DNA of 64,000 nucleotides from contig NC_089437.1 of the NCBI RefSeq assembly GCF_026210795.1, positions 310,001-374,000 of the forward strand. Direction: 5' to 3'. Below, in pieces: positions 1 through 64,000 of the stretch. How positions within the stretch are numbered: position 1 is the first letter of the stretch; each line of letters starts with the position of its first letter. The translations under genes were made by a program, and so were the position numbers. This DNA is from Rhizophagus irregularis. Taxonomy: Eukaryota > Glomeromycota > Glomeromycetes > Glomerales > Glomeraceae. The notes beneath the pieces are model-generated. The model worked only from the letters and a program-made list of their open reading frames with translations. It did not search any database and was not told the origin of the DNA.

Positions 1-144
1 ATTTCTTTTTACCATAAAAAACTTATATTATCATTTTCATTTCACGTTATAATTTCACCCTTACCACCCTTGGAATCTTCATCAAATAATCTCATATTAA
101 TCCTACCCCTTAAGAAATTTTTATTCAAATTCTTCCTTTAAATT

Positions 145-424
145 TCTACTATTTTCTATTGTTATTTTATTCTCTAAACTTTTAAACCACTTTGGTATTC
201 TTCCTTTAATACTCTTGTTATTTTCCATACAGAAATATTTCCATTTCATTAATCTTAAACAATCCGCCTCTGATAACTGTTCCAAATATAAAACTTCTTT
301 ACTTTTACATGGTTTCTTTGCCCTATTATATTCCTTATTCGATAAAATATCTTATTCTACATTTCCACCTTGTATTTTATGACTCGTTACTCGTTTAAAA
401 TCTTTAATGCATCTGCAATATAAC
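145..424 (-). pseudogene. LINE-like retroelement ORF fragment
   Basis: Read on the minus strand, one frame runs from about 424 to 145 with a single internal TAA near 340. It has a protein-like composition: a Tyr-Cys-rich start, a KSKEVLYLEQLS segment, then Trp/Lys-rich stretches including RIPKWFKSLE. It has no start codon, stops at a TAA and then decays. The upstream edge abuts a GC-rich dispersed repeat at 427. I recognise no catalytic motif. The composition resembles the linker between RT and RNase H in LINE-type ORFs of this fungal group, but that is inference. Evidence for past coding is good; the family is uncertain. Confidence 0.35.
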
Positions 425-426
425 TA

Positions 427-660
427 CTAGGAAACGGGAACCGTTGTAAGTCCGGAGCGAGGTACAATAAATAAAGATTTAGCGATATTCTACTAATTAG
501 CAGCATAACGCCTTGGAATTCCGGTAATTTTCTGCTGATTAGCAGCATTACGCCTTGGAATTCCTGGACAGAGAAACTCACGTGATTGAAAATTTACACG
601 TTATTTCCATAGATCATCATAGTGCGTAGACATATATAGTCCTTCGCTTCGCTCCGGACA
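427..660. repeat. GC-rich dispersed repeat, copy A
   Basis: A GC-rich block begins CTAGGAAACGGGAACC, and its first 34 bases recur exactly at 41532-41565. The far end carries GCGTAGACATATAT, also present in the distal copy. The ends contain GTCCGGAGCGA (450-460) and its reverse complement TCGCTCCGGAC near 650-660, so the block has partial inverted ends. Inside, a unit of about 45 bp with GCCTTGGAATTCC occurs twice (about 495-570). It looks like a short non-autonomous element; no target duplication was identified. Confidence 0.5.
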
Positions 661-910
661 ATTACGATTTAATTTTATGACAAAACGAAAAGTTATTAAA
701 CTAAAAATTATTGTAAAAAAAACCATGGGTGAATTTCTTTCAGAGCCAATTGAAGATAAAAACACTAATGAAGGTATCTGCTGTCAACAACATGACTTAA
801 TATATGTTACTTCAACAATGCAAGGTTGGCGAAAAAATATGGAAGATATGCATACTGTTGAGTGTAATATTCTTAAATTTCCTGATTATAGTTTTTTTGG
901 AGTTTATGAT

Positions 911-2401
911 TAAAGATGGTCATCGGTCCTAAAAAAGACCGTGGTCCTACGGTCTTACACTGAATTTATTAATTGTGGGCGCAGTATTATATTTAGTTTA
1001 GACGTATAAATTTTTGAAGTGTTTTAAATGTACTGCGTCCGTAATCGACGTTAAACTATTATTGACATTATTTTTATAATTTTATTTTATTTTTAGTTAT
1101 GAAGGGGAAGAATATTGTTCAATTGGTCACGAGTATTAAGTTAAGGATTACTAAAAAGGAATTATAATAAAAGTAGCGAATTAAGGAATTGTAACGAAAA
1201 TAGTTAATTAAGGGATAATATAGGAAGATTATTTCAACTGAGGAGGTCGGAGATGAGGGAAAGTGATGCAAATCAAATTGGAGATTTTAGGGATTGAATA
1301 GTGGGAAAATCAGGAAAAAGGGGATTTATTAGTTGAACAATGGTAACAATAGTAACGTGAAAGTATTAATAATGACCGAAATTTAGTGCTTCGATCCGGA
1401 TTGATCCGTTGATTAGCATCACAACATTTTTCTATTATTTTTGTCAAACTATAATTTTTGTCAGATTTAAAAAAATTATTCTTCTACAAATTTTATTAAT
1501 TTTGACCAAACTTATAGCTTCAACCGTTGCCAAACCGTAGTAAACCGTGGATTGATCCGTTAAAAACCCATCCGGATCGAAGCACTACCGAAATTGACTC
1601 AGAAATGAGGGTTGAACTTTTTTTTACAGAAAATTAATTTTTTACATTGTAGTTTAGTTATTTCGATTCTTTTCGCGCTTTTCTTATGATGAAAAGACGC
1701 CACTTTAATTATCTCAATTAAAGGTTATTGGGAGTATTGATAAAAAAGGGGGAAGCAAGCTACTATCGCAGTTTAATTATAGGAATTATATTAATTTAGA
1801 ATGATTTTTTTATTATATGTTACTAATATTATTATCAATCAAGCATGAACTCAGGATATATTATTGTATTTTGTCATTAATAAAGTATTAATTTTTGTAG
1901 CTAGTGGTGGCACTACTTACAACACCTTAAAAAGATGGACCGTCGGACTGGTCCGTCTTGGTGTAGGATTGCAGTCTGTATTAGTGTACATACAATGAGA
2001 CCGTCGGTCTTTTTAAGGACCGCAGTCTTTTTAAGACCGATCGGTCTTTTTTCTTTTTTTTTTTTGCAAATAAAAAAATTTTTTAGCATTAAATTTAATA
2101 TAAAAAATCATTATTATATGAAGACCAGTATACACTTGGAATTAATAATTAGTAATGATACATAAAATTCCTCTATACAATACTTTTCAATATATTAAAT
2201 CATCTTTATAGATAAGTAAAATAGATTAATAGGTCTGAAATTAAGTAATGTAAAATATTAATTGATTGACATGTGGTTTATTGTATTTTTTTTAAGAGGA
2301 CTGGTCAGTCTTCGGGTGCAAGACCACGGTCCGGTCCTACAAGTCCTGGGACCGACCGGTCCAGGACCGAGTAGGACCGGTAGGACCGATGACCAACCTT
2401 A
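911..2401. mobile_element. Non-autonomous hAT-type DNA element, 1,491 bp
   Basis: Both flanks carry the 8-bp duplication TTTATGAT (903-910 and 2402-2409). The terminal inverted repeats are 21 bp with two mismatches: TAAAGATGGTCATCGG at the left against TAAGGTTGGTCATCGG reading in from the right. An 8-bp target duplication with TA-starting termini fits the hAT superfamily. Subterminal zones are dense with GGTCC/GGACC and AAGACCG motifs in both orientations (920-955, 1930-2050, 2295-2395), as expected for hAT transposase binding arrays. There is no transposase ORF, so it must have moved in trans. Confidence 0.8.
1384..1587. mobile_element. hAT MITE, 204 bp, nested in the larger element
   Basis: Terminal inverted repeats of 18 bp (TAGTGCTTCGATCCGGAT at 1384-1401 and its complement at 1570-1587) are flanked by a perfect 8-bp duplication CCGAAATT (1376-1383 and 1588-1595). 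This is a textbook hAT-type MITE. It sits inside the 911-2401 element, so it is younger than that insertion or arrived before that copy moved. Confidence 0.88.
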
Positions 2402-2999
2402 TTTATGATGAATATCAAGGAAAATATATTTGAATATATCAGTAAAAACTTGCATCTTAATATTTTCAAAAAAATTCATGAAATTGGTGAAGAAAAATTG
2501 AAGCTATAAAGGATGCGATTCCTTCCTGAGTTTCACGTGTAAGACAATAGCAACTGCCTGTCTAGCAATTGGTTTATTTCTTGTTAGAAATTCTAAGTGA
2601 CTCCTATAACTCATTATAAAAGCCATGCTCTTGAACAAGAAGTCATTCACAAAGATTATGCAACTTTCAACCCTGCAACTCTAGTTTTTAACATCAATTA
2701 ACAGAAGATGGGTATCGCTAGTTAACCATAATTTTATGCTATCTACAGTAAATTTCCTCGATGGTATAAATTGTATCAGTATCTAAATTATTTTCATAAT
2801 TTTTGCTATGATTGTTAGAATGTAAACTTACATTTATATTATACAACAAAACCATCAAAATCCATTATTATCATGAACCATTATGGCTTGTGATTCATTT
2901 ACTATCTGACTTATTTTCAAATTTTAAGTATCTTCACTATTTCCAAATGAAAAGAATAAAATTATCTGATGATTTGTATCAACTATTATGGTTTGTAAT

Positions 3000-3500
3000 T
3001 CATCTTCCAACTTACTTTCATATTTTGAGTGCCTTCAGCAGCAAGTTCAATGGCCTGATTAAAACCATTTTCACCTACATAAGAAACATCCACTAGTTTA
3101 ATAACCTTGCATAAGTGGTCCTTAATGTTATGGTCCTTCAGGATACCACTGTTAGAGAAAAATTGATACCATACTGCCTAATATGTGGTCCCTACTGTCA
3201 TGGTCCTTCAGAATATCACTGATTCTAAAGTCCTTTCCAAGCCTGTTTCTTTATCAGTGTAAAGAGCTTAATCTTTCTTGTTCTTAAGTCATGGTGACAA
3301 TGACTTCAGAACTATCAAAATATAATGAGTAATATCCAAATTTTCCCAAATAATCAGAGTTTCTACAGCACCCAATTCCAAGCCATTTAAAATACCATCA
3401 ACACCAAATTGTCATTAGCTAAACTCTCAGCAGCAAGTTCAATGGCCTGATTAAAACCATTTTCATCTTCATAAGAAGTGTCATGATGAAGAAGAAGTAA
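3000..3500 (-). pseudogene. eRF1 (translation termination factor) pseudogene with internal duplication
   Basis: Minus-strand frames contain eRF1-specific strings in order: [18 protein letters not shown] (about 3480-3423), then [18 protein letters not shown] (about 3380-3325), a TPEQE/DKETG-like remnant (about 3300-3245), and then a second copy [20 protein letters not shown] (about 3105-3033). These match the middle/C-terminal domain of eukaryotic release factor 1, which recognises stop codons and triggers peptide release. The frame shifts repeatedly, has stops, and the NGFNQAIEL block occurs twice, so it is a degenerate, partly duplicated copy. The functional gene must be elsewhere. The NGFNQAIEL and GAVETLI strings make the identification firm. 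Confidence 0.75.
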
Positions 3501-4724
3501 TGAAAGGTAAAAAAAAAATAAAAAAAAATTACAACAAAAAATATTGATTTTTGGTTTTCAAAAAAAAATAAAATAAGAAATATTTGGCAAATTGTAGGTC
3601 TTTAAATAAAAAAAAAATTGCCTTTGCTCCATTTTCAATGATACCGAATATTATTGCATCATCTTTATTGATATTGCATCTTTTTAATAATTATGCATTG
3701 ATTACAAGAAAGTAACTTGATTTAGAGATAATACAGTAACACCTCCCTAAGTGCACGCACCTCGGGACCGACTATGCACGTGCACTTAGGGAGGGTGTGC
3801 ATTTATAGAACAGCCAATAGAAAAATAAATTTTGTTACACAATTAGATTTCCGACAAAAAATTTTTTAAATTTTTTTTATTAAACTCAAATCCAAATAAA
3901 ACAACATATTTTGCAAAAATTTAGTGAAAATATGTGTTAATGTCAGTTTGCCGCATTAAACTATTTTTTTTGGCCCTAAAAAATTTTTCAATCTTTCCCA
4001 CTAACTTATATACTCATCCGCTGTAAACGGCCGAATATCAAGTACGAAAAGATGATAAAATACGACCACCAAAGGTAATTTCCAAATATTAAGAACGAAC
4101 AAATTAACTATGGATTGGCGTGGATGGATAAATAATTAGCCGAAAAGGATAAACATTTAGGAAGAGTAATGATCTACATGATGTAATATTTATCAAATGA
4201 TTGACAAAGAACCAATAGGATAAATAGAGTCGATCAATTGGGGCTTAGCAATCTTTAACAATAAGAACGATTAGAAAGAATAATTATAAGCCACAAAAGA
4301 TAGATTACAAGCAAAACGCATAAAGCGGATTGAAAGAACATATAAAATAATGTCAGAAAGATTAAAGAACATAAAATATTATAAAAGATAATATAAAAAG
4401 ATTATACAAAGATATTATAAAAGATAATATAAAAAGATTATACAAAGATATTATAAAAGATAATATAAAAAGATTATACAAAGATATTATAAGAGATAAT
4501 ATAAAAAGATAGCAAAAAGATGGAACATAAAAGATAATATATTAAAAAGAACATATATAAAAAGATAACATATATATAAAGATAGCATATTAAAAGATAG
4601 CGTATTTAAAATATAGATAGCATATTAGAAAGATAGTTCAAAGATAATATGTAAAAAGAACATAGTATGTAAAAAGAATATAAAAGATAGTATATAGATA
4701 GAATAGAAAGAAGTATAAAGTTTG

Positions 4725-4732
4725 TATATATA
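4725..4732 (+). promoter_or_regulatory. LTR TATA box
   Basis: TATATATA lies in the central part of the LTR, preceded by an AG-rich region. It is the best candidate for the retrotransposon promoter and marks the U3/R boundary region. The same sequence is at 14565-14572 in the 3' LTR. Confidence 0.55.
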
Positions 4733-4778
4733 GAGAACGGAATTCAAGGTAATTCCACAGTTCTCATCCACAGAACTC

Positions 4779-4784
4779 AATAAA
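4779..4784 (+). terminator. LTR polyadenylation signal
   Basis: AATAAA lies about 50 bp downstream of the LTR TATA box and is followed by a T-rich tract, as expected at the R/U5 boundary. The functional copy would be the one in the 3' LTR at 14619-14624. Confidence 0.5.
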
Positions 4785-5247
4785 AATATAAGTTTTATTT
4801 TTTTAATTATTTGTTAGTAAAGTTTAATGTTAATTAAAGGTAATAGGTTCGCCCTAAACTTTAATTAATGTTTGCTTAATTAATTTTAATTGAATAAATG
4901 GAAATTTTAAGATGAATTAAATATACACTTTTGGAAAGTAATAATTCGTAGCGAGAGCTATCGAAGTTTGAAATTAAAGGTAAAAGTGGATATAATTTGG
5001 GAAAATTTAGAGAAGTTAAATTTTATTTTATATCATTCGACGTTTTATATTACTAACGCTATTTATGTCGTGAACCAAGAATGTTGTATGTTGTTCGTTG
5101 ATTATGTTGTTTGTTAATTATGTCGTTGATTATTAGCTTGTTCGTTTAATTGTTCATTCGTTCGTTTATTCGTTCGTTCGACCATGGGAATGCCCGTTCG
5201 ATGTGGCAACTCTGTAAATTGATGACAGAGGGAATTGGGGGATCTCA

Positions 5248-6796
5248 TATGGTGCATGCTCCGAGAAAGGAAATGATTATCATCACATGATTATTAATAT
5301 GAAAATTTAATTTCGTTAGTAAGTCACTGATAGGTATTATTAATCAATATTTTATTTTAGAATTTATTTTTAGATTTCAGGTTTTGACAAGTTCAAAAGG
5401 AACCAATAAATCAATAAGGATTTAATCGAGTTAAAAACTTGGAAAGGTGAAAGATTGGAGTTTGTTGTTGTGCAAGTAATCATTTAATTGATAGAAAGCA
5501 CAAGAATATTTCTTTCGGGAATAAAGTACCTGAGAAATTTCATAAGGAGATGTGGAAGTGAAAGATGAATTTTGGAATAAAGATTAATAATGGGAGAACA
5601 CCAATGTATTATCCGGGGTTCATCTGTGTGGTATGGGTTACCTCTGAGTTTGAATTTTGGATAAATGCTCGAAATTGGAAAATTTTTATTCTTCGACATT
5701 AAAGATTATAACGTATGGGTTACGTCAAATCTGGATACCCAGCTCAATAATGCGCAAATTGCTTTGGGAACGGGGAATGAAAATTGTAAAGACACCTACT
5801 ATCAAGAAACATTGAATGGATAAAATAGGACAAACCTGTAAACTATCATGCTTTTACCCAATGGGAAAAAGATAGAGATAAGCCCAGTATAGGTCCACCA
5901 ATTTGAGGAAAGATAAGTTGGTTTAGATGAGTTTTATGGATAGCTGATGACTTTTGAAACTGGATTTTGGAAGGTTAGATTCACCCGTTAAGAGACGAGT
6001 CGGCCAACGAAGGAAGAAAAAACGGATACGTCGTATTGTTACAGGTCCTAGGCTACATTTCAGATGAAGGTTCCTGGTGTAGTGTCCTAGTTCACGCTCT
6101 CATTACAATGTTCCGTTAAAAGAAGATAAAATAGAAGGATATTTACACATTAACGAGCCGTATAATGAACATTACGTGCAGTATTTAATAATAGAGTAAA
6201 ATCCGAAAAGAAGGACGTTTATTTAAAAGAAGGACATTTATTTAAAAGAAGAACATTTATTTGAAAAAGAATATTTATCTGAAAAAGAACATTTATTTGA
6301 AAAGAAGGACATTTATCTGAAAAGAACGACATTATGTGTACTATAGATTAATTTACATAATATAGAATATATAGTAGGAAGGATTTATGTGGACGATAAG
6401 AAAGATTGGAAATCCGCGAACTCTAAAAGTTATGAAAATTTTGGAGTTTGTGACATGTGAAATTACGGATATCGGTGATAAAAGATAAATTTTATGGCGC
6501 AGTAAAAAACCTCCACAGCCTGAGGAGATTGTGGACTTAGAATAATTTTTGAAATTTTGAGGCGCAGTAAAAATTAATAGTAGAATATGGCGTAGTAAAT
6601 ATATAAAATTGAAATTTAAAGATTGAAAGAAGCAATCTATTTAAAGATGAAAGAATGTTTAGAAGATTGAAAATAGAAACATAGAAGATTGAAAATAGAA
6701 ACATAGAAGATTGAAAATAGAAACGATAAGAGTGAAGTATAAATATATAAAAGGAGGTGAGATTTTAGTTAAGATTCTGGATGAACGATTACGACG
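5248..6796 (+). other. Gypsy leader (5' untranslated region)
   Basis: About 1.55 kb between the 5' LTR and gag with no convincing ORF. It contains an array of about 18-bp units around ATTTATTTGAAAAAGAAC (about 6215-6335) and three copies of a 21-bp AGATTGAAAATAGAAACATA unit (about 6660-6735). A short upstream ORF (6781-6810, ten codons with the stop) overlaps the gag ATG in another frame. Packaging or translation signals may lie here. Confidence 0.6.
5250..5266 (+). promoter_or_regulatory. Candidate tRNA primer-binding site
   Basis: Two bases after the 5' LTR the sequence TGGTGCATGCTCCGAGA starts with TGG, the complement of a tRNA CCA end. The position fits minus-strand priming. I could not name the tRNA; a host tRNA whose 3' end complements GTGCATGC would confirm it. 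Confidence 0.4.
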
Positions 6797-9700
6797 ATGG
6801 AATGGTATGAAACTTGGAGGGTTGATTACGAGAACCACAAATTAAGACATGACGAAAATATCGGAAATGTAGATATAGACGAATTAAGAGGAGAAAATAT
6901 AACATGTGAAATATGTTATCCAATGAGAGATACACCAGAAGTTTTTAAGAAATTTTGGAGAATATTACAAAAATTTGAATATACGATAAAAGGTTATAAC
7001 GCAGAAACTATAAGAGCGTTATTAAATTTATTAAGTATAGATAGTGAAGAAAGAAATAATTATACAAAAGGAAGGACTAGAGATGCATTAGATGTAATGG
7101 TCGAATCAATAAGATACTTGAAACAACCAATATTGAGAGAGAAAGGATTAAAGATAATAATAATAGTGATTGTGAGAGACTGTATAGAAAATGACAAAGA
7201 AGATGAAACAATGGACAGATTGATAGGGAATGAAGAATTAATAAGATACGGCTATATTTTGGAAGATTGGGATGTAAATATAAGATTTAGGGAATTTTAT
7301 GAATGGCATAAAGTGGCTATATCAGATTTTATAGAATGGAAAGATAGTGTTATTAGGAAATACAAAAATATATTGTATGAGGAAGCAGAATTAGAAGATG
7401 AGTCAATAGAAAAAATAGAGGCGTTCAAACAAAAGATTAGATCGATGTTGAACACAATGTACGTAAAAGGTCGTGGTGGAGGAATTGTGAAAGAAGTAAT
7501 TGAAAAAGTTTATGATAAGATTAGGGGGTTTGAACAATTAAATATAGATGAAACAGATAGTGATGACACACCAAGAAGCTATACTATAACAGAAACAGAT
7601 GATGGGGAAGAAGAAAATTTACCGATTAGTAGAAATGAAGAAATGTCGGATGAGGAATCTAATGAATCTAATAATGTTAAAGAAACAGAAACGACAAAGA
7701 TATTCGAAGAAATAATTAGAATGGATTTGAAAAGAATGGGATATGATGTAGAAATAACAGAAATTGAAAGAATAAGAAAATTTGGAGTAACCGCAAAGAT
7801 AATAACAACGTACGAATTTATGAAGAAGTATTTAACAATATGGAATCTTGAAGATGAAGAATTAGATGAACAAATATTACAATGGAGAGTTGAAAATACA
7901 AAAGAATGCGAAAGATGTGAAATTGAAAGATTAAAGAAAGAATTTAAAATTGGAGAAGAAATTTGCATAGAATGCGAGAAAGATGTTGGAAAAGAAAATC
8001 CAACAGATGACGAAGAGGAAATGGAAGAGGATATAAAAGGACCCGAAATTGGCTCAAGTAAAAAACCAAAAAGTAAAGAGAAAAATAAAAAATCAAAGGA
8101 AGTACCTATAATACCAATAACACCAGTACCACCAATAAAACCAAAGATAACAATGGCAGCATCAAGAGATGAACTCAGAGCAGATCTAAGAGCATTAATG
8201 AATACTATGTATAATCATGATATTGGGGCAGATTGGAACAATTTAGTATTACCACCAGTAACATTGACAGGATTACAAGGAGAAGTTCAAGCGAATACTA
8301 ATGCGATAGGAAATTTAAACGCAAATAGAGGAGCTATTGTAGAAATACCAGCATTTTATGGTACCAGTGGAGAAGATCCAGAAGAATGGGCAGATAAATT
8401 TGAGGAGACATTTACAGCGAATGGTTTAGGGAATGATGACGCACAGAGATTTAGATTAGCAAAAGCGAAATTAATGGGAGGAGCAGCAGATTGGTTAAAG
8501 ACTGAAGGAGTAAATATTGTCGATTGGAATGTTAATGGAGATCATAATTTAAGATTAAGAGTAAGAATAATTGGAAAGTATGCAAGTGATGAAATTAAAG
8601 ATAGATGGCTAGAACAATTAGAAAAGATTAGACAGGGAGACGAGAATGTAACTCAATACCTTACGAGATTTAAGTATATGTTAAAGAGAGCGGGAGGTGA
8701 TGCAGCAGTAGCAGCAAATCAGCAAAAGAGAATTTTTATTAGAGGATTAAAACCGGACTTTACTAAAGACGTAGTAATGGGAAATCCAGCAGATCTAAAT
8801 GCAACATTTCAGATAGCAAAAAACGTAGAAAGAGGTTTAGAAGCATTAACAGATAAAGTACAACCAAAAGGAATTAATGATGAACAAAGAAGACAAGAAC
8901 CTATTGTTCAAGGGAATGTAAGGAATAATAAAGGGGTAAGTGTAGATGAATTAGCGGACAATTTTGCGAAGTTACAAATTAAGATGTTAGAAGATGAGAA
9001 TGAAAGATTAAGAAATTTAGCGAGTCAGAGTTATAGGCGATTGCCACAAAGAAACCAACCAATACAAAGAAATCAACCAATTCAAAGAAATCAGTCATTT
9101 CAAAAAAGGGTACCAACATGTTTCAGATGTAATAGAGTAGGGCATTATAAGAATAATTGTCCTGAAGAAAGGAATGCAAGAGTAAATATGATGGACGAGT
9201 ATTATGATCAAGAAGAATATGATTATGATGAATATGGACACGAGGAACCACAATATAACGGAATGTACTATACACAAGGTTATTACGATGATTATGAAGA
9301 TAGAGAATTAAATTATCATAATGAATTGTACGCAAAAGATAATGCAGTAAAAACAAGAAGACAAACAAGAAGGACAAATCCAATAGTGGGATATAAAAAT
9401 AATGACGAAGGAGGAAATTTACAAGAAGAATTAAGAGAAGCAGGAAATAGAATGGATGATAGAGAAATACCAAGTGGTATAATGACACCAAGGTATACAC
9501 CTGAACGAACTGAACAAAATGAGGATAGACCGATAGGACCAGAGAATTATAATTATGGTCATCGACCTATGACAAGGGACGGAAAATTTTATAAGCCAAT
9601 GTTCACAAAAGAAGGCAAAGTATTTTATCCCGGAATGCGACAAGATGAATCTGGAGAATGGGTTAGAACAAAGCCATCGGAAACAGGAAAGCCTAGAGAA

Positions 9701-9868
9701 TATGGACCAAGATTAACTGACGGAATACCACCTTATGATATTGTGGAAGACGTGAAAAATTGTAGAGCGAATATAACATATGGACAATTAATAAATGGGA
9801 ATAACAAATATCATAAGCAATTGAGGGAAGGAACATATAAGCCAAGAAGCGTAAATGAGAAAAATTGA
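6797..9868 (+). CDS. gag: Gag polyprotein of the gypsy element
   Basis: 1,023 residues, starting at an ATG that opens MEWYETWR. Residues 1-450 are an acidic, charged region with a Cys4 pair (C371-x2-C374, C390-x2-C393) resembling a small zinc ribbon, then a basic linker and a Pro-Ile run. From M453 (MAASRDEL) comes the capsid-like retrotransposon gag domain: PAFYGTSGEDPEEWADKFEE, then WLEQLEKIRQ and QYLTRFK motifs. A CCHC zinc knuckle (C775, C778, H783, C788) would bind RNA. The last 220 residues are Tyr/Asp-rich, then Pro/Arg-rich. Gag forms the cytoplasmic virus-like particle. The length is large for a gypsy gag; M453 could be an ancestral start. It ends in TGA directly followed by CTA, in frame with protease. 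Confidence 0.93.
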   Translation: MEWYETWRVDYENHKLRHDENIGNVDIDELRGENITCEICYPMRDTPEVFKKFWRILQKFEYTIKGYNAETIRALLNLLSIDSEERNNYTKGRTRDALDVMVESIRYLKQPILREKGLKIIIIVIVRDCIENDKEDETMDRLIGNEELIRYGYILEDWDVNIRFREFYEWHKVAISDFIEWKDSVIRKYKNILYEEAELEDESIEKIEAFKQKIRSMLNTMYVKGRGGGIVKEVIEKVYDKIRGFEQLNIDETDSDDTPRSYTITETDDGEEENLPISRNEEMSDEESNESNNVKETETTKIFEEIIRMDLKRMGYDVEITEIERIRKFGVTAKIITTYEFMKKYLTIWNLEDEELDEQILQWRVENTKECERCEIERLKKEFKIGEEICIECEKDVGKENPTDDEEEMEEDIKGPEIGSSKKPKSKEKNKKSKEVPIIPITPVPPIKPKITMAASRDELRADLRALMNTMYNHDIGADWNNLVLPPVTLTGLQGEVQANTNAIGNLNANRGAIVEIPAFYGTSGEDPEEWADKFEETFTANGLGNDDAQRFRLAKAKLMGGAADWLKTEGVNIVDWNVNGDHNLRLRVRIIGKYASDEIKDRWLEQLEKIRQGDENVTQYLTRFKYMLKRAGGDAAVAANQQKRIFIRGLKPDFTKDVVMGNPADLNATFQIAKNVERGLEALTDKVQPKGINDEQRRQEPIVQGNVRNNKGVSVDELADNFAKLQIKMLEDENERLRNLASQSYRRLPQRNQPIQRNQPIQRNQSFQKRVPTCFRCNRVGHYKNNCPEERNARVNMMDEYYDQEEYDYDEYGHEEPQYNGMYYTQGYYDDYEDRELNYHNELYAKDNAVKTRRQTRRTNPIVGYKNNDEGGNLQEELREAGNRMDDREIPSGIMTPRYTPERTEQNEDRPIGPENYNYGHRPMTRDGKFYKPMFTKEGKVFYPGMRQDESGEWVRTKPSETGKPREYGPRLTDGIPPYDIVEDVKNCRANITYGQLINGNNKYHKQLREGTYKPRSVNEKN

Positions 9869-9886
9869 CTACACTCGGTGGGAACT

Positions 9887-10381
9887 ATGAAAAATGAAGA
9901 AAAAAGAACTACAGCAATGAGAACAGAATTAGAAGTTGAAGATCAATTAGTGAATGTAATAATAGATACTGGAGCAGCAGTAAGCGTGATAACAGATAAA
10001 TTAAGAAGAAGATTGAATATACCTATATTTGGAAAAAGTAAATTTAGATGTACAATAGCAAATGGGCAAAAGATAGCAGCGTTAGGAAAGGCAAATATAA
10101 CTTTGAGATACAAAGATGAATTAGAAATACTAAAAGAAGTTGAAGTAATCGATTCAGAAGAAGAGGATCTAATTTTGGGAAATGATATATGGAAGCTATA
10201 TAATGCAAAAATAAATTTTGAAGATCATACCTTAAGAATAGAAGAACAAGGAGAAATAATAACGATTCCAGTAGGATATGAAAGAGAAGCAATATATGAA
10301 AGTGAGGAGAGCGAGGATGACAAAGAATATGAAAGCAACGATGAAGGAGAGGTATTCAAAATGCACCAGAATTTTAAATAG
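9887..10381 (+). CDS. pro: Retropepsin-like aspartic protease
   Basis: A small ORF with the catalytic DTGAAVSVIT motif (Asp codon at 9965) and a downstream DLILGNDIW block, the usual flap/ILG core of retroelement aspartic proteases. It acts as a dimer inside particles to cut Gag and Pol. The first ATG is at 9887, but the frame is open back to the gag TGA at 9866-9868 with no other stop, so the likely product is a Gag-Pro readthrough fusion. It stops at TAG 10379-10381. The next ORF begins 36 bases on, in a different frame. The C-terminus is a Glu/Ser/Asp-rich tail. Confidence 0.9.
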   Translation: MKNEEKRTTAMRTELEVEDQLVNVIIDTGAAVSVITDKLRRRLNIPIFGKSKFRCTIANGQKIAALGKANITLRYKDELEILKEVEVIDSEEEDLILGNDIWKLYNAKINFEDHTLRIEEQGEIITIPVGYEREAIYESEESEDDKEYESNDEGEVFKMHQNFK

Positions 10382-10416
10382 AAAGTCTTGGCTCTGAAGA
10401 GAGAGAGACGGAAAAG

Positions 10417-12498
10417 ATGCTCGAACCAAGTGGAAAATTTATGCAAAAACTAAGTATAGGGAAAGTAGAAGAACCAATTTGGGAAAATATGGTAAAATTA
10501 CTATTAGAATACCAAGATATTTTGGAATATGACGAGGAGATAGAAGGAAGAACGAAAGCGGCGCAACATGAGATAAAAATAAAAGAGGGGGTAGAACCAA
10601 TAAAGCAAAGAAGATACAAAGAAACAGATGAAAAGGCAAAATTTATAAGCGAAGAAGTGGATAAATTGTTAAAACAAGGAAGGATAAGGAAATCAAAAAG
10701 TCCATGGAGTTCACCGGTTACGTTAGCAGGAAAGAAAACGGGAAAATATAGATTCTGTATTGATTACAGAAAGTTAAACAAGATAACTATAATGGATAGT
10801 TTTCCTTTACCAAGAATGGATGAATTGTTAGACAAATACAGAAAAGCAAAATGGTTTTCAAGTATAGATTTAGCGGCAGGATTTAATCAAGTAGAAATGA
10901 AAGAAGAAGACAAAGAAAAAACAGCATTTGTATGTTCGAAAGGATTATTTGAGTATAATGTAATGCCGTTCAGTTTAACGAATGCACCAGCAACATTTCA
11001 AAGATTAATGGATGAAATATTAGAAGAATACATAAACGATTTTGTGGTAGTATATATCGATGATATTATGATATATTCGGAAAATTTAAAAGATCATATG
11101 GAACATGTGGAAAAAGTATTAAAGAAGTTACGGGAGAATAATTTGATAATAAAATTAAAGAAATGTAGATTTTTGGAAAGAAACATAGAATTTTTAGGAC
11201 ATATAGTAGGAAATGATGGATTAAGGCCAGACGATAAAAAGATAGAAAAGATAAAAGAAATGAAGGCACCAACAACAGTGAAAGAAGTAAGATCATTTCT
11301 AGGACTTTGTTCATATTACAGAAAATTTGTGAAGAATTTTTCAAAGATAGCAAGACCAATAAGTGATTTGAGAAAGAAGGGAATACCTTTCATTTGGGGA
11401 AGAGAACAACAAGAAGCGTTTGAAAAATTGAAAGAAAAGTTAATACAATATCCAATATTGCGACATCCAGATTGGAAGAAAGAATTTTTATTAATAACAG
11501 ATGCATCAGGAAAAGGATTAGGTGCAGTATTAAGTCAAAAAGATGAAAAAGGAAAAGAAGTAGTAATAGCATATGCAAGTAGAAGTTTATTACCAGCAGA
11601 AGAAAATTATCCGATAACAGAATTGGAATGTTTAGGAATAGTTTGGGGAATTCAACATTTTCATAAATATTTAATCGATAGAAAATTTAAAGTAATAACA
11701 GATCACAGTGCATTAAAAGGATTAATGAATGCAAAGATACCAAAAGGAAAAAGAGCAAGATGGGTGATGGAATTACAGCAATATAATTTTGAAGTAATAC
11801 ATAGGTCGGGAAAAGAAAACACGAATGCCGACGCATTAAGTAGGTTATTGAAGATAGTAGAGGATCAACCAGAAATAGTAATAATCGACGGAGTAGATGG
11901 ATTAGGAAAAACAAGTATAGTACAAAATTTAATTAAAGAATGGGAAAAACAAGGATTAAAAGTAAGATTCAATACTTATAAAAGAAGAAGAAAAGACAAA
12001 GATGAATTTCACGAATCAAAGATGGATACAGAATGGAAATTTAGAAAAGAAGTAGTAGAACAAATAAATAGAAGAATGTTAGAATATGATGAAGATACAG
12101 ATATAATAATTTTAGACAAATCACCATATTGTGAATATTATTACCAAAAGACGAAAAGTTTTGACAGAGGATTAATTACTCCACATGGAAATCATGAGAT
12201 GGAAAAAGAAATATTCAGACTGAAAGAAACGATAGATAAATCAATAGTGATATTTTTAGAAAAAGATGGTGACGTATGTTGGAAAAATTACATTGGAAGA
12301 GAAACAAAGAAAACGGAAAAATCATCATATCCAACATTAAAGAAGGATGAATATTTGGACATGGTTAAAATGTTTGAAGAAAATCAAAGTGTGTATAAAG
12401 ATACCAAAAGATACAGTCGAGTAAAAGTTAAAAATGACAATAGTAGTTGGAGAAAAGTATTTAAAGAGGTGGAGAAATGGAGAAGAGCACAGAACTAA
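10417..12498 (+). CDS. pol: Reverse transcriptase-RNase H fused to a thymidylate/deoxynucleoside-kinase-like domain
   Basis: 693 residues from ATG 10417. RT spans about residues 60-290 with the catalytic YIDD box at 213-216. RNase H spans about 350-480 with ITDASGKGLGAVLS (D362), TELE and NADALSRL motifs. From about 485 a domain not normal for gypsy pol begins: EIVIIDGVDGLGKTS is a P-loop (G492 to T499), then ILDKSPYCEYYYQ (D567) at the place where thymidylate/deoxynucleoside kinases carry a DR-S/Y motif, then IVIFLEKDGDVCWKNYIGRE, like the strand plus LID. Such kinases phosphorylate dNMPs or deoxynucleosides with ATP. The ORF ends in TAA immediately after the kinase, splitting pol from integrase. 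Base composition of the kinase part matches the rest. Confidence 0.92.
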   Translation: MLEPSGKFMQKLSIGKVEEPIWENMVKLLLEYQDILEYDEEIEGRTKAAQHEIKIKEGVEPIKQRRYKETDEKAKFISEEVDKLLKQGRIRKSKSPWSSPVTLAGKKTGKYRFCIDYRKLNKITIMDSFPLPRMDELLDKYRKAKWFSSIDLAAGFNQVEMKEEDKEKTAFVCSKGLFEYNVMPFSLTNAPATFQRLMDEILEEYINDFVVVYIDDIMIYSENLKDHMEHVEKVLKKLRENNLIIKLKKCRFLERNIEFLGHIVGNDGLRPDDKKIEKIKEMKAPTTVKEVRSFLGLCSYYRKFVKNFSKIARPISDLRKKGIPFIWGREQQEAFEKLKEKLIQYPILRHPDWKKEFLLITDASGKGLGAVLSQKDEKGKEVVIAYASRSLLPAEENYPITELECLGIVWGIQHFHKYLIDRKFKVITDHSALKGLMNAKIPKGKRARWVMELQQYNFEVIHRSGKENTNADALSRLLKIVEDQPEIVIIDGVDGLGKTSIVQNLIKEWEKQGLKVRFNTYKRRRKDKDEFHESKMDTEWKFRKEVVEQINRRMLEYDEDTDIIILDKSPYCEYYYQKTKSFDRGLITPHGNHEMEKEIFRLKETIDKSIVIFLEKDGDVCWKNYIGRETKKTEKSSYPTLKKDEYLDMVKMFEENQSVYKDTKRYSRVKVKNDNSSWRKVFKEVEKWRRAQN

Positions 12499-12558
12499 AA
12501 ATACAGAACACATAACGAAAATAACAAATTTAGAAGCGAAATCAATTAAAGAGGTATT

Positions 12559-13785
12559 ATGGAAGAAGATAATTACAAGAGAATAATTGACAATATCGAA
12601 AAGGAGAATAAATATGAATTGAAAGAAGGAATTCTATATAGAGTAAAAGGACAAAACAAATTTAGAGTAATCAGGGATTATGAATACGAAGGATTGATGT
12701 ACATAATGCATAATAACGAATTATCAGGACATTTTGGAGTAGAAGCGACATTAGACAGAATAAAAGAAAATTATTGGTGGAAGAATATGAAAGAAGACGT
12801 AGAAGAATATGTAAAAACATGTTGGAATTGTCAAATGAGAGGAAAACCAGGAGGAAAGAACGAATTAATGCCGATAAAGATAAATGGACCATTCGAGATG
12901 ATTGGGATAGATATAGTTGGACCATTAAAAGAGACAGAAAAGGGAAATAAGTATATTGTAGTAGCAATGGATTATTTTACAAAATGGCCCGAGGCCGCAC
13001 CACTAAAAGAAGCTACAGCAAAAGAGGTAGTAGAATTTATTTGGAGAGACATAATTTGTAGACATGGATGTCCAAAGAAAATAATTAGCGATAGAGGGAC
13101 TCACTTTAACAATAAAATGATGGAAGAATTAGTAGAAAGATGTGGGATAAATCATAGATTAAGTACACCATATAGGCCACAAACAAATGGTTTGGTCGAA
13201 AGATTCAATAAAACTTTATGCGAAGGATTAGCCAAATTAGGAGAAGAAAATTGGGATAAACATATACCATCTGTATTATTTGCATATAGAACAAGAAAGC
13301 AATCGTCAACAAAAATTAAACCTTTTTATGCAACATACGGAAGGGGAGCGAAACTACCATTAGATAAAGATGAAAACAAGATAACATTAGCTGATAGAGT
13401 AAAAATACTAATTGAGGAGCTACCAGTAATAAGAAGAAAAATGAAAGAAAATGTGGAAGAAGCTCAAGAGAGACAAAAACAACAACATGACAAAAGAGGA
13501 ATTAGAAAACCTAAATTTGAAATAGGAGAAAAAGTATTATTATATGAAGCGTGGAGAGAAAAACAATGGTCTGGAAAATTACAGAACAAATGGAAAGGAC
13601 CATATTTAATTCACGAAGAATTTGGAAATGGGGCTTATAAACTCAAAGAATTGGACGGAAGAATACTAAAGACACCACAAAATGGAGAATGGTTAAAGAA
13701 ATTTTATGATCGAGGGAGATTTACACCAAAAATAGTAATTAAAGGAAAAGAGGTATTCGATAAGACTCGAGTTCGATTCGATTAA
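12559..13785 (+). CDS. int: Integrase of the gypsy element
   Basis: 408 residues. The N-terminal zinc domain has H51, H58, C88 and C91 (HHCC). The catalytic core has D118 in GIDIVGPL, D178 in IISDRGTHF and E214 in GLVERFNK, giving exactly D-x35-E. The C-terminus has a GPY/F-type module (WKGPYLIHEEFGNGAYKL, about 350-390); no chromodomain is visible. It inserts the cDNA into the host genome. It shares the frame of the RT ORF, but two in-frame stops (12496-12498 and 12547-12549) lie between, so it must be expressed by reinitiation, a separate transcript or inefficient double readthrough. Confidence 0.92.
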   Translation: MEEDNYKRIIDNIEKENKYELKEGILYRVKGQNKFRVIRDYEYEGLMYIMHNNELSGHFGVEATLDRIKENYWWKNMKEDVEEYVKTCWNCQMRGKPGGKNELMPIKINGPFEMIGIDIVGPLKETEKGNKYIVVAMDYFTKWPEAAPLKEATAKEVVEFIWRDIICRHGCPKKIISDRGTHFNNKMMEELVERCGINHRLSTPYRPQTNGLVERFNKTLCEGLAKLGEENWDKHIPSVLFAYRTRKQSSTKIKPFYATYGRGAKLPLDKDENKITLADRVKILIEELPVIRRKMKENVEEAQERQKQQHDKRGIRKPKFEIGEKVLLYEAWREKQWSGKLQNKWKGPYLIHEEFGNGAYKLKELDGRILKTPQNGEWLKKFYDRGRFTPKIVIKGKEVFDKTRVRFD

Positions 13786-13845
13786 AATTATTATGAATGA
13801 GATACGAGTTCGATTCTATCAAAGTTATTTGTGAGGTCACAAATA

Positions 13846-13861
13846 GCGAAGAGGGGGATAA
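13846..13861 (+). promoter_or_regulatory. Polypurine tract
   Basis: GCGAAGAGGGGGATAA ends directly at the first base of the 3' LTR. It is the expected plus-strand primer for reverse transcription. Confidence 0.7.
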
Positions 13862-15087
13862 TGTAAACGGCCGAATATCAAGTACGAAAAGATGATAAAA
13901 TACGACCACCAAAGGTAATTTCCAAATATTAAGAACGAACAAATTAACTATGGATTGGCGTGGATGGATAAATAATTAGCCGAAAAGGATAAACATTTAG
14001 GAAGAGTAATGATCTACATGATGTAATATTTATCAAATGATTGACAAAGAACCAATAGGATAAATAGAGTCGATCAATTGGGGCTTAGCAATCTTTAACA
14101 ATAAGAACGATTAGAAAGAATAATTATAAGCCACAAAAGATAGATTACAAGCAAAACGCATAAAGCGGATTGAAAGAACATATAAAATAATGTCAGAAAG
14201 ATTAAAGAACATAAAATATTATAAAAGATAATATAAAAAGATTATACAAAGATATTATAAAAGATAATATAAAAAGATTATACAAAGATATTATAAAAGA
14301 TAATATAAAAAGATTATACAAAGATATTATAAGAGATAATATAAAAAGATAGCAAAAAGATGGAACATAAAAGATAATATATTAAAAAGAACATATATAA
14401 AAAGATAACATATATATAAAGATAGCATATTAAAAGATAGCGTATTTAAAATATAGATAGCATATTAGAAAGATAGTTCAAAGATAATATGTAAAAAGAA
14501 CATAGTATGTAAAAAGAATATAAAAGATAGTATATAGATAGAATAGAAAGAAGTATAAAGTTTGTATATATAGAGAACGGAATTCAAGGTAATTCCACAG
14601 TTCTCATCCACAGAACTCAATAAAAATATAAGTTTTATTTTTTTAATTATTTGTTAGTAAAGTTTAATGTTAATTAAAGGTAATAGGTTCGCCCTAAACT
14701 TTAATTAATGTTTGCTTAATTAATTTTAATTGAATAAATGGAAATTTTAAGATGAATTAAATATACACTTTTGGAAAGTAATAATTCGTAGCGAGAGCTA
14801 TCGAAGTTTGAAATTAAAGGTAAAAGTGGATATAATTTGGGAAAATTTAGAGAAGTTAAATTTTATTTTATATCATTCGACGTTTTATATTACTAACGCT
14901 ATTTATGTCGTGAACCAAGAATGTTGTATGTTGTTCGTTGATTATGTTGTTTGTTAATTATGTCGTTGATTATTAGCTTGTTCGTTTAATTGTTCGTTCG
15001 TTCGTTTATTCGTTCGTTCGACCATGGGAATGCCCGTTCGATGTGGCAACTCTGTAAATTGATGACAGAGGGAATTGGGGGATCTCA
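13862..15087 (+). repeat. 3' LTR of the gypsy element
   Basis: Identical to the 5' LTR except one base (14997 G against 5157 A). It contains the TATA (14565-14572) and AATAAA (14619-14624) copies. Its outer end abuts the last codons of the Tigger transposase. Confidence 0.95.
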
Positions 15088-16752
15088 CCGCGTTGTCCTG
15101 CTGAAGTAGAAATGTACGTACAGTTTCTAAGCAAGAAATTGCAGTGCTAGCACTAATAATGGGACTTTCGTTACTATCATCCATTTCTTCTAAATCCATA
15201 TTCTCCTCATCAGTATTCTTAAAGAGATATACGAGTTCTTCAACAATTTGATCATCTTTTGGAACTTCGTAAACAACATTTTCTTCAGGTATGTTAAGAA
15301 ATTCATCCACCTGCATTGGATAGGGAAGATTAAGGGCTTGAAGTGCATCTGCGAGATCATTAAGCGTCAAATTTTCATTTTGTCGAATATTCTCTGAAAT
15401 ATTTCTCAAATTTACATTTGCATCGGGAAGAATCTTTGTGTGATGCCAGCAGTTATGAATTATTTCAGCATCAACTTCTTCCCAGGCTTGGATGATATAA
15501 CGAATTGCCTGTAAGACATCCATGCGCAAATCTTCTGCACGGTTACCTGTCTCTACGTATTGCAGCATCAAACTTTAAAATAATAGTTAGATTTGAATGG
15601 GAAGAACAAATACATGCACATGCAAATCTCATAATGATACACCACCGTACATGAAACCGACGATAGTATCGTTTAAAGGACATAATTACTCCAGCATCCA
15701 TGGGCTGTATTTTTGAAGTTGTGTTTGGAGGCAAAAAATGAACATCAGTGTATCGTAAGGTAATTTCTCCTAACTTATGACTAGAACAATTATCAAGGAG
15801 AAGTAATACACGTTGTCCTTGATGCTTTAGACCAACTTGACGATCAAATTCCCGAATCCATTCTTGGAAGAGTGATGTGATCATCCAGGCTTTGGCATTA
15901 TGACGGTATATCATAGGCATTGCTTGAATTCTTATATTCTTAAAGCAACGCGGTCTTTCAAATTTTCCAATTATTAAAGGGTTTAATTTATGTGACCCAT
16001 CAGCATTTGCACATAATGCAATCGAAAGGCGTTCTCTGTTCACTTTGCGTCCAGCAAGACGTTTGGTCGCAAGTGTACGATCTGGTTCTAGCCTACAAAT
16101 ATGCAAGTAGATAAGTACGATAATTTTAATTTTTTCAACTAAAGATTTACCAAATTTACCTGTAAAAAAATCCAGTTTCGTCCATATTATAGATTCTTTC
16201 GGGAGGGTAATTGGAACAAAGTTCTCTTAATAGAGGTAAAGCATTAGCGATAGCAGTTTCATCAGCAGATGATGCTTCTCCTTCAAGCTTTCGTCGGCGA
16301 ATTCCATTGTGATCCTTGAATTTATGGAGCCATCCTGAAGAAAACTGTAATGCATTTTGAGGAATACCTAGTCCTTCAGCAATCATTTTGGCTTTTTCTA
16401 TAAGTATTGCATCACTTAAAACCGTTCGATGCTGATAATTTAAAACAAATTCCTTGAGCGCAAGCTCAAGTTCTGGGTAGGTAACTGACTTATGCCGCTT
16501 TGAATTTGGGCTGATAGGTTCTGAATTAAGTCGGTTTTCTGCTGTTTGTAGGATGCGAGTAATGGTGCTTTCATTAACTTTAACACTCCATTTTTCCTCA
16601 ATCCAGCCAACATACTGAGACCGGGTTCTTTTATTATCGCGAGCGTAAACACAAAGTTCGTGCTTTTGAATTTCAGTAAGAGTTGTTCTTTTAAGAGACA
16701 TTTTTAGGGGCATACGGCTGATTTCAATGTTATTATATAATGGTGAAATCAT
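14954..16752 (-). CDS. CENP-B/Tigger-type DDE transposase, three exons, end replaced by LTR sequence
   Basis: Exons 16752-16160, 16092-15643 and 15572-14954 join in frame (1,662 bases, 553 residues). The introns are 67 and 70 bp with GT/AG ends. The N-terminus has the two helix-turn-helix DNA-binding parts of CENP-B/pogo proteins (MSLKRTTLTEIQKHELCVYA, then SGWLHKFKDHNGI). The catalytic core has IYNMDETGF, LLLLDNCSSHK and TSKIQPMDAGV, giving a D-D-D triad. The gypsy element enters after ...LLQQDNA; before insertion the frame would have ended about five codons later, at the TAG complement now at 4001-4003. The present ORF instead reads about 40 residues into the LTR. The catalytic region is intact, so function may survive; expression may be affected because the original 3' end is 11 kb away. 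Confidence 0.85.
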
Positions 16753-17297
16753 TGTCCTTTTTTCTTAATTTAGAACGTCAGAATCTAACAATGGGGGTTT
16801 GTTTACATATTAACATGCGCTATTTCCTCGTAAATACTGTCTCCTTAAAAAAAAAATCTTCTTGCTATACTAATTTGGGATATTTGATCAAGATGTTCAC
16901 ACACTTGTAATTTACTCCAATTCATCTATAATTTAATTGATGATGTTAAAGTAGTTGGTACTAACGAATTTCATAGTCAAATGTAATTGCTTGTAACTAC
17001 AAAATAAAAGTTTACTGTTATATAGTGTTATATAGTTCGCCATGATTTCACTTCTAAATTGATAAAGTAAATTAATTTAAAAATTAACCGTTATCAATGA
17101 TTGGTCAAAATTTTGCAATAGTCACGTGTATGCATTTATGGAGGGTATTCTAATATACCCGGGACTAAGATTTGCTTGCACGTGCAGAACATAGAGGGAG
17201 TGCACTTAGCTCTAAGTCCCGAGCTCGGGACCAAGCTATGGAGTGCATATAGAGAGGGAATGCACTTATAGAGGGTGCACTTATAGGGGTGTTACTG
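16753..17297. other. Promoter-side end of the Tigger element
   Basis: Noncoding. It includes the transposase upstream region and the right terminal region, with repeated GTGCACTTA/GAGGG motifs at 17135-17297 that mirror those at 3755-3800. These are probable transposase-binding subterminal repeats. Confidence 0.6.
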
Positions 17298-17324
17298 TAA
17301 TAAGTTTTTACTTCAAATTACCAT

Positions 17325-17540
17325 TCACCGTTGGCCAGAATTATCAATTTATACCGGCACTATATTTTTTTCATGCTGGCCGATCATCATAATTTCAGTC
17401 ATTGGTGATGAGTTTTGGACACAATTTTTAACTTTAAAGGTTTTTTTGGACATAAGAGAATTGTCCAAAAACTTGTCCAAAACTTGTCCAATTGCCCAAT
17501 ACTGCCCCCGGTGATAGAAAAAATTCTAATAATAAATTAT
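17325..17540. repeat. Possible short fold-back repeat
   Basis: TCACCGTTGGCCAGAATTAT (about 17327) is imperfectly inverted at about 17393-17412. It is followed by several direct TGTCCAA/TTGGAC motifs (17425-17500). Nothing coding is seen. The element boundaries are unclear. Confidence 0.25.
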
Positions 17541-18059
17541 TTTTAAAAGAAAAAAAGGATCTTACAAAAAATTAATAAATATGACACATATTGATTTTAT
17601 ACTAATCTTTCTATATTTTTCATTATTACTCACAGTTACACCAATATTTTGTATTATGATACTTTCTTTTTATTATATTGTAACAGTAATACCATTATAG
17701 TTATACCAAAATCTTTTATAAAAATATATCATATTATATCCAATGATTGATAATGATATAATAGCTTGTTGTTATGAATAAAAATTACTCATGTAAATAG
17801 AGAATCTACTGCTAGTTTGTGCAGCCAAATAGGACCATACTGATATTTTTTAGAAAATCTGACACTAGCATGTGATCAAAGCCACATGATTGCCACAAGC
17901 ATGCCAGTGACGTTTCATCTTCTAATATGAATCAATCTATTACAAAATCAATCAAACATTGAACACGTACACGTATTTGTTGGGCCGAAGCATTTTTAGT
18001 AAAAATCGCATATTTTTCAATGGATTTGCCTAAACTACAAAAGATCCTTTTTGATAGCG

Positions 18060-18865
18060 TATTCACCCATTTTACAGACACCTGTTTCACCGACATAAAA
18101 TTTACCGACTTCACTTTGCTGGGACATCACATTTTTCAACAAATCACTATTTTGCCGATGGCCATTTTGCCGACATGATCGATGTAATATTGACATGATT
18201 ATGAAATTTTGCTTTGAAAATATCCTATATATTTTTTAATTATTTTATTTTTTACTATGTATAATTTAATTTATTTTTTTTTTTACTAAGATTGTAAGTC
18301 AATTTATTAAAGTATAAAAGTAAACAGTACAAAAATTTATTTTTATATTTTTCGTATTTCAATCGTAATAAGATTTTCACCAAGTAATAATACTTTATTA
18401 TCGTATGAAACAAAATTGGACGTTATTTATTGATTTTCTTACTGAAATTTGAAAGTTATATAAGCCTACAATTTTTTTAAAAGCAGCAAATTTTTCTTTA
18501 TTACGAATGCTATGAACAATTCCCTTAAAAAATCAAGAGAACGATAATAAGGTTTAATAAGGCGAAATAACATACTTGTGACGTTATTTACATCAGGTTG
18601 ATTCTGGCCTTCTGTCGTTCAAACACGAAACGGGCGGTAAAAATTGCCAATAAAATATTTATGGCATAACGTCGAACGTTCAAAATTAAAGCACAGTAAG
18701 GAGTGAGGCTCAGCTAGTTGAGTTAGTTGATGAAATTACAATAAATTTTACAATAAAAGTTCAAGCAATTTCCTGAAGGTTTAATAATTGAAAATAGTCT
18801 GCACCATAAAATTTCGGTTAATTTTTATGTCGGTAAAATGGTATTTCGATAAAATGAAAGTTAAA
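18060..18865. repeat. Fold-back element rich in CCGA motifs
   Basis: The left arm (about 18068-18185) repeats motifs such as TTTCACCGACATAAAATTTA and TTTTGCCGA. The right arm (about 18805-18860) has the inverse, TTTATGTCGGTAAAATGG. The interior is AT-rich and noncoding. It is probably a non-autonomous element about 0.8 kb long. No target duplication was resolved. Confidence 0.4.
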
Positions 18866-19139
18866 TAATTGTTCTTGTCGTAAATAGTACTGTAGTTATG
18901 TAACGTACATTTCATGTGGCGTCCTGATCCCATCAAGAATATATTTTACGTGCAGCCATCTAACCTGCAAGGCACTTCCGAAAAATTGAATTCAACATTG
19001 CAAAGTGGTTTACGTGATAATAAGAAATAAATACATGAGTTTTAACTTACCATTAGATTTTAATTTGTAGAACTTAAAATATCAATATGCAAAATTTAAA
19101 AAATATCAATATGCAAACACCACGACCTCTAAACAACTT

Positions 19140-19515
19140 TATCCGGGTATCTGGACTTTTCACCGAAGTCCATTTCGCCGAAACCGAAGTGCTATTTCGC
19201 CGAAATACCATTTCCCGAATGGACATTTTACCGAATGACCATTTTTACCGAAGGACATTTCTCCGAATCCTTTTCGGCGAAGGGACATTTCATCGAAGAT
19301 TTTGAATTTTTCAATTTTCCTTTTCTTTTTTATAAGACAAACGAATTATTTACATATTATAAGTTGCGTTTGTTTGTTTTATTTTAATTACAGTAAAGGA
19401 AAATTAAATTTTCCGAAACATTTTGTATTGGTTAAGGAATTATGTTAATCACTAATATTTTCGGCGAAATGTCCTTCGACAAAATGAACGATTCGGGGAA
19501 AGGATTCGGAGAATG
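19140..19515. repeat. Second CCGAA/TTCGG fold-back element
   Basis: About ten degenerate units of the form ATTT-x-GCCGAA occur at 19145-19300 and their inverse (TTCGGCGAAATGTCC and variants) at 19458-19515. This is the same style as the element at 18060-18865, so they are probably one family. Confidence 0.45.
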
Positions 19516-19994
19516 TATCGTAACTTTTTATCTGTATCTTCTGCAATAAGTTTCATGATTTAGAGTTATAAATTTCGTGAATATTGCTATTTTAATGATC
19601 TATACGGATATGTAAACCATGGTAGCCAGATCTAAAAGCTCTCGATTCACTTAATTCATAAAGATGATCATGGCCATATTTAAGTCAAGATTGAATATAT
19701 AAAGCATCAGGCATTGTTCAAAACTTTCATACTCAGTTTCCAATTACGTTCATCGCATCGAAGATATTTTCATTTTAATTTACGCTGACTTCCAATTTTT
19801 AAGTTTCTCAAATATGATCTTAATAATAAGAATTACAACTTAAAAGTAAAGATAGAAGTGCAAGACGCATCCGTTACAGATTTAGATTTGAGACAAGTCT
19901 AATATCATGCGGCAGAAAGTAACTTTTATTCGTGAAAAAATTGCAAACAATTCTTACAAATCTTACCGTATATATCTAGCGTCCCCCATCCTAA

Positions 19995-20152
19995 GATTGA
20001 AATTTCGTCAGAGAGTAAGATCGGATATTTGATTTGGGCCAAAGTGGAGAGCTAATCAAATGTTCATTCATTTTCTGTGCAATTTCTCTAATATCATCGT
20101 TTCTAAAGTGTTCTCTTTTAGACGCAACACCGTTCTCCATTACTTCACAAAG
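19995..20152 (-). pseudogene. Unidentified coding remnant
   Basis: The minus-strand frame from about 20150 to a TAG near 19997 reads as plausible protein (EVMENGVASKREHFRNDDI, later SSPLWPKSNIRSYSLTKF). The charged, low-repeat composition differs from the surrounding AT noise. The start is lost and no family is recognised. It could be an eroded last exon or a transposon remnant. Confidence 0.3.
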
Positions 20153-20169
20153 TATTTATATACATAGTC

Positions 20170-22540
20170 AAATTTTTTGTTTATTTTATTTTATTTATTT
20201 TAAAAAATATAAACAATGACGGGAGCCATACAAATCTGGGAGCAGAGCCCTTACAAAAGAAACTACTACGCTACACCGATACCAGTATAAAGCCTAACTC
20301 TCTAGGATCGGCCCGCCTGTTATTTATAGTTAACAGAAACGCATGTGATTTGTGAGAAAAAATAGAAGAAAAAGGAACTAAATTATAATAAGAAGAAAAA
20401 AAGAAAAATAAAACAAAAATAAGGTATTATCACTAAAAAAATCTATGTATGAATTATAATGTAAAAGAAAGGTCCACTCGCCCGAGTGGAGGTAGTTAGA
20501 CGTTAACAGGATCGTACCAAGGAGGCGAAGCTGGTGGCCACGATATTGAAACGGGAGTAGAGGATGAAGCATGATTTGGTTGCGTGCATGGTTGTGTTTT
20601 ATTGTGTGACGATTGCTTGTGTTTGGCTTTTTCTGTGCGACGACGATGTTTGTAGTAACGTTTTTTACGTTTGGTTACGTTGTGTGCTTTTTCCCAGTTA
20701 TGAAGGGAGGAATTATGTCGAGTTCAAGTTTCTTGATATAATTGTTGTAAAGAAGTGAAAAATCTAAAGATCACGTGACGCGTGACCGCGTGTTAGTATA
20801 AGAACTGATTACTCCACTAGATCTTGAGGAATAAGTTGGTGCAGCACCAAGTAAATATTGTGAGTTATCGTTGACTGGTGTGAAAAGGCTTAACCTATTG
20901 ACGCTATTGGGGATAAATTTGATTAAACGATTATTCGAAACGTGATCGATAAGTAGCTGATAAGAATAGCTTTGTGGTGTTGTATAGTAGTATTGATTAA
21001 GGCCTTAGGTTATAGCAGAATCCCAAATGTTCATTAGTGTCAGGATGCTGGCTGCAGATAGGACAAGGTATACCATCTTTTGGGTAAAGGAGGGGATAAT
21101 GTTTGAGTAGGACGTCGCCACAAGGTAATATGTGATTAAGACTTTTAATTTTGAAAGAGTCGTAACTCGTAAGCGCTTTTGCAATCGCTACAAATATCAT
21201 CTGTTGTTGAAGTGAAGCCAATCCTTGGTGAGAGGCCAGTGAATAGATTCCAATTGGAAATTTGTTGAACAATGTTTGCAGTGGTTTGTTTTTTAAAAGA
21301 TATCGAAAGTAAAACATTCTGTGACATGTTGAGAAAATTTTCTAACGTCGCGATCAATTGGTCCTAATGAGTCCCATAACGGAGTCATAAGCGAATCTGG
21401 TATTTTGGTTGGATTGATTTCAATAGGTGACTGTGATCGAGCTTGATTTGTGATTTGCCAGGTCGTCAGCCAGATCGTTATATTCATTTCCTGAATGTTC
21501 TTTAATTTTTGTAAAAGATATGTTTAATGATCTGGCATAAACGAGTTTCTCGATTAATCTCCATGCGTTGTGATTGTTACGTCTGGTCGATAATAATTTG
21601 TTTGAAATTTTGTGATAAGTGTCGATGAAGTTTTTTGAGTCCGTGTAGAGTTGAGTCAGAAGGGCAGGTTAAAATGGCTGTAAGGATGGCATAAGTTTCA
21701 GCTTTTTTGATAAAGTACAACAATCAAGATATTTAATAAATATAGAATCTAACATGGACAATGTGACATATACGAACTAGATTTGTACGAATAAATCAAC
21801 GGAATGCAAGTCAACAACGCAAAGGGAAAAGACGTTAACAAAGAGCTACACAATGAAATAGATGAATTAAATGAACATTAGACAACTCAATTCATTACGG
21901 TATTAGTGGAAGAAGAGTTAAATGCTGTTGAGCGTTGGAATATAATAGGTGGTAAATGAGGGGACCCTGCAGCAAAGCCCATTTGTGTGTTGGTGTTTAA
22001 TAGCGGTGTTTTGTTTTTTGGCGAGTGAACCATCTGTGAAAAAGGAAAATGAATTGTGTTGAATAAACGTATGTGATAAAGAAATTAACAAATTGATTGT
22101 GTCCGAGTGACCAATAAGAAGGTTTTCTATAAAAAAAGAAGGAGGAGGATCTAAATTAATATTTGAGGAGGCAGAGTTGCGACCTCGCTAACAGTGTTGA
22201 AAATAGGTAGATTTTGTCCGAAAGGCGTGTTGGAACGTTGTTTAAAGATGTTGTATGCGCGAGAACCCGAAGAGGTTTGGTGGGAAACGAAACGTTTACC
22301 GTGAGTCACGTGAGTTGGCTTGAATCTTGAAGAGTATATATGGAACTTAATTAAGTTCTTGAGTTTTGGAGACCAGAACACACTTGGGACGTATATAGTA
22401 CGGGGTATGTTTATGACAACCTGTGCAAGGAATTAAATTAGGTTGGCGTTTATTTGGACTAATGTTTGTGCGCGAATTAGCTGTTAGTTGTGGTACATAA
22501 TGTGCGCGGTAGGTTAGGCTTATTGCGAACGGGTCATTAT
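20170..22540 (-). mobile_element. 5'-truncated, decayed LINE (RNase H and C-terminal part)
   Basis: Reading the minus strand from 22540 down: a linker with CTGCHKH (about 22440); the start of an RNase H domain, FFTDGSL (about 22040); then after a break YTDSKNF and FTKIKEHSGNEYNDLADDLA (about 21640-21440), typical of LINE RNase H; a C-terminal Cys/His finger CPICSQHPDTNEHLGFC (about 21050); and a basic tail ending WYDPVNV-stop near 20510. A 3' UTR follows, then an A-rich tail on the minus strand (about 20215-20170). Several frameshifts are present. A stretch of about 230 bp (21715-21945) with no coding sense may be a further insertion. The RT and endonuclease parts are missing. Confidence 0.65.
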
Positions 22541-23208
22541 GTTGTTAGATATAGTCAAATTTTTGGGTAAGTCACTGTCATTATTATATGATTTTTTATA
22601 ATCATCATCTGATACTGGTGGTAACGGAGTTAAATTCGGATAAAAGTTTTGTTCATAGTTCTGTTCATAGCTCGACCCAATTATGAACACCCTGACCAGA
22701 TCAGCACCCTGTCCTCTAGCCTTTTCCGACTATGAACTACTTGGGGGGTCTGCGGCTCCGTTATCTGAGCGATCCGCGGCTCCAAAGAGATAACAGTAAA
22801 TAATCAATCAACGGTAACCTATATTTTAAATGTATTTGTTATTAAATAACTTTTTGTTGAAGGTTTGGTTTTTATACATAGTAAGCATACCAGTACTTAC
22901 ATAGAATACTACTAATAGGTTAAAATTAAAATTAGATGGTAATATGTGACACGAGAAATTTCAGATTGAAAGTTGTATAATTTCTCCTGAAATTCTAAAA
23001 ATTTATCAACAGCCTAATTCGATCATTTCGGTATTTTTTTAAAAAATATTCATTAATCTATTGAAACTTTTCATTATAAGTTCCGATCCGGAAGGTTACG
23101 CGAACCGAGATAACCATTTTAATTAATGATGATCAAAATTGTGAATTTTTTTGTAAATATTTTATTTATACTATGATGATAACAAAAAAATAAAGATTTT
23201 ATTTAATT
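22541..23208. other. Intergenic, no gene seen
   Basis: It contains short direct and inverted TTCATAG/TATGAAC motifs and a GC-richer patch at 22670-22800 with GATCAGCACCC and two GCGGCTCC motifs. That patch may be a MITE end, but I could not define boundaries. Confidence 0.4.
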
Positions 23209-24983
23209 TTAAATATTCTCAAGAAATATATTACGATTAATTTGTTCTTGTTCTAAAAAATGATTAATGATTTCAATCTCATCATTATTAAAATTTCTTT
23301 TCTCTAAAATTTTTATAATATCAACCTTCAATTTCATAAAAATATGATTAATAATTATATTTTTTTCTCTCAATTTTTCAGTATATAACTTAGCATAATT
23401 TAATTCTGTCATCAAAAGATCTAAGCAATCAAAAATATTATCTTCGCTTTGTTGTTTCTCCAATGCTTTCTTAATATCATCAATAATATTTATTAATTCA
23501 ATATGTATATCTTCCATCATATTAACAAAATTTTCATTCTTATCATTTTCAGAAATTGATAAAAATAATTTGTTAATATAATCTATTCTTTTTTTTCTTT
23601 GATTTATGAAGAATAATAACCAATCAGATGGTGAGAATTCAACAATGGTTTTAATATCTTTTATATGACGTTCTCTCTGTGTCCATAAGTCGTTTCCATA
23701 ATATTTTAATAAGGATTTATAAGAGGCCCTTATATTATACATATTATCCGATATTAGTTCCAAGTCATAAATTGGACTTTTTCTTTTTAGTTTATTTAAG
23801 CAACGCTCGTTTGTACTTGTTAAAGCTAAAGTAAAAAGTGTGCAAATAAATAAACAGAATGAAACCATCAAATAATGATCAAAAAATACTTACAAGTATT
23901 AAGTGAAGCAGCATCATTTTCCAACGTTATAAGCCAATCTACATCATCTTTGAAAATCAGATGATACGCTTTTGATAGACACTATAGGGAATGTGTATAA
24001 TAATTAATAATGATAAATCAATAGAAATACAATATTTAAATATTTACCTTAACTTCACAATCTTCATTAGTTATCCAATTTGTTCTATCAATACTATATT
24101 TACAACGTTCATCAGGTATACTACTAATAGTACCTAAAAAAATAATAAAGGCCACGATCATGCAATAATAATGTTTTGTGAATGTATTTCTTACTGTTTC
24201 CACAAAATTTTTCAACGTTGAGGTACGTGAAGTACGAGAATTTATGTTATTATTCTGTTCAGCAACATTATCAGCAGAAGAAGCGTAAGCATCATCATGA
24301 TGTGTAAGATCGTCAACATTTTTTTCTTTCATTCTTCTTTTTCTTACAGCATTACTACCAGCAGATATACTTGATGTTGCTTCATCATTTATATCTTTGT
24401 AATCGTTGGTACATAAAATAAGTTTAGGTAAGTAGGTAAGTAAGGTAAGTATGGTAAGTATGGTAAGTATGGCTTAATTACAAGTTATTAATCTCTGTAA
24501 AAAACATATATATATAAATTTTTTCTTACTATCAAAATCATTATGGATATAATCATCAATTTCGTTCAATTGTACGGTAAATTTTAATTGACGTAATAAT
24601 TGTTTATCATATACATCTTCAATTTCCACATCAAAGTCTCTAATAAAATCGTTACCTAATATAAATTCATCATCCCCTTCGATATAATTTACAACTAAAA
24701 TTTTTTTTAATGTAATATCCATTTTTTCAACTCCAAGTAATATATGAAAATCCATTAAGATACCTTTAATATCATCATAATTAATTTCATTATATTGATC
24801 CTCATTATTATTATAAGATGTTTTGGTTAATTTTTTAATTAAATATTTCGTATCAATTTGATGTTTTTTTAATCTATCTAATGATATTATAGAATTCTTT
24901 CTTTTAATATCTAAAATACCATCAAATGAAAGTAAATTTGTAAAATATTGATATTTAAAACCATATTTCTTATTAATTAACAT
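23209..24983 (-). CDS. Predicted four-exon membrane protein of unknown function
   Basis: I join exons 24983-24530, 24394-24048, 23981-23894 and 23825-23209 (1,506 bases, 501 residues). All introns have GT/AG ends and the phases agree. Introns 2 (66 bp) and 3 (68 bp) are convincing; intron 1 (135 bp) is my best choice and less certain. Residues 1-150 are Lys/Ile/Asp-rich with YIEGDDEFILGNDFIRDFDVE. The middle holds a Ser/Asn-rich linker and one likely transmembrane helix (HYYCMIVAFIIFLGTI, exon 2). The C-terminal 200 residues are helical and charged, likely coiled coil (KALEKQQSEDNIF). Exon 4 alone would mimic a signal peptide because intron sequence upstream reads as hydrophobic. I recognise no family. 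Coding is likely; function is unknown. Confidence 0.6.
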
Positions 24984-26550
24984 TATTGACAAAAAAGAAT
25001 TTTTTGAGTATGGAGTACAGTTCGGAGAAAAAGTTTTTACGGTTAAAAAAGATGTGATATCGATTTATTATGAGTTGAGATTGATAACATAAAAAAAAAA
25101 AACGATCATCGAAATTGAAACGTTTTTTTGATAATTATATAATAAAAGCACATGATCAACTTATTAAAAAGTGGCTAGTATTAATCATAATCACTTCGGC
25201 TCCTATTCCCCTTTGAATTTTTCTATTGTTGTTAATTCTCTCATGAAGGTTAAACAAACCTTTTAAATTTGGGTTCATTCAATGATTTAAAAGTTCAATT
25301 TTGTTTAAAATAAAACTATAAAAAAAAAATATTTTTTTTTTTTTTTTTTTTGAATGAATTTAAAATTAAAATATCTTTTATTTATTTTAAAAACGCCTGA
25401 TAATTTTTAGGTAATTTGGATCTTTCTTTTTTTTTCATTTTTTTTTTATATATATTAAATTTAGTAAAAAAAAATTTTTTTTTTTTTTTATACCGTTGTG
25501 ATTTTTTAGTCGCTTAAACAAAAACTCCATATCTTGATTAAGAATAATTCTAATATTTTTTAAGGAAATTATCCGGATGGTAATCCGGATCCGAAAAATC
25601 GGATAATCCGCTAATGAATAATCGGAAGATCCGAAGGATACGGATCGATCGGTACTTTTTCTCCATACGGTAAATAAATTTTTGTGAATGAAATACCAAA
25701 TATACCTTATACACCTTTTAAAAAGAAAAAAAAAACAATAACAGGTTACAACAATCAATATATTATAAAGTAAAAAGTAAGTAATATATACACTGTAATA
25801 TTATTATTATTATTATTATTTATTATTATTATTATTATTATTATTTAAATATTTACAATGTTTCCATTATAATAGTCATATATGTACATTTATATAAAAT
25901 ATATAAGTATATATTTTAATTGGTTTAAAAATTTTTTAGGTTACAACGGTTATCAACGGTTACACCGGTTAATAAACTTAAATCATCTGATACCTTCACG
26001 TGATTTCATTTTTTCATTTTTTAATTTATTTTAAATTTATGTTACGTTACCTTTTAAACATAATTCGATTAGGGACTTGAGCATCTAATGTTTACATAAT
26101 TATTAAACTTCATTATTATACCATATCAAGAAAACATTTAAAATATGTATAACCTTTTTTAAAAATAAAAAAAAAAATTTTTTAATAAAAGTAAATAACG
26201 TATAATCGAATAATATTTTATGTTAAACAAAATAAATTTTTTGTTATCATTTTACTATTCTTATTTTTCTGTTTAACTTATTTTATCTTGCTGACATAAT
26301 TTTTTCATACTAGTCACGCCATCCATCTAATTATCTTTTAATGTACGTTAAAAATTAAACTTCTTACATTACATTATATTCATTATATTCAATCAGTTTT
26401 TTTTTTTGAATTTTTTTTTGAATATCCTTTTTTTTGAATATCCTTTTTTTTATTTTTTTAAAAAAAAAGAAAATGTGAATTAAACTAATTAAATTAATTA
26501 AATTAATTAAATTATAAACATTATAAACATTATAAACATTATAAACGCTA
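24984..26550. other. Intergenic, AT-rich
   Basis: No gene seen. It has poly-T and poly-A runs (25320-25350, 25440-25490), a cluster of ATCCGGAT/GGATCCG motifs (25570-25655) and an (ATT)n microsatellite at about 25800-25850. Confidence 0.5.
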
Positions 26551-26554
26551 CTCC

Positions 26555-26785
26555 ATCTAATTACCCTCTTACGCAGGCTAAATTACTTTTTTACGCAAGT
26601 TAAATAATTATCTCTTACGTACGTTAAATTACTTCTTTACGCACGTTAAATTACTTCTTTACGCACATTAAATTACTTCTTTAAATTATCTTCTGCGCAC
26701 GCTAAATTACCTCTTACGCACGCTAAAATTACCCTACGATTACTTCTTACGCACGTCAAATTACCTCTTACGCACTCTAGATTAT
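26555..26785. repeat. Degenerate tandem repeat, unit about 22-24 bp
   Basis: About ten imperfect copies of a unit like CTTACGCACGTTAAATTACT. It is a minisatellite with no coding frame. The ACGC-containing GC-richer core stands out from the surrounding AT-rich DNA. Confidence 0.7.
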
Positions 26786-27231
26786 GCTACGATTAGAAAT
26801 ATTCCCTCAAATGATTCTTTTATTATTATTAAAATTAAAATATTTTTAAAAAAATGACGATTAATTGTTCGTAAATTGGCCCATGAGATCTAAAAAAAGA
26901 TCATCGCGGAGTAAAAGGGGTAAATCACTTTTAGTAAAACCATTCATTATTGACATTAAATTAATTAAATGTAGGGTATGAATATATTTAGACATATACA
27001 TACTTTGACGTGAACGTGAACATGGTGTGAACATTGGGTGTGAATATTACTTGGGTGTGAATAAAATTGGGCGTGGGTATACTTTAACGTTGAACATACT
27101 TGAAAAAACTGGATAATACTTGGAGGGAATAAAATAAATTATTTCAAGATGATGATACTGAAAAATACCGATAATACCGAAAATAACCGTCATACCGATA
27201 AATCTCTGATTTTGAAGAGTAATATGTATAG

Positions 27232-27405
27232 TATTTCACAAGAACGTCAAGTTTGACGTTTTTAATTAAAAAAATCAATTTTTTTTTTTTGATTTTTTAA
27301 TCACAAGAACGTTAAATTTTACGTTTTTAATTAAAAAAATCATTTTTTTTTGATTTTTTAATTATAAAAATGTCAAGTCTGACGTTTTTAATTAAAAAAA
27401 TCAGT
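27232..27405. repeat. Tandem hairpin repeat, three copies
   Basis: Three units of about 60-65 bp, each with AACGTCAAGTTTGACGTTTT or a variant, which is itself palindromic, followed by TTTTTAATTAAAAAAATCA and a T-run. Transcribed, each unit could form a hairpin. Confidence 0.65.
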
Positions 27406-27639
27406 TCCTGTTTAAAAAACCTTGATACACGGAAATTACTGTACTTCATCCCGCGGAAATATAACGTATATATCAAGGAACCGTGTAATAGATGAACATT
27501 AGCCAGAAATTTTTCTTCACGTCTAAAAATTTTTTGATTAAAATAATAAAATTTTTTATTTAATATTTTTAATTGTTTGATGTATATATTTTTGAAATAA
27601 AAATTGTTGGAACGCTTTTTAAAAGGTTTCAATATTATT

Positions 27640-28590
27640 TTTTTGGTCTGCGCTACCTTTTCTTACGAATTTGATTAATTGCTCCGTCAATTTTTACGAA
27701 TTTCTTATAAATGAATAATTGAATATTGAATAATTGAATAAATGGATAATTTAGCGAAAGTTTTCGTAAGTTAACAAAAGTTATCAAAAGTTATAAAGTT
27801 TTTTAATTCACCTAGTCGGTTCCGCCTCTTTTTACGAAGTATGCTCTGCGTCGTATTTATCGCAAGTCATTAAAGTTACAAGGTTTTACTGTTCTGGTCT
27901 GCTTCTTTTCACGAATTCCTTTTAGTCGACGCTACGAATTCCTTATAACTGGATAACTTAACGCAAGTTGTCGCAAGTTATCAAATTTTAATTCACCTGG
28001 TCGACTCTGCGATAGAATAAGTCATAGTTATCAAAAATTATAAGGTTTTAGTCGATTTTGCTTCCTTACAATAGAATAAGTTATTGTTATCGCAAGTTAT
28101 AAGTCGACGCATCGTAAGTTATCGAAGTTGTAAGGTTTAATTCACCTGGTCGAGTTTTGACGTTACGAATTCTTTACAATAGAATATCGTGAGTTATCAA
28201 ATTTGTGAGGTTTTAATTCACCTGGTCGAGTTCTGCAAGAATTCTTTACAATAAAATATAAGTCGACAGTCGACGCATCGTGAGGTATCAAAAGTTATAA
28301 GGTTTAATTGGAGTTTGCAAGAGGACGACGTTACGAATTCTTTACAGTAGAATATCGTAAATTATCAAAAGTTATGTTTTAATGAATTCTGCGAATTCTT
28401 TATCGCAAGAGGTCGACGTACAGTAGAATATCGTAAGTTATCAAAAGTTATGTTTTAATGAGTTCTGTGAATTCTTTATCGCAAGAGGACGACGTTACTA
28501 ATTTTTTACAGTAGAATATCGTAAGTTATCAAAAGTTTATGTTTTAATGGGTCCTGCGAATTCTTTATCGCAAGAGGTCGACGTTATGTA
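27640..28590. repeat. Locally repetitive region ending in a 78-86 bp minisatellite
   Basis: Short words recur throughout: AAGTTATCAAAAGTTAT, TTCACCTGGTCGA, TACGAATTCTTTACA and GTCGACG. From about 28344 the pattern tightens into three near-identical units starting ACAGTAGAATATCGTAA at 28344, 28430 and 28508. No reading frame is preserved, so this is not coding. Confidence 0.7.
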
Positions 28591-28599
28591 TTTTCTTTA

Positions 28600-31500
28600 T
28601 AAATTGAGTAACTAATCATAAGTAATCGTAAATTTCATATTTGCATAGGGTACCATCATCTTTCAACTACGCCTCTTCTCAATTATTTTTCAAATAAAAC
28701 ACATAAAAAAAAAATTTTTTTTTTATTATAAATTAAAAGTAACTGGCTTGGGTAACGTAAATATGAGAAATAAAATAAAATAAAAAAAAAAATCAGGTAA
28801 ATTTAATGATAATCTTTTAAATGGGATTGTTTTTCAGCCATTGTGGCTAAAAAGTTTTAATTAAAATTCTTTAAAGTTTTATTACAAAGTACAACCATAC
28901 AAAACCAACACTTGAACATAATAGAAAAAAATATTTTTAAAATATTTCAAAAATTGAACAAAGAAAAATTGATTCGGTTTTTCCAAATAATTTTTCGATT
29001 TAATTGATAATCTCTCGATTTTTCATCTATCAATCAAAAAAAATAAAATAAAATAAAATAAAAATAAAAATAAAAATAAAAGAATATATATGTATGTATG
29101 TATAAGATATAACAGGTTTTACATTTCATTTACTAATATAGAGTAAAAAAAGCCAAGGAAATAGTTATTTCGTGATCATGTTCATGTGTTCAATATAAAT
29201 CATATATAAATATATATAATATATAAAACATTCTACATTCTTTTTTTTTTTATCTATTTGATCTAAACTTTTTTTCGTCATTGAATAAGGTTAAAAAGGT
29301 ATAAATATATAATCAAATAATCAAATAATCAAAATACATTAAATATATTTAGAAAAAAGTTTTGAACCAATAAAAAATCAATGTTTTGATTCGACTCTTG
29401 AAAAAAAAAAAAAAAAAAAGTTTCAGATGCAAGAACATTATAAGAAATTTATTTATTATTTTGAAACATATTCCCATTGAACACACATACATTTGATACA
29501 ATATTAAAAATAGAAAATTTGAATTTTTATAAAGAAAAAAGAAAAAGAAAATATTTAAAAAAAAATATTCTTTAATAATATAATAACATAAATTTAAAAT
29601 AAAAGGCTTTAATAAAAAAATATTGGTCGACGAAAAAAGTAAGGTTAATAAGCAATATATGTAAATCCGATCATACCTTAAGTAACCAAAATAAATTGTC
29701 GTGTAATCTTGTACTATAAATCATAAATTTTTAGTTGTTGGGAACTTTGTGATATTGTGGTAATTGTAGTATTTGTAGGTATTTGTGTTCTTTCAAAATT
29801 TTTTCTTACCAAATAAGGATTAAGTGATACGAAAATCGAAATATTTTTTTTTTTTCGATCAGAGAACCTTAATAATACTGTTGAATATTGTAATTTTATA
29901 TAACGTATTATAATATAATATTTTTTTAATATTTTTTGATGATTTTTTTTTTTTTTTTTGACCCCTATTAATTCATTTTGAGGTGAAACATTTATTAAAT
30001 TGAAAAGAAAATTCTTTTTTTCTATATTGATCTTTTTTGAGAAGTTCTTAAAACTTTAAGATAATATTTATTGGGTATTGGGGCTTGAATCATGTGATAA
30101 TAATTGATCATTTATGGGTTTGGTTTCAAAAAATATATTTTATACATTTTATACATTTCTTTTTCAATATATTTTATTATTATTTATATTTAACGTAATA
30201 TTTTACGTTTCTCAACTTCCCTTATGTATCAGATCTCTGTACTGTATTTCAAGTTGAAACGTATTTGAAAAAAATTATGAAATCTTTGATATAATCAATG
30301 AATATCAAATATAATTAATATATGTGAATATCAATGATATCAATGGATGTTATTTTCTCGATATTGAAACACTTTTTGTTAATCATGTCACTTTGTTATT
30401 TATTATAATAATAATCACTCATCCATTCAGGTTCATCATATGAAAATTACTTTTATATAATAATAATTTTAATTTATTTGAAATATATACAAAATATACA
30501 AAATATATTAAAAAAATAGTTTCACGTTATCATGTATTAAATAGTTTCACTCAACCTTACAATATAAATCCTGTTTATTTTTTTTTTTCCTGTTTCATAA
30601 TAATATATATAAATTTCTTTATTAGAATTCTGCGTATATGTTCTTATCATAGAACCAATTTTCATTCTAAAATTCCATAAATAGTTCAATCTACAATTTT
30701 TTTTTTTATTTTTTATTCATACATATTTTTTCTAAATAAATAACTAGATTTTCTAACAAATCAGATGACGTTATCAAATTATTTATTTATATATGTTGCT
30801 TTATTTAATCAAAAGTAATAATAAATGAATAATAATAATGGAAATAATAAATAGCAAATAACAATAAAGTTTAGTCCAACTACAAAGTATAACCCTTGTT
30901 ATTTAAAAAATACTATTTGCACTACAACTTTTACACAATATAAGTAAATACTATTTACACAATAAGTAAAATATAAGTAAAATACTACTTACTCAATAAG
31001 TAAATTTTACTTACACGATAAGTAAATACCACTTACAGAATAAGTTAATACTACTTGTACAATAGATACAAAAAAAAAATTTCCGTCTTTTTAAAAATCG
31101 TTAGCATGATCGAAATTCATTCATTTGATTCGATAAACTAAAATTGTAATACAAATGACACCAGCATCTGATTTATATTCATCAATAATAAAAAAAAAAA
31201 AAATCATTTTATTATTTTGTACTCAAATTTTAAAATTATTTACGCAATAAATTGATTGATATTGGCTATATCCCTGCATAACGGATATTATTAATTTACC
31301 GAAGTGCTCGTAACACAACATTTTAAAAATTGGTAATTGTGGGAATTTTGTGAAATATACTCGGTAAAATTACGTAATCAATGTCGTCAGATACCATTTA
31401 ATACGTGTTAAGAATATTTTTTTAATATTCTGATTTTCAAAATAACCAACATAAAGCATATATATATATAAAGCATATTATCAAAAAGTACTGTATGTAT

Positions 31501-33900
31501 ATAAAAGTACATCAAAATAATCTTCATTACTCTTCCCCTTTTTTTTAAAACATGGCACTTTAAAAGTTAAAAGGTAAACGGATCATCGGGTAATACATGT
31601 AATACAACATCCCAAAAATTAGAATCTCGGTAAAAGTTAATCGTTTTTAATAGTGTAAATCCTTTAGAACATAATGCGATTAATGTAATCAGGTGTAAAT
31701 TACTCAAATAAAATTGAATTACTAAATAAAGTAATGATTCTATCGGATTAGTAGCCGTAGTAGGTGAAGATTTGTTAAAAAGCATTCGGAACATTTAAAT
31801 AATACTTTTTTGTGATTAAATATTTGTGGGAAAAATTGAAATAAGAAAAATTGTTTGGCGTTCAATAAAACCTCGTTCAGTTTAGTCTCCTACTTTCAGA
31901 TTGGCTGTAATTTTAATCGCCTGATATACGTTCATTGATATATCATATTCAGAAATTTTTAATCATTTGGCGCATCGGACATATGGAAACATAAAAAGCA
32001 AAAGGAAGATGTAGTTGTGTAGTATGTAATATTTGTATAATAAAATATAATAAAATATAATATAGTAAAAATATAATAAAATAATATATTTAACATATTT
32101 TTTATATACACTTTATTCACAGTATACATATATATTTCTTTATTGATGCATAACGCAACATCACAATCATCATCAATCAATATTAATCATATCAGGAAAT
32201 AAAAAATAGAGAAACTCATAACCAGATTGATTATTTTTGTGATTTTTGTGATCTTTTGACACGCTTTACGTTCGTGATAGAAATAAGAATATTTCTAAAT
32301 ATTACAATTATTTGTTTATTAAAAGTGCAATGGGGAAATTGTTTGTATGATTAAATTTTTATTGTGTCACCTTTTTTTTTTTACGTGAAATTTTTTTTTT
32401 TTTTTTTTTTTTCAACAAAGAAAAATAGCCTATAAAATAAAAAATAAAAAAAAAAATACAATAAATTTTTTTTTTTTTGCCGATTATGACCTTTCAAATA
32501 AAAAAAAAAAAAATAAATAAATATATTATTGGTATTGATAGTATGAAAAGCATATGAATTAAGTGGCGTTTTTACTATCATCGGAAATAAAAAAAAAAGA
32601 TTATTTTAAATAAATTCGTTTTTTTTTATTGTGATTTATTTATAGTAATTTATAGTAATTTATAGTAATTTATAGAATTTATAGTAAAAAAAAAAATTTA
32701 TAAAAAATTATATAATAAAAAAAATTAATTATTATATTTTATTACACGTTATCTTTTTTTAAAAAAAAATTTATTTTTTTTTTACTTTTTTTATATTTAT
32801 TATTATTTTTTATTTATTTTTTATTAATATTTTTAATATTTTAATTTTAATTTTTTTATGTTATTTTTATTTTTACTTTTTCCTTTTTTAAATAATCTTT
32901 TTAAAATCTTTAAAAAATCTTAAAAATCTTTAAAAATCCTTAAAAAATCTTTAAAAAAAATCTTTTTTTATAAAAATTCCTTATTTATTACACGTCGATA
33001 ATGTTCGGAAAGTTCGGAACGTCAAAAAAAGAATTCTATTTTTTTATATCGAAATACTTAATATATCGAAAATACTTAAAAAGTACAAGAAAGTGAAATC
33101 ATTTTAATGCAAGATTACCGTAAAAATAAAAAAATAATAGAATAAAAAAAGTTTTCAATAGAATCAAAAAGAATAAAAAAATTGTTTTAACCAGATTTAT
33201 CAATTGATTTATCCTTTATATAATTTAATATTATATCAATTTAGGAATTTGATACAAGATAATATAATAAACAAATCAAGACTTTAAATAAACATATTTC
33301 ATTTTAACAATCAATCGATCTCTCTTATTTTAAATCATTTATTAAATATTTATTTTATTATACATACATATTATACATATTATACATTATATATACATAT
33401 ACATATTACATATTACATATACATATATAATATATAATATATGTATATAAATATATATATACGTACAGTAAATATAATATATAGTATAAATATTTTTCAT
33501 TTTTTTTCAGGAGCGATTACTTAAACAAGTATAGTTTGAAAGTCGCAGTTATTTCATTGCATAGCCACAATCAAACTTTATTAATAATATATATATATAT
33601 TTATTTATTTTTTTTTACGGTAGTCAATATACGACGAATTAAGAAATAATTAAGTTCCTATAGTTTACAAATAATAGAAATTCATTGCCAGTTCTGTCCT
33701 ATTCTTTTTTTATATTTTTTGTGTAAACAAAAACATTGATCAAAAAAAGTTCATGAAAAAAAAAACATAAATATGCTCCATGAAAAACAAAATTTTCCTT
33801 TTGATAGTCAAAAAAAAATTTGGGAAAAAAAATTTTTTTTTTAAAAAAAAATAAAAAAATAAAAAATAAAAATAAATAATTAATAATAATTAATAAACAA
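28600..33900. other. Long AT-rich gene-poor interval upstream of the HMG gene
   Basis: I see no convincing gene. It holds many homopolymer runs, (TAAAA)n around 29040-29080, a degenerate AAGTAAATACTACTTAC repeat at about 30940-31060, and TTATAGTAA repeats at 32640-32690. A minus ORF at 31567-31794 has a fairly protein-like composition but no support. The last 400 bp, rich in A/T runs, should contain the HMG-gene promoter and leader. Confidence 0.5.
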
Positions 33901-33905
33901 TAAAA

Positions 33906-34359
33906 ATGATTGGACATTCAACTTCACGTGCTTGTGTTTTCATAAATTCAAATAATCCATCCTTACCCAGTCAATTAATAAATTCTCCTACTCCTTTGAT
34001 ACGACCACCATTTCCTCCTACAATAGATCCACACGATCTAATTTCTCCAGTTAATACTTCAAAGGATTCTAAGGATGATTTAAGTCAAAAAAAGCTTCGT
34101 ACAAGGGCTCCTAACGCTTTTATAATTTATCGTAAGGTTTTTATTGAAACTGCACGTTCTCAAGGTTATTATTTACCAATGACTGTGATTTCTTCCATGG
34201 CATCTCAATCTTGGGAAAAAGAAAATGAAGTGGTTAAATCTGAATATAGACGTTTAGCAAGGGAAGCTTTTAATATTCATTGTGAAATGTTACCAAAATC
34301 TTTTTCTCCACGTCGTAGAAAAAGAGAGAAATGGAACATAATCTCTTTTGATGACCAAG

Positions 34360-34391
<32 letters not shown>

Positions 34392-34712
34392 TTTATGAGA
34401 ACGAAGAAAGAGGAATTACCGGGTTTATTTAGTTGGAATAGTCGATCTACTACTGAACCTTGTATTGAACATGTTACTTTTACAAATCCAATGTTATCAT
34501 CATCTAATTTATGTTCATCCGGTTTATCCGGTTCCCCTGAATTAAGTAATAATATTCTTTTAAAAGAACATTATAATCCTGCTCTTAAATTACCCCCTTT
34601 AATTCCCTCTAATAATAAGAATCATGCGATGCATACTTCACTTCCTAAATTATTTAAACCTGTAATTTCTAGTAAAATTCGTTTATTATTGAATGATGAT
34701 GATGATGAATAA
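33906..34712 (+). CDS. MATA-type HMG-box protein
   Basis: 268 residues, a single exon. Residues about 65-128 form an HMG box: RTRAPNAFIIYRKVFIETAR, then PMTVISSMASQSWEKE, then YRRLAREAFNIH. This order and the PNAFIIYR start match fungal mating-type (MATA) HMG boxes, which bind and bend DNA in the minor groove in the nucleus. A basic SPRRRKREK patch (about 134-142) follows and could be a nuclear-localisation signal. An Asn run encoded by (AAT)n lies at about 153-162, and the acidic C-terminus ends in DDDDE. N- and C-terminal thirds are Pro/Ser-rich and low complexity. Rhizophagus species carry many such paralogues, so membership of the family does not make this the mating-type locus. Confidence 0.9.
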
Positions 34713-35018
34713 ATAATAATAATAATAATAAAAAAAAAAAAGGTATTTGTATTTTTTTTGTTTTGTATATATTTATATATACGGGTTTTTGTTTCTTTTT
34801 TCTGGGATTTTATTTATTTTTATTTTATTTTTTTATTATATATATATATTTGCATTATTATGAGATTAGTTGATTACTATTTTTTTTAAAAAAAATTTTC
34901 TTGTAAATAACTCCGACGTATAATGATACATTTTTGTAATAGGAACAAATTTTTTTTTTTTAAAAAAAAAAAAAAAAAATTATTTTTTTTTCATTAATAA
35001 AAAAAAGATCTCTTTTCC
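34713..35018. other. 3' flank of the HMG gene
   Basis: It starts with an (AAT)n run and poly-A, then a T-rich region. The HMG transcript probably ends here; no single signal stands out. Confidence 0.4.
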
Positions 35019-35208
35019 TTATACTGTAAAAGAATATACTGTAAAAGAAATATACTGTAAAAGAATATACTGTAAAAGAATATACTATAAAAGAAAGATA
35101 CTATAAAAGAAAAATACCGTAAAAGAATATACTGTAAAAGAAAAATACTGTAAAAGAAGATACTGTAAAAGAAATATACTGTAAAGAAGATACTGTAAAG
35201 AAAAGAAG
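35019..35208. repeat. Tandem repeat, unit about 14-16 bp
   Basis: About twelve copies of ATACTGTAAAAGAA with small length changes (ACTATAAAAGAA, ACCGTAAAAGAA variants). A simple minisatellite directly downstream of the HMG gene. Confidence 0.85.
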
Positions 35209-36282
35209 GCTGTGTAAATTTATTATTATATTACAAAACGTTTCACAGAGAAAAGACATTTTTGACATAATTTATTGAAAGACGAAAATTAAGGTACGAT
35301 CTACAAACTATTCGTCCCACTTCTCTTCTTTGTTAAAAGAAACAAAAAAAAAGAAAAAATAAATCAAATGATCAAAATAGTAATTATATACCATTATCAA
35401 ACATTCCTAATTTGAATTTGTTTGATGATTAGATGATGACATATTTTTTTTTTTTCTTCAAGAAAAGGTTTATGTATACATTTTGATTGTAAAACTTAAG
35501 ATTACTTAAGATTTGCTTTATAATGAATTTCCTTAATAGTATAAATCCGTCATTTCGGTATAAATCCGTTTTTAACGATATAAATCCGTTTTTTTTCATT
35601 TTAAGAAAGACTCTCGCTTATCTTGCATAAAACCTTCGTTAAACTTTTCGTTACACGTGATTTTTACTATTTTTGATTCCATCTTTTTTTTTTTGATTGT
35701 TTTAAAAAAGAAATTCTATGAAAAATAAATAACATATGTAAATTATGTAAAGTTTATCAAAACACTTAAAAGTTGGATCACGATAAAAATTACCTTTTTC
35801 TTTACAATATTTTCTTTTTTGCACTACTTTTTCTTTTTTTGCACTACATAAAAAAATAAAAATATCTTTTTCCTTTATAAATGTATCCAACTTTGGGAAG
35901 AACCGGATATATTATAATTCCGATAGATTTAGTATATATTATAGTATTCTTTATTAAACCAGATTTTTTTTATTATTTTTTTTTTTTTTGTGATCATTTT
36001 CATGCAGTAAAATGAGTAAAATGCTATTTTATTGCTAGAAAGGTTTATCGTTAAAAAAGATTTTCTTTTAAATACGCCAAAAGGTAATGATTTATTTTTT
36101 TATTGTCGGAAAATAGTATACCAAAAAGTATATATTTCGGAAAGTAAATATTACTTTGAATAAAAATAAGGTTTTTTTTTTTAAAAAAAACTTGTTAAAC
36201 TATTTTTATATGCACCCGCGAAAAAAAATATTCAGAATAATTAAATGAAATATGGAAAGACGTGATGACGACAAAAAAGAGC
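35209..36282. other. Intergenic, AT-rich
   Basis: No gene seen. It has three TATAAATCCGT units at 35540-35590 and many A/T runs. The minus ORF at 35702-35890 is low complexity and I do not support it. Confidence 0.5.
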
Positions 36283-36388
36283 GTAACAGCCCCAGTGGGT
36301 CTGAGCTCCCTATTTGAGGGAATGGACTAAACTATTTGAGATTAGTTTGAAGTTAGACACTGAAAGTCTGAAAGTCTGAACCTGTTAC
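36283..36388. repeat. Possible 106-bp short element with GTAACAG inverted ends
   Basis: GTAACAG (36283-36289) and CTGTTAC (36382-36388) bound a GC-richer segment with CCCAGTGGGT and a duplicated AAAGTCTGA. It is compositionally distinct from its surroundings. The 7-bp ends alone are weak evidence. Confidence 0.3.
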
Positions 36389-39300
36389 ATCAACCCCTAT
36401 AACTTAAATAATCTTAAATCCTAAATTTATCGAAACTTTAAACAATAAAATCATCTAACCTTAAAATTTTTTTTTTCTTAAACGTTTCAAATATTTTCTA
36501 GCCCAAATTAACTTATGAAATTTGATTTTATAACGCCAAACATGACCAAAATATGACCAAAACATGGAGATAATGTGATGTCACCAATAAAATGTTCGAG
36601 GCGTTATTTACAAAAAGCATCATATCATAAAATATCATAATTCGAGGCGTTATTTACAAAAAGTATCATATCATAAAAATATCATAAAAATATCATAAAA
36701 ATATCATAAAAATATCATAAATATCATAAATATCATAAAAAAAAGTTTTTTTTTTTGTATGAGAAAAAAATGAAAAATTAATTATAAATAGTTTCAAGTT
36801 TAACTTGTACAAATACTTGAAAAATTTTTAACGATTCGATCCGATATTCCGAATCATGAGATATCATTCAGATAGATACTTTGATTAGCATATCCGGAAT
36901 ATCCGGATCATAATCTGGATTCTTACTTTGACTTGATAGATAAACTCGAAACTATAAAAAAAAAAAACGCTAAAATTAATCGTGATATGTCCGATTTTTA
37001 ATTTGAATAAAAAACTTGAAATTTGAAATTAATCGATTTTAATCGAAACTCTAAATTATAATGAACCTGTGAGAAAAAATATCTAATAATGACGTACCTT
37101 TTTGTTTTGAAGGATAGAAAAACGTAGATCTTGGTGTTGTAATATAAACAATAATAAGCCACGTGTGTAATGTCAGTGTAACTCCCGATATTCCAGATTA
37201 TAATCTGGATTCTTAACCAAATTTTGATTTTTGGCCGAAATCTAAAAATAAGGTTAATTTTAGTCAGAATTAAGAATTATCCGCTAAAGTAACAAAAGTG
37301 ACATAACACATGATTTACGGTTATGCATCTCAATATTCAATACTCCTTTTTTTTCTATCGTTAAATTTTCATCGGATATAACCGAATTAATCGAATTCCT
37401 AAATTACACCATGAAATTTGTGTTGTTAAATAACATTTGTTTAACTCAATGATCAGTCAATAAATTATTTATCCGTCAAAAATTCGAACCCTTAATGTGG
37501 GGGGTTAAAATCCTCAATAAGAAAACTGCAAGAAAACTGCAAGAAAACTAAGAAACCGTAAGAAAACTGTACAATATAATCTACAATATAATCCCGACAT
37601 TCATAATTCTGAAATTCACTATCCCAAAAAAAAGTTTACAATCTCAAAATTTTATTATTCCTCATTATAGAATCTCGATATAAAAAGTTATTATTATTTT
37701 GTGGAAAAAACAAAATTATTAACATATTATTATCGGATTATTTGACACAACCTTTCTTTGTAATAAAAATAATATATTTGTCTGTTATTTTTTTATAAAC
37801 TAAAAAAAGATTGCGAGTCATTATGGACATTATAAGAATTTTAATTAAGATTACGTAAACTTAAATACTGAACGATTTTCATTACATAATATCATATGCA
37901 ACAATAATTTCGGATAAATAATTTTTGGAATATTAAAAAATATCAGGATTGAGTTAATTTTCGGGATTATGGATTTTTGGAATTAATGGATTGAGGGGAT
38001 TATGTCATTTTGAGATTTTTTGAGTAGTAGATCCCCTTAAAAAATTGCATCATGAAAATCTTTTTTCATAAAAAAAAAAAAATAAATAATATCCTTAAGG
38101 AGACACCACATATTTTTTTTGTTATCCAAATTTTGATCGATAAAAAAAGAAAACAAATAAATATATGGAAAATTAATATCGGAGTAAATAAAATGTTTTT
38201 TAAACTTAATCGGGTGAAAAAATTCAAATTGTTTCACTACATGTAAAAAATTTATCACTACATGTAAATTAATTTTTTTTTTTTTAGGGAAAAATAATTC
38301 CTTATTATATTACCTTATTATTATTATTATTATTATTACCTTTTACAGCTTTTTATTAAAAAAGAATTTCATTTAATTTCAATTTCATTTAACAAAAAAT
38401 TTTTCCGAAATTTTTTTTTTTATATACCAATTAAATATTTCAAATTAAAATTGATTTTCTAATATATTTTATTATTTAAACAAATATATTCTATTATTTT
38501 ACGAGAAAATAACTAAAAATGATTTACCATGAACCACATGTGCAATGTCGATTGGCAAGTGTAACAGTGTAACACATCAAATAATATCCAAAATATCCGG
38601 CCAGAAATCCTAATTCTGGCCAAAATTACAATAATCAGGTCAATAATTATAATTTTAGTCAAAATTAATAAGGATATGCAACGTGACTAGGTTGTGCGTC
38701 GTCTCCTTCTATCTAAGATACCGGATATGTCCGAATTATTCTTGTCTAAAAATAAAAAATCGGATATATCCGAATTAATTGAATCCTAAATTACACATGA
38801 AAATTGAATAATTTTCACGGGTATTGAGTACGATATTATTAGTTTAACTTTGCCCAAAAAAATTATCAATCCGTCCCAATTTCGATTCCGATATTAAAAA
38901 ACTTTATTATCTAATTTTGGTTATAAAACCAATAACAATTTTTTTATTAAGGGATTTATTTGTATACAATCTTTATTGCATACAATCTTTATAATTGTTT
39001 ACTCATAGTATATATAATTAACTATATTTGTTACTTTCAATTGAGGACATTATAAGGAGATTATTATAATAAAAATAATATTACGTGCAGTCGTGCATAA
39101 ACTTGATACTGAACTATTTATCATATATAATAATAATTTTATACTAATAAATAATAAACTGTCAGGATAATTATTTTGAGATTGTGGATTTTCGAGATTA
39201 TTTAATTTTTGGAATTATGGATGTGATTATATCATTATACCTCATTATACCTAGTACGAAAATTAACAGAAGGAAAGGAAGTGGTAGTTCTTAGTAGTAG

Positions 39301-39730
39301 GATTATTTCATAATGAATCTTTAAATTAAAAAATCATGAAAAATCATAAAAATATCTAGGCGACACCACTGCGACACCGCTGCGACACCATGGCGACACT
39401 CACATATTTTGTTATCCAAATTTAGATCGATTAAAAAAAAATAACAAATAAATACATGAAAATGGATTTAAAAAATTTTTTAAACTTAATCGGGATTCAG
39501 GAGATTCAGGAGAAAATTCAATTGTTTCACTACATGCGAATTTATAAATTTTTTCTAAAAATGACAATTGTAAATGACAATTATTTTAGAAAAATTTTTT
39601 AAAGGAAAAAATAAAATTGTTTTTTTTTTTTACCTTTCTATCCAGTTTGTACTTACAGACAGTTATAAAAATATTTCATTACCGAATTTTTTTATGCGAT
39701 TACTATTCAATTAAATTTATTTTCTATTGT

Positions 39731-39800
39731 CCGAAGCGGAGCGGAGGACTTTCGCACTGTCCCACACGTGACTTACTGTATATACACGTGATTATATATA
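39731..39800. repeat. GC-rich island related to the 427-660 repeat family
   Basis: GTCCGAAGCGGAGCGGAGGA and two ACACGTGA motifs lie in otherwise AT-rich DNA. The GAAGCGGAGC core resembles the CGCTTCGCTCC end of the repeat at 427-660. Confidence 0.35.
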
Positions 39801-40110
39801 ACAACTTTAATACTTTTTATAATATTAGCTTATTAATTTCGATACTTATTCTCGGCCCACAAACCCGTATGATCCCCGTCTTTTTCTACATTTTAAAAAT
39901 AAAAGTAAAAAAATAATTTCGATACTATCAAAATTAGACTCTGTTAAACTTTAGTATAACCTTCATAAGATGTATATAATAAATTTAGTTGTTTTTAAAT
40001 TATTTCTTCATGTAATTTAAGATTCATTAATTATAACGAAACAATATAATAAATGACTTATATCTTGTGTAATTTATTAAAATCTTCAAATAATAAATTA
40101 AAAATATAAA

Positions 40111-40296
40111 ATGGATAGTCAGCCTGTATTTATTCATCCTGAAACACTTAGAAAACGCAAAATTAGAGAAAATGAAACTCATAATCAACGTGAAAGACGT
40201 TATGCTCGTGATGTTTATAAATCGTTGCAAAATATAACACCAATAAGATTTCACTTTAGAAAAACATGCAGCGTGACGCCTGTTTCGGACGTTTAA
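40111..40296 (+). CDS. Short ORF of unknown function, possibly a gene fragment
   Basis: 61 codons opening MDSQPVFIHPETLRKRKI, with a very charged ENETHNQRERRYARDVYKSL stretch that looks like real protein rather than AT noise. It ends at TAA 40294-40296 after a less protein-like tail. There is no partner exon and no domain I can name. It could be a 5' exon, a small gene or a transposon-protein remnant. Confidence 0.3.
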   Translation: MDSQPVFIHPETLRKRKIRENETHNQRERRYARDVYKSLQNITPIRFHFRKTCSVTPVSDV

Positions 40297-41033
40297 CGGT
40301 CACCGTTACCTAGTTATTTAAATAAATAAATATTTTACGAGCGCACCACGTGTACAATGTCACTTGATAACTTTGCATATTTGGATTAAAATAACTAATT
40401 CTTAATTCTGGCGGAAATCACGGTTTTTAGCCTAAGTTAAATAAATTATCAATCTCAAATAATTGATATGTCTGAATTAATCGAGTCAACCTTGTCAACC
40501 TTTGCGAAAAGAAAAAAATCAATCAATTGCAATTTGAATTAATTGAATTAATTGAGTGAAAAAAAAAAATTAATCGCCACATATTATTTTTGAAAAATAA
40601 TACAATCAGAACGAACCCTTCGGTTCAATGAAAAAAATAGTTCATAAGTTTGATATAGCGATTTATATGTTCATATAATTGTATAACCTAGTAAAAAGTT
40701 TGACTTTTTTAGTTAATGTTTGAAAGTGGTCTAGATGACCTAAAAGTGGTCAAATGTTACCATTAACTACCTTAGTTGATGGTTAAAAGTGGTCTAAATG
40801 ACCCTAAAAGTGATAAAATATCCATCAATTAAGTATAAACAAAAATCAAAAGCATGTGTTACAAGCTGATAAACAAGTTAAGGATATAAAGACAAATCTT
40901 AAAAAATCGTTTTATCGTGAAATTCGTTATCGAGATCTGACTGTAATTGTCAAAAATTTTAAGAAAAAAGAACTTTTTTACAATATTTATTCTATAAAGT
41001 ATATCAGATTATTGGTATATATGGTCAATGGCC

Positions 41034-41123
41034 ATCATATGGGCGGATTTGACTCACTTGATGATCAGAATGTCGATCATTTTGGCCAAAATTAACGTTA
41101 ATTTTGGCCAAATCCGCCATATG
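41034..41123. repeat. Fold-back repeat with a perfect 32-bp palindrome
   Basis: 41081-41112 is a perfect palindrome: TTTGGCCAAAATTAAC followed immediately by its reverse complement. Outside it, CATATGGGCGGATTTG (about 41036) is inverted with one base missing at 41109-41123. The whole could fold into a long stem. A MITE-like remnant is the simplest explanation. Confidence 0.6.
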
Positions 41124-41531
41124 TTATAAAGCAAAATTCTAATTCTGACAATTCTGACAAAAAATTCAAAAAAAATTTTTAATTTTATAACTTCAGCCAT
41201 AATCGTCAAAACGCTGGCCAAAATAATACTAGTGTAACGGCTTATAAAAGAAAAGTATCTGCGTGCAATCCGTGCATGTTACTTCGTAAATTAGACCTTA
41301 ACAGTTAATGTGGTTATTCGACATGTATATATACAGTATATAATGCCGGTACAATGAAAATTTATATAAGGTATCGGTACATCGAAGTTTAAATGTACTG
41401 TACTTTCAATTATAAGCCACGTGCAAATGTAACTTTGTATATCCGGATTAGAAACTGGATTCTTAAATTAAATCTTAATTTTGTTTATCGCCGTTTTCAG
41501 AATTCTGCTTCCTCATGCAAATTACTTAATA

Positions 41532-41660
41532 CTAGGAAACGGGAACCGTTGTAAGTCCGGAGCGAAAAACTAAAATTTGCGATTTCATTGGGTAACGATC
41601 ACGTGGCGGACGGCATGATCGATTTTTTTCATACTGCGTAGACATATATTTCCTTGGACA
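41532..41660. repeat. GC-rich dispersed repeat, copy B
   Basis: The first 34 bases (41532-41565) are identical to 427-460, and CTGCGTAGACATATAT at about 41635 matches the other end of copy A. The middle differs completely and has TCACGTGGCGGACGGC. It looks like a short element with conserved ends and a variable core. Confidence 0.5.
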
Positions 41661-42300
41661 AAAATAAAATTATTACAGGATGATTGGACAATTTGTCCGG
41701 TAATCGTCCTGTAATTATAGGTGCCGTCGAAATTGCCGAATTGAAATTACGGCATTACGAAATATGGATTTTACCATTTAAATATCAACATTATAGATAC
41801 AAATTATCTACGGCATAATCAAAAAAAAAAATATTTACTATCTTTATGTAATTTTTGTATATTTTTAAATAATTACGGCATTACGGCGATTCAATATATT
41901 ACAGTATAAGCTTCATATGCCGTAATTAATTCCGACGGCAAGTATACCTGTAATTATGTAATTATAATACACAGAAATCTGAAAATAAAACATATTTAGT
42001 CAACACTTAGTATCTAAAACAAAAGTAACAAAATAAATGATTTTCCTATTACAAGAAATGTTAATATATAGAAAAATTCAGATCTGGTGCGTAATAAATC
42101 ACGTGCAATGTCATTTGTACACATACTCGTTAAAAATAAATATTAGAAAATAAATTTAAATATTTTTTTTATTGAATTTTAATGTTTCACGGAAATAAAG
42201 ATACAAGAATTACTTCTAAATGTTTCGCACAATAATAAAAATAACAAGAAAATAAAACTATTTAATAATTATGTATTTAATATTAATCGTGAGGTGACGT

Positions 42301-42457
42301 TTCATCAATCTCTTTATTTTTACATAAAGAGAAATTGGGAATTATTTGAAAAATTCATCAATATCTTTATTTCTTTAATAATTCACCAATCTCTTTATGC
42401 AATTCATCAATCTCTTTGTTCTCACAACTTCGAATTAATTCATCAATCTCTTTTTAA
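42301..42457. repeat. Tandem repeat TTCATCAATCTCTTTAT
   Basis: Five or six imperfect copies of TTCATCAATCTCTTTAT with spacers of 5-30 bp. Noncoding. Confidence 0.7.
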
Positions 42458-45400
42458 ACGAAAAGCGGAGTGAAGATTCAAACCCGGGCCAAATTTAGAC
42501 ACTGACCCAGGTGACATTTATAGCTTAAATAAACTTATGGATTTGCTTTGTTGTTGAAAAATTCAAACGAAAATAATCAACGACTAAAAATGCCAAGTTC
42601 AAAGAAAGAAAGATAAATATTGAGAGGTATACCAAAAAAATATTTAAGCAAAACTATTAGAAAAATACCAACCAAAGCATTTTCTCAGGCGGATACACGG
42701 ATACACGACACTGTTTTTTTTCTTTTTCTTTTCCAGTCGAGCCCCGTCTTTTCCATTGGAATACTTTTTCGAGAATGTATTATACTATGAATTGATTTAA
42801 TATAAGTAATAGATGTTGAGTTGATTTTATCAGAAGAAAAATTATTGATATGATTTTTTTTTTATTCGTTTTTAGAGTAAAAAGCCTGTGTATTTATAAG
42901 AAAATATTTTTCTTTTTTCATATAAAGTATATATACAATACATCTTTATATAAATGTATTGCAAAAATACAGTATATATAAAAATATATATTATAAAATT
43001 ATATTAAAATATCCCGAAAATTACCAATAATTCCCAAATTACACATAAAACATCACGCCCATTTTACAAATTAGCATGCATTTATTATTTTTGTTTACAT
43101 CATCATAATTATCATTAAATTAACACATCCAACATCACCGACGTCATCCCGTGATTCTCCTATTTTGTGACAAATCGAGTTAGGCCCATTTCTTATCCAT
43201 CTTGGGTCACTTTAAAAAATTTATTGTATAGTTGATCGTATTTTAAAGTTTAACGGTGTTTTGCGATATGCAAAATAAAATCATATATAATGGTTATAAA
43301 AATTGATTTATTTTATTTATTTTAAAAATAATTTTTTTTTCTTATTAATTTAAAATTTAAAATCAAAGAAAAAAATTTTTTTTTCTTTTATTTATATAAC
43401 ACAAGAATAAAACAATTAAAATTTGAAATAAATCCTATTAAAATATTCCTTTTTTGATATTCTAAATGATACATATTGTTATTGATTTAACTCATTGTGA
43501 AAAAAAAACTTTTAAAGTATGATTTTCTTTGGTTTATACAATTTTATCATTATTATGTTGATTATTTTGGTTTATCCCGTCTATATGTTGTTACATAGAT
43601 AACACAGGACATGATTATAATTGGATACGGAGTTAAGGAGAATTCAAAGAAAATATTCATGTACCCGCATAATTAAAATGATTTAAGTGTTTCAGAATGA
43701 ATGCTTTGAACATTTGAACAATAAAGGACAATGAAGCAATGAAACATGTTCATTGAATATTATGAATGAATGAATGTGCAAATATCATATGAACTAAAAG
43801 AAACGGTACGTTTCTTCTATCTAGATATGGCATTTGTCTTTCTTTTAATTTAACTTTAATTTTTTTTTCATTCATTTATGTCTTTAAATAGAAATGATTT
43901 TATGAATTTTTTTTTTGTGGCACGAACATCTGAAAGCTTTTTATTAAAGCCTTATATGTAATTATCTCTTTGTATAGCTACAGTACATACGTGACACTGC
44001 TGACACGTAAAATTGTATTGGACAATCAATGCCTTTGAATTTAACTTTATATGACTAGTTAGAGTAATATTTGTTTGTTCCCCTGTCTTACTACGTGATT
44101 ACGTATTTCAATATACAAAGACAAAGGTATACTTTCAATGAATTTAGTGTAATTTGTTTATTTATCTTTTCTTCATAATTCTTTTTTTTTTCCGGTCTAA
44201 AGTGGTCTCCTGACAATAATTTTGAAAGTCAAAATTTTCGGCAATTTTCTTATCGTCAAGGTTTTATTCGAACGGTTATAGTGTACGAAAGGTTATAGTG
44301 GTTATATTATCATTTTGAGTATCATAGCAAGTCTTTTTTCTCGGATAATAAAGGTAACGAACATTTAATATTTTCTTTCGCTTCTATTAAATGGTAGCCA
44401 CGAAATATTTACACGTTATTATTCATAATTTAACAAGTTGTATTGCATATGGCTAAAATATTATTTTTTTTTAAAAAAAAATAAAAAAAAAATTCATGAA
44501 TTCAGGGATAGAAAAAATTGTGTAAAAACAATTTCGAATAATTTAATTCGGTCTCAATTTTATTTTAATAGTAAGTTTTGAACGTGTGAAACATCTTTAA
44601 GAAAAAGAAATTCATCATATGATAATTTGTTTTGAATTCACGTTTCTAACACTTTTCTTCTATCGCGTAGTGATTATCAAGTGATAGCCCATCAAAAATA
44701 CTTTATCGGGTCAATTATTTTTTTAAAAACATGTCAATAGAAAAGTCTACTTTTGGTCAGAATTGACATCCTTGTTTTGGAAAGAAAGGTGGGGAATGAA
44801 ATTATGTTTGTACTTGGAAACAATACAACGTTAGGTAATTATGTGTTCTTTTAAAAAATAAACCAGAATCTATTTTTGTCAATTCAAGGCATTTTTTTAA
44901 TAAAAATTTCTTTTTAGATACAATAGAAATTTGTTTGGATGAATATTTCACACGGTTGAGTTAATTGGGTGATTTCTATTGACGGTCGTTGTGATAAATC
45001 CTTGAATTTACATTGGGTTTCGAATTGTAAGTATAAAATTTATATAATTACGCATTTAATATCGGAGAATTCAAATTTATATATAACACAAACAATTATA
45101 AAACGTTTTTACGAAGAAATTATCTTCTATTTTTACAATTTAGGGATTATAAAAGAGTGGTTCAGGGAAATTTGATGTCTAATAAAACGAGCAATGATTC
45201 GTACGAGACATCGCAGTAAACGGTATCTCAAAGCGTGAAAACTAAAGTGATGTCATAATCAGAAAACCCGTCGGAAAAAATCAGTAATTGAATGTGCAAA
45301 AGAAAATAAAAGAAATTACGGATGATATGAAATAAGGTGCCATTCGTCAGATAGGATATTATTCGTCAGATAGGTACAATCAGGTATTCGATTTAATAAT

Positions 45401-45490
45401 GTGTTGTGAAACGAAATTGAAATCTTTGAAATTTGTTTGAAATTTCACGTATCTTTAATAAATTTTCTAATTAGATTTATCAATTTCTTT
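42458..45490. other. Intergenic, no supported gene
   Basis: AT-rich, with a B-box-like GGTTTGAATC on the minus strand near 42478 that does not fold into a tRNA. The plus ORF at 44969-45175 has no domain and poor composition. An ATG at about 45174 followed by a good-looking donor (GTAAACGG) at 45216 might be a first exon of the next feature, but its phase does not fit. Confidence 0.4.
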
Positions 45491-45498
45491 TATTTTTA

Positions 45499-45756
45499 AT
45501 GTTAGATACTAATTTCTTTCTATATTCTTCCCTCATTTTTAAGGTCGCTTCCTTCGATTATCAAAAACTTAAGAAACCCTTGCAAAAATTTTACCGGATA
45601 TTCGCAAATGATTGTTCGCAAAGCCCTGGCGTATTATTTTTGGAAATATCTAGTGGACAACCAACTTTTTATGCTAAAGGCGAACATTATGACGTCGGTT
45701 TAATTTATGACATCTTACAAGGTCTTAGAGAAACGGTTGGTCCTGGTACCTGATGA
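45499..45756 (+). CDS. Probable last exon or small gene, family not recognised
   Basis: The frame reads FDYQKLKKPLQKFYRIFAND, then PGVLFLEISSGQPTFYAKGE and LIYDILQGLRETVGPGT before TGA. Codon use and composition are clearly protein-like and GC-richer than the flanks. A good acceptor (CTCATTTTTAAG followed by GTCGCT) lies at about 45543, so the real exon may start there; the ATG at 45499 keeps the same frame. I found no upstream exon with matching phase. It could be the C-terminus of a conserved small protein or a truncated duplicate. Confidence 0.45.
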
Positions 45757-46383
45757 ATATGTAAAAATTTATAGTAAGTTGTAATTAATTTGCGTGGCAT
45801 GATTTGTGAATTCTGGAAGGTTTTAGTGTACTAATAATGATTATTAAAAATTAATGTAACCAAATCAATAAGAAATATCTAATTTCAATTAATCATTCGT
45901 TTTAGATTTCGTAAGATGTTATTTCGGTAGAAAATGTTAGGGTTCAGGGGTCAGGAATTATTTCATTTGAAAAAAATATCTACAGTATATTAGAGTGTGA
46001 ATTACCGAAACATATTAATTAAATTACATCATTATTCCTAGTTCAATTTATTATCAATTCATTCTTTATTTTGGTTTTGTTTTTTCTTTGTTTTTAAGCA
46101 AAACGTTTCCACTTTTCTATAATTTGTAGATCATATAATTCCTTAAATAGTTAGTCTCTACATAAATAAAAGTTTGCCTTAATAATAGGCGTATTTATCG
46201 GTTATTTAACCCGTTTTACACGTTATATCGTTATTATGGATAATGCAACAAGAAAACAAAAATCAATATGTTACGTTTTAATTTCTTTATTTTAATGTCT
46301 TGCCTTTATTATACTATGATATCAGTACATACTGTTAATTCTAATGGAAAAAAACTTGCTTGTTCTTTCTAACATATTAAAAT
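45757..46383. other. Intergenic, 3' flank of the BTB array
   Basis: No gene. From about 46275 the sequence (TTTAATGTCTTGCCTTTATT) is shared with the 3' flank of every BTB copy and belongs to the tandem unit. Confidence 0.6.
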
Positions 46384-47852
46384 CTATTTTTTAACCACCT
46401 GAAAAGCTTCATAATCATCGATTTCAAAACTCCCTGGAATATTGATATTAGGATAGGAATTTGGTTTAGAATACCATTTGTTATTTTGGCTGTCAGGGTA
46501 CATTGCTATATCATAGTTATACCCGAAAATTGGTCCCCATTGATGATTACATATCAAAGCATGAGAAGCATCGGTTACTCTTCCAATTTTACCCCTATTA
46601 ATATCTCTATAATCGTTAAAGATATATACAAAACTATCTTGAGTATCTTTGAAGATACCACTCCCTTCCCAATCAAGCGGATTATATCCACCAACTATTT
46701 TATTAGTTCCCTTAATTTTAATAACTATAATAGTTGCTCCTTTGTTATTACATTTATTATGAAATGCTGCTGCTGTATTGCCATCTCTACTAGCACGAAA
46801 GATAAGATTAAATTCATAAGGATTTATTTTCAAAGATGTGTCTTTTTTGTCTATCCAACCTGCAAATAATGCTAAATGTTTTGAATTTATAAGAACAGAA
46901 TCAATAGTATTAACAGCAATTCTTGATGGTAGAGATCCTATCTGTTTTGCATGTGGAACCAAATAAAACTTCAAGATCTCGTTTTTTAGTTTTTTTGGTA
47001 GCAAATCATCATATGGTACTACTTTGTCATAATATTCTTCAGAGGTAATATCATGAAATCTAATTAATGGGATAAATCTCAATAGCGTCCTCTCCATTAA
47101 AGTTAATTCATCTTTAGTCCATTCGGAAGGATCCTTATTAACGGTAGGTTGTTGTGCATGAGCCCATCTGATCAAATTATTCCATACTTCAATTTCATCT
47201 AGTACAAGATCGTCTCGTTTAAGTAATGATTCCAATATCTGTGCAGGCAATGATAATATTTTGTCAGTTCCAAATAAAATGTATGGATCTTTGCAGATCG
47301 CTTCTAGGCCATAACCTCTCAACGTTGTAAAATTTTCATGTTGAAAAGCTACTTCAAGAATTCCAATAGGATCATTTTGTTTAATTAAAAATTCTTGGAT
47401 ATATTCGCCAAGTGTATCCAACCCAAGTTCCCCTGTAGCGACTAATAATTTTGAGATATCTGGCCCATTGTTGACATTTAAATCTAATTGACCACAATAT
47501 AAATATCTAGATTTCGATTTTAAATAAGATTTTAGATTATAAATAAAAAAAAAATTTTTTTTAATTTTTTTAATTAAAATTTTCAATACCTTATAATAAT
47601 TTCAAAAATATGTGGCGAAATATTTGGTTTGTTAAAAACGTACTTTCCATCTATTTTTTCAGCCCAGTTAGAAGAAAAAGCTGTATCAAAATAATCTGAT
47701 TGACAGCTAAGAATGTTTGAATGAGCGTAAATTTCTTTTTGATCATCATCATCTCCAGCTTTTATAATAACATCATAATCCTTTTTTGACTCAAATAATT
47801 TTTCAAGATTACTCAAAATCGGTAAAAATAACTCTTGTTGCATTTTTGGCAT
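46384..47852 (-). CDS. BTB-BACK-TLDc protein, copy 1
   Basis: Exons 47852-47590 and 47506-46384 (83-bp intron) give 461 residues. The BTB domain (about 20-110) has KKDYDVIIKAG, EIYAHSNIL and SDYFDTAF. The join makes IIIR-YLYCGQLDLN. BACK (about 140-215) has LLKRDDLVLDEIEVWNNLIR. TLDc (about 270-460) has HLALFAGWIDKK, FNLIFRASRDG and the final FEIDDYEAF. BTB-BACK proteins commonly adapt substrates to Cullin-3 ligases; TLDc domains are linked to oxidation resistance and V-ATPase binding. The role here is unknown. It starts MPKMQQ, two codons upstream of the start used by its paralogues, and lacks a seven-residue NQKKFLQ insert present in copies 2 and 4. Confidence 0.9.
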
Positions 47853-48518
47853 TTTTGTAAAAAGGTACGAAGAAATCGCGTAAAGAAATTGATTTTGTAA
47901 TCATAAACGCGTTTAACACGTTTCCTTTTTATTGATTAATTGGTTTCACACGTTACGTAAGTGATGTTCATCAAATTTGACTTATATTATCCAGATCTAC
48001 AGCTTTTTCGTGACAATAAAAAAATAGATTAATCACGTTATATACTGTATCACGTGCTTGTAGATAATTATACCAATTTAGCGCCTATAAATAAATAAAT
48101 TTTATATTTTTGAGTCCAAAACTTCGAATGGACTACTTAATACACCCAATTTACAATTTCGAAAACCAACATGATACTGTATGTATATTGAATTTAGTAT
48201 TTATCAGTGCAATATTATTTCCTTTTTTGTTAAAGTAATAGCAGTTAAAGCAATAATTAGATAACTTCAACGAAAAAAAATATTTAGCTGGTTAACAGTT
48301 GGTCAGATAAAATATTTAGAATTAACAAAAAAACAAACTACAAAAAATAAGAATGAACATCAGTAAGCGTTCATTAAATAAAATAAAAAAAAATAAAAAA
48401 ATCAATATGTTACATTTTTTTTTAATTCCTTTAATTTAATGTCTTGCCTTTATTATAACATGATATAAGTATTTACTGTTAATTTCAATGGAGCTTGTTA
48501 TTTTTAACATATTAAAGT
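47853..48518. other. Spacer between BTB copies 1 and 2
   Basis: Holds the copy 1 promoter (TTACGTAA, then GTGATGTTCATCAAATTTGA and ATCACGTTATATACTGTATC motifs shared with copies 2 and 3) and the 3' flank of copy 2. No other gene. Confidence 0.6.
47953..47960. promoter_or_regulatory. TTACGTAA site upstream of BTB copy 1
   Basis: A perfect palindrome, about 100 bp upstream of the ATG and at a similar position in all four copies. TTACGTAA is a classic bZIP half-site pair. Conservation within recent duplicates is weak evidence alone, but it survives where neighbouring sequence has changed. Confidence 0.4.
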
Positions 48519-49984
48519 CTATTTTTTAACCACCTGATAAGCTTCATAATCATCGATTTCAAAATTCCTTGGAATATTGAGATTAGGATAGGTCATTGGA
48601 TTAGAATACCATTTATTATTTTGGTTGTCAGGGTACATTGATAAATCATGTCCATTTCCGAAAATTGGCCCCCATTGATGATTACATATCAAAGCATAAG
48701 AAGCGCTAGTTACTCTTCCAATTTTACCCGTATTAATATCTCTAAAATCGGTAAAGTTAAATATAAAACTATCTTGAGTATCTTTGATGATACCACCCCC
48801 TTCCCAATCAAGCGGATTATATCCACCAACTATTTGATTAGTTCCCTTAATTTTAATAACTATAATAGTTGCTCTTTTGTTATTACATTTATTATGAAAT
48901 GCTGCTGCTGTATTGCCATCTCTACTAGCACGAAAGATAAGATTAAATTCATAAGGAATCATTTTCAAAGATTTGTCTTTTTTGTCTATCCAACCTGCAA
49001 ATAATGCTAAATGTTTTGAATTTATAAGAGCAGAATCAATAACATTTCTTGACGGTAGAGATCCTATCTGTTTTTCTTGTGAAACCAGGTAAAACTTCAA
49101 AATTTCGTTTTTTAGTTTTTTTGGTAGCAAATCCTCATATGGTACTACTTTGTCATAATATTCTTCAGAGGTAATATCATGAAATCTAATTAATGGGATA
49201 AATCTCAATAGCGTCCTCTCCATTAAAGTTAATTCATCTTTAGTCCATTCGGAAGGATCCTTATTAACGGTAGGTTGTTGTGCATGAGCCCATCTGATCA
49301 AATTATTCCATACTTCAATTTCATCTAGTACAAGGTCGTCTCGTTTAAGTAATGATTCCAATATCTGTGCAGGCAGTGATATTATTTTGTCAATTCCAAA
49401 TAAAATGTTTGGTTCTTGACAGATTGCTTCTATGCCATAATCTCTCAACGTTGCATAAGTTTCATGTTGAAAAGCAACTTCAAGAATTCCAATAGGATCA
49501 TTTTGTAAGAATTTTTTTTGGTTTTTAATTAAAAATTCTTGGATATATTCGCTGAGTATATTCAAACCAAGTTCCTCTGTAGCGACTAACAATTTTAAAG
49601 TATCTGACCCATTTTTGAAATTTAAGTCTAATTGACCACAATATAAATATCTAGATTTCGATTTTAAATAAGATTTTAGATTACCAATAAACAAAAATTT
49701 TTTTTAATTTTTAATTAAAATTTTCAATACCTTATAATAATTTCAAAAATATGTGGCAAAATATTTGGTTTCTTAAAAAAATACTTTCCATCTTTTTTTT
49801 CAGCCTGATTAGAAGAAAAAGCTGTATCAAAATAATCTGATTGACAGCGAAGAATGTTTGAATGAGCGTAAATTTCTCTTTGATCATTATCTTCTCCAGC
49901 TTTTATAATAACATCATAATCCTTTTTTGACAAAAATAATTTTTCAAAATTATTCGAAACTGGTAAAAATAACTCTTGTTGCAT
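48519..49984 (-). CDS. BTB-BACK-TLDc protein, copy 2
   Basis: Exons 49984-49731 and 49650-48519 (80-bp intron), 461 residues. The architecture is that of copy 1. The BTB exon differs from copy 3 by a single residue (NQAE against NWAE). It carries the NQKKFLQ insert before NDPIGILEVAF and the ILFGIDKIISLP variant, shared with copy 4. The linker before TLDc lacks the AVST/AVNT residues found elsewhere (SRNVIDSALI). The TLDc C-terminus has its own variable loop (FGNGHDLSMYPDNQ). Confidence 0.9.
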
Positions 49985-50062
49985 TTTTGTAATGAAACAA
50001 AAGGAATTGTGAAAGAAAGTAATGCTGAAACAAACACATTTCCATTTATTGACAAAGTTGGT

Positions 50063-50070
50063 TTACGTAA
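50063..50070. promoter_or_regulatory. TTACGTAA site upstream of BTB copy 2
   Basis: Lies about 80 bp upstream of the ATG and is followed by GTGATGTTCATCAAATTTGA as in copies 1 and 3. Confidence 0.4.
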
Positions 50071-50610
50071 GTGATGTTCATCAAATTTGACCGCTTTTTC
50101 GTGACAATAACAAAATCGATTAATCACGTTATATACTGTATCACGTGCTTATAGATAATTTACGCGCTCTGCTTCATTTATTATATATTTTTGAGTTCAA
50201 AACTTCGAATGGACTTAATACACTCAACTTACAATTTTGTTTTCATATTCGAAATTTCGAAACCAATATATGTATTAAATTTAGTATTTATCTTTGCAAT
50301 ATTATTTCCTATTTTTGTTAAAGTGATCGCAGTTAAAGCAATAATTAGATAAATGTTCGTCATACTATAAAAAATTTATTTACTCTGAATTAGCATTCTT
50401 ATGCAAATAACTTCAACGAAAAAAAAAAAAATATTTAGCTGGTTACTAATGAACAGTTTGTTAGATAAAAAATATTTAGAATTAACAATACATTTTATTT
50501 AATTCCTTTAATTTAATGTCTTGCCTTTATTATACTATGACTATGATATCAGTACATACTGTTAATTTTTATGGGAAAAAACTTGCTTGTTCTTTTTAAC
50601 ATATTAAAAC

Positions 50611-52061
50611 CTATTTTTTAACCACCTGAAATGCTTCATAATCATCGATTTCAAAACTCTCTGGAATATTGAGATTAGGATAGGAACCTGGATTGGAATT
50701 CCATTTATTATTATTATTATACATTATTATATCATGGCCAGTCCCGAAAATTGGCCCGTATTGATTATTACATACCAAAGCATGAGAAGCATCAATTACT
50801 CTTCCAATTTTACCCGTATTAATATCTCTATAATCGTTAAAAATAAATATAAAACTATCTTGGGTATTTTTGTAGATAGCATTCCCTTCCCAATCAAGCG
50901 GATTATATCCACCGACTATTTGATTAGTTCCCTTAATTTTAATAACTATAATAGTTGCTCCTTTGTTATTACATTTATTATGAAATGCTGCTGCTGTATT
51001 GCCATCTCTACTAGCACGAAGGATAAGATTAAATTCATAAGGAATCATTTTCAAAGATTTGTCTTTTTTGTCTATCCAACCTGCAAATAATGCTAAATGT
51101 TTTGAATTTATAAGAACAGAATCAATAGTACTAACAGCAATTCTTGATGGTAGAGATCCTATCTGTTTTGCTTGCGGAACCAAGTAAAACTTCAAGATCT
51201 CGTTTTTTAGTTTTTTTGGTAGCAAATCATCATATGGTACTACTTTGTCATAATATTCTTCAGAGGTTATATCGTGAAATCTAATTAATGGGATAAATCT
51301 CAATAGTGTCCTCTCCATTAAAGTTAGTTCATCTTTAGTCCATTCTGAAGGATCCTTATTAACGGTAGGTTGTTGTGCATGAGCCCATCTGATCAAATTA
51401 TTCCATACTTCAATTTCATCTAGTACAAGGTCGTCTCGTTTAAGTAATGATTCCAATATCTGTGCAGGCAATGATAATATTTTGTCAGTTCCAAATAAAA
51501 TGTATGGATCTTGGCAGATCGCTTCTAGGCCATAACCTCTCAACGTTGTAAAATTTTCATGTTGAAAAGCTACTTCAAGAATTCCAATAGGATCATTTTG
51601 TTTAATTAAAAATTCTTGGATATATTCGCTGAGTATATTCAAACCAAGTTCCTCTGTAGCAACTAACAATTTTAAGGTATCTGGCCCATTTTTGACATTT
51701 AAGTCTAATTGACCACAATATAAATATCTAGATTTCGATTTTAAATAAGATTTTAGATTACTAATAAACAAAAAATTTCTTTAATTTTTAATTAAAAATT
51801 TCAATACCTTATAATAATTTCAAAAATATGTGGCAAAATATTTGGTTTCTTAAAAAAATACTTTCCATCCTTTTTTTCAGCCCAATTAGAAGAAAAAGCT
51901 GTATCAAAATAATCTGATTGACAGCGAAGAATGTTTGAATGAGCGTAAATTTCTCTTTGATCATTATCTTCTCCAGCTTTTATAATAACATCATAATCCT
52001 TTTTTGACAAAAATAATTTTTCAAAATTATTCGAAACCGGTAAAAATAACTCTTGTTGCAT
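50611..52061 (-). CDS. BTB-BACK-TLDc protein, copy 3
   Basis: Exons 52061-51808 and 51727-50611 (80-bp intron), 456 residues. The BTB exon is nearly identical to copy 2. The BACK region instead follows copy 1 (no NQKKFLQ insert; YILFGTDKILSLP), and the TLDc stretch GNAIYKNTQDSFIFIFNDYR is shared with copy 4. It is therefore a mosaic. The terminal loop is shorter (FGTGHDIIMYNNNNKW), encoded partly by an (AAT)n run. Confidence 0.9.
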
Positions 52062-52139
52062 TTTTGTAAAGAAACAAAAGGAATTGTGAAAGAAAGTAAT
52101 GTTGAAACAAACACATTTCCATTTATTGACAAAGTTGGA

Positions 52140-52147
52140 TTACGTAA
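52140..52147. promoter_or_regulatory. TTACGTAA site upstream of BTB copy 3
   Basis: Lies about 80 bp upstream of the ATG, in the same context as in copy 2. Confidence 0.4.
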
Positions 52148-52720
52148 GTGATGTTCATCAAATTTGACTGCTTTTTCGTGACAATAACTGATAACAAAAT
52201 CGATTAATCACGTTATATACTATATCACGTGCTTGTAGATAATTTACGCCTATCAAGCGTTCTGCTTCATTTATTATATATTTTTAGAGTCCAAAACTTC
52301 GAATGGACTTAATACACTCAACTTACAAATTTGTTTTCATATTCGAAATTTCGAAAACCAATATTTGTATTAAATTTAGTATTTATCAGTGCAATATTAT
52401 TTCCTATTTTTGTTAAAGTGATCGCAGTTAAAGCAATAATTAGATAAATGTTCGTCATACTGTACTATTAAAAATAAAAAATTATTTCACTCTGAATTAG
52501 CATTCTTATGCAAATAACTTCAACGAAAAAAAAAAATATTTAGCTGGTTAACAGTTTGTCAGATAAAATATTTAGAATTAACATGATAACAAAAATCAAT
52601 ATGTTACATTTTTTTTTAATTCCTTTAATTTAATGTTTTGCTTTTATTATACTATGATATTAGTATTACTGTTAATTTTAAATGGAAAAAACTTGCTTGT
52701 CCTTTTTGACATGTTAAAAT

Positions 52721-54196
52721 CTATTTTTTAACCACCTGAAAAGCTTCATAATCATCGATTTCAAAACTCCCTGGAATATTGAGATTAGGATAGGATTTTG
52801 GATTAGAACTCCACTCATTATTTTTGTTGTCAGGGTACATTGCCATATCACAACAGTTAAGCCCGAAAACTGGTCCCCAATAAGGATTACATATCAAAGC
52901 ATGAGAAGCATCAGTTACTCTTCCAATTTTACCCGTATTAATATTTCTATAATCGTTAAAAATAAATATGAAACTATCTTGAGTATTTTTGTAGATAGCA
53001 TTCCCTTCCCAATCAAGCGGATTATATCCACCAACTATTTGATTAGTTCCCTTAATTTTAATAATTATAATAGTTGCTCCTTTGTTATCACATTTATTAT
53101 GAAATGGTGCTGCTGTATTGCCATCTCTACTAGCACGAAAGATAAGATTGAATTGATAAGGAATCATTTTCAAAGATTTGTCTTTTTTGTCTATCCAACC
53201 TGCAAATAATGCTAAATGTTTTGAATTTATAAGAGCAGAATCAATAGTATTAACAGCAATTCTTGATGGTAGAGATCCTATCTGTTTTGCATGTGGAACC
53301 AAGTAAAACTTCAAGATCTCGTTTTTTAGTTTTTTTGGTAGCAAATCATCATATGGTACTACTTTGTCATAATATTCTTCAGAGGTAATATCATGAAATC
53401 TAATTAATGGGATAAATCTCAATAGCGTCCTCTCCATTAAAGTTAATTCATCTTTAGTCCATTCGGAAGGATCCTTGTTAACGGTAGGTTGTTGTGCATG
53501 AGCCCATCTGATCAAATTATTCCATACTTCAATTTCATCTAGTACAAGGTCGTCTCGTTTAAGTAATGATTCCAAGATTTGTCCAGGCAGTGATATTATT
53601 TTGTCAGTTCCAAATAAAATGTTTGGTTCTTGACAGATTGCTTCTAGGCCATAATCTCTCAACGTTGTAAAAGTTTCATATTGAAAAGCAACTTCAAGAA
53701 TTCCAATAGGATCATTTTGTAAAAATTTTTTTTGATTTTTAATTAAAAATTCTTGGATATATTCGCCAAGTATATTCAACCCAAGTTCCTCTGTAGCGAC
53801 TAACAATTTTAAGGTATCTGGCCCATTTTTGACATTTAAATCTAATTGACCACAATATAAATATCTAGATTTCGTTTTTAAATAAGATTTTAGATTATCA
53901 ATAAATAATAATGTTTTTAATTTTAATTAAAATTTTCAATACCTTATAATAATTTCAAAAATATGTGACGAAATATTTGGTTTCTTAAAAATATACTTTC
54001 CATCCTTTTTTTCAGCCCAATTAGAAGAAAAAGCTGTATCAAAATAATCTGATTGACAGCGAAGAATGTTTGAATGAGCGTAAATTTCTTTTTGATCATT
54101 ATCTTCTCCAGCTTTTATAATAACATCATAATCCTTTTTTGACAAAAATAATTTTTCAAGATTATTCAAAACCGGTAAAAATAACTCTTGTTGCAT
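52721..54196 (-). CDS. BTB-BACK-TLDc protein, copy 4
   Basis: Exons 54196-53943 and 53864-52721 (78-bp intron), 465 residues, the longest copy. It has the NQKKFLQ insert and the NILFGTDKIISLP variant as in copy 2, but GNAIYKNTQDSFIF in TLDc as in copy 3. The terminal loop has an extra residue and a Cys pair (FGLNCCDMAMYPDNK). All splice sites and the frame are intact. It is the first gene of the array in transcription order; its promoter diverges from the others upstream of the TTACGTAA site. Confidence 0.9.
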
Positions 54197-54282
54197 TTTT
54201 GTAAAGAAACAAAAGGAATTGTGAAAAAAAGTAATGCTGAAACAAACACATTTCCATTTATTGACAAAGTTGGTTTAACAAG

Positions 54283-54290
54283 TTACGTAA
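54283..54290. promoter_or_regulatory. TTACGTAA site upstream of BTB copy 4
   Basis: The duplicated region ends within about 10 bp beyond this site, so copy 4 keeps the site but not the GTTCATCAAATTTGA block seen in the other three. Confidence 0.4.
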
Positions 54291-54299
54291 GTGATATGC

Positions 54300-55483
54300 A
54301 CACAGACTGTTAATAGAATGATCATGTGACCGACGATCATGTTACGAATGTTACGATATGTTTAACATATGCAACATGAACATATAGCACATATTTAATA
54401 TATTTAATATATAACACTTATTAAACATGTAGCATTTATACAATATATTAAACATGATTAGCATAGATTTTATTGTTATAAATATATGTGTTCCAAGTCA
54501 ATGTAAAAACAGATAATGTGTCTAAAATTTAATAAAGCATTTATTAAAAGAAGTTATTATTTTAGAGTTTTGTTCAATAATTGCGTCTGAGTGTATATGC
54601 TAGTGTGTGCATTACCGTATTCGCATTTGATTGAATTTACATTTATTTATTCGTGTCACCTTCGTAAATTGATCGACAGTGATATACTTATTAGTGTTTT
54701 TATATAATTTATTTCACTACGCGTTTGTTAACATTTATTAACATTTATTTTATTTGTTATTCCTTCTGCTTACCATATACATATACGCTTATTTTTATAA
54801 GCATTCAAGAACTGCTGGCATAACAATACAAACGGGATGATCAACATAACAGAATCCGCTATTTTAAAGTTTTTCTGCTATTGCATTTAATTTACTATTA
54901 AATGATGCTTGTGCCATATATAAAATTTATTTATTATTTTTAACATTTACAATTCGGACAAATTCGGTCAAGTATTCTAAATTAGTGGTCTGAACCGGTA
55001 AACTGCAATCTTGTTGATCCGCCGGATATCTGTTTAACCGGATTGAAAATTTGTTGAACGACCAGATCAGCTAAAATTAGTTCATGTTTAAAGGGAGTTA
55101 AGACTATAAAATGTAAAATATATGAAATGTGATTTATTTTAAACTTGTTCATTTCTAATAAAATTATGACATTTGAATTCATAATAAATATTTTTTAACC
55201 ATAATTGAGTTAATTTTTTAGTATCTTAATTTTATCATACCTTCAGAATTGTTATTTTTTGTGCAGCAGCAGTGAAAGGAGATGTTTTTTATGTAAATTA
55301 TATGAAAAGTTCTATAAAAAAATTACATACATTATTTTATATAATTTTAAGGACCGGACTTTAATTCAAGTTTCTGGCAAAATAACGGGTTCTGTATATA
55401 TTGAGATTTCAAAAATAATCTGCCTTTTATTGATGAGTTGAAAACAGAATTAGAGCATATTTCCAAGATGATAATGCACCAGT
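54300..55483. other. Intergenic, no supported gene
   Basis: AT-rich. A stretch at about 55390-55483 reads NNLPFIDELKTELEHISKMI in one frame and may be a coding remnant cut by the hAT insertion. I could not extend it upstream with confidence. Confidence 0.35.
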
Positions 55484-55700
55484 TAGGGTGTCCAGGATTT
55501 GACGATCATGATTTTATAACGATTTTGGCCAAAATTTTGCGATTTTTGCGATACTGCGATTTTGGCCAAAATTTTGCGATTTTCGCGATACTCAAATATG
55601 ATTGGCTATTTAGACACTATAAGTCACGTGAAATCGTGAATGTATCGCCGACAATAACCATTGATAATCTCTTTTTTTTCGCTTAGTCATTTTTAATAAA

Positions 55701-57894
55701 ATGGTCGCGCCTCACATACGTTTGTCTCAAAGTGCCGAGTATCGTGAAAACTATATCGTACAAGAAAACAAACTATGGTGTCGATTTTGCAATGTAGAAA
55801 TTGATCATGAAAGAAAGAACTCTGTAGATAAACATATTAAAACATTAAAACACCTTAATAATAAAAACAAGAATAATTCTAATTTGTTAATCCAAAGAAC
55901 TTTACCTTCTTTTGAAAATACACTAAATGAATGAGAAAAAATTAATAAAGAGATAGTGGAAGCATTTACTTATGCAGACATTCCTTTGGAAAAAATTGAG
56001 AAATTAAAACCATTTTTATTAAATCATTGTAAAAATGGTATGTATTTTCTGATATTTCAATTTCAAATTTGCCTTTTTTATTTTTATTTATTAATATATT
56101 TTTGTTTATAGCGGGCTTAATTACTGGAGCAAATCAACTTCGTGAGAAATATCTTCCATTATCATATGAAATAGCGCTCCAAAAATTGAAAAATGATGTC
56201 ATCAATAAAATTATTTGTTTGACAATTGATGAAACAACAGATCGTTGTGGCCGGCATGCTGTTAGTATATTATTTAGTTTTGATAATAAAACTAAATTAG
56301 CTAAAACAGAATTTTTGTCTAATGTTAACGCTTCATCTATTTCACAATTTGTTATGAATACAATTCATTTTTATAATATTTCTTATGAAAATATTATTTT
56401 TTTTATTTCTGATAACGCTTCATACATGAAATTGGCGTATTCAAATTTATCTCCCTTTTTACCAAATTTAAAACACAATTGTTGCTTAGCGCATATCCTT
56501 AATTTAATTGGTGAAGCATGGGTGAACTTTCAAAAGTTTGAATTGGTTGACAAATTAATTATGAATTTTAAATCGATATTTACTTATAATTCACAAAGAA
56601 AAATTTGATGGAAGGAGCATTTATTACAAAATGGTATTGAATCACCTACTTTAGCACCCCTACCAGTAAACCCTATAAAAAAAGAAAATTCGGAATTTGT
56701 CCTGAAAAGTATGGAAAATGTCCGGAAATTTTCCGTGCGTCCGGAAAACATTCGGAAACGGTCATGTTTTGGAACATTTTCTGGATGCTCGATTCTGGAC
56801 AAATTCTGGACAAATTCTGGAGTGTCAAGAAAATGTCTGGAATTTGTGCGTCCGGAAAGTGTTCCAAAACGTGACCGTTTCTGAATGTTTTCCGGACGCA
56901 CGGAAATTTTCCGGACATTTTCCATACTTTTCAGGACAGATTCCGAATTTTCTTTTTTTATAGGGAAAAACAAGGTGGAATTCATGGTTTTTATTTTTAT
57001 GTTGGATTAAACCTTTATATTCTCATTTAATAACTTTTGTTACTGCAGAATATTCTATTAATCATGATTCAAAAGCTGTTCGAGATCTTTACACATTTTG
57101 TCAAAACAGAAGCCATGTTTTTTGTGTTAAAATATTTATATATTTTATTACATATAATAGCAAAAGGTAAGTGAATTTAATGGATTTAATAATTTTATAA
57201 TAATATTACTAATATAATACTTTATTTATTTAGATTAATCAATGATTTGGAATTCTTTAAAATAAGAAACAAGGCTATAGCTCCATTTGTTTATTCACGA
57301 ATAGTATCTCTTCAAGCTTTTTTATCATCAGGAACCAGGAATCCTCCAATTTCAAATGAAATATTCCAATTATTAAATGAAGAAAATCAAGATATTGCAT
57401 CTTTTGTTTCATTATTTTCTAGAGCTTTTATATTGGCAAATGAAAAATGTGAGAAACATATATCTCATCATCCAGCTTTATTATTTTTCAAAGCAATACA
57501 ATGTTTTGATCCAAGATTTATTCAATCTAATTCATCTAATCATAATATGGAAAATTATAGAATTATCAAAGAATTTTATCTTCCTACTGATACTTTAATA
57601 CAAGAATGGGCTATTTACTGTGGACTTAATGAATCTATTGAAGAGTTTGATGATTTGGATTTGTATTGGCGAGGTAAAAGACATATATTACCAGAACTTA
57701 GTTCACTGGCTTTAATATATATATGGTTGCCAGTATCTGGTGTAGATATTGAACGTAGTTTTTCTAGTTATAAAAGCATTTTATCAGATAGAAGAGTAGC
57801 GCTTAAAGAAGAAAATATTCAAATGCTTAATTTTCTTTATTTTAATCTTAGTAATAATGATGATTATAATAATGAATTGATGATTTATGAATAA
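55701..57894 (+). pseudogene. hAT transposase pseudogene (BED finger to dimerisation domain)
   Basis: Inferred exons: 55701-56037, 56112-56670, 56966-57166 and 57234-57894. The gap between exons 2 and 3 is a MITE, not an intron. The two introns (74 and 67 bp) have GT/AG ends. A BED-type zinc finger sits at the start (WCRFC, then VDKHIKTLKH). The core has TIDETTDRCG, ISDNASYMKL and CLAHILNLIGEAW. The C-terminus is the hAT dimerisation region (LPVSGVDIERSFSSYKSILS). Two in-frame TGA codons (55932-55934 and 56606-56608) and the MITE inactivate it. Otherwise the frame is well kept, so inactivation is fairly recent. Confidence 0.82.
56671..56965. mobile_element. 295-bp MITE with about 120-bp inverted repeats
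   Basis: Left CCCTATAAAAAAAGAAAATT and right AATTTTCTTTTTTTATAGGG begin near-perfect arms of roughly 120 bp with a GC-richer GTCCGGA-rich core. It is flanked by AAA on each side (an A-run, probably a 3-bp duplication). Removing it and one AAA restores the hAT reading frame, which proves it is an insertion. The long arms produce spurious ORFs on both strands. Confidence 0.85.
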
Positions 57895-58109
57895 TATAAA
57901 TGTATAAATTTATTACTTAATTGTAAATAAATAAATAAAATTTGTATAGGATATAAATTATTAAAAAGTTTTTCATAATCGGAATTATGTTAATTCTGGC
58001 TGAAATTATGGTAATTCTGGCTGAAATTATGGATCACGATTTTCACGATTTTTGTGATTTTTCACGCCTGATTTTTGGGCCATCACGACGTCAAATCCTG
58101 GACACCCTA

Positions 58110-58958
58110 TCACCGACGTATATATGGTCACGTGATCAAAGTCGATATATTATTCAAAGGAAAACAAAAGGAATTAAAATTATAGGTGTATACAACCCAA
58201 ATAATGACAAAGAAGCAACGAAGAACATAGAAAAGAAAATAGCAAGTTGGATTAACGAGGCACTAAAAATGGATCAAGAGACGATAATTCTGGGAGACTT
58301 CAACGAATCAGCGAAGAACTAGAAAAAACAAAAACCGATATCAACGACAATCCAAAATCATGATTTACAAGATGTTCACGAATGTTTAGCAGGGAAAGAT
58401 ATACTAGATACCTGGAAGAGTGGAGAAACATCGTCCAGAATAGATTATATTTTCGCGAGCGAAGGCATTCTAGGAAAAATTATAAGTCATGAAATATTAG
58501 AAATAGAAGATTTCAAGACTGACCATAAAGCACTAACAATTAAATTTGAAATCAAAGAAAAATTAGGATTAAATAGAAATGAATTTTTCAAGAAAACGAA
58601 AGCTGAACCAAAAAATGTTAAATTAGAATCTGAAGACTGGAAAATAATTGCAGAAAGAGTAGACGATAGACTTTTGGAAATAAACGAACAACATATAGAT
58701 AGAGAGGAAATGTGGACGATAATTATAAGGATACACGACGAAGAAAAGAAAAAACGTATTAGTGAAATAAAAGAAATTAAAATCAAAAAAAGAGAAACGA
58801 ACGGGAAAATAGGTAAGGAAACGGAAGAAAGCAAATTGGAACAAATGATCATAGAATATGAGACGTTAGAGAAAATCAACAACATACTAGAACACAAAAT
58901 AACAAAACTTTTAGAGAAAATAATAAGGACAAATAATTTATTTTTTACATCATTGTAG
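58110..58958 (+). pseudogene. LINE AP-endonuclease domain fragment
   Basis: The frame opens directly at the hAT right end and reads GIKIIGVYNPNN, ETIILGDFNES, SSRIDYIFASEG and TDHKALTIKF: the conserved order of an exonuclease/endonuclease/phosphatase domain, which nicks target DNA in LINE retrotransposition. A TAG at 58319-58321 breaks an otherwise open frame that then continues to 58958 through a Lys/Glu-rich coiled-coil region. The N-terminus and the whole reverse transcriptase are missing. The truncation point coincides with the hAT element, whose other flank does not carry the missing part. Confidence 0.75.
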
Positions 58959-60309
58959 ATCTTGGTATACTTAATAATGACAGTTGTTAAGCTCCTTTTT
59001 ATAAGAGATAGGGAATATTAAATTATAAATTTCTTAGTAGAAAATATAGTGGTTTTGGTAGATAAAAGGTATTTATTATATACTACTGCTCTAATACGCT
59101 TAAGTAAAACGCGTTATACCAAAAAAAAAAAAAAAAAATTCTAAAATAATTGATTAATCACATGATCGGTTACATGTGACCAATTAACGTGATCGAATTT
59201 CGATCAATCATTTGATAAAATTACCACATACATTCGTAAATGCTTTTTGTAACAGAGTAATAACGCATACAACTTTTATTACTGCAAAAAAATTGGCTTT
59301 CAGAAACTGAATTCTCAGGCGCTTTTATAAGAACAGAAACAGGCAAATATTTCAAACCTTGGTAAACAATTTTTTATTACACAATCAAAAAATAATTCTT
59401 AGTAAAGATGATTTAGATTTATAAGTTTGACAAAGCATATTTTTTTAGCTGATTGATCAAGTTTTACATTTTATCTCATCGGTATTGTGTATACGCCGAT
59501 TCAATTATTCCATCGGTATAGAAAAAGTATAAAAAAGTATAAACCTACAAAATCTGATATAAATGGTATTACTTTTAAATTTTAAATTTTTTCAGCTACA
59601 AAAGATTATTTTACCTCGTTTTACAGAGTTTTTTTTTTTTTTGAGTCGCAAGAATTTCTCTTCAAAAATTGATTAATAAATTGAATAACAGAACTTCTCT
59701 CATTTTAATTAAATTTTTGATTTTTTACTAATAAAAATTCTTGAAACTAGCCTTAGGATCTTTTTTAATTAAGAAATTTTTTTTATCACCGTAGACAATA
59801 TAATAAAAAAAAATTGGGATGTAACTTTATAATAGAATATGTGAAAAATCATCATATAATGTAAAATATGTGCTACACATGATCTGTGAATTTACCACGA
59901 ATTAAAACACCAAAAAACAAAAAAAAAAAAGTAAAATAAAATAAACATTTATTATTCATTCATTCATTCATTTTTTTTTTTGATAAATTTCATCTAAAAT
60001 TGTTTTACCTTGACCAGCACGGTTTTTTTTTCAATTTTTCAAAGCAAAACGGGGAATCGTTATCCTTGGATAGATATTTATAATCCAAAGAGATCTTTCG
60101 CAAAGTAATTAATTTTTATATACACAGCAAAGCTGATCGAAACTTCGCATTAGATATGTATATTTTTTTAATTCTATTTTTCAAAAAAAAAAATAAAAAA
60201 ATAATTAACATGTTCAATTATTATTTTAGCTTTTTTTCAAAAATTAAGTATTAAACAGGTAAGTGAGTATGTAAATATTTATCGTAATCTGGAGAAGAAT
60301 TAACGATTT
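58959..60309. other. Intergenic, no gene seen
   Basis: AT-rich with poly-A and poly-T runs, a CATT microsatellite near 59955-59970, and a short CATCGGTAT inverted pair near 59480-59518. Confidence 0.5.
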
Positions 60310-60640
60310 CGTTCATAAATTGAACGTATAAGCTTTGAGATATTTATACCCGTTGGTATCCTGGTCATTGGAAACTCGAGGACTGCAATTAATAAGAAAA
60401 GATATCAAGCAAAAGTTCCTGGAGTTTCAAACTGCTTTAATGAATAATGATCTCACTAGAATTACTGGTGTCTTTCACAGGTTAAAGCTCGCTGGCATAA
60501 GCAACATTGTGGGGTTGCTTATGCCAAGTCGTGGAAGACTATTAAAGAGAACAAGCCGGATACTTTGTTTTTCGTTAGTCATCAGGACGGTTTAGATGTC
60601 TGCTTAAAAAGTGTAGAAAATTATTGTAGAAAATTTTGAG
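60310..60640 (+). pseudogene. Decayed gene, possibly MTG1-like mitochondrial GTPase at its start
   Basis: Mixed frames read FVHKLNV, then IYTRWYPGHW (about 60335-60365), then after a frameshift TRGLQLIRKDIKQ. RWYPGHM followed by RGL resembles the start of YlqF/MTG1 GTPases, which act in mitochondrial ribosome assembly. Downstream, another frame reads HCGVAYAKSWKTIKENKPDT and SHQDGLDVCLKSVENYC to a TGA at about 60638, which I do not recognise and which may belong to something else. At least two frameshifts and one stop are present. No G-box motifs are seen, so the MTG1 call is tentative. Confidence 0.35.
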
Positions 60641-61681
60641 TCCATTCCTCAAAACGAAACAGCATCCTAAAGAGGACTAGAACAATGATCAATCCAGCAG
60701 GATTCCAGGCATTAAACTCATACCAAAAATTTGAAACCTAATATACATGTGACAAGGGTTGAAATTAAAATATCTTAGTTATATTTGACACCCAAATTAA
60801 TTATTTAATTCATCTATTTTTTATTTTATTTTATTTTATTTATTTTATTTTATTACATACTAGAGAAACATACACTACTTGGACAAAATTGCTCAAAAAC
60901 ATACAAAATATAATATTACTCAAAATTTTAATGTGTGATAAAATGAACACTAAAAATCACATATTTAAAATTTTATATCGCTAGCTTTCATATAACTCTA
61001 TTAATTAAATAATTTATTTTTTTGTAAATGATTAAATTAAAAAATGAAAAATACAATTGATGTCAATATTTTTTCGATTTCTAATCCTAACGTTATATGT
61101 ACTATAATTTAACCCATCAATATTTAAGATATATGGTATAAAGTTTGAAAGAATAAAAGGGAAGTCAACCCAATGTGGTAACGTGATTGAAAAATATGAA
61201 GAAGTATATGAAGTAATTGAAGTATGCAAAGTATAACTGATGGGAAAAAATTCATATAATAAATATTTTGAAAAAAAAAATGATATATAATTAATCAAAA
61301 TTTTAATTCAAGTGAAAATTAAAGAATGTAAAGCATAAAAAATATTTTCATAACAATTAAATCTTTTTGTAGTATAACGAATTTATCGCTACGCTGCAAA
61401 CTTAGAATTAATTAACTAATAAACTTAATTACGGTGTAAACTTATGTTGCACGGGCATAGGATTTTTTCATATTACTTTTATAATTTATTTTGTATGGGA
61501 AAAACATATCATTTGTGATTTTTATAAGTATTTCTTTACAAAATTTTAGGGATTATTTATAAAAAGGTGAATAACGTAATGTTTAATGAACAAATTTAAA
61601 TAAAACAAAAAAAAATCTTTATATTCATGAACATTCATTCAATGATAACTTTTTGTTTATGATTATTTCTGTCATTTATTC
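60641..61681. other. Intergenic, no gene seen
   Basis: AT-rich; includes a (TTTTA)n stretch at about 60820-60855 that could be the A-rich tail of a minus-strand LINE fragment. Confidence 0.45.
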
Positions 61682-61912
61682 ATGTATGTTTCGCCGAAGT
61701 TCCCTGTTTACCGAAGCCAAGCAATATATAAATAGGTAACAAGAGACCAGAATTACGTCTGGCATTGTCCAAAAAAGGAATGACCCTGTCACTTATTCTT
61801 GAATACCTAAATGTATGTTTCGCCCGAAGTTTCCAGTTTACCGAAGCCAATAATAGGTAACAAGAGTCAAGACTCAAGAGATCGAGAATTACGCCAAAAA
61901 AGGAATGATCTA
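61682..61912. repeat. Tandem duplication, unit about 129 bp, two copies
   Basis: Units start with ATGTATGTTTCGCC at 61682 and 61811 and share GTTTACCGAAGCCAA, AATAGGTAACAAGAG, GAGAATTACG/CAGAATTACG and CAAAAAAGGAATGA. The TTTCGCCGAAG-type motif recalls the fold-back elements at 18060-19515. The minus ORF across it is a by-product. Confidence 0.75.
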
Positions 61913-63924
61913 CACATTTATTACTTTTCTCAAAAGAATCCTATAGAATCATTTATACGCTGATCCGAATAAGTTATTGCAAGAGCAAAAAGGAAGAGTA
62001 CATTTAATCTATTTTGACAATAAGAATATTTTCTTTAGGAAATAAAAAAAAAAATAATTATTAAAAAGAATTTGAAAACCACCAGCCTTAAAAGGTTGGT
62101 CCTATATTTCAAAAGACGTTTTGTATCACGTGACAAATAACCACAAAGACCAGAAAAGACTGTAATGTAAGACCATCTGTCTCTTTAATAACATAAACTT
62201 TTTTTGTCTGATAATATTTATAGTTTTTTTTTTATCTTTTCATGTTTTAATTTCAGTTATTTTTATCTTTCGTTCCATTTTAATAACATTGTTTCCAATT
62301 AGTTTGTTTTATTATTATGGCAGTACATCTACTTAATCTCTCATAACGAAAATACTGTGAAGCTTATTAATAATTTTCTTTTGCATTTATTACGATCATA
62401 TTGTGTTTCATCCAAGTTAATCGGATAAAATTAAACTAAAGAAAAGTAAGATAATAAATCGTGAATAATGCTAATAATAAAACCATACACAAAACACAAA
62501 ACTTTAAATTTACCTCAAGGAATAAAACTATTATGAGATATTTTATCAATATAACGCAATTTCTTTTGAAAGATCGAATAAGTAACCCTGACATTCTACG
62601 CAAATGCAAATAATGTGGGCTTATTAATAACTATGTAACTGTGTGGACTGTGGTGATTACTAAAAATCATCATAATACATAGTACGCTATCACCAACAAC
62701 AAACTAAAAGTTTTAAAAATTTCTTTTCATAAACCAAATGTGAACTATTTTTTTATATCATACATATAATATCATTCGAAATATGTATGTTAAAATAATA
62801 ATTTTCTATCAACATTTCGTTTATTTTTTTATACGTAATATTGTTAAACTGTGGTGTGTAAATATTCTCTTCCTCTTCTTGAAATAAAGGACATAAATAA
62901 TTATTGTATAATGAAGGCAAAGAAATTTTTCATTTGTTTCAATTGTTGGAAATTCTTCTATCAAAAGTTTGACTTTCTTTTTTTTTTCTATTTTGTTTCT
63001 TGAAACTTGTTTCCATTGTTATTGATTCCTTATAAAATGTCAAAAATCAATTACTAAGTATCGTCCCATCACATTATTACTATCTGTACTTTACCATTTA
63101 AAGTAAAGTGATGATTAATTTAGAAGTCTATTATGCGGACAGAAATAAAAAATCATTTGATTAGACGATATAAAACAAAAAAAAATAATCAAGTGATTAG
63201 CAAAAATTTTGATTATTAAAAGAAAAATGTTGACAATATATTGTTCCAATAGACATTTTTGTTATAGGATTAAGAGTACAAAGTTTTAATAAAAAAAAAA
63301 TAACAAAGGAGCAAAAGAACCAATGCTTAAATTATGATGATATTGACATAATCATAATAGTGATTTTTTATAAACATGTAAAACAAAATGTAAAACTTAG
63401 GTTTAGACATCCCGTATAAATTTGATAATTCATTTTTTAATTATTATGTAATTTTTATTTTCTTTCATAAAATATGTTAATATAATAATTAAATATTCTT
63501 ATTTCAAATTTACAATATTCATAAATGCACAACAAGAAAATTAGGTTTAAATTAGAAATGAAACGGGAAAATTGGTTACTAGGTTGTCTGAAATTTTATT
63601 ATTTTATTTCAAATTTAATTTAATTTTATAATCGACTGTTACTTTCATCAATAAACTAATATAAACTAGTTTAAAATTATAAATAATTTTATATTCAATT
63701 ATAACTAAGAATTTTGGGACATGTCTCGACTCTCGAAATATTAAGGGCGGTAATGCAGATCAATGAATCGGAAAAAATACGGCCCGAAAACAAATTAACA
63801 ATGATCGGAGTAAATTTCCGATTTAAATATCCTTTTTTTAGTAACTCTATAAAAAAAATTTTTTTTCCCGTTCAAAAAAAAAAAAATCTTTTTTTTATAT
63901 TTATATTACGAAAATAACCTAATA
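61913..63924. other. Intergenic, no gene seen
   Basis: AT-rich. Near 62080-62185 the words TTAAAAGGTTGGTCC, AGACCAGAAAAGACTG and AAGACCATCTGTC resemble the ends of the hAT-type element at 911-2401 and may be a relic. Upstream of 63925 are poly-A and poly-T runs, probably the promoter of the next gene. Confidence 0.4.
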
Positions 63925-64000
63925 ATGGAAACCGAATTTAGTAAATTAAATATCTCAGGTGGACATTTTAATCACACAAATTGTTCATATTGTAATAAAC
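63925..64000 (+). CDS. Start of a gene running off the window
   Basis: ATG at 63925 (context AATAATGG) opens METEFSKLNISGGHFNHTNC and then SYCNK at the edge, 25 codons in all. The C-x2-C pair followed by NK resembles the short Cys-rich leader found before kinase domains in many proteins of this fungal group, but with 25 residues that is only a guess. Confidence 0.45.
   Translation, partial: METEFSKLNISGGHFNHTNCSYCNK

Follow-up and report, generated by a model that had tools for sequence, protein, structure and literature searches.

Reverse transcription is limited by the supply of dNTPs, and lowering that supply is one means by which some cells restrict retroviruses. In the portions of the literature covered here, dUTPase is the enzyme of dNTP metabolism reported in retroelement pol (PMC5408684, PMC6431247): it lies between the protease (PR) and the reverse transcriptase (RT) in rotifer (Juno/Vesta/TelKA), planarian and fungal LTR elements, basidiomycete ones included (PMC5408684, PMC6431247), and between RT and integrase (IN) in some retroviruses (PMC5408684). 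Orchid Ty3/gypsy elements are reported to carry an AlkB m6A demethylase (PMC9289625).

The element described here lies in a 64,000-nucleotide stretch of the Rhizophagus irregularis genome (the window). It shares with fungal Ty3/gypsy elements (Metaviridae) the LTRs, gag, PR, RT, RNase H (RH), an H2C2 integrase and the Ty3 order, but it adds a kinase-like domain between RNase H and integrase and its pol is split into several ORFs. The dUTPase-bearing retroelements likewise have an enzyme of dNTP metabolism built into pol; however, theirs hydrolyzes dUTP and is located between PR and RT in rotifers and fungi, whereas the window element has a P-loop kinase after RNase H. The orchid elements are also a case of a captured enzymatic domain retained in a Ty3 lineage, although AlkB is encoded by a separate ORF, catalyzes another chemistry and is found in a plant host. 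The preliminary description of this DNA knew of no Ty3 element with a kinase domain, and our full-text search, judged by title and abstract, which covered few subscription papers and no bioRxiv preprints (an earlier description is thus possible), likewise returned no retrotransposon with a thymidylate kinase (TMPK) or a deoxynucleoside kinase (dNK); nor is the domain mentioned in the covered parts of two studies of R. irregularis transposable elements (PMC8647823, PMC11075540). We consider it probable that a Ty3/gypsy lineage of the Glomeraceae has acquired, within pol, a TMPK-like (d)NMP kinase that feeds the dNTP supply for reverse transcription.

Organization of the window element

The window element displays the features of a Ty3/gypsy LTR retrotransposon, i.e. 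paired TG...CA LTRs, a 4-bp target-site duplication and, as judged from Pfam matches, gag, aspartic protease, RT, RNase H and integrase in the Ty3 order, and it is intact. The two 1226-bp LTRs (4022–5247 and 13862–15087, on the plus strand like all the features of the element given below) differ by one mismatch, at position 5156, which suggests a recent insertion, and are flanked by direct repeats of the 4-bp sequence CCGC (4018–4021 and 15088–15091), read at both flanks; the LTRs had already been reported as intact. A candidate primer binding site, TGGTGCATGCTCCGAGA (5250–5266), is found directly 3' of the 5' LTR, and the genome contains 91 instances of its 14-nt core but 0 of the reversed control. 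A candidate polypurine tract, AGAGGGGGA (13850–13858), read from the sequence, precedes the 3' LTR. Tandem 36-bp AT-rich repeats are present in the LTR (14213–14356, and also in the 5' LTR), and the LTRs of related copies mostly match that of the window at 80–93%, many of them only in parts.

The gag ORF (1023 aa, 6797–9868) contains Retrotrans_gag and a CCHC knuckle and ends at UGA CUA (9866–9877), the protease following directly in the same frame. The protease ORF (9878–10381) ends in U UUU AAA UAG, with the heptamer at 10372–10378, and is followed, in the –1 frame, by a 693-aa ORF (10417–12498) whose RT and RNase H part spans 10417–11853 (RVT_1, residues 106–264; RT_RNaseH, residues 352–456). 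The same ORF continues, in frame with RNase H, into the TMPK-like P-loop domain (11872–12495, residues 486–693), which comprises the Walker A motif GVDGLGKT (11890–11913, residues 492–499), the LDKSPYCEYYYQ motif (12112–12147, residues 566–577) and, C-terminal to the latter, the LID-like segment NYIGRETKK. This ORF, its coordinates and its motifs, including NADALSRL in RNase H, are exactly as first claimed. The next ORF encodes the integrase (H2C2, rve; 12559–13785, Pfam), and two in-frame stops lie in the intervening segment (12496–12558). No dUTPase domain was found among the Pfam matches (E <= 1) of the gag, PR, RT–RH–kinase and IN ORFs.

On its 3' side the element adjoins minus-strand ORFs matching DDE_1 (15543–16106) and HTH_Tnp_Tc5 (16156–16752), and a further minus-strand ORF with a weaker DDE_1 match (14954–15571) runs into the LTR, so that the element sits beside or inside a Tc5/pogo-like transposon. 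Elsewhere in the window are an HMG-box ORF (33906–34712), four consecutive minus-strand ORFs with BACK and TLDc domains that form a tandem gene family (46384–53806), and ORFs with DUF659 and a hAT dimerisation region (56069–57894) from a hAT transposon, perhaps broken.

Copies, families and selection

At least 151 matches to the kinase domain were found in the R. irregularis genome (146.7 Mb, 32 contigs), a lower bound given that 150 of the 172 first-look candidates were scored. The 150 listed matches are spread over 30 of the 32 contigs, and the kinase-bearing elements fall into about five families (A, which is that of the window element, to E). The fusion is thus not restricted to a single copy; the preliminary description had counted multiple copies at different loci as support for function. 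Fifty-six of the 150 listed matches are 94–100% identical over at least 212 of the 214 residues, 53 of them without internal stop, and all 56 listed A-type copies are at least 94% identical in protein; another 34 form the family D band (54–58% identity over at least 200 residues), 33 of these without stop. Many family B copies (84–88%) contain one stop, which in locus L025 is located at the domain end.

Of 20 loci, all selected by their kinase match, every one has the kinase after RNase H and before integrase, and 19 show the complete order GAG, PR, RT–RH, kinase, IN; in the last one (L040), RT–RH is followed in order by kinase and IN, with gag unmatched and the protease match at a distance of 3.6 kb. 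In the elements representing families A, B, C and E, whose integrase ORFs start with a similar MEE(E/D)xY, the kinase is fused to the C-terminus of RT–RNase H, whereas in family D it forms the N-terminal part of a kinase–integrase ORF that is in another frame than RT–RH. UGA CUA precedes the protease in 18 of 19 loci (L021–L039, the exception being L035). As this sequence is a known readthrough context, Gag-PR may arise by stop-codon readthrough. At the PR stop, U UUU AAA is found in 4/4 family A loci and 5/6 family D loci, and U UUU AAA UAG (10372–10381 in the window element), with RT in the –1 frame in family A, is a possible –1 frameshift site. We rejected a –1 PR/RT frameshift as a general rule, for U UUU AAA is absent by the PR stop in families B and C.

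The kinase domain is under purifying selection, with pN/pS values near those of RT and far below 1; a dN/dS below 1 across the kinase had been named in the preliminary description as support for function. In family A, pN/pS is 0.062 for the kinase (20 copies, 190 pairs), 0.054 for RT–RH (120 pairs) and 0.139 for IN (169 pairs), the kinase pN being lowered because the sample consists of the 20 copies with the highest kinase scores, the window copy among them. The corresponding values are 0.126 (4 copies), 0.141 and 0.147 in family B, 0.092 (5 copies), 0.061 and 0.102 in family C, and 0.090 (6 copies), 0.067 and 0.148 in family D; codon bootstrap of the kinase value gives 0.032–0.100 for A, 0.049–0.160 for C and 0–0.343 for D. 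Between the kinases of families A and B, dN is 0.064 and dS 0.74, and dS is near saturation between the other families.

Not all gypsy elements of this genome carry the domain. When 150 RNase H matches were scored out of 264 candidates, 87 had a listed kinase match at most 1.6 kb downstream and 63 had none; apart from two (C18:667214 and C13:673482), these 63 are the 61 top RNase H scorers. In an unrooted RT–RH tree of 27 rows, a branch supported at 100/100 separates the 20 kinase-bearing rows from the 7 kinase-less ones. This is consistent with a single kinase acquisition, with the proviso that the kinase-bearing rows were found via the kinase and that only 7 of the 63 kinase-less matches were included, so that losses within the clade could be missed.

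The kinase has been exchanged between families. Family B combines RT–RH and a linker close to those of C and E with a kinase of the family A type: over five windows its kinase is identical to that of A at 176/196 positions and to that of C at 122/193, whereas the window before the P-loop matches C at 34/40 and E at 31/40. Likewise, dN between A and B is 0.252 for RT–RH compared to 0.064 for the kinase, and family B groups with E in the RT tree but with A and protein P0014 in the kinase tree (100/98). The kinase of family B has thus been swapped in, the domain behaving as a module. Gag, too, seems to pass between families: loci L023 and L024, with 98% identity to the window element in RT–RH, reach only 47% and 52% in the C-terminal part of gag.

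Nature of the P-loop domain

The preliminary description proposed a P-loop nucleotide-kinase fold and suggested structure prediction as a check; prediction and fold comparison both agree with it. The AlphaFold model of the domain is confident (pLDDT 88.5, pTM 0.86), and in structure comparisons the TMPK fold covers the whole of the predicted domain, while the dNK (dCK/dGK/TK2) fold also fits. The thymidylate kinase profile PHROG_761 matches residues 8–209 of the 214-aa piece with an E-value of 5.8e-14. Thymidylate_kin (PF02223) matches 15 of the 17 alignment members at E <= 0.01, albeit with a score for the window copy (19.5 bits) below the Pfam cut-off of 27; among the first 25 of the 47 Pfam families matching the homologues, other P-loop families match about as widely (AAA_14 16/17, NPHP3_N 15, NB-ARC 14). 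Profile searches of PDB sequences returned mainly FtsY P-loops and were uninformative beside the fold comparison.

The domain shares with thymidylate kinases the predicted fold, Walker A and the general motif order, but it appears to depart from them at two sites. The LDKSPYCEYYYQ segment sits at what we take to be the place of the TMPK motif DR(H/Y/F)xxSxxAYQ or of the dNK ERS motif; DKSPYxExxYQ occupies the former, with DK for DR. The site that presumably corresponds to TMPK REP or dNK EP reads N(T/K)(F/Y)KRRR, and with these two changes the substrate may differ. Across 40 loci chosen by kinase match, which represent 36 distinct places because L021–L024 repeat L002, L007, L006 and L009, thirteen key residues are identical in all 40, among them G, D, G and K of Walker A and D, K, S and Q of LDKSPYCEYYYQ.

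The closest competitor to a TMPK-like (d)NMP kinase is a kinase acting on deoxynucleosides instead of monophosphates, which would salvage nucleosides for the element in the manner of dCK, dGK and TK2. Indeed, among the 50 rows listed by Foldseek the top TM-scores go to dNKs (8puu 0.70–0.72, dCK 1p5z 0.71, dGK 0.69), with TMPKs at 0.53–0.66, and DKSPY[SC]E bears what we take to be a resemblance to the dNK motif ERSxYSD. However, other dNK chains (2jaq 0.57, 1j90 0.61, 1p60 0.59) do no better than TMPKs, the two kinds of structure tie against the domain with VIA placing S. aureus TMPK first within the tie, the sequence models favor thymidylate kinase, the Pfam matches listed for the window protein (E <= 1) include no dNK family, and the acidic base of the EP motif is presumably replaced by KRRR. 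We therefore regard a dNK as unlikely. Less likely again is a role other than catalysis on free nucleotides, in which the domain would extend RT or IN as a part that binds ATP or nucleic acid, or would act as a 5' polynucleotide kinase. The fusion to RT–RNase H (representatives of A, B, C and E) or to integrase (D) and weak P-loop matches of one relative, P0127, to four phage polynucleotide kinase records would suit this view, but all 40 loci examined have the same Walker A, DKS and LID-type residues, the best fold matches are nucleoside and nucleotide kinases, and the fusion partner differs between families.

LTR elements can capture host gene fragments, and the kinase might accordingly be a passenger without function for the element. 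Such a passenger would hardly be expected to show a pN/pS of 0.06–0.13, near that of RT, or to be kept in several Glomeraceae species and across families whose kinases are 54–88% identical to that of the window, and we hold this to be very improbable. An artefact of the assembly, or a fusion formed by chance at one place, has a negligible probability in view of the number and spread of the matches and of the fusions found in other species and in metagenomes.

Distribution, origin and possible role

All the protein matches that carry an organism name come from Glomeraceae, namely R. irregularis, R. clarus, R. diaphanus and Glomus cerebriforme, in a word-based search that may miss remote relatives. 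Two proteins of R. irregularis DAOM 197198 are 100% identical over the domain; RNase H or RT is joined to the kinase also in R. clarus, G. cerebriforme and metagenome proteins, and the R. clarus protein model P0114 combines all three of RNase H, kinase and integrase. Outside elements, the clear relatives found were limited to two Nudix–kinase proteins from uncultured sources (JGI), P0034 (46% identical) and P0127 (37%), many other metagenome matches being short pieces; these two proteins share the kinase but have a Nudix domain in front and neither RT nor integrase, and may be nucleotide-pool enzymes of an unsampled virus or host. An origin in phages, viruses or prokaryotes found no support: short-pattern scans, which mainly find close relatives, revealed no relative in 50,697 phage records, IMG/VR or prokaryote genomes; two IMG/VR loci (L052 and L053) were discarded, as they show short P-loop matches only and their ORFs look like generic P-loop kinases.

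The preliminary description had proposed that the element captured a thymidylate/deoxynucleoside-kinase gene. The fusion of a kinase to RNase H stands, but a recent capture from a host thymidylate kinase is not supported: none of the PF02223-matching exons L041, L042 and L044, from two other genes, matches the domain by tblastn at E <= 1e-3, a result that bears on recent capture only. A fourth PF02223 match, L043, does match the domain (54%) and has the appearance of an element remnant. We also rejected a Nudix-tail remnant 5' of the kinase. The linkers of B, C and E resemble the Nudix end of P0034 and P0127 by eye only, and a profile of 56 linkers gave 3.3 bits with P0034 and nothing positive with P0127, against values of up to 8.5 for composition shuffles (1000 per protein).

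Supply of dNTP precursors to reverse transcription would be the most economical reading of the kinase's function, as far as sequence and predicted fold can tell. According to the RT tree, a Ty3/gypsy lineage would have gained the TMPK-like kinase once, between RNase H and integrase. The kinase would probably be released by the element's protease, or act tethered, and would phosphorylate a dNMP, most likely dTMP, to the dNDP; host NDP kinase would then complete the dNTPs, which would help reverse transcription at times of low host pools. More tentatively, a broader proposal can be put forward: the clade as a whole may encode in pol a dNMP kinase that is packaged with RT and RNase H and makes dNTP precursors on site, as a portable module, swapped between families and carried on RT or integrase, that would derive from an unsampled Nudix–kinase source and not from a host gene.

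Because the kinase is about as strictly conserved as RT across families, a retroelement's own dNTP supply becomes directly testable. This conservation suggests that dNTP limitation may shape the evolution of elements in arbuscular mycorrhizal fungi, which are multinucleate and spore-forming.
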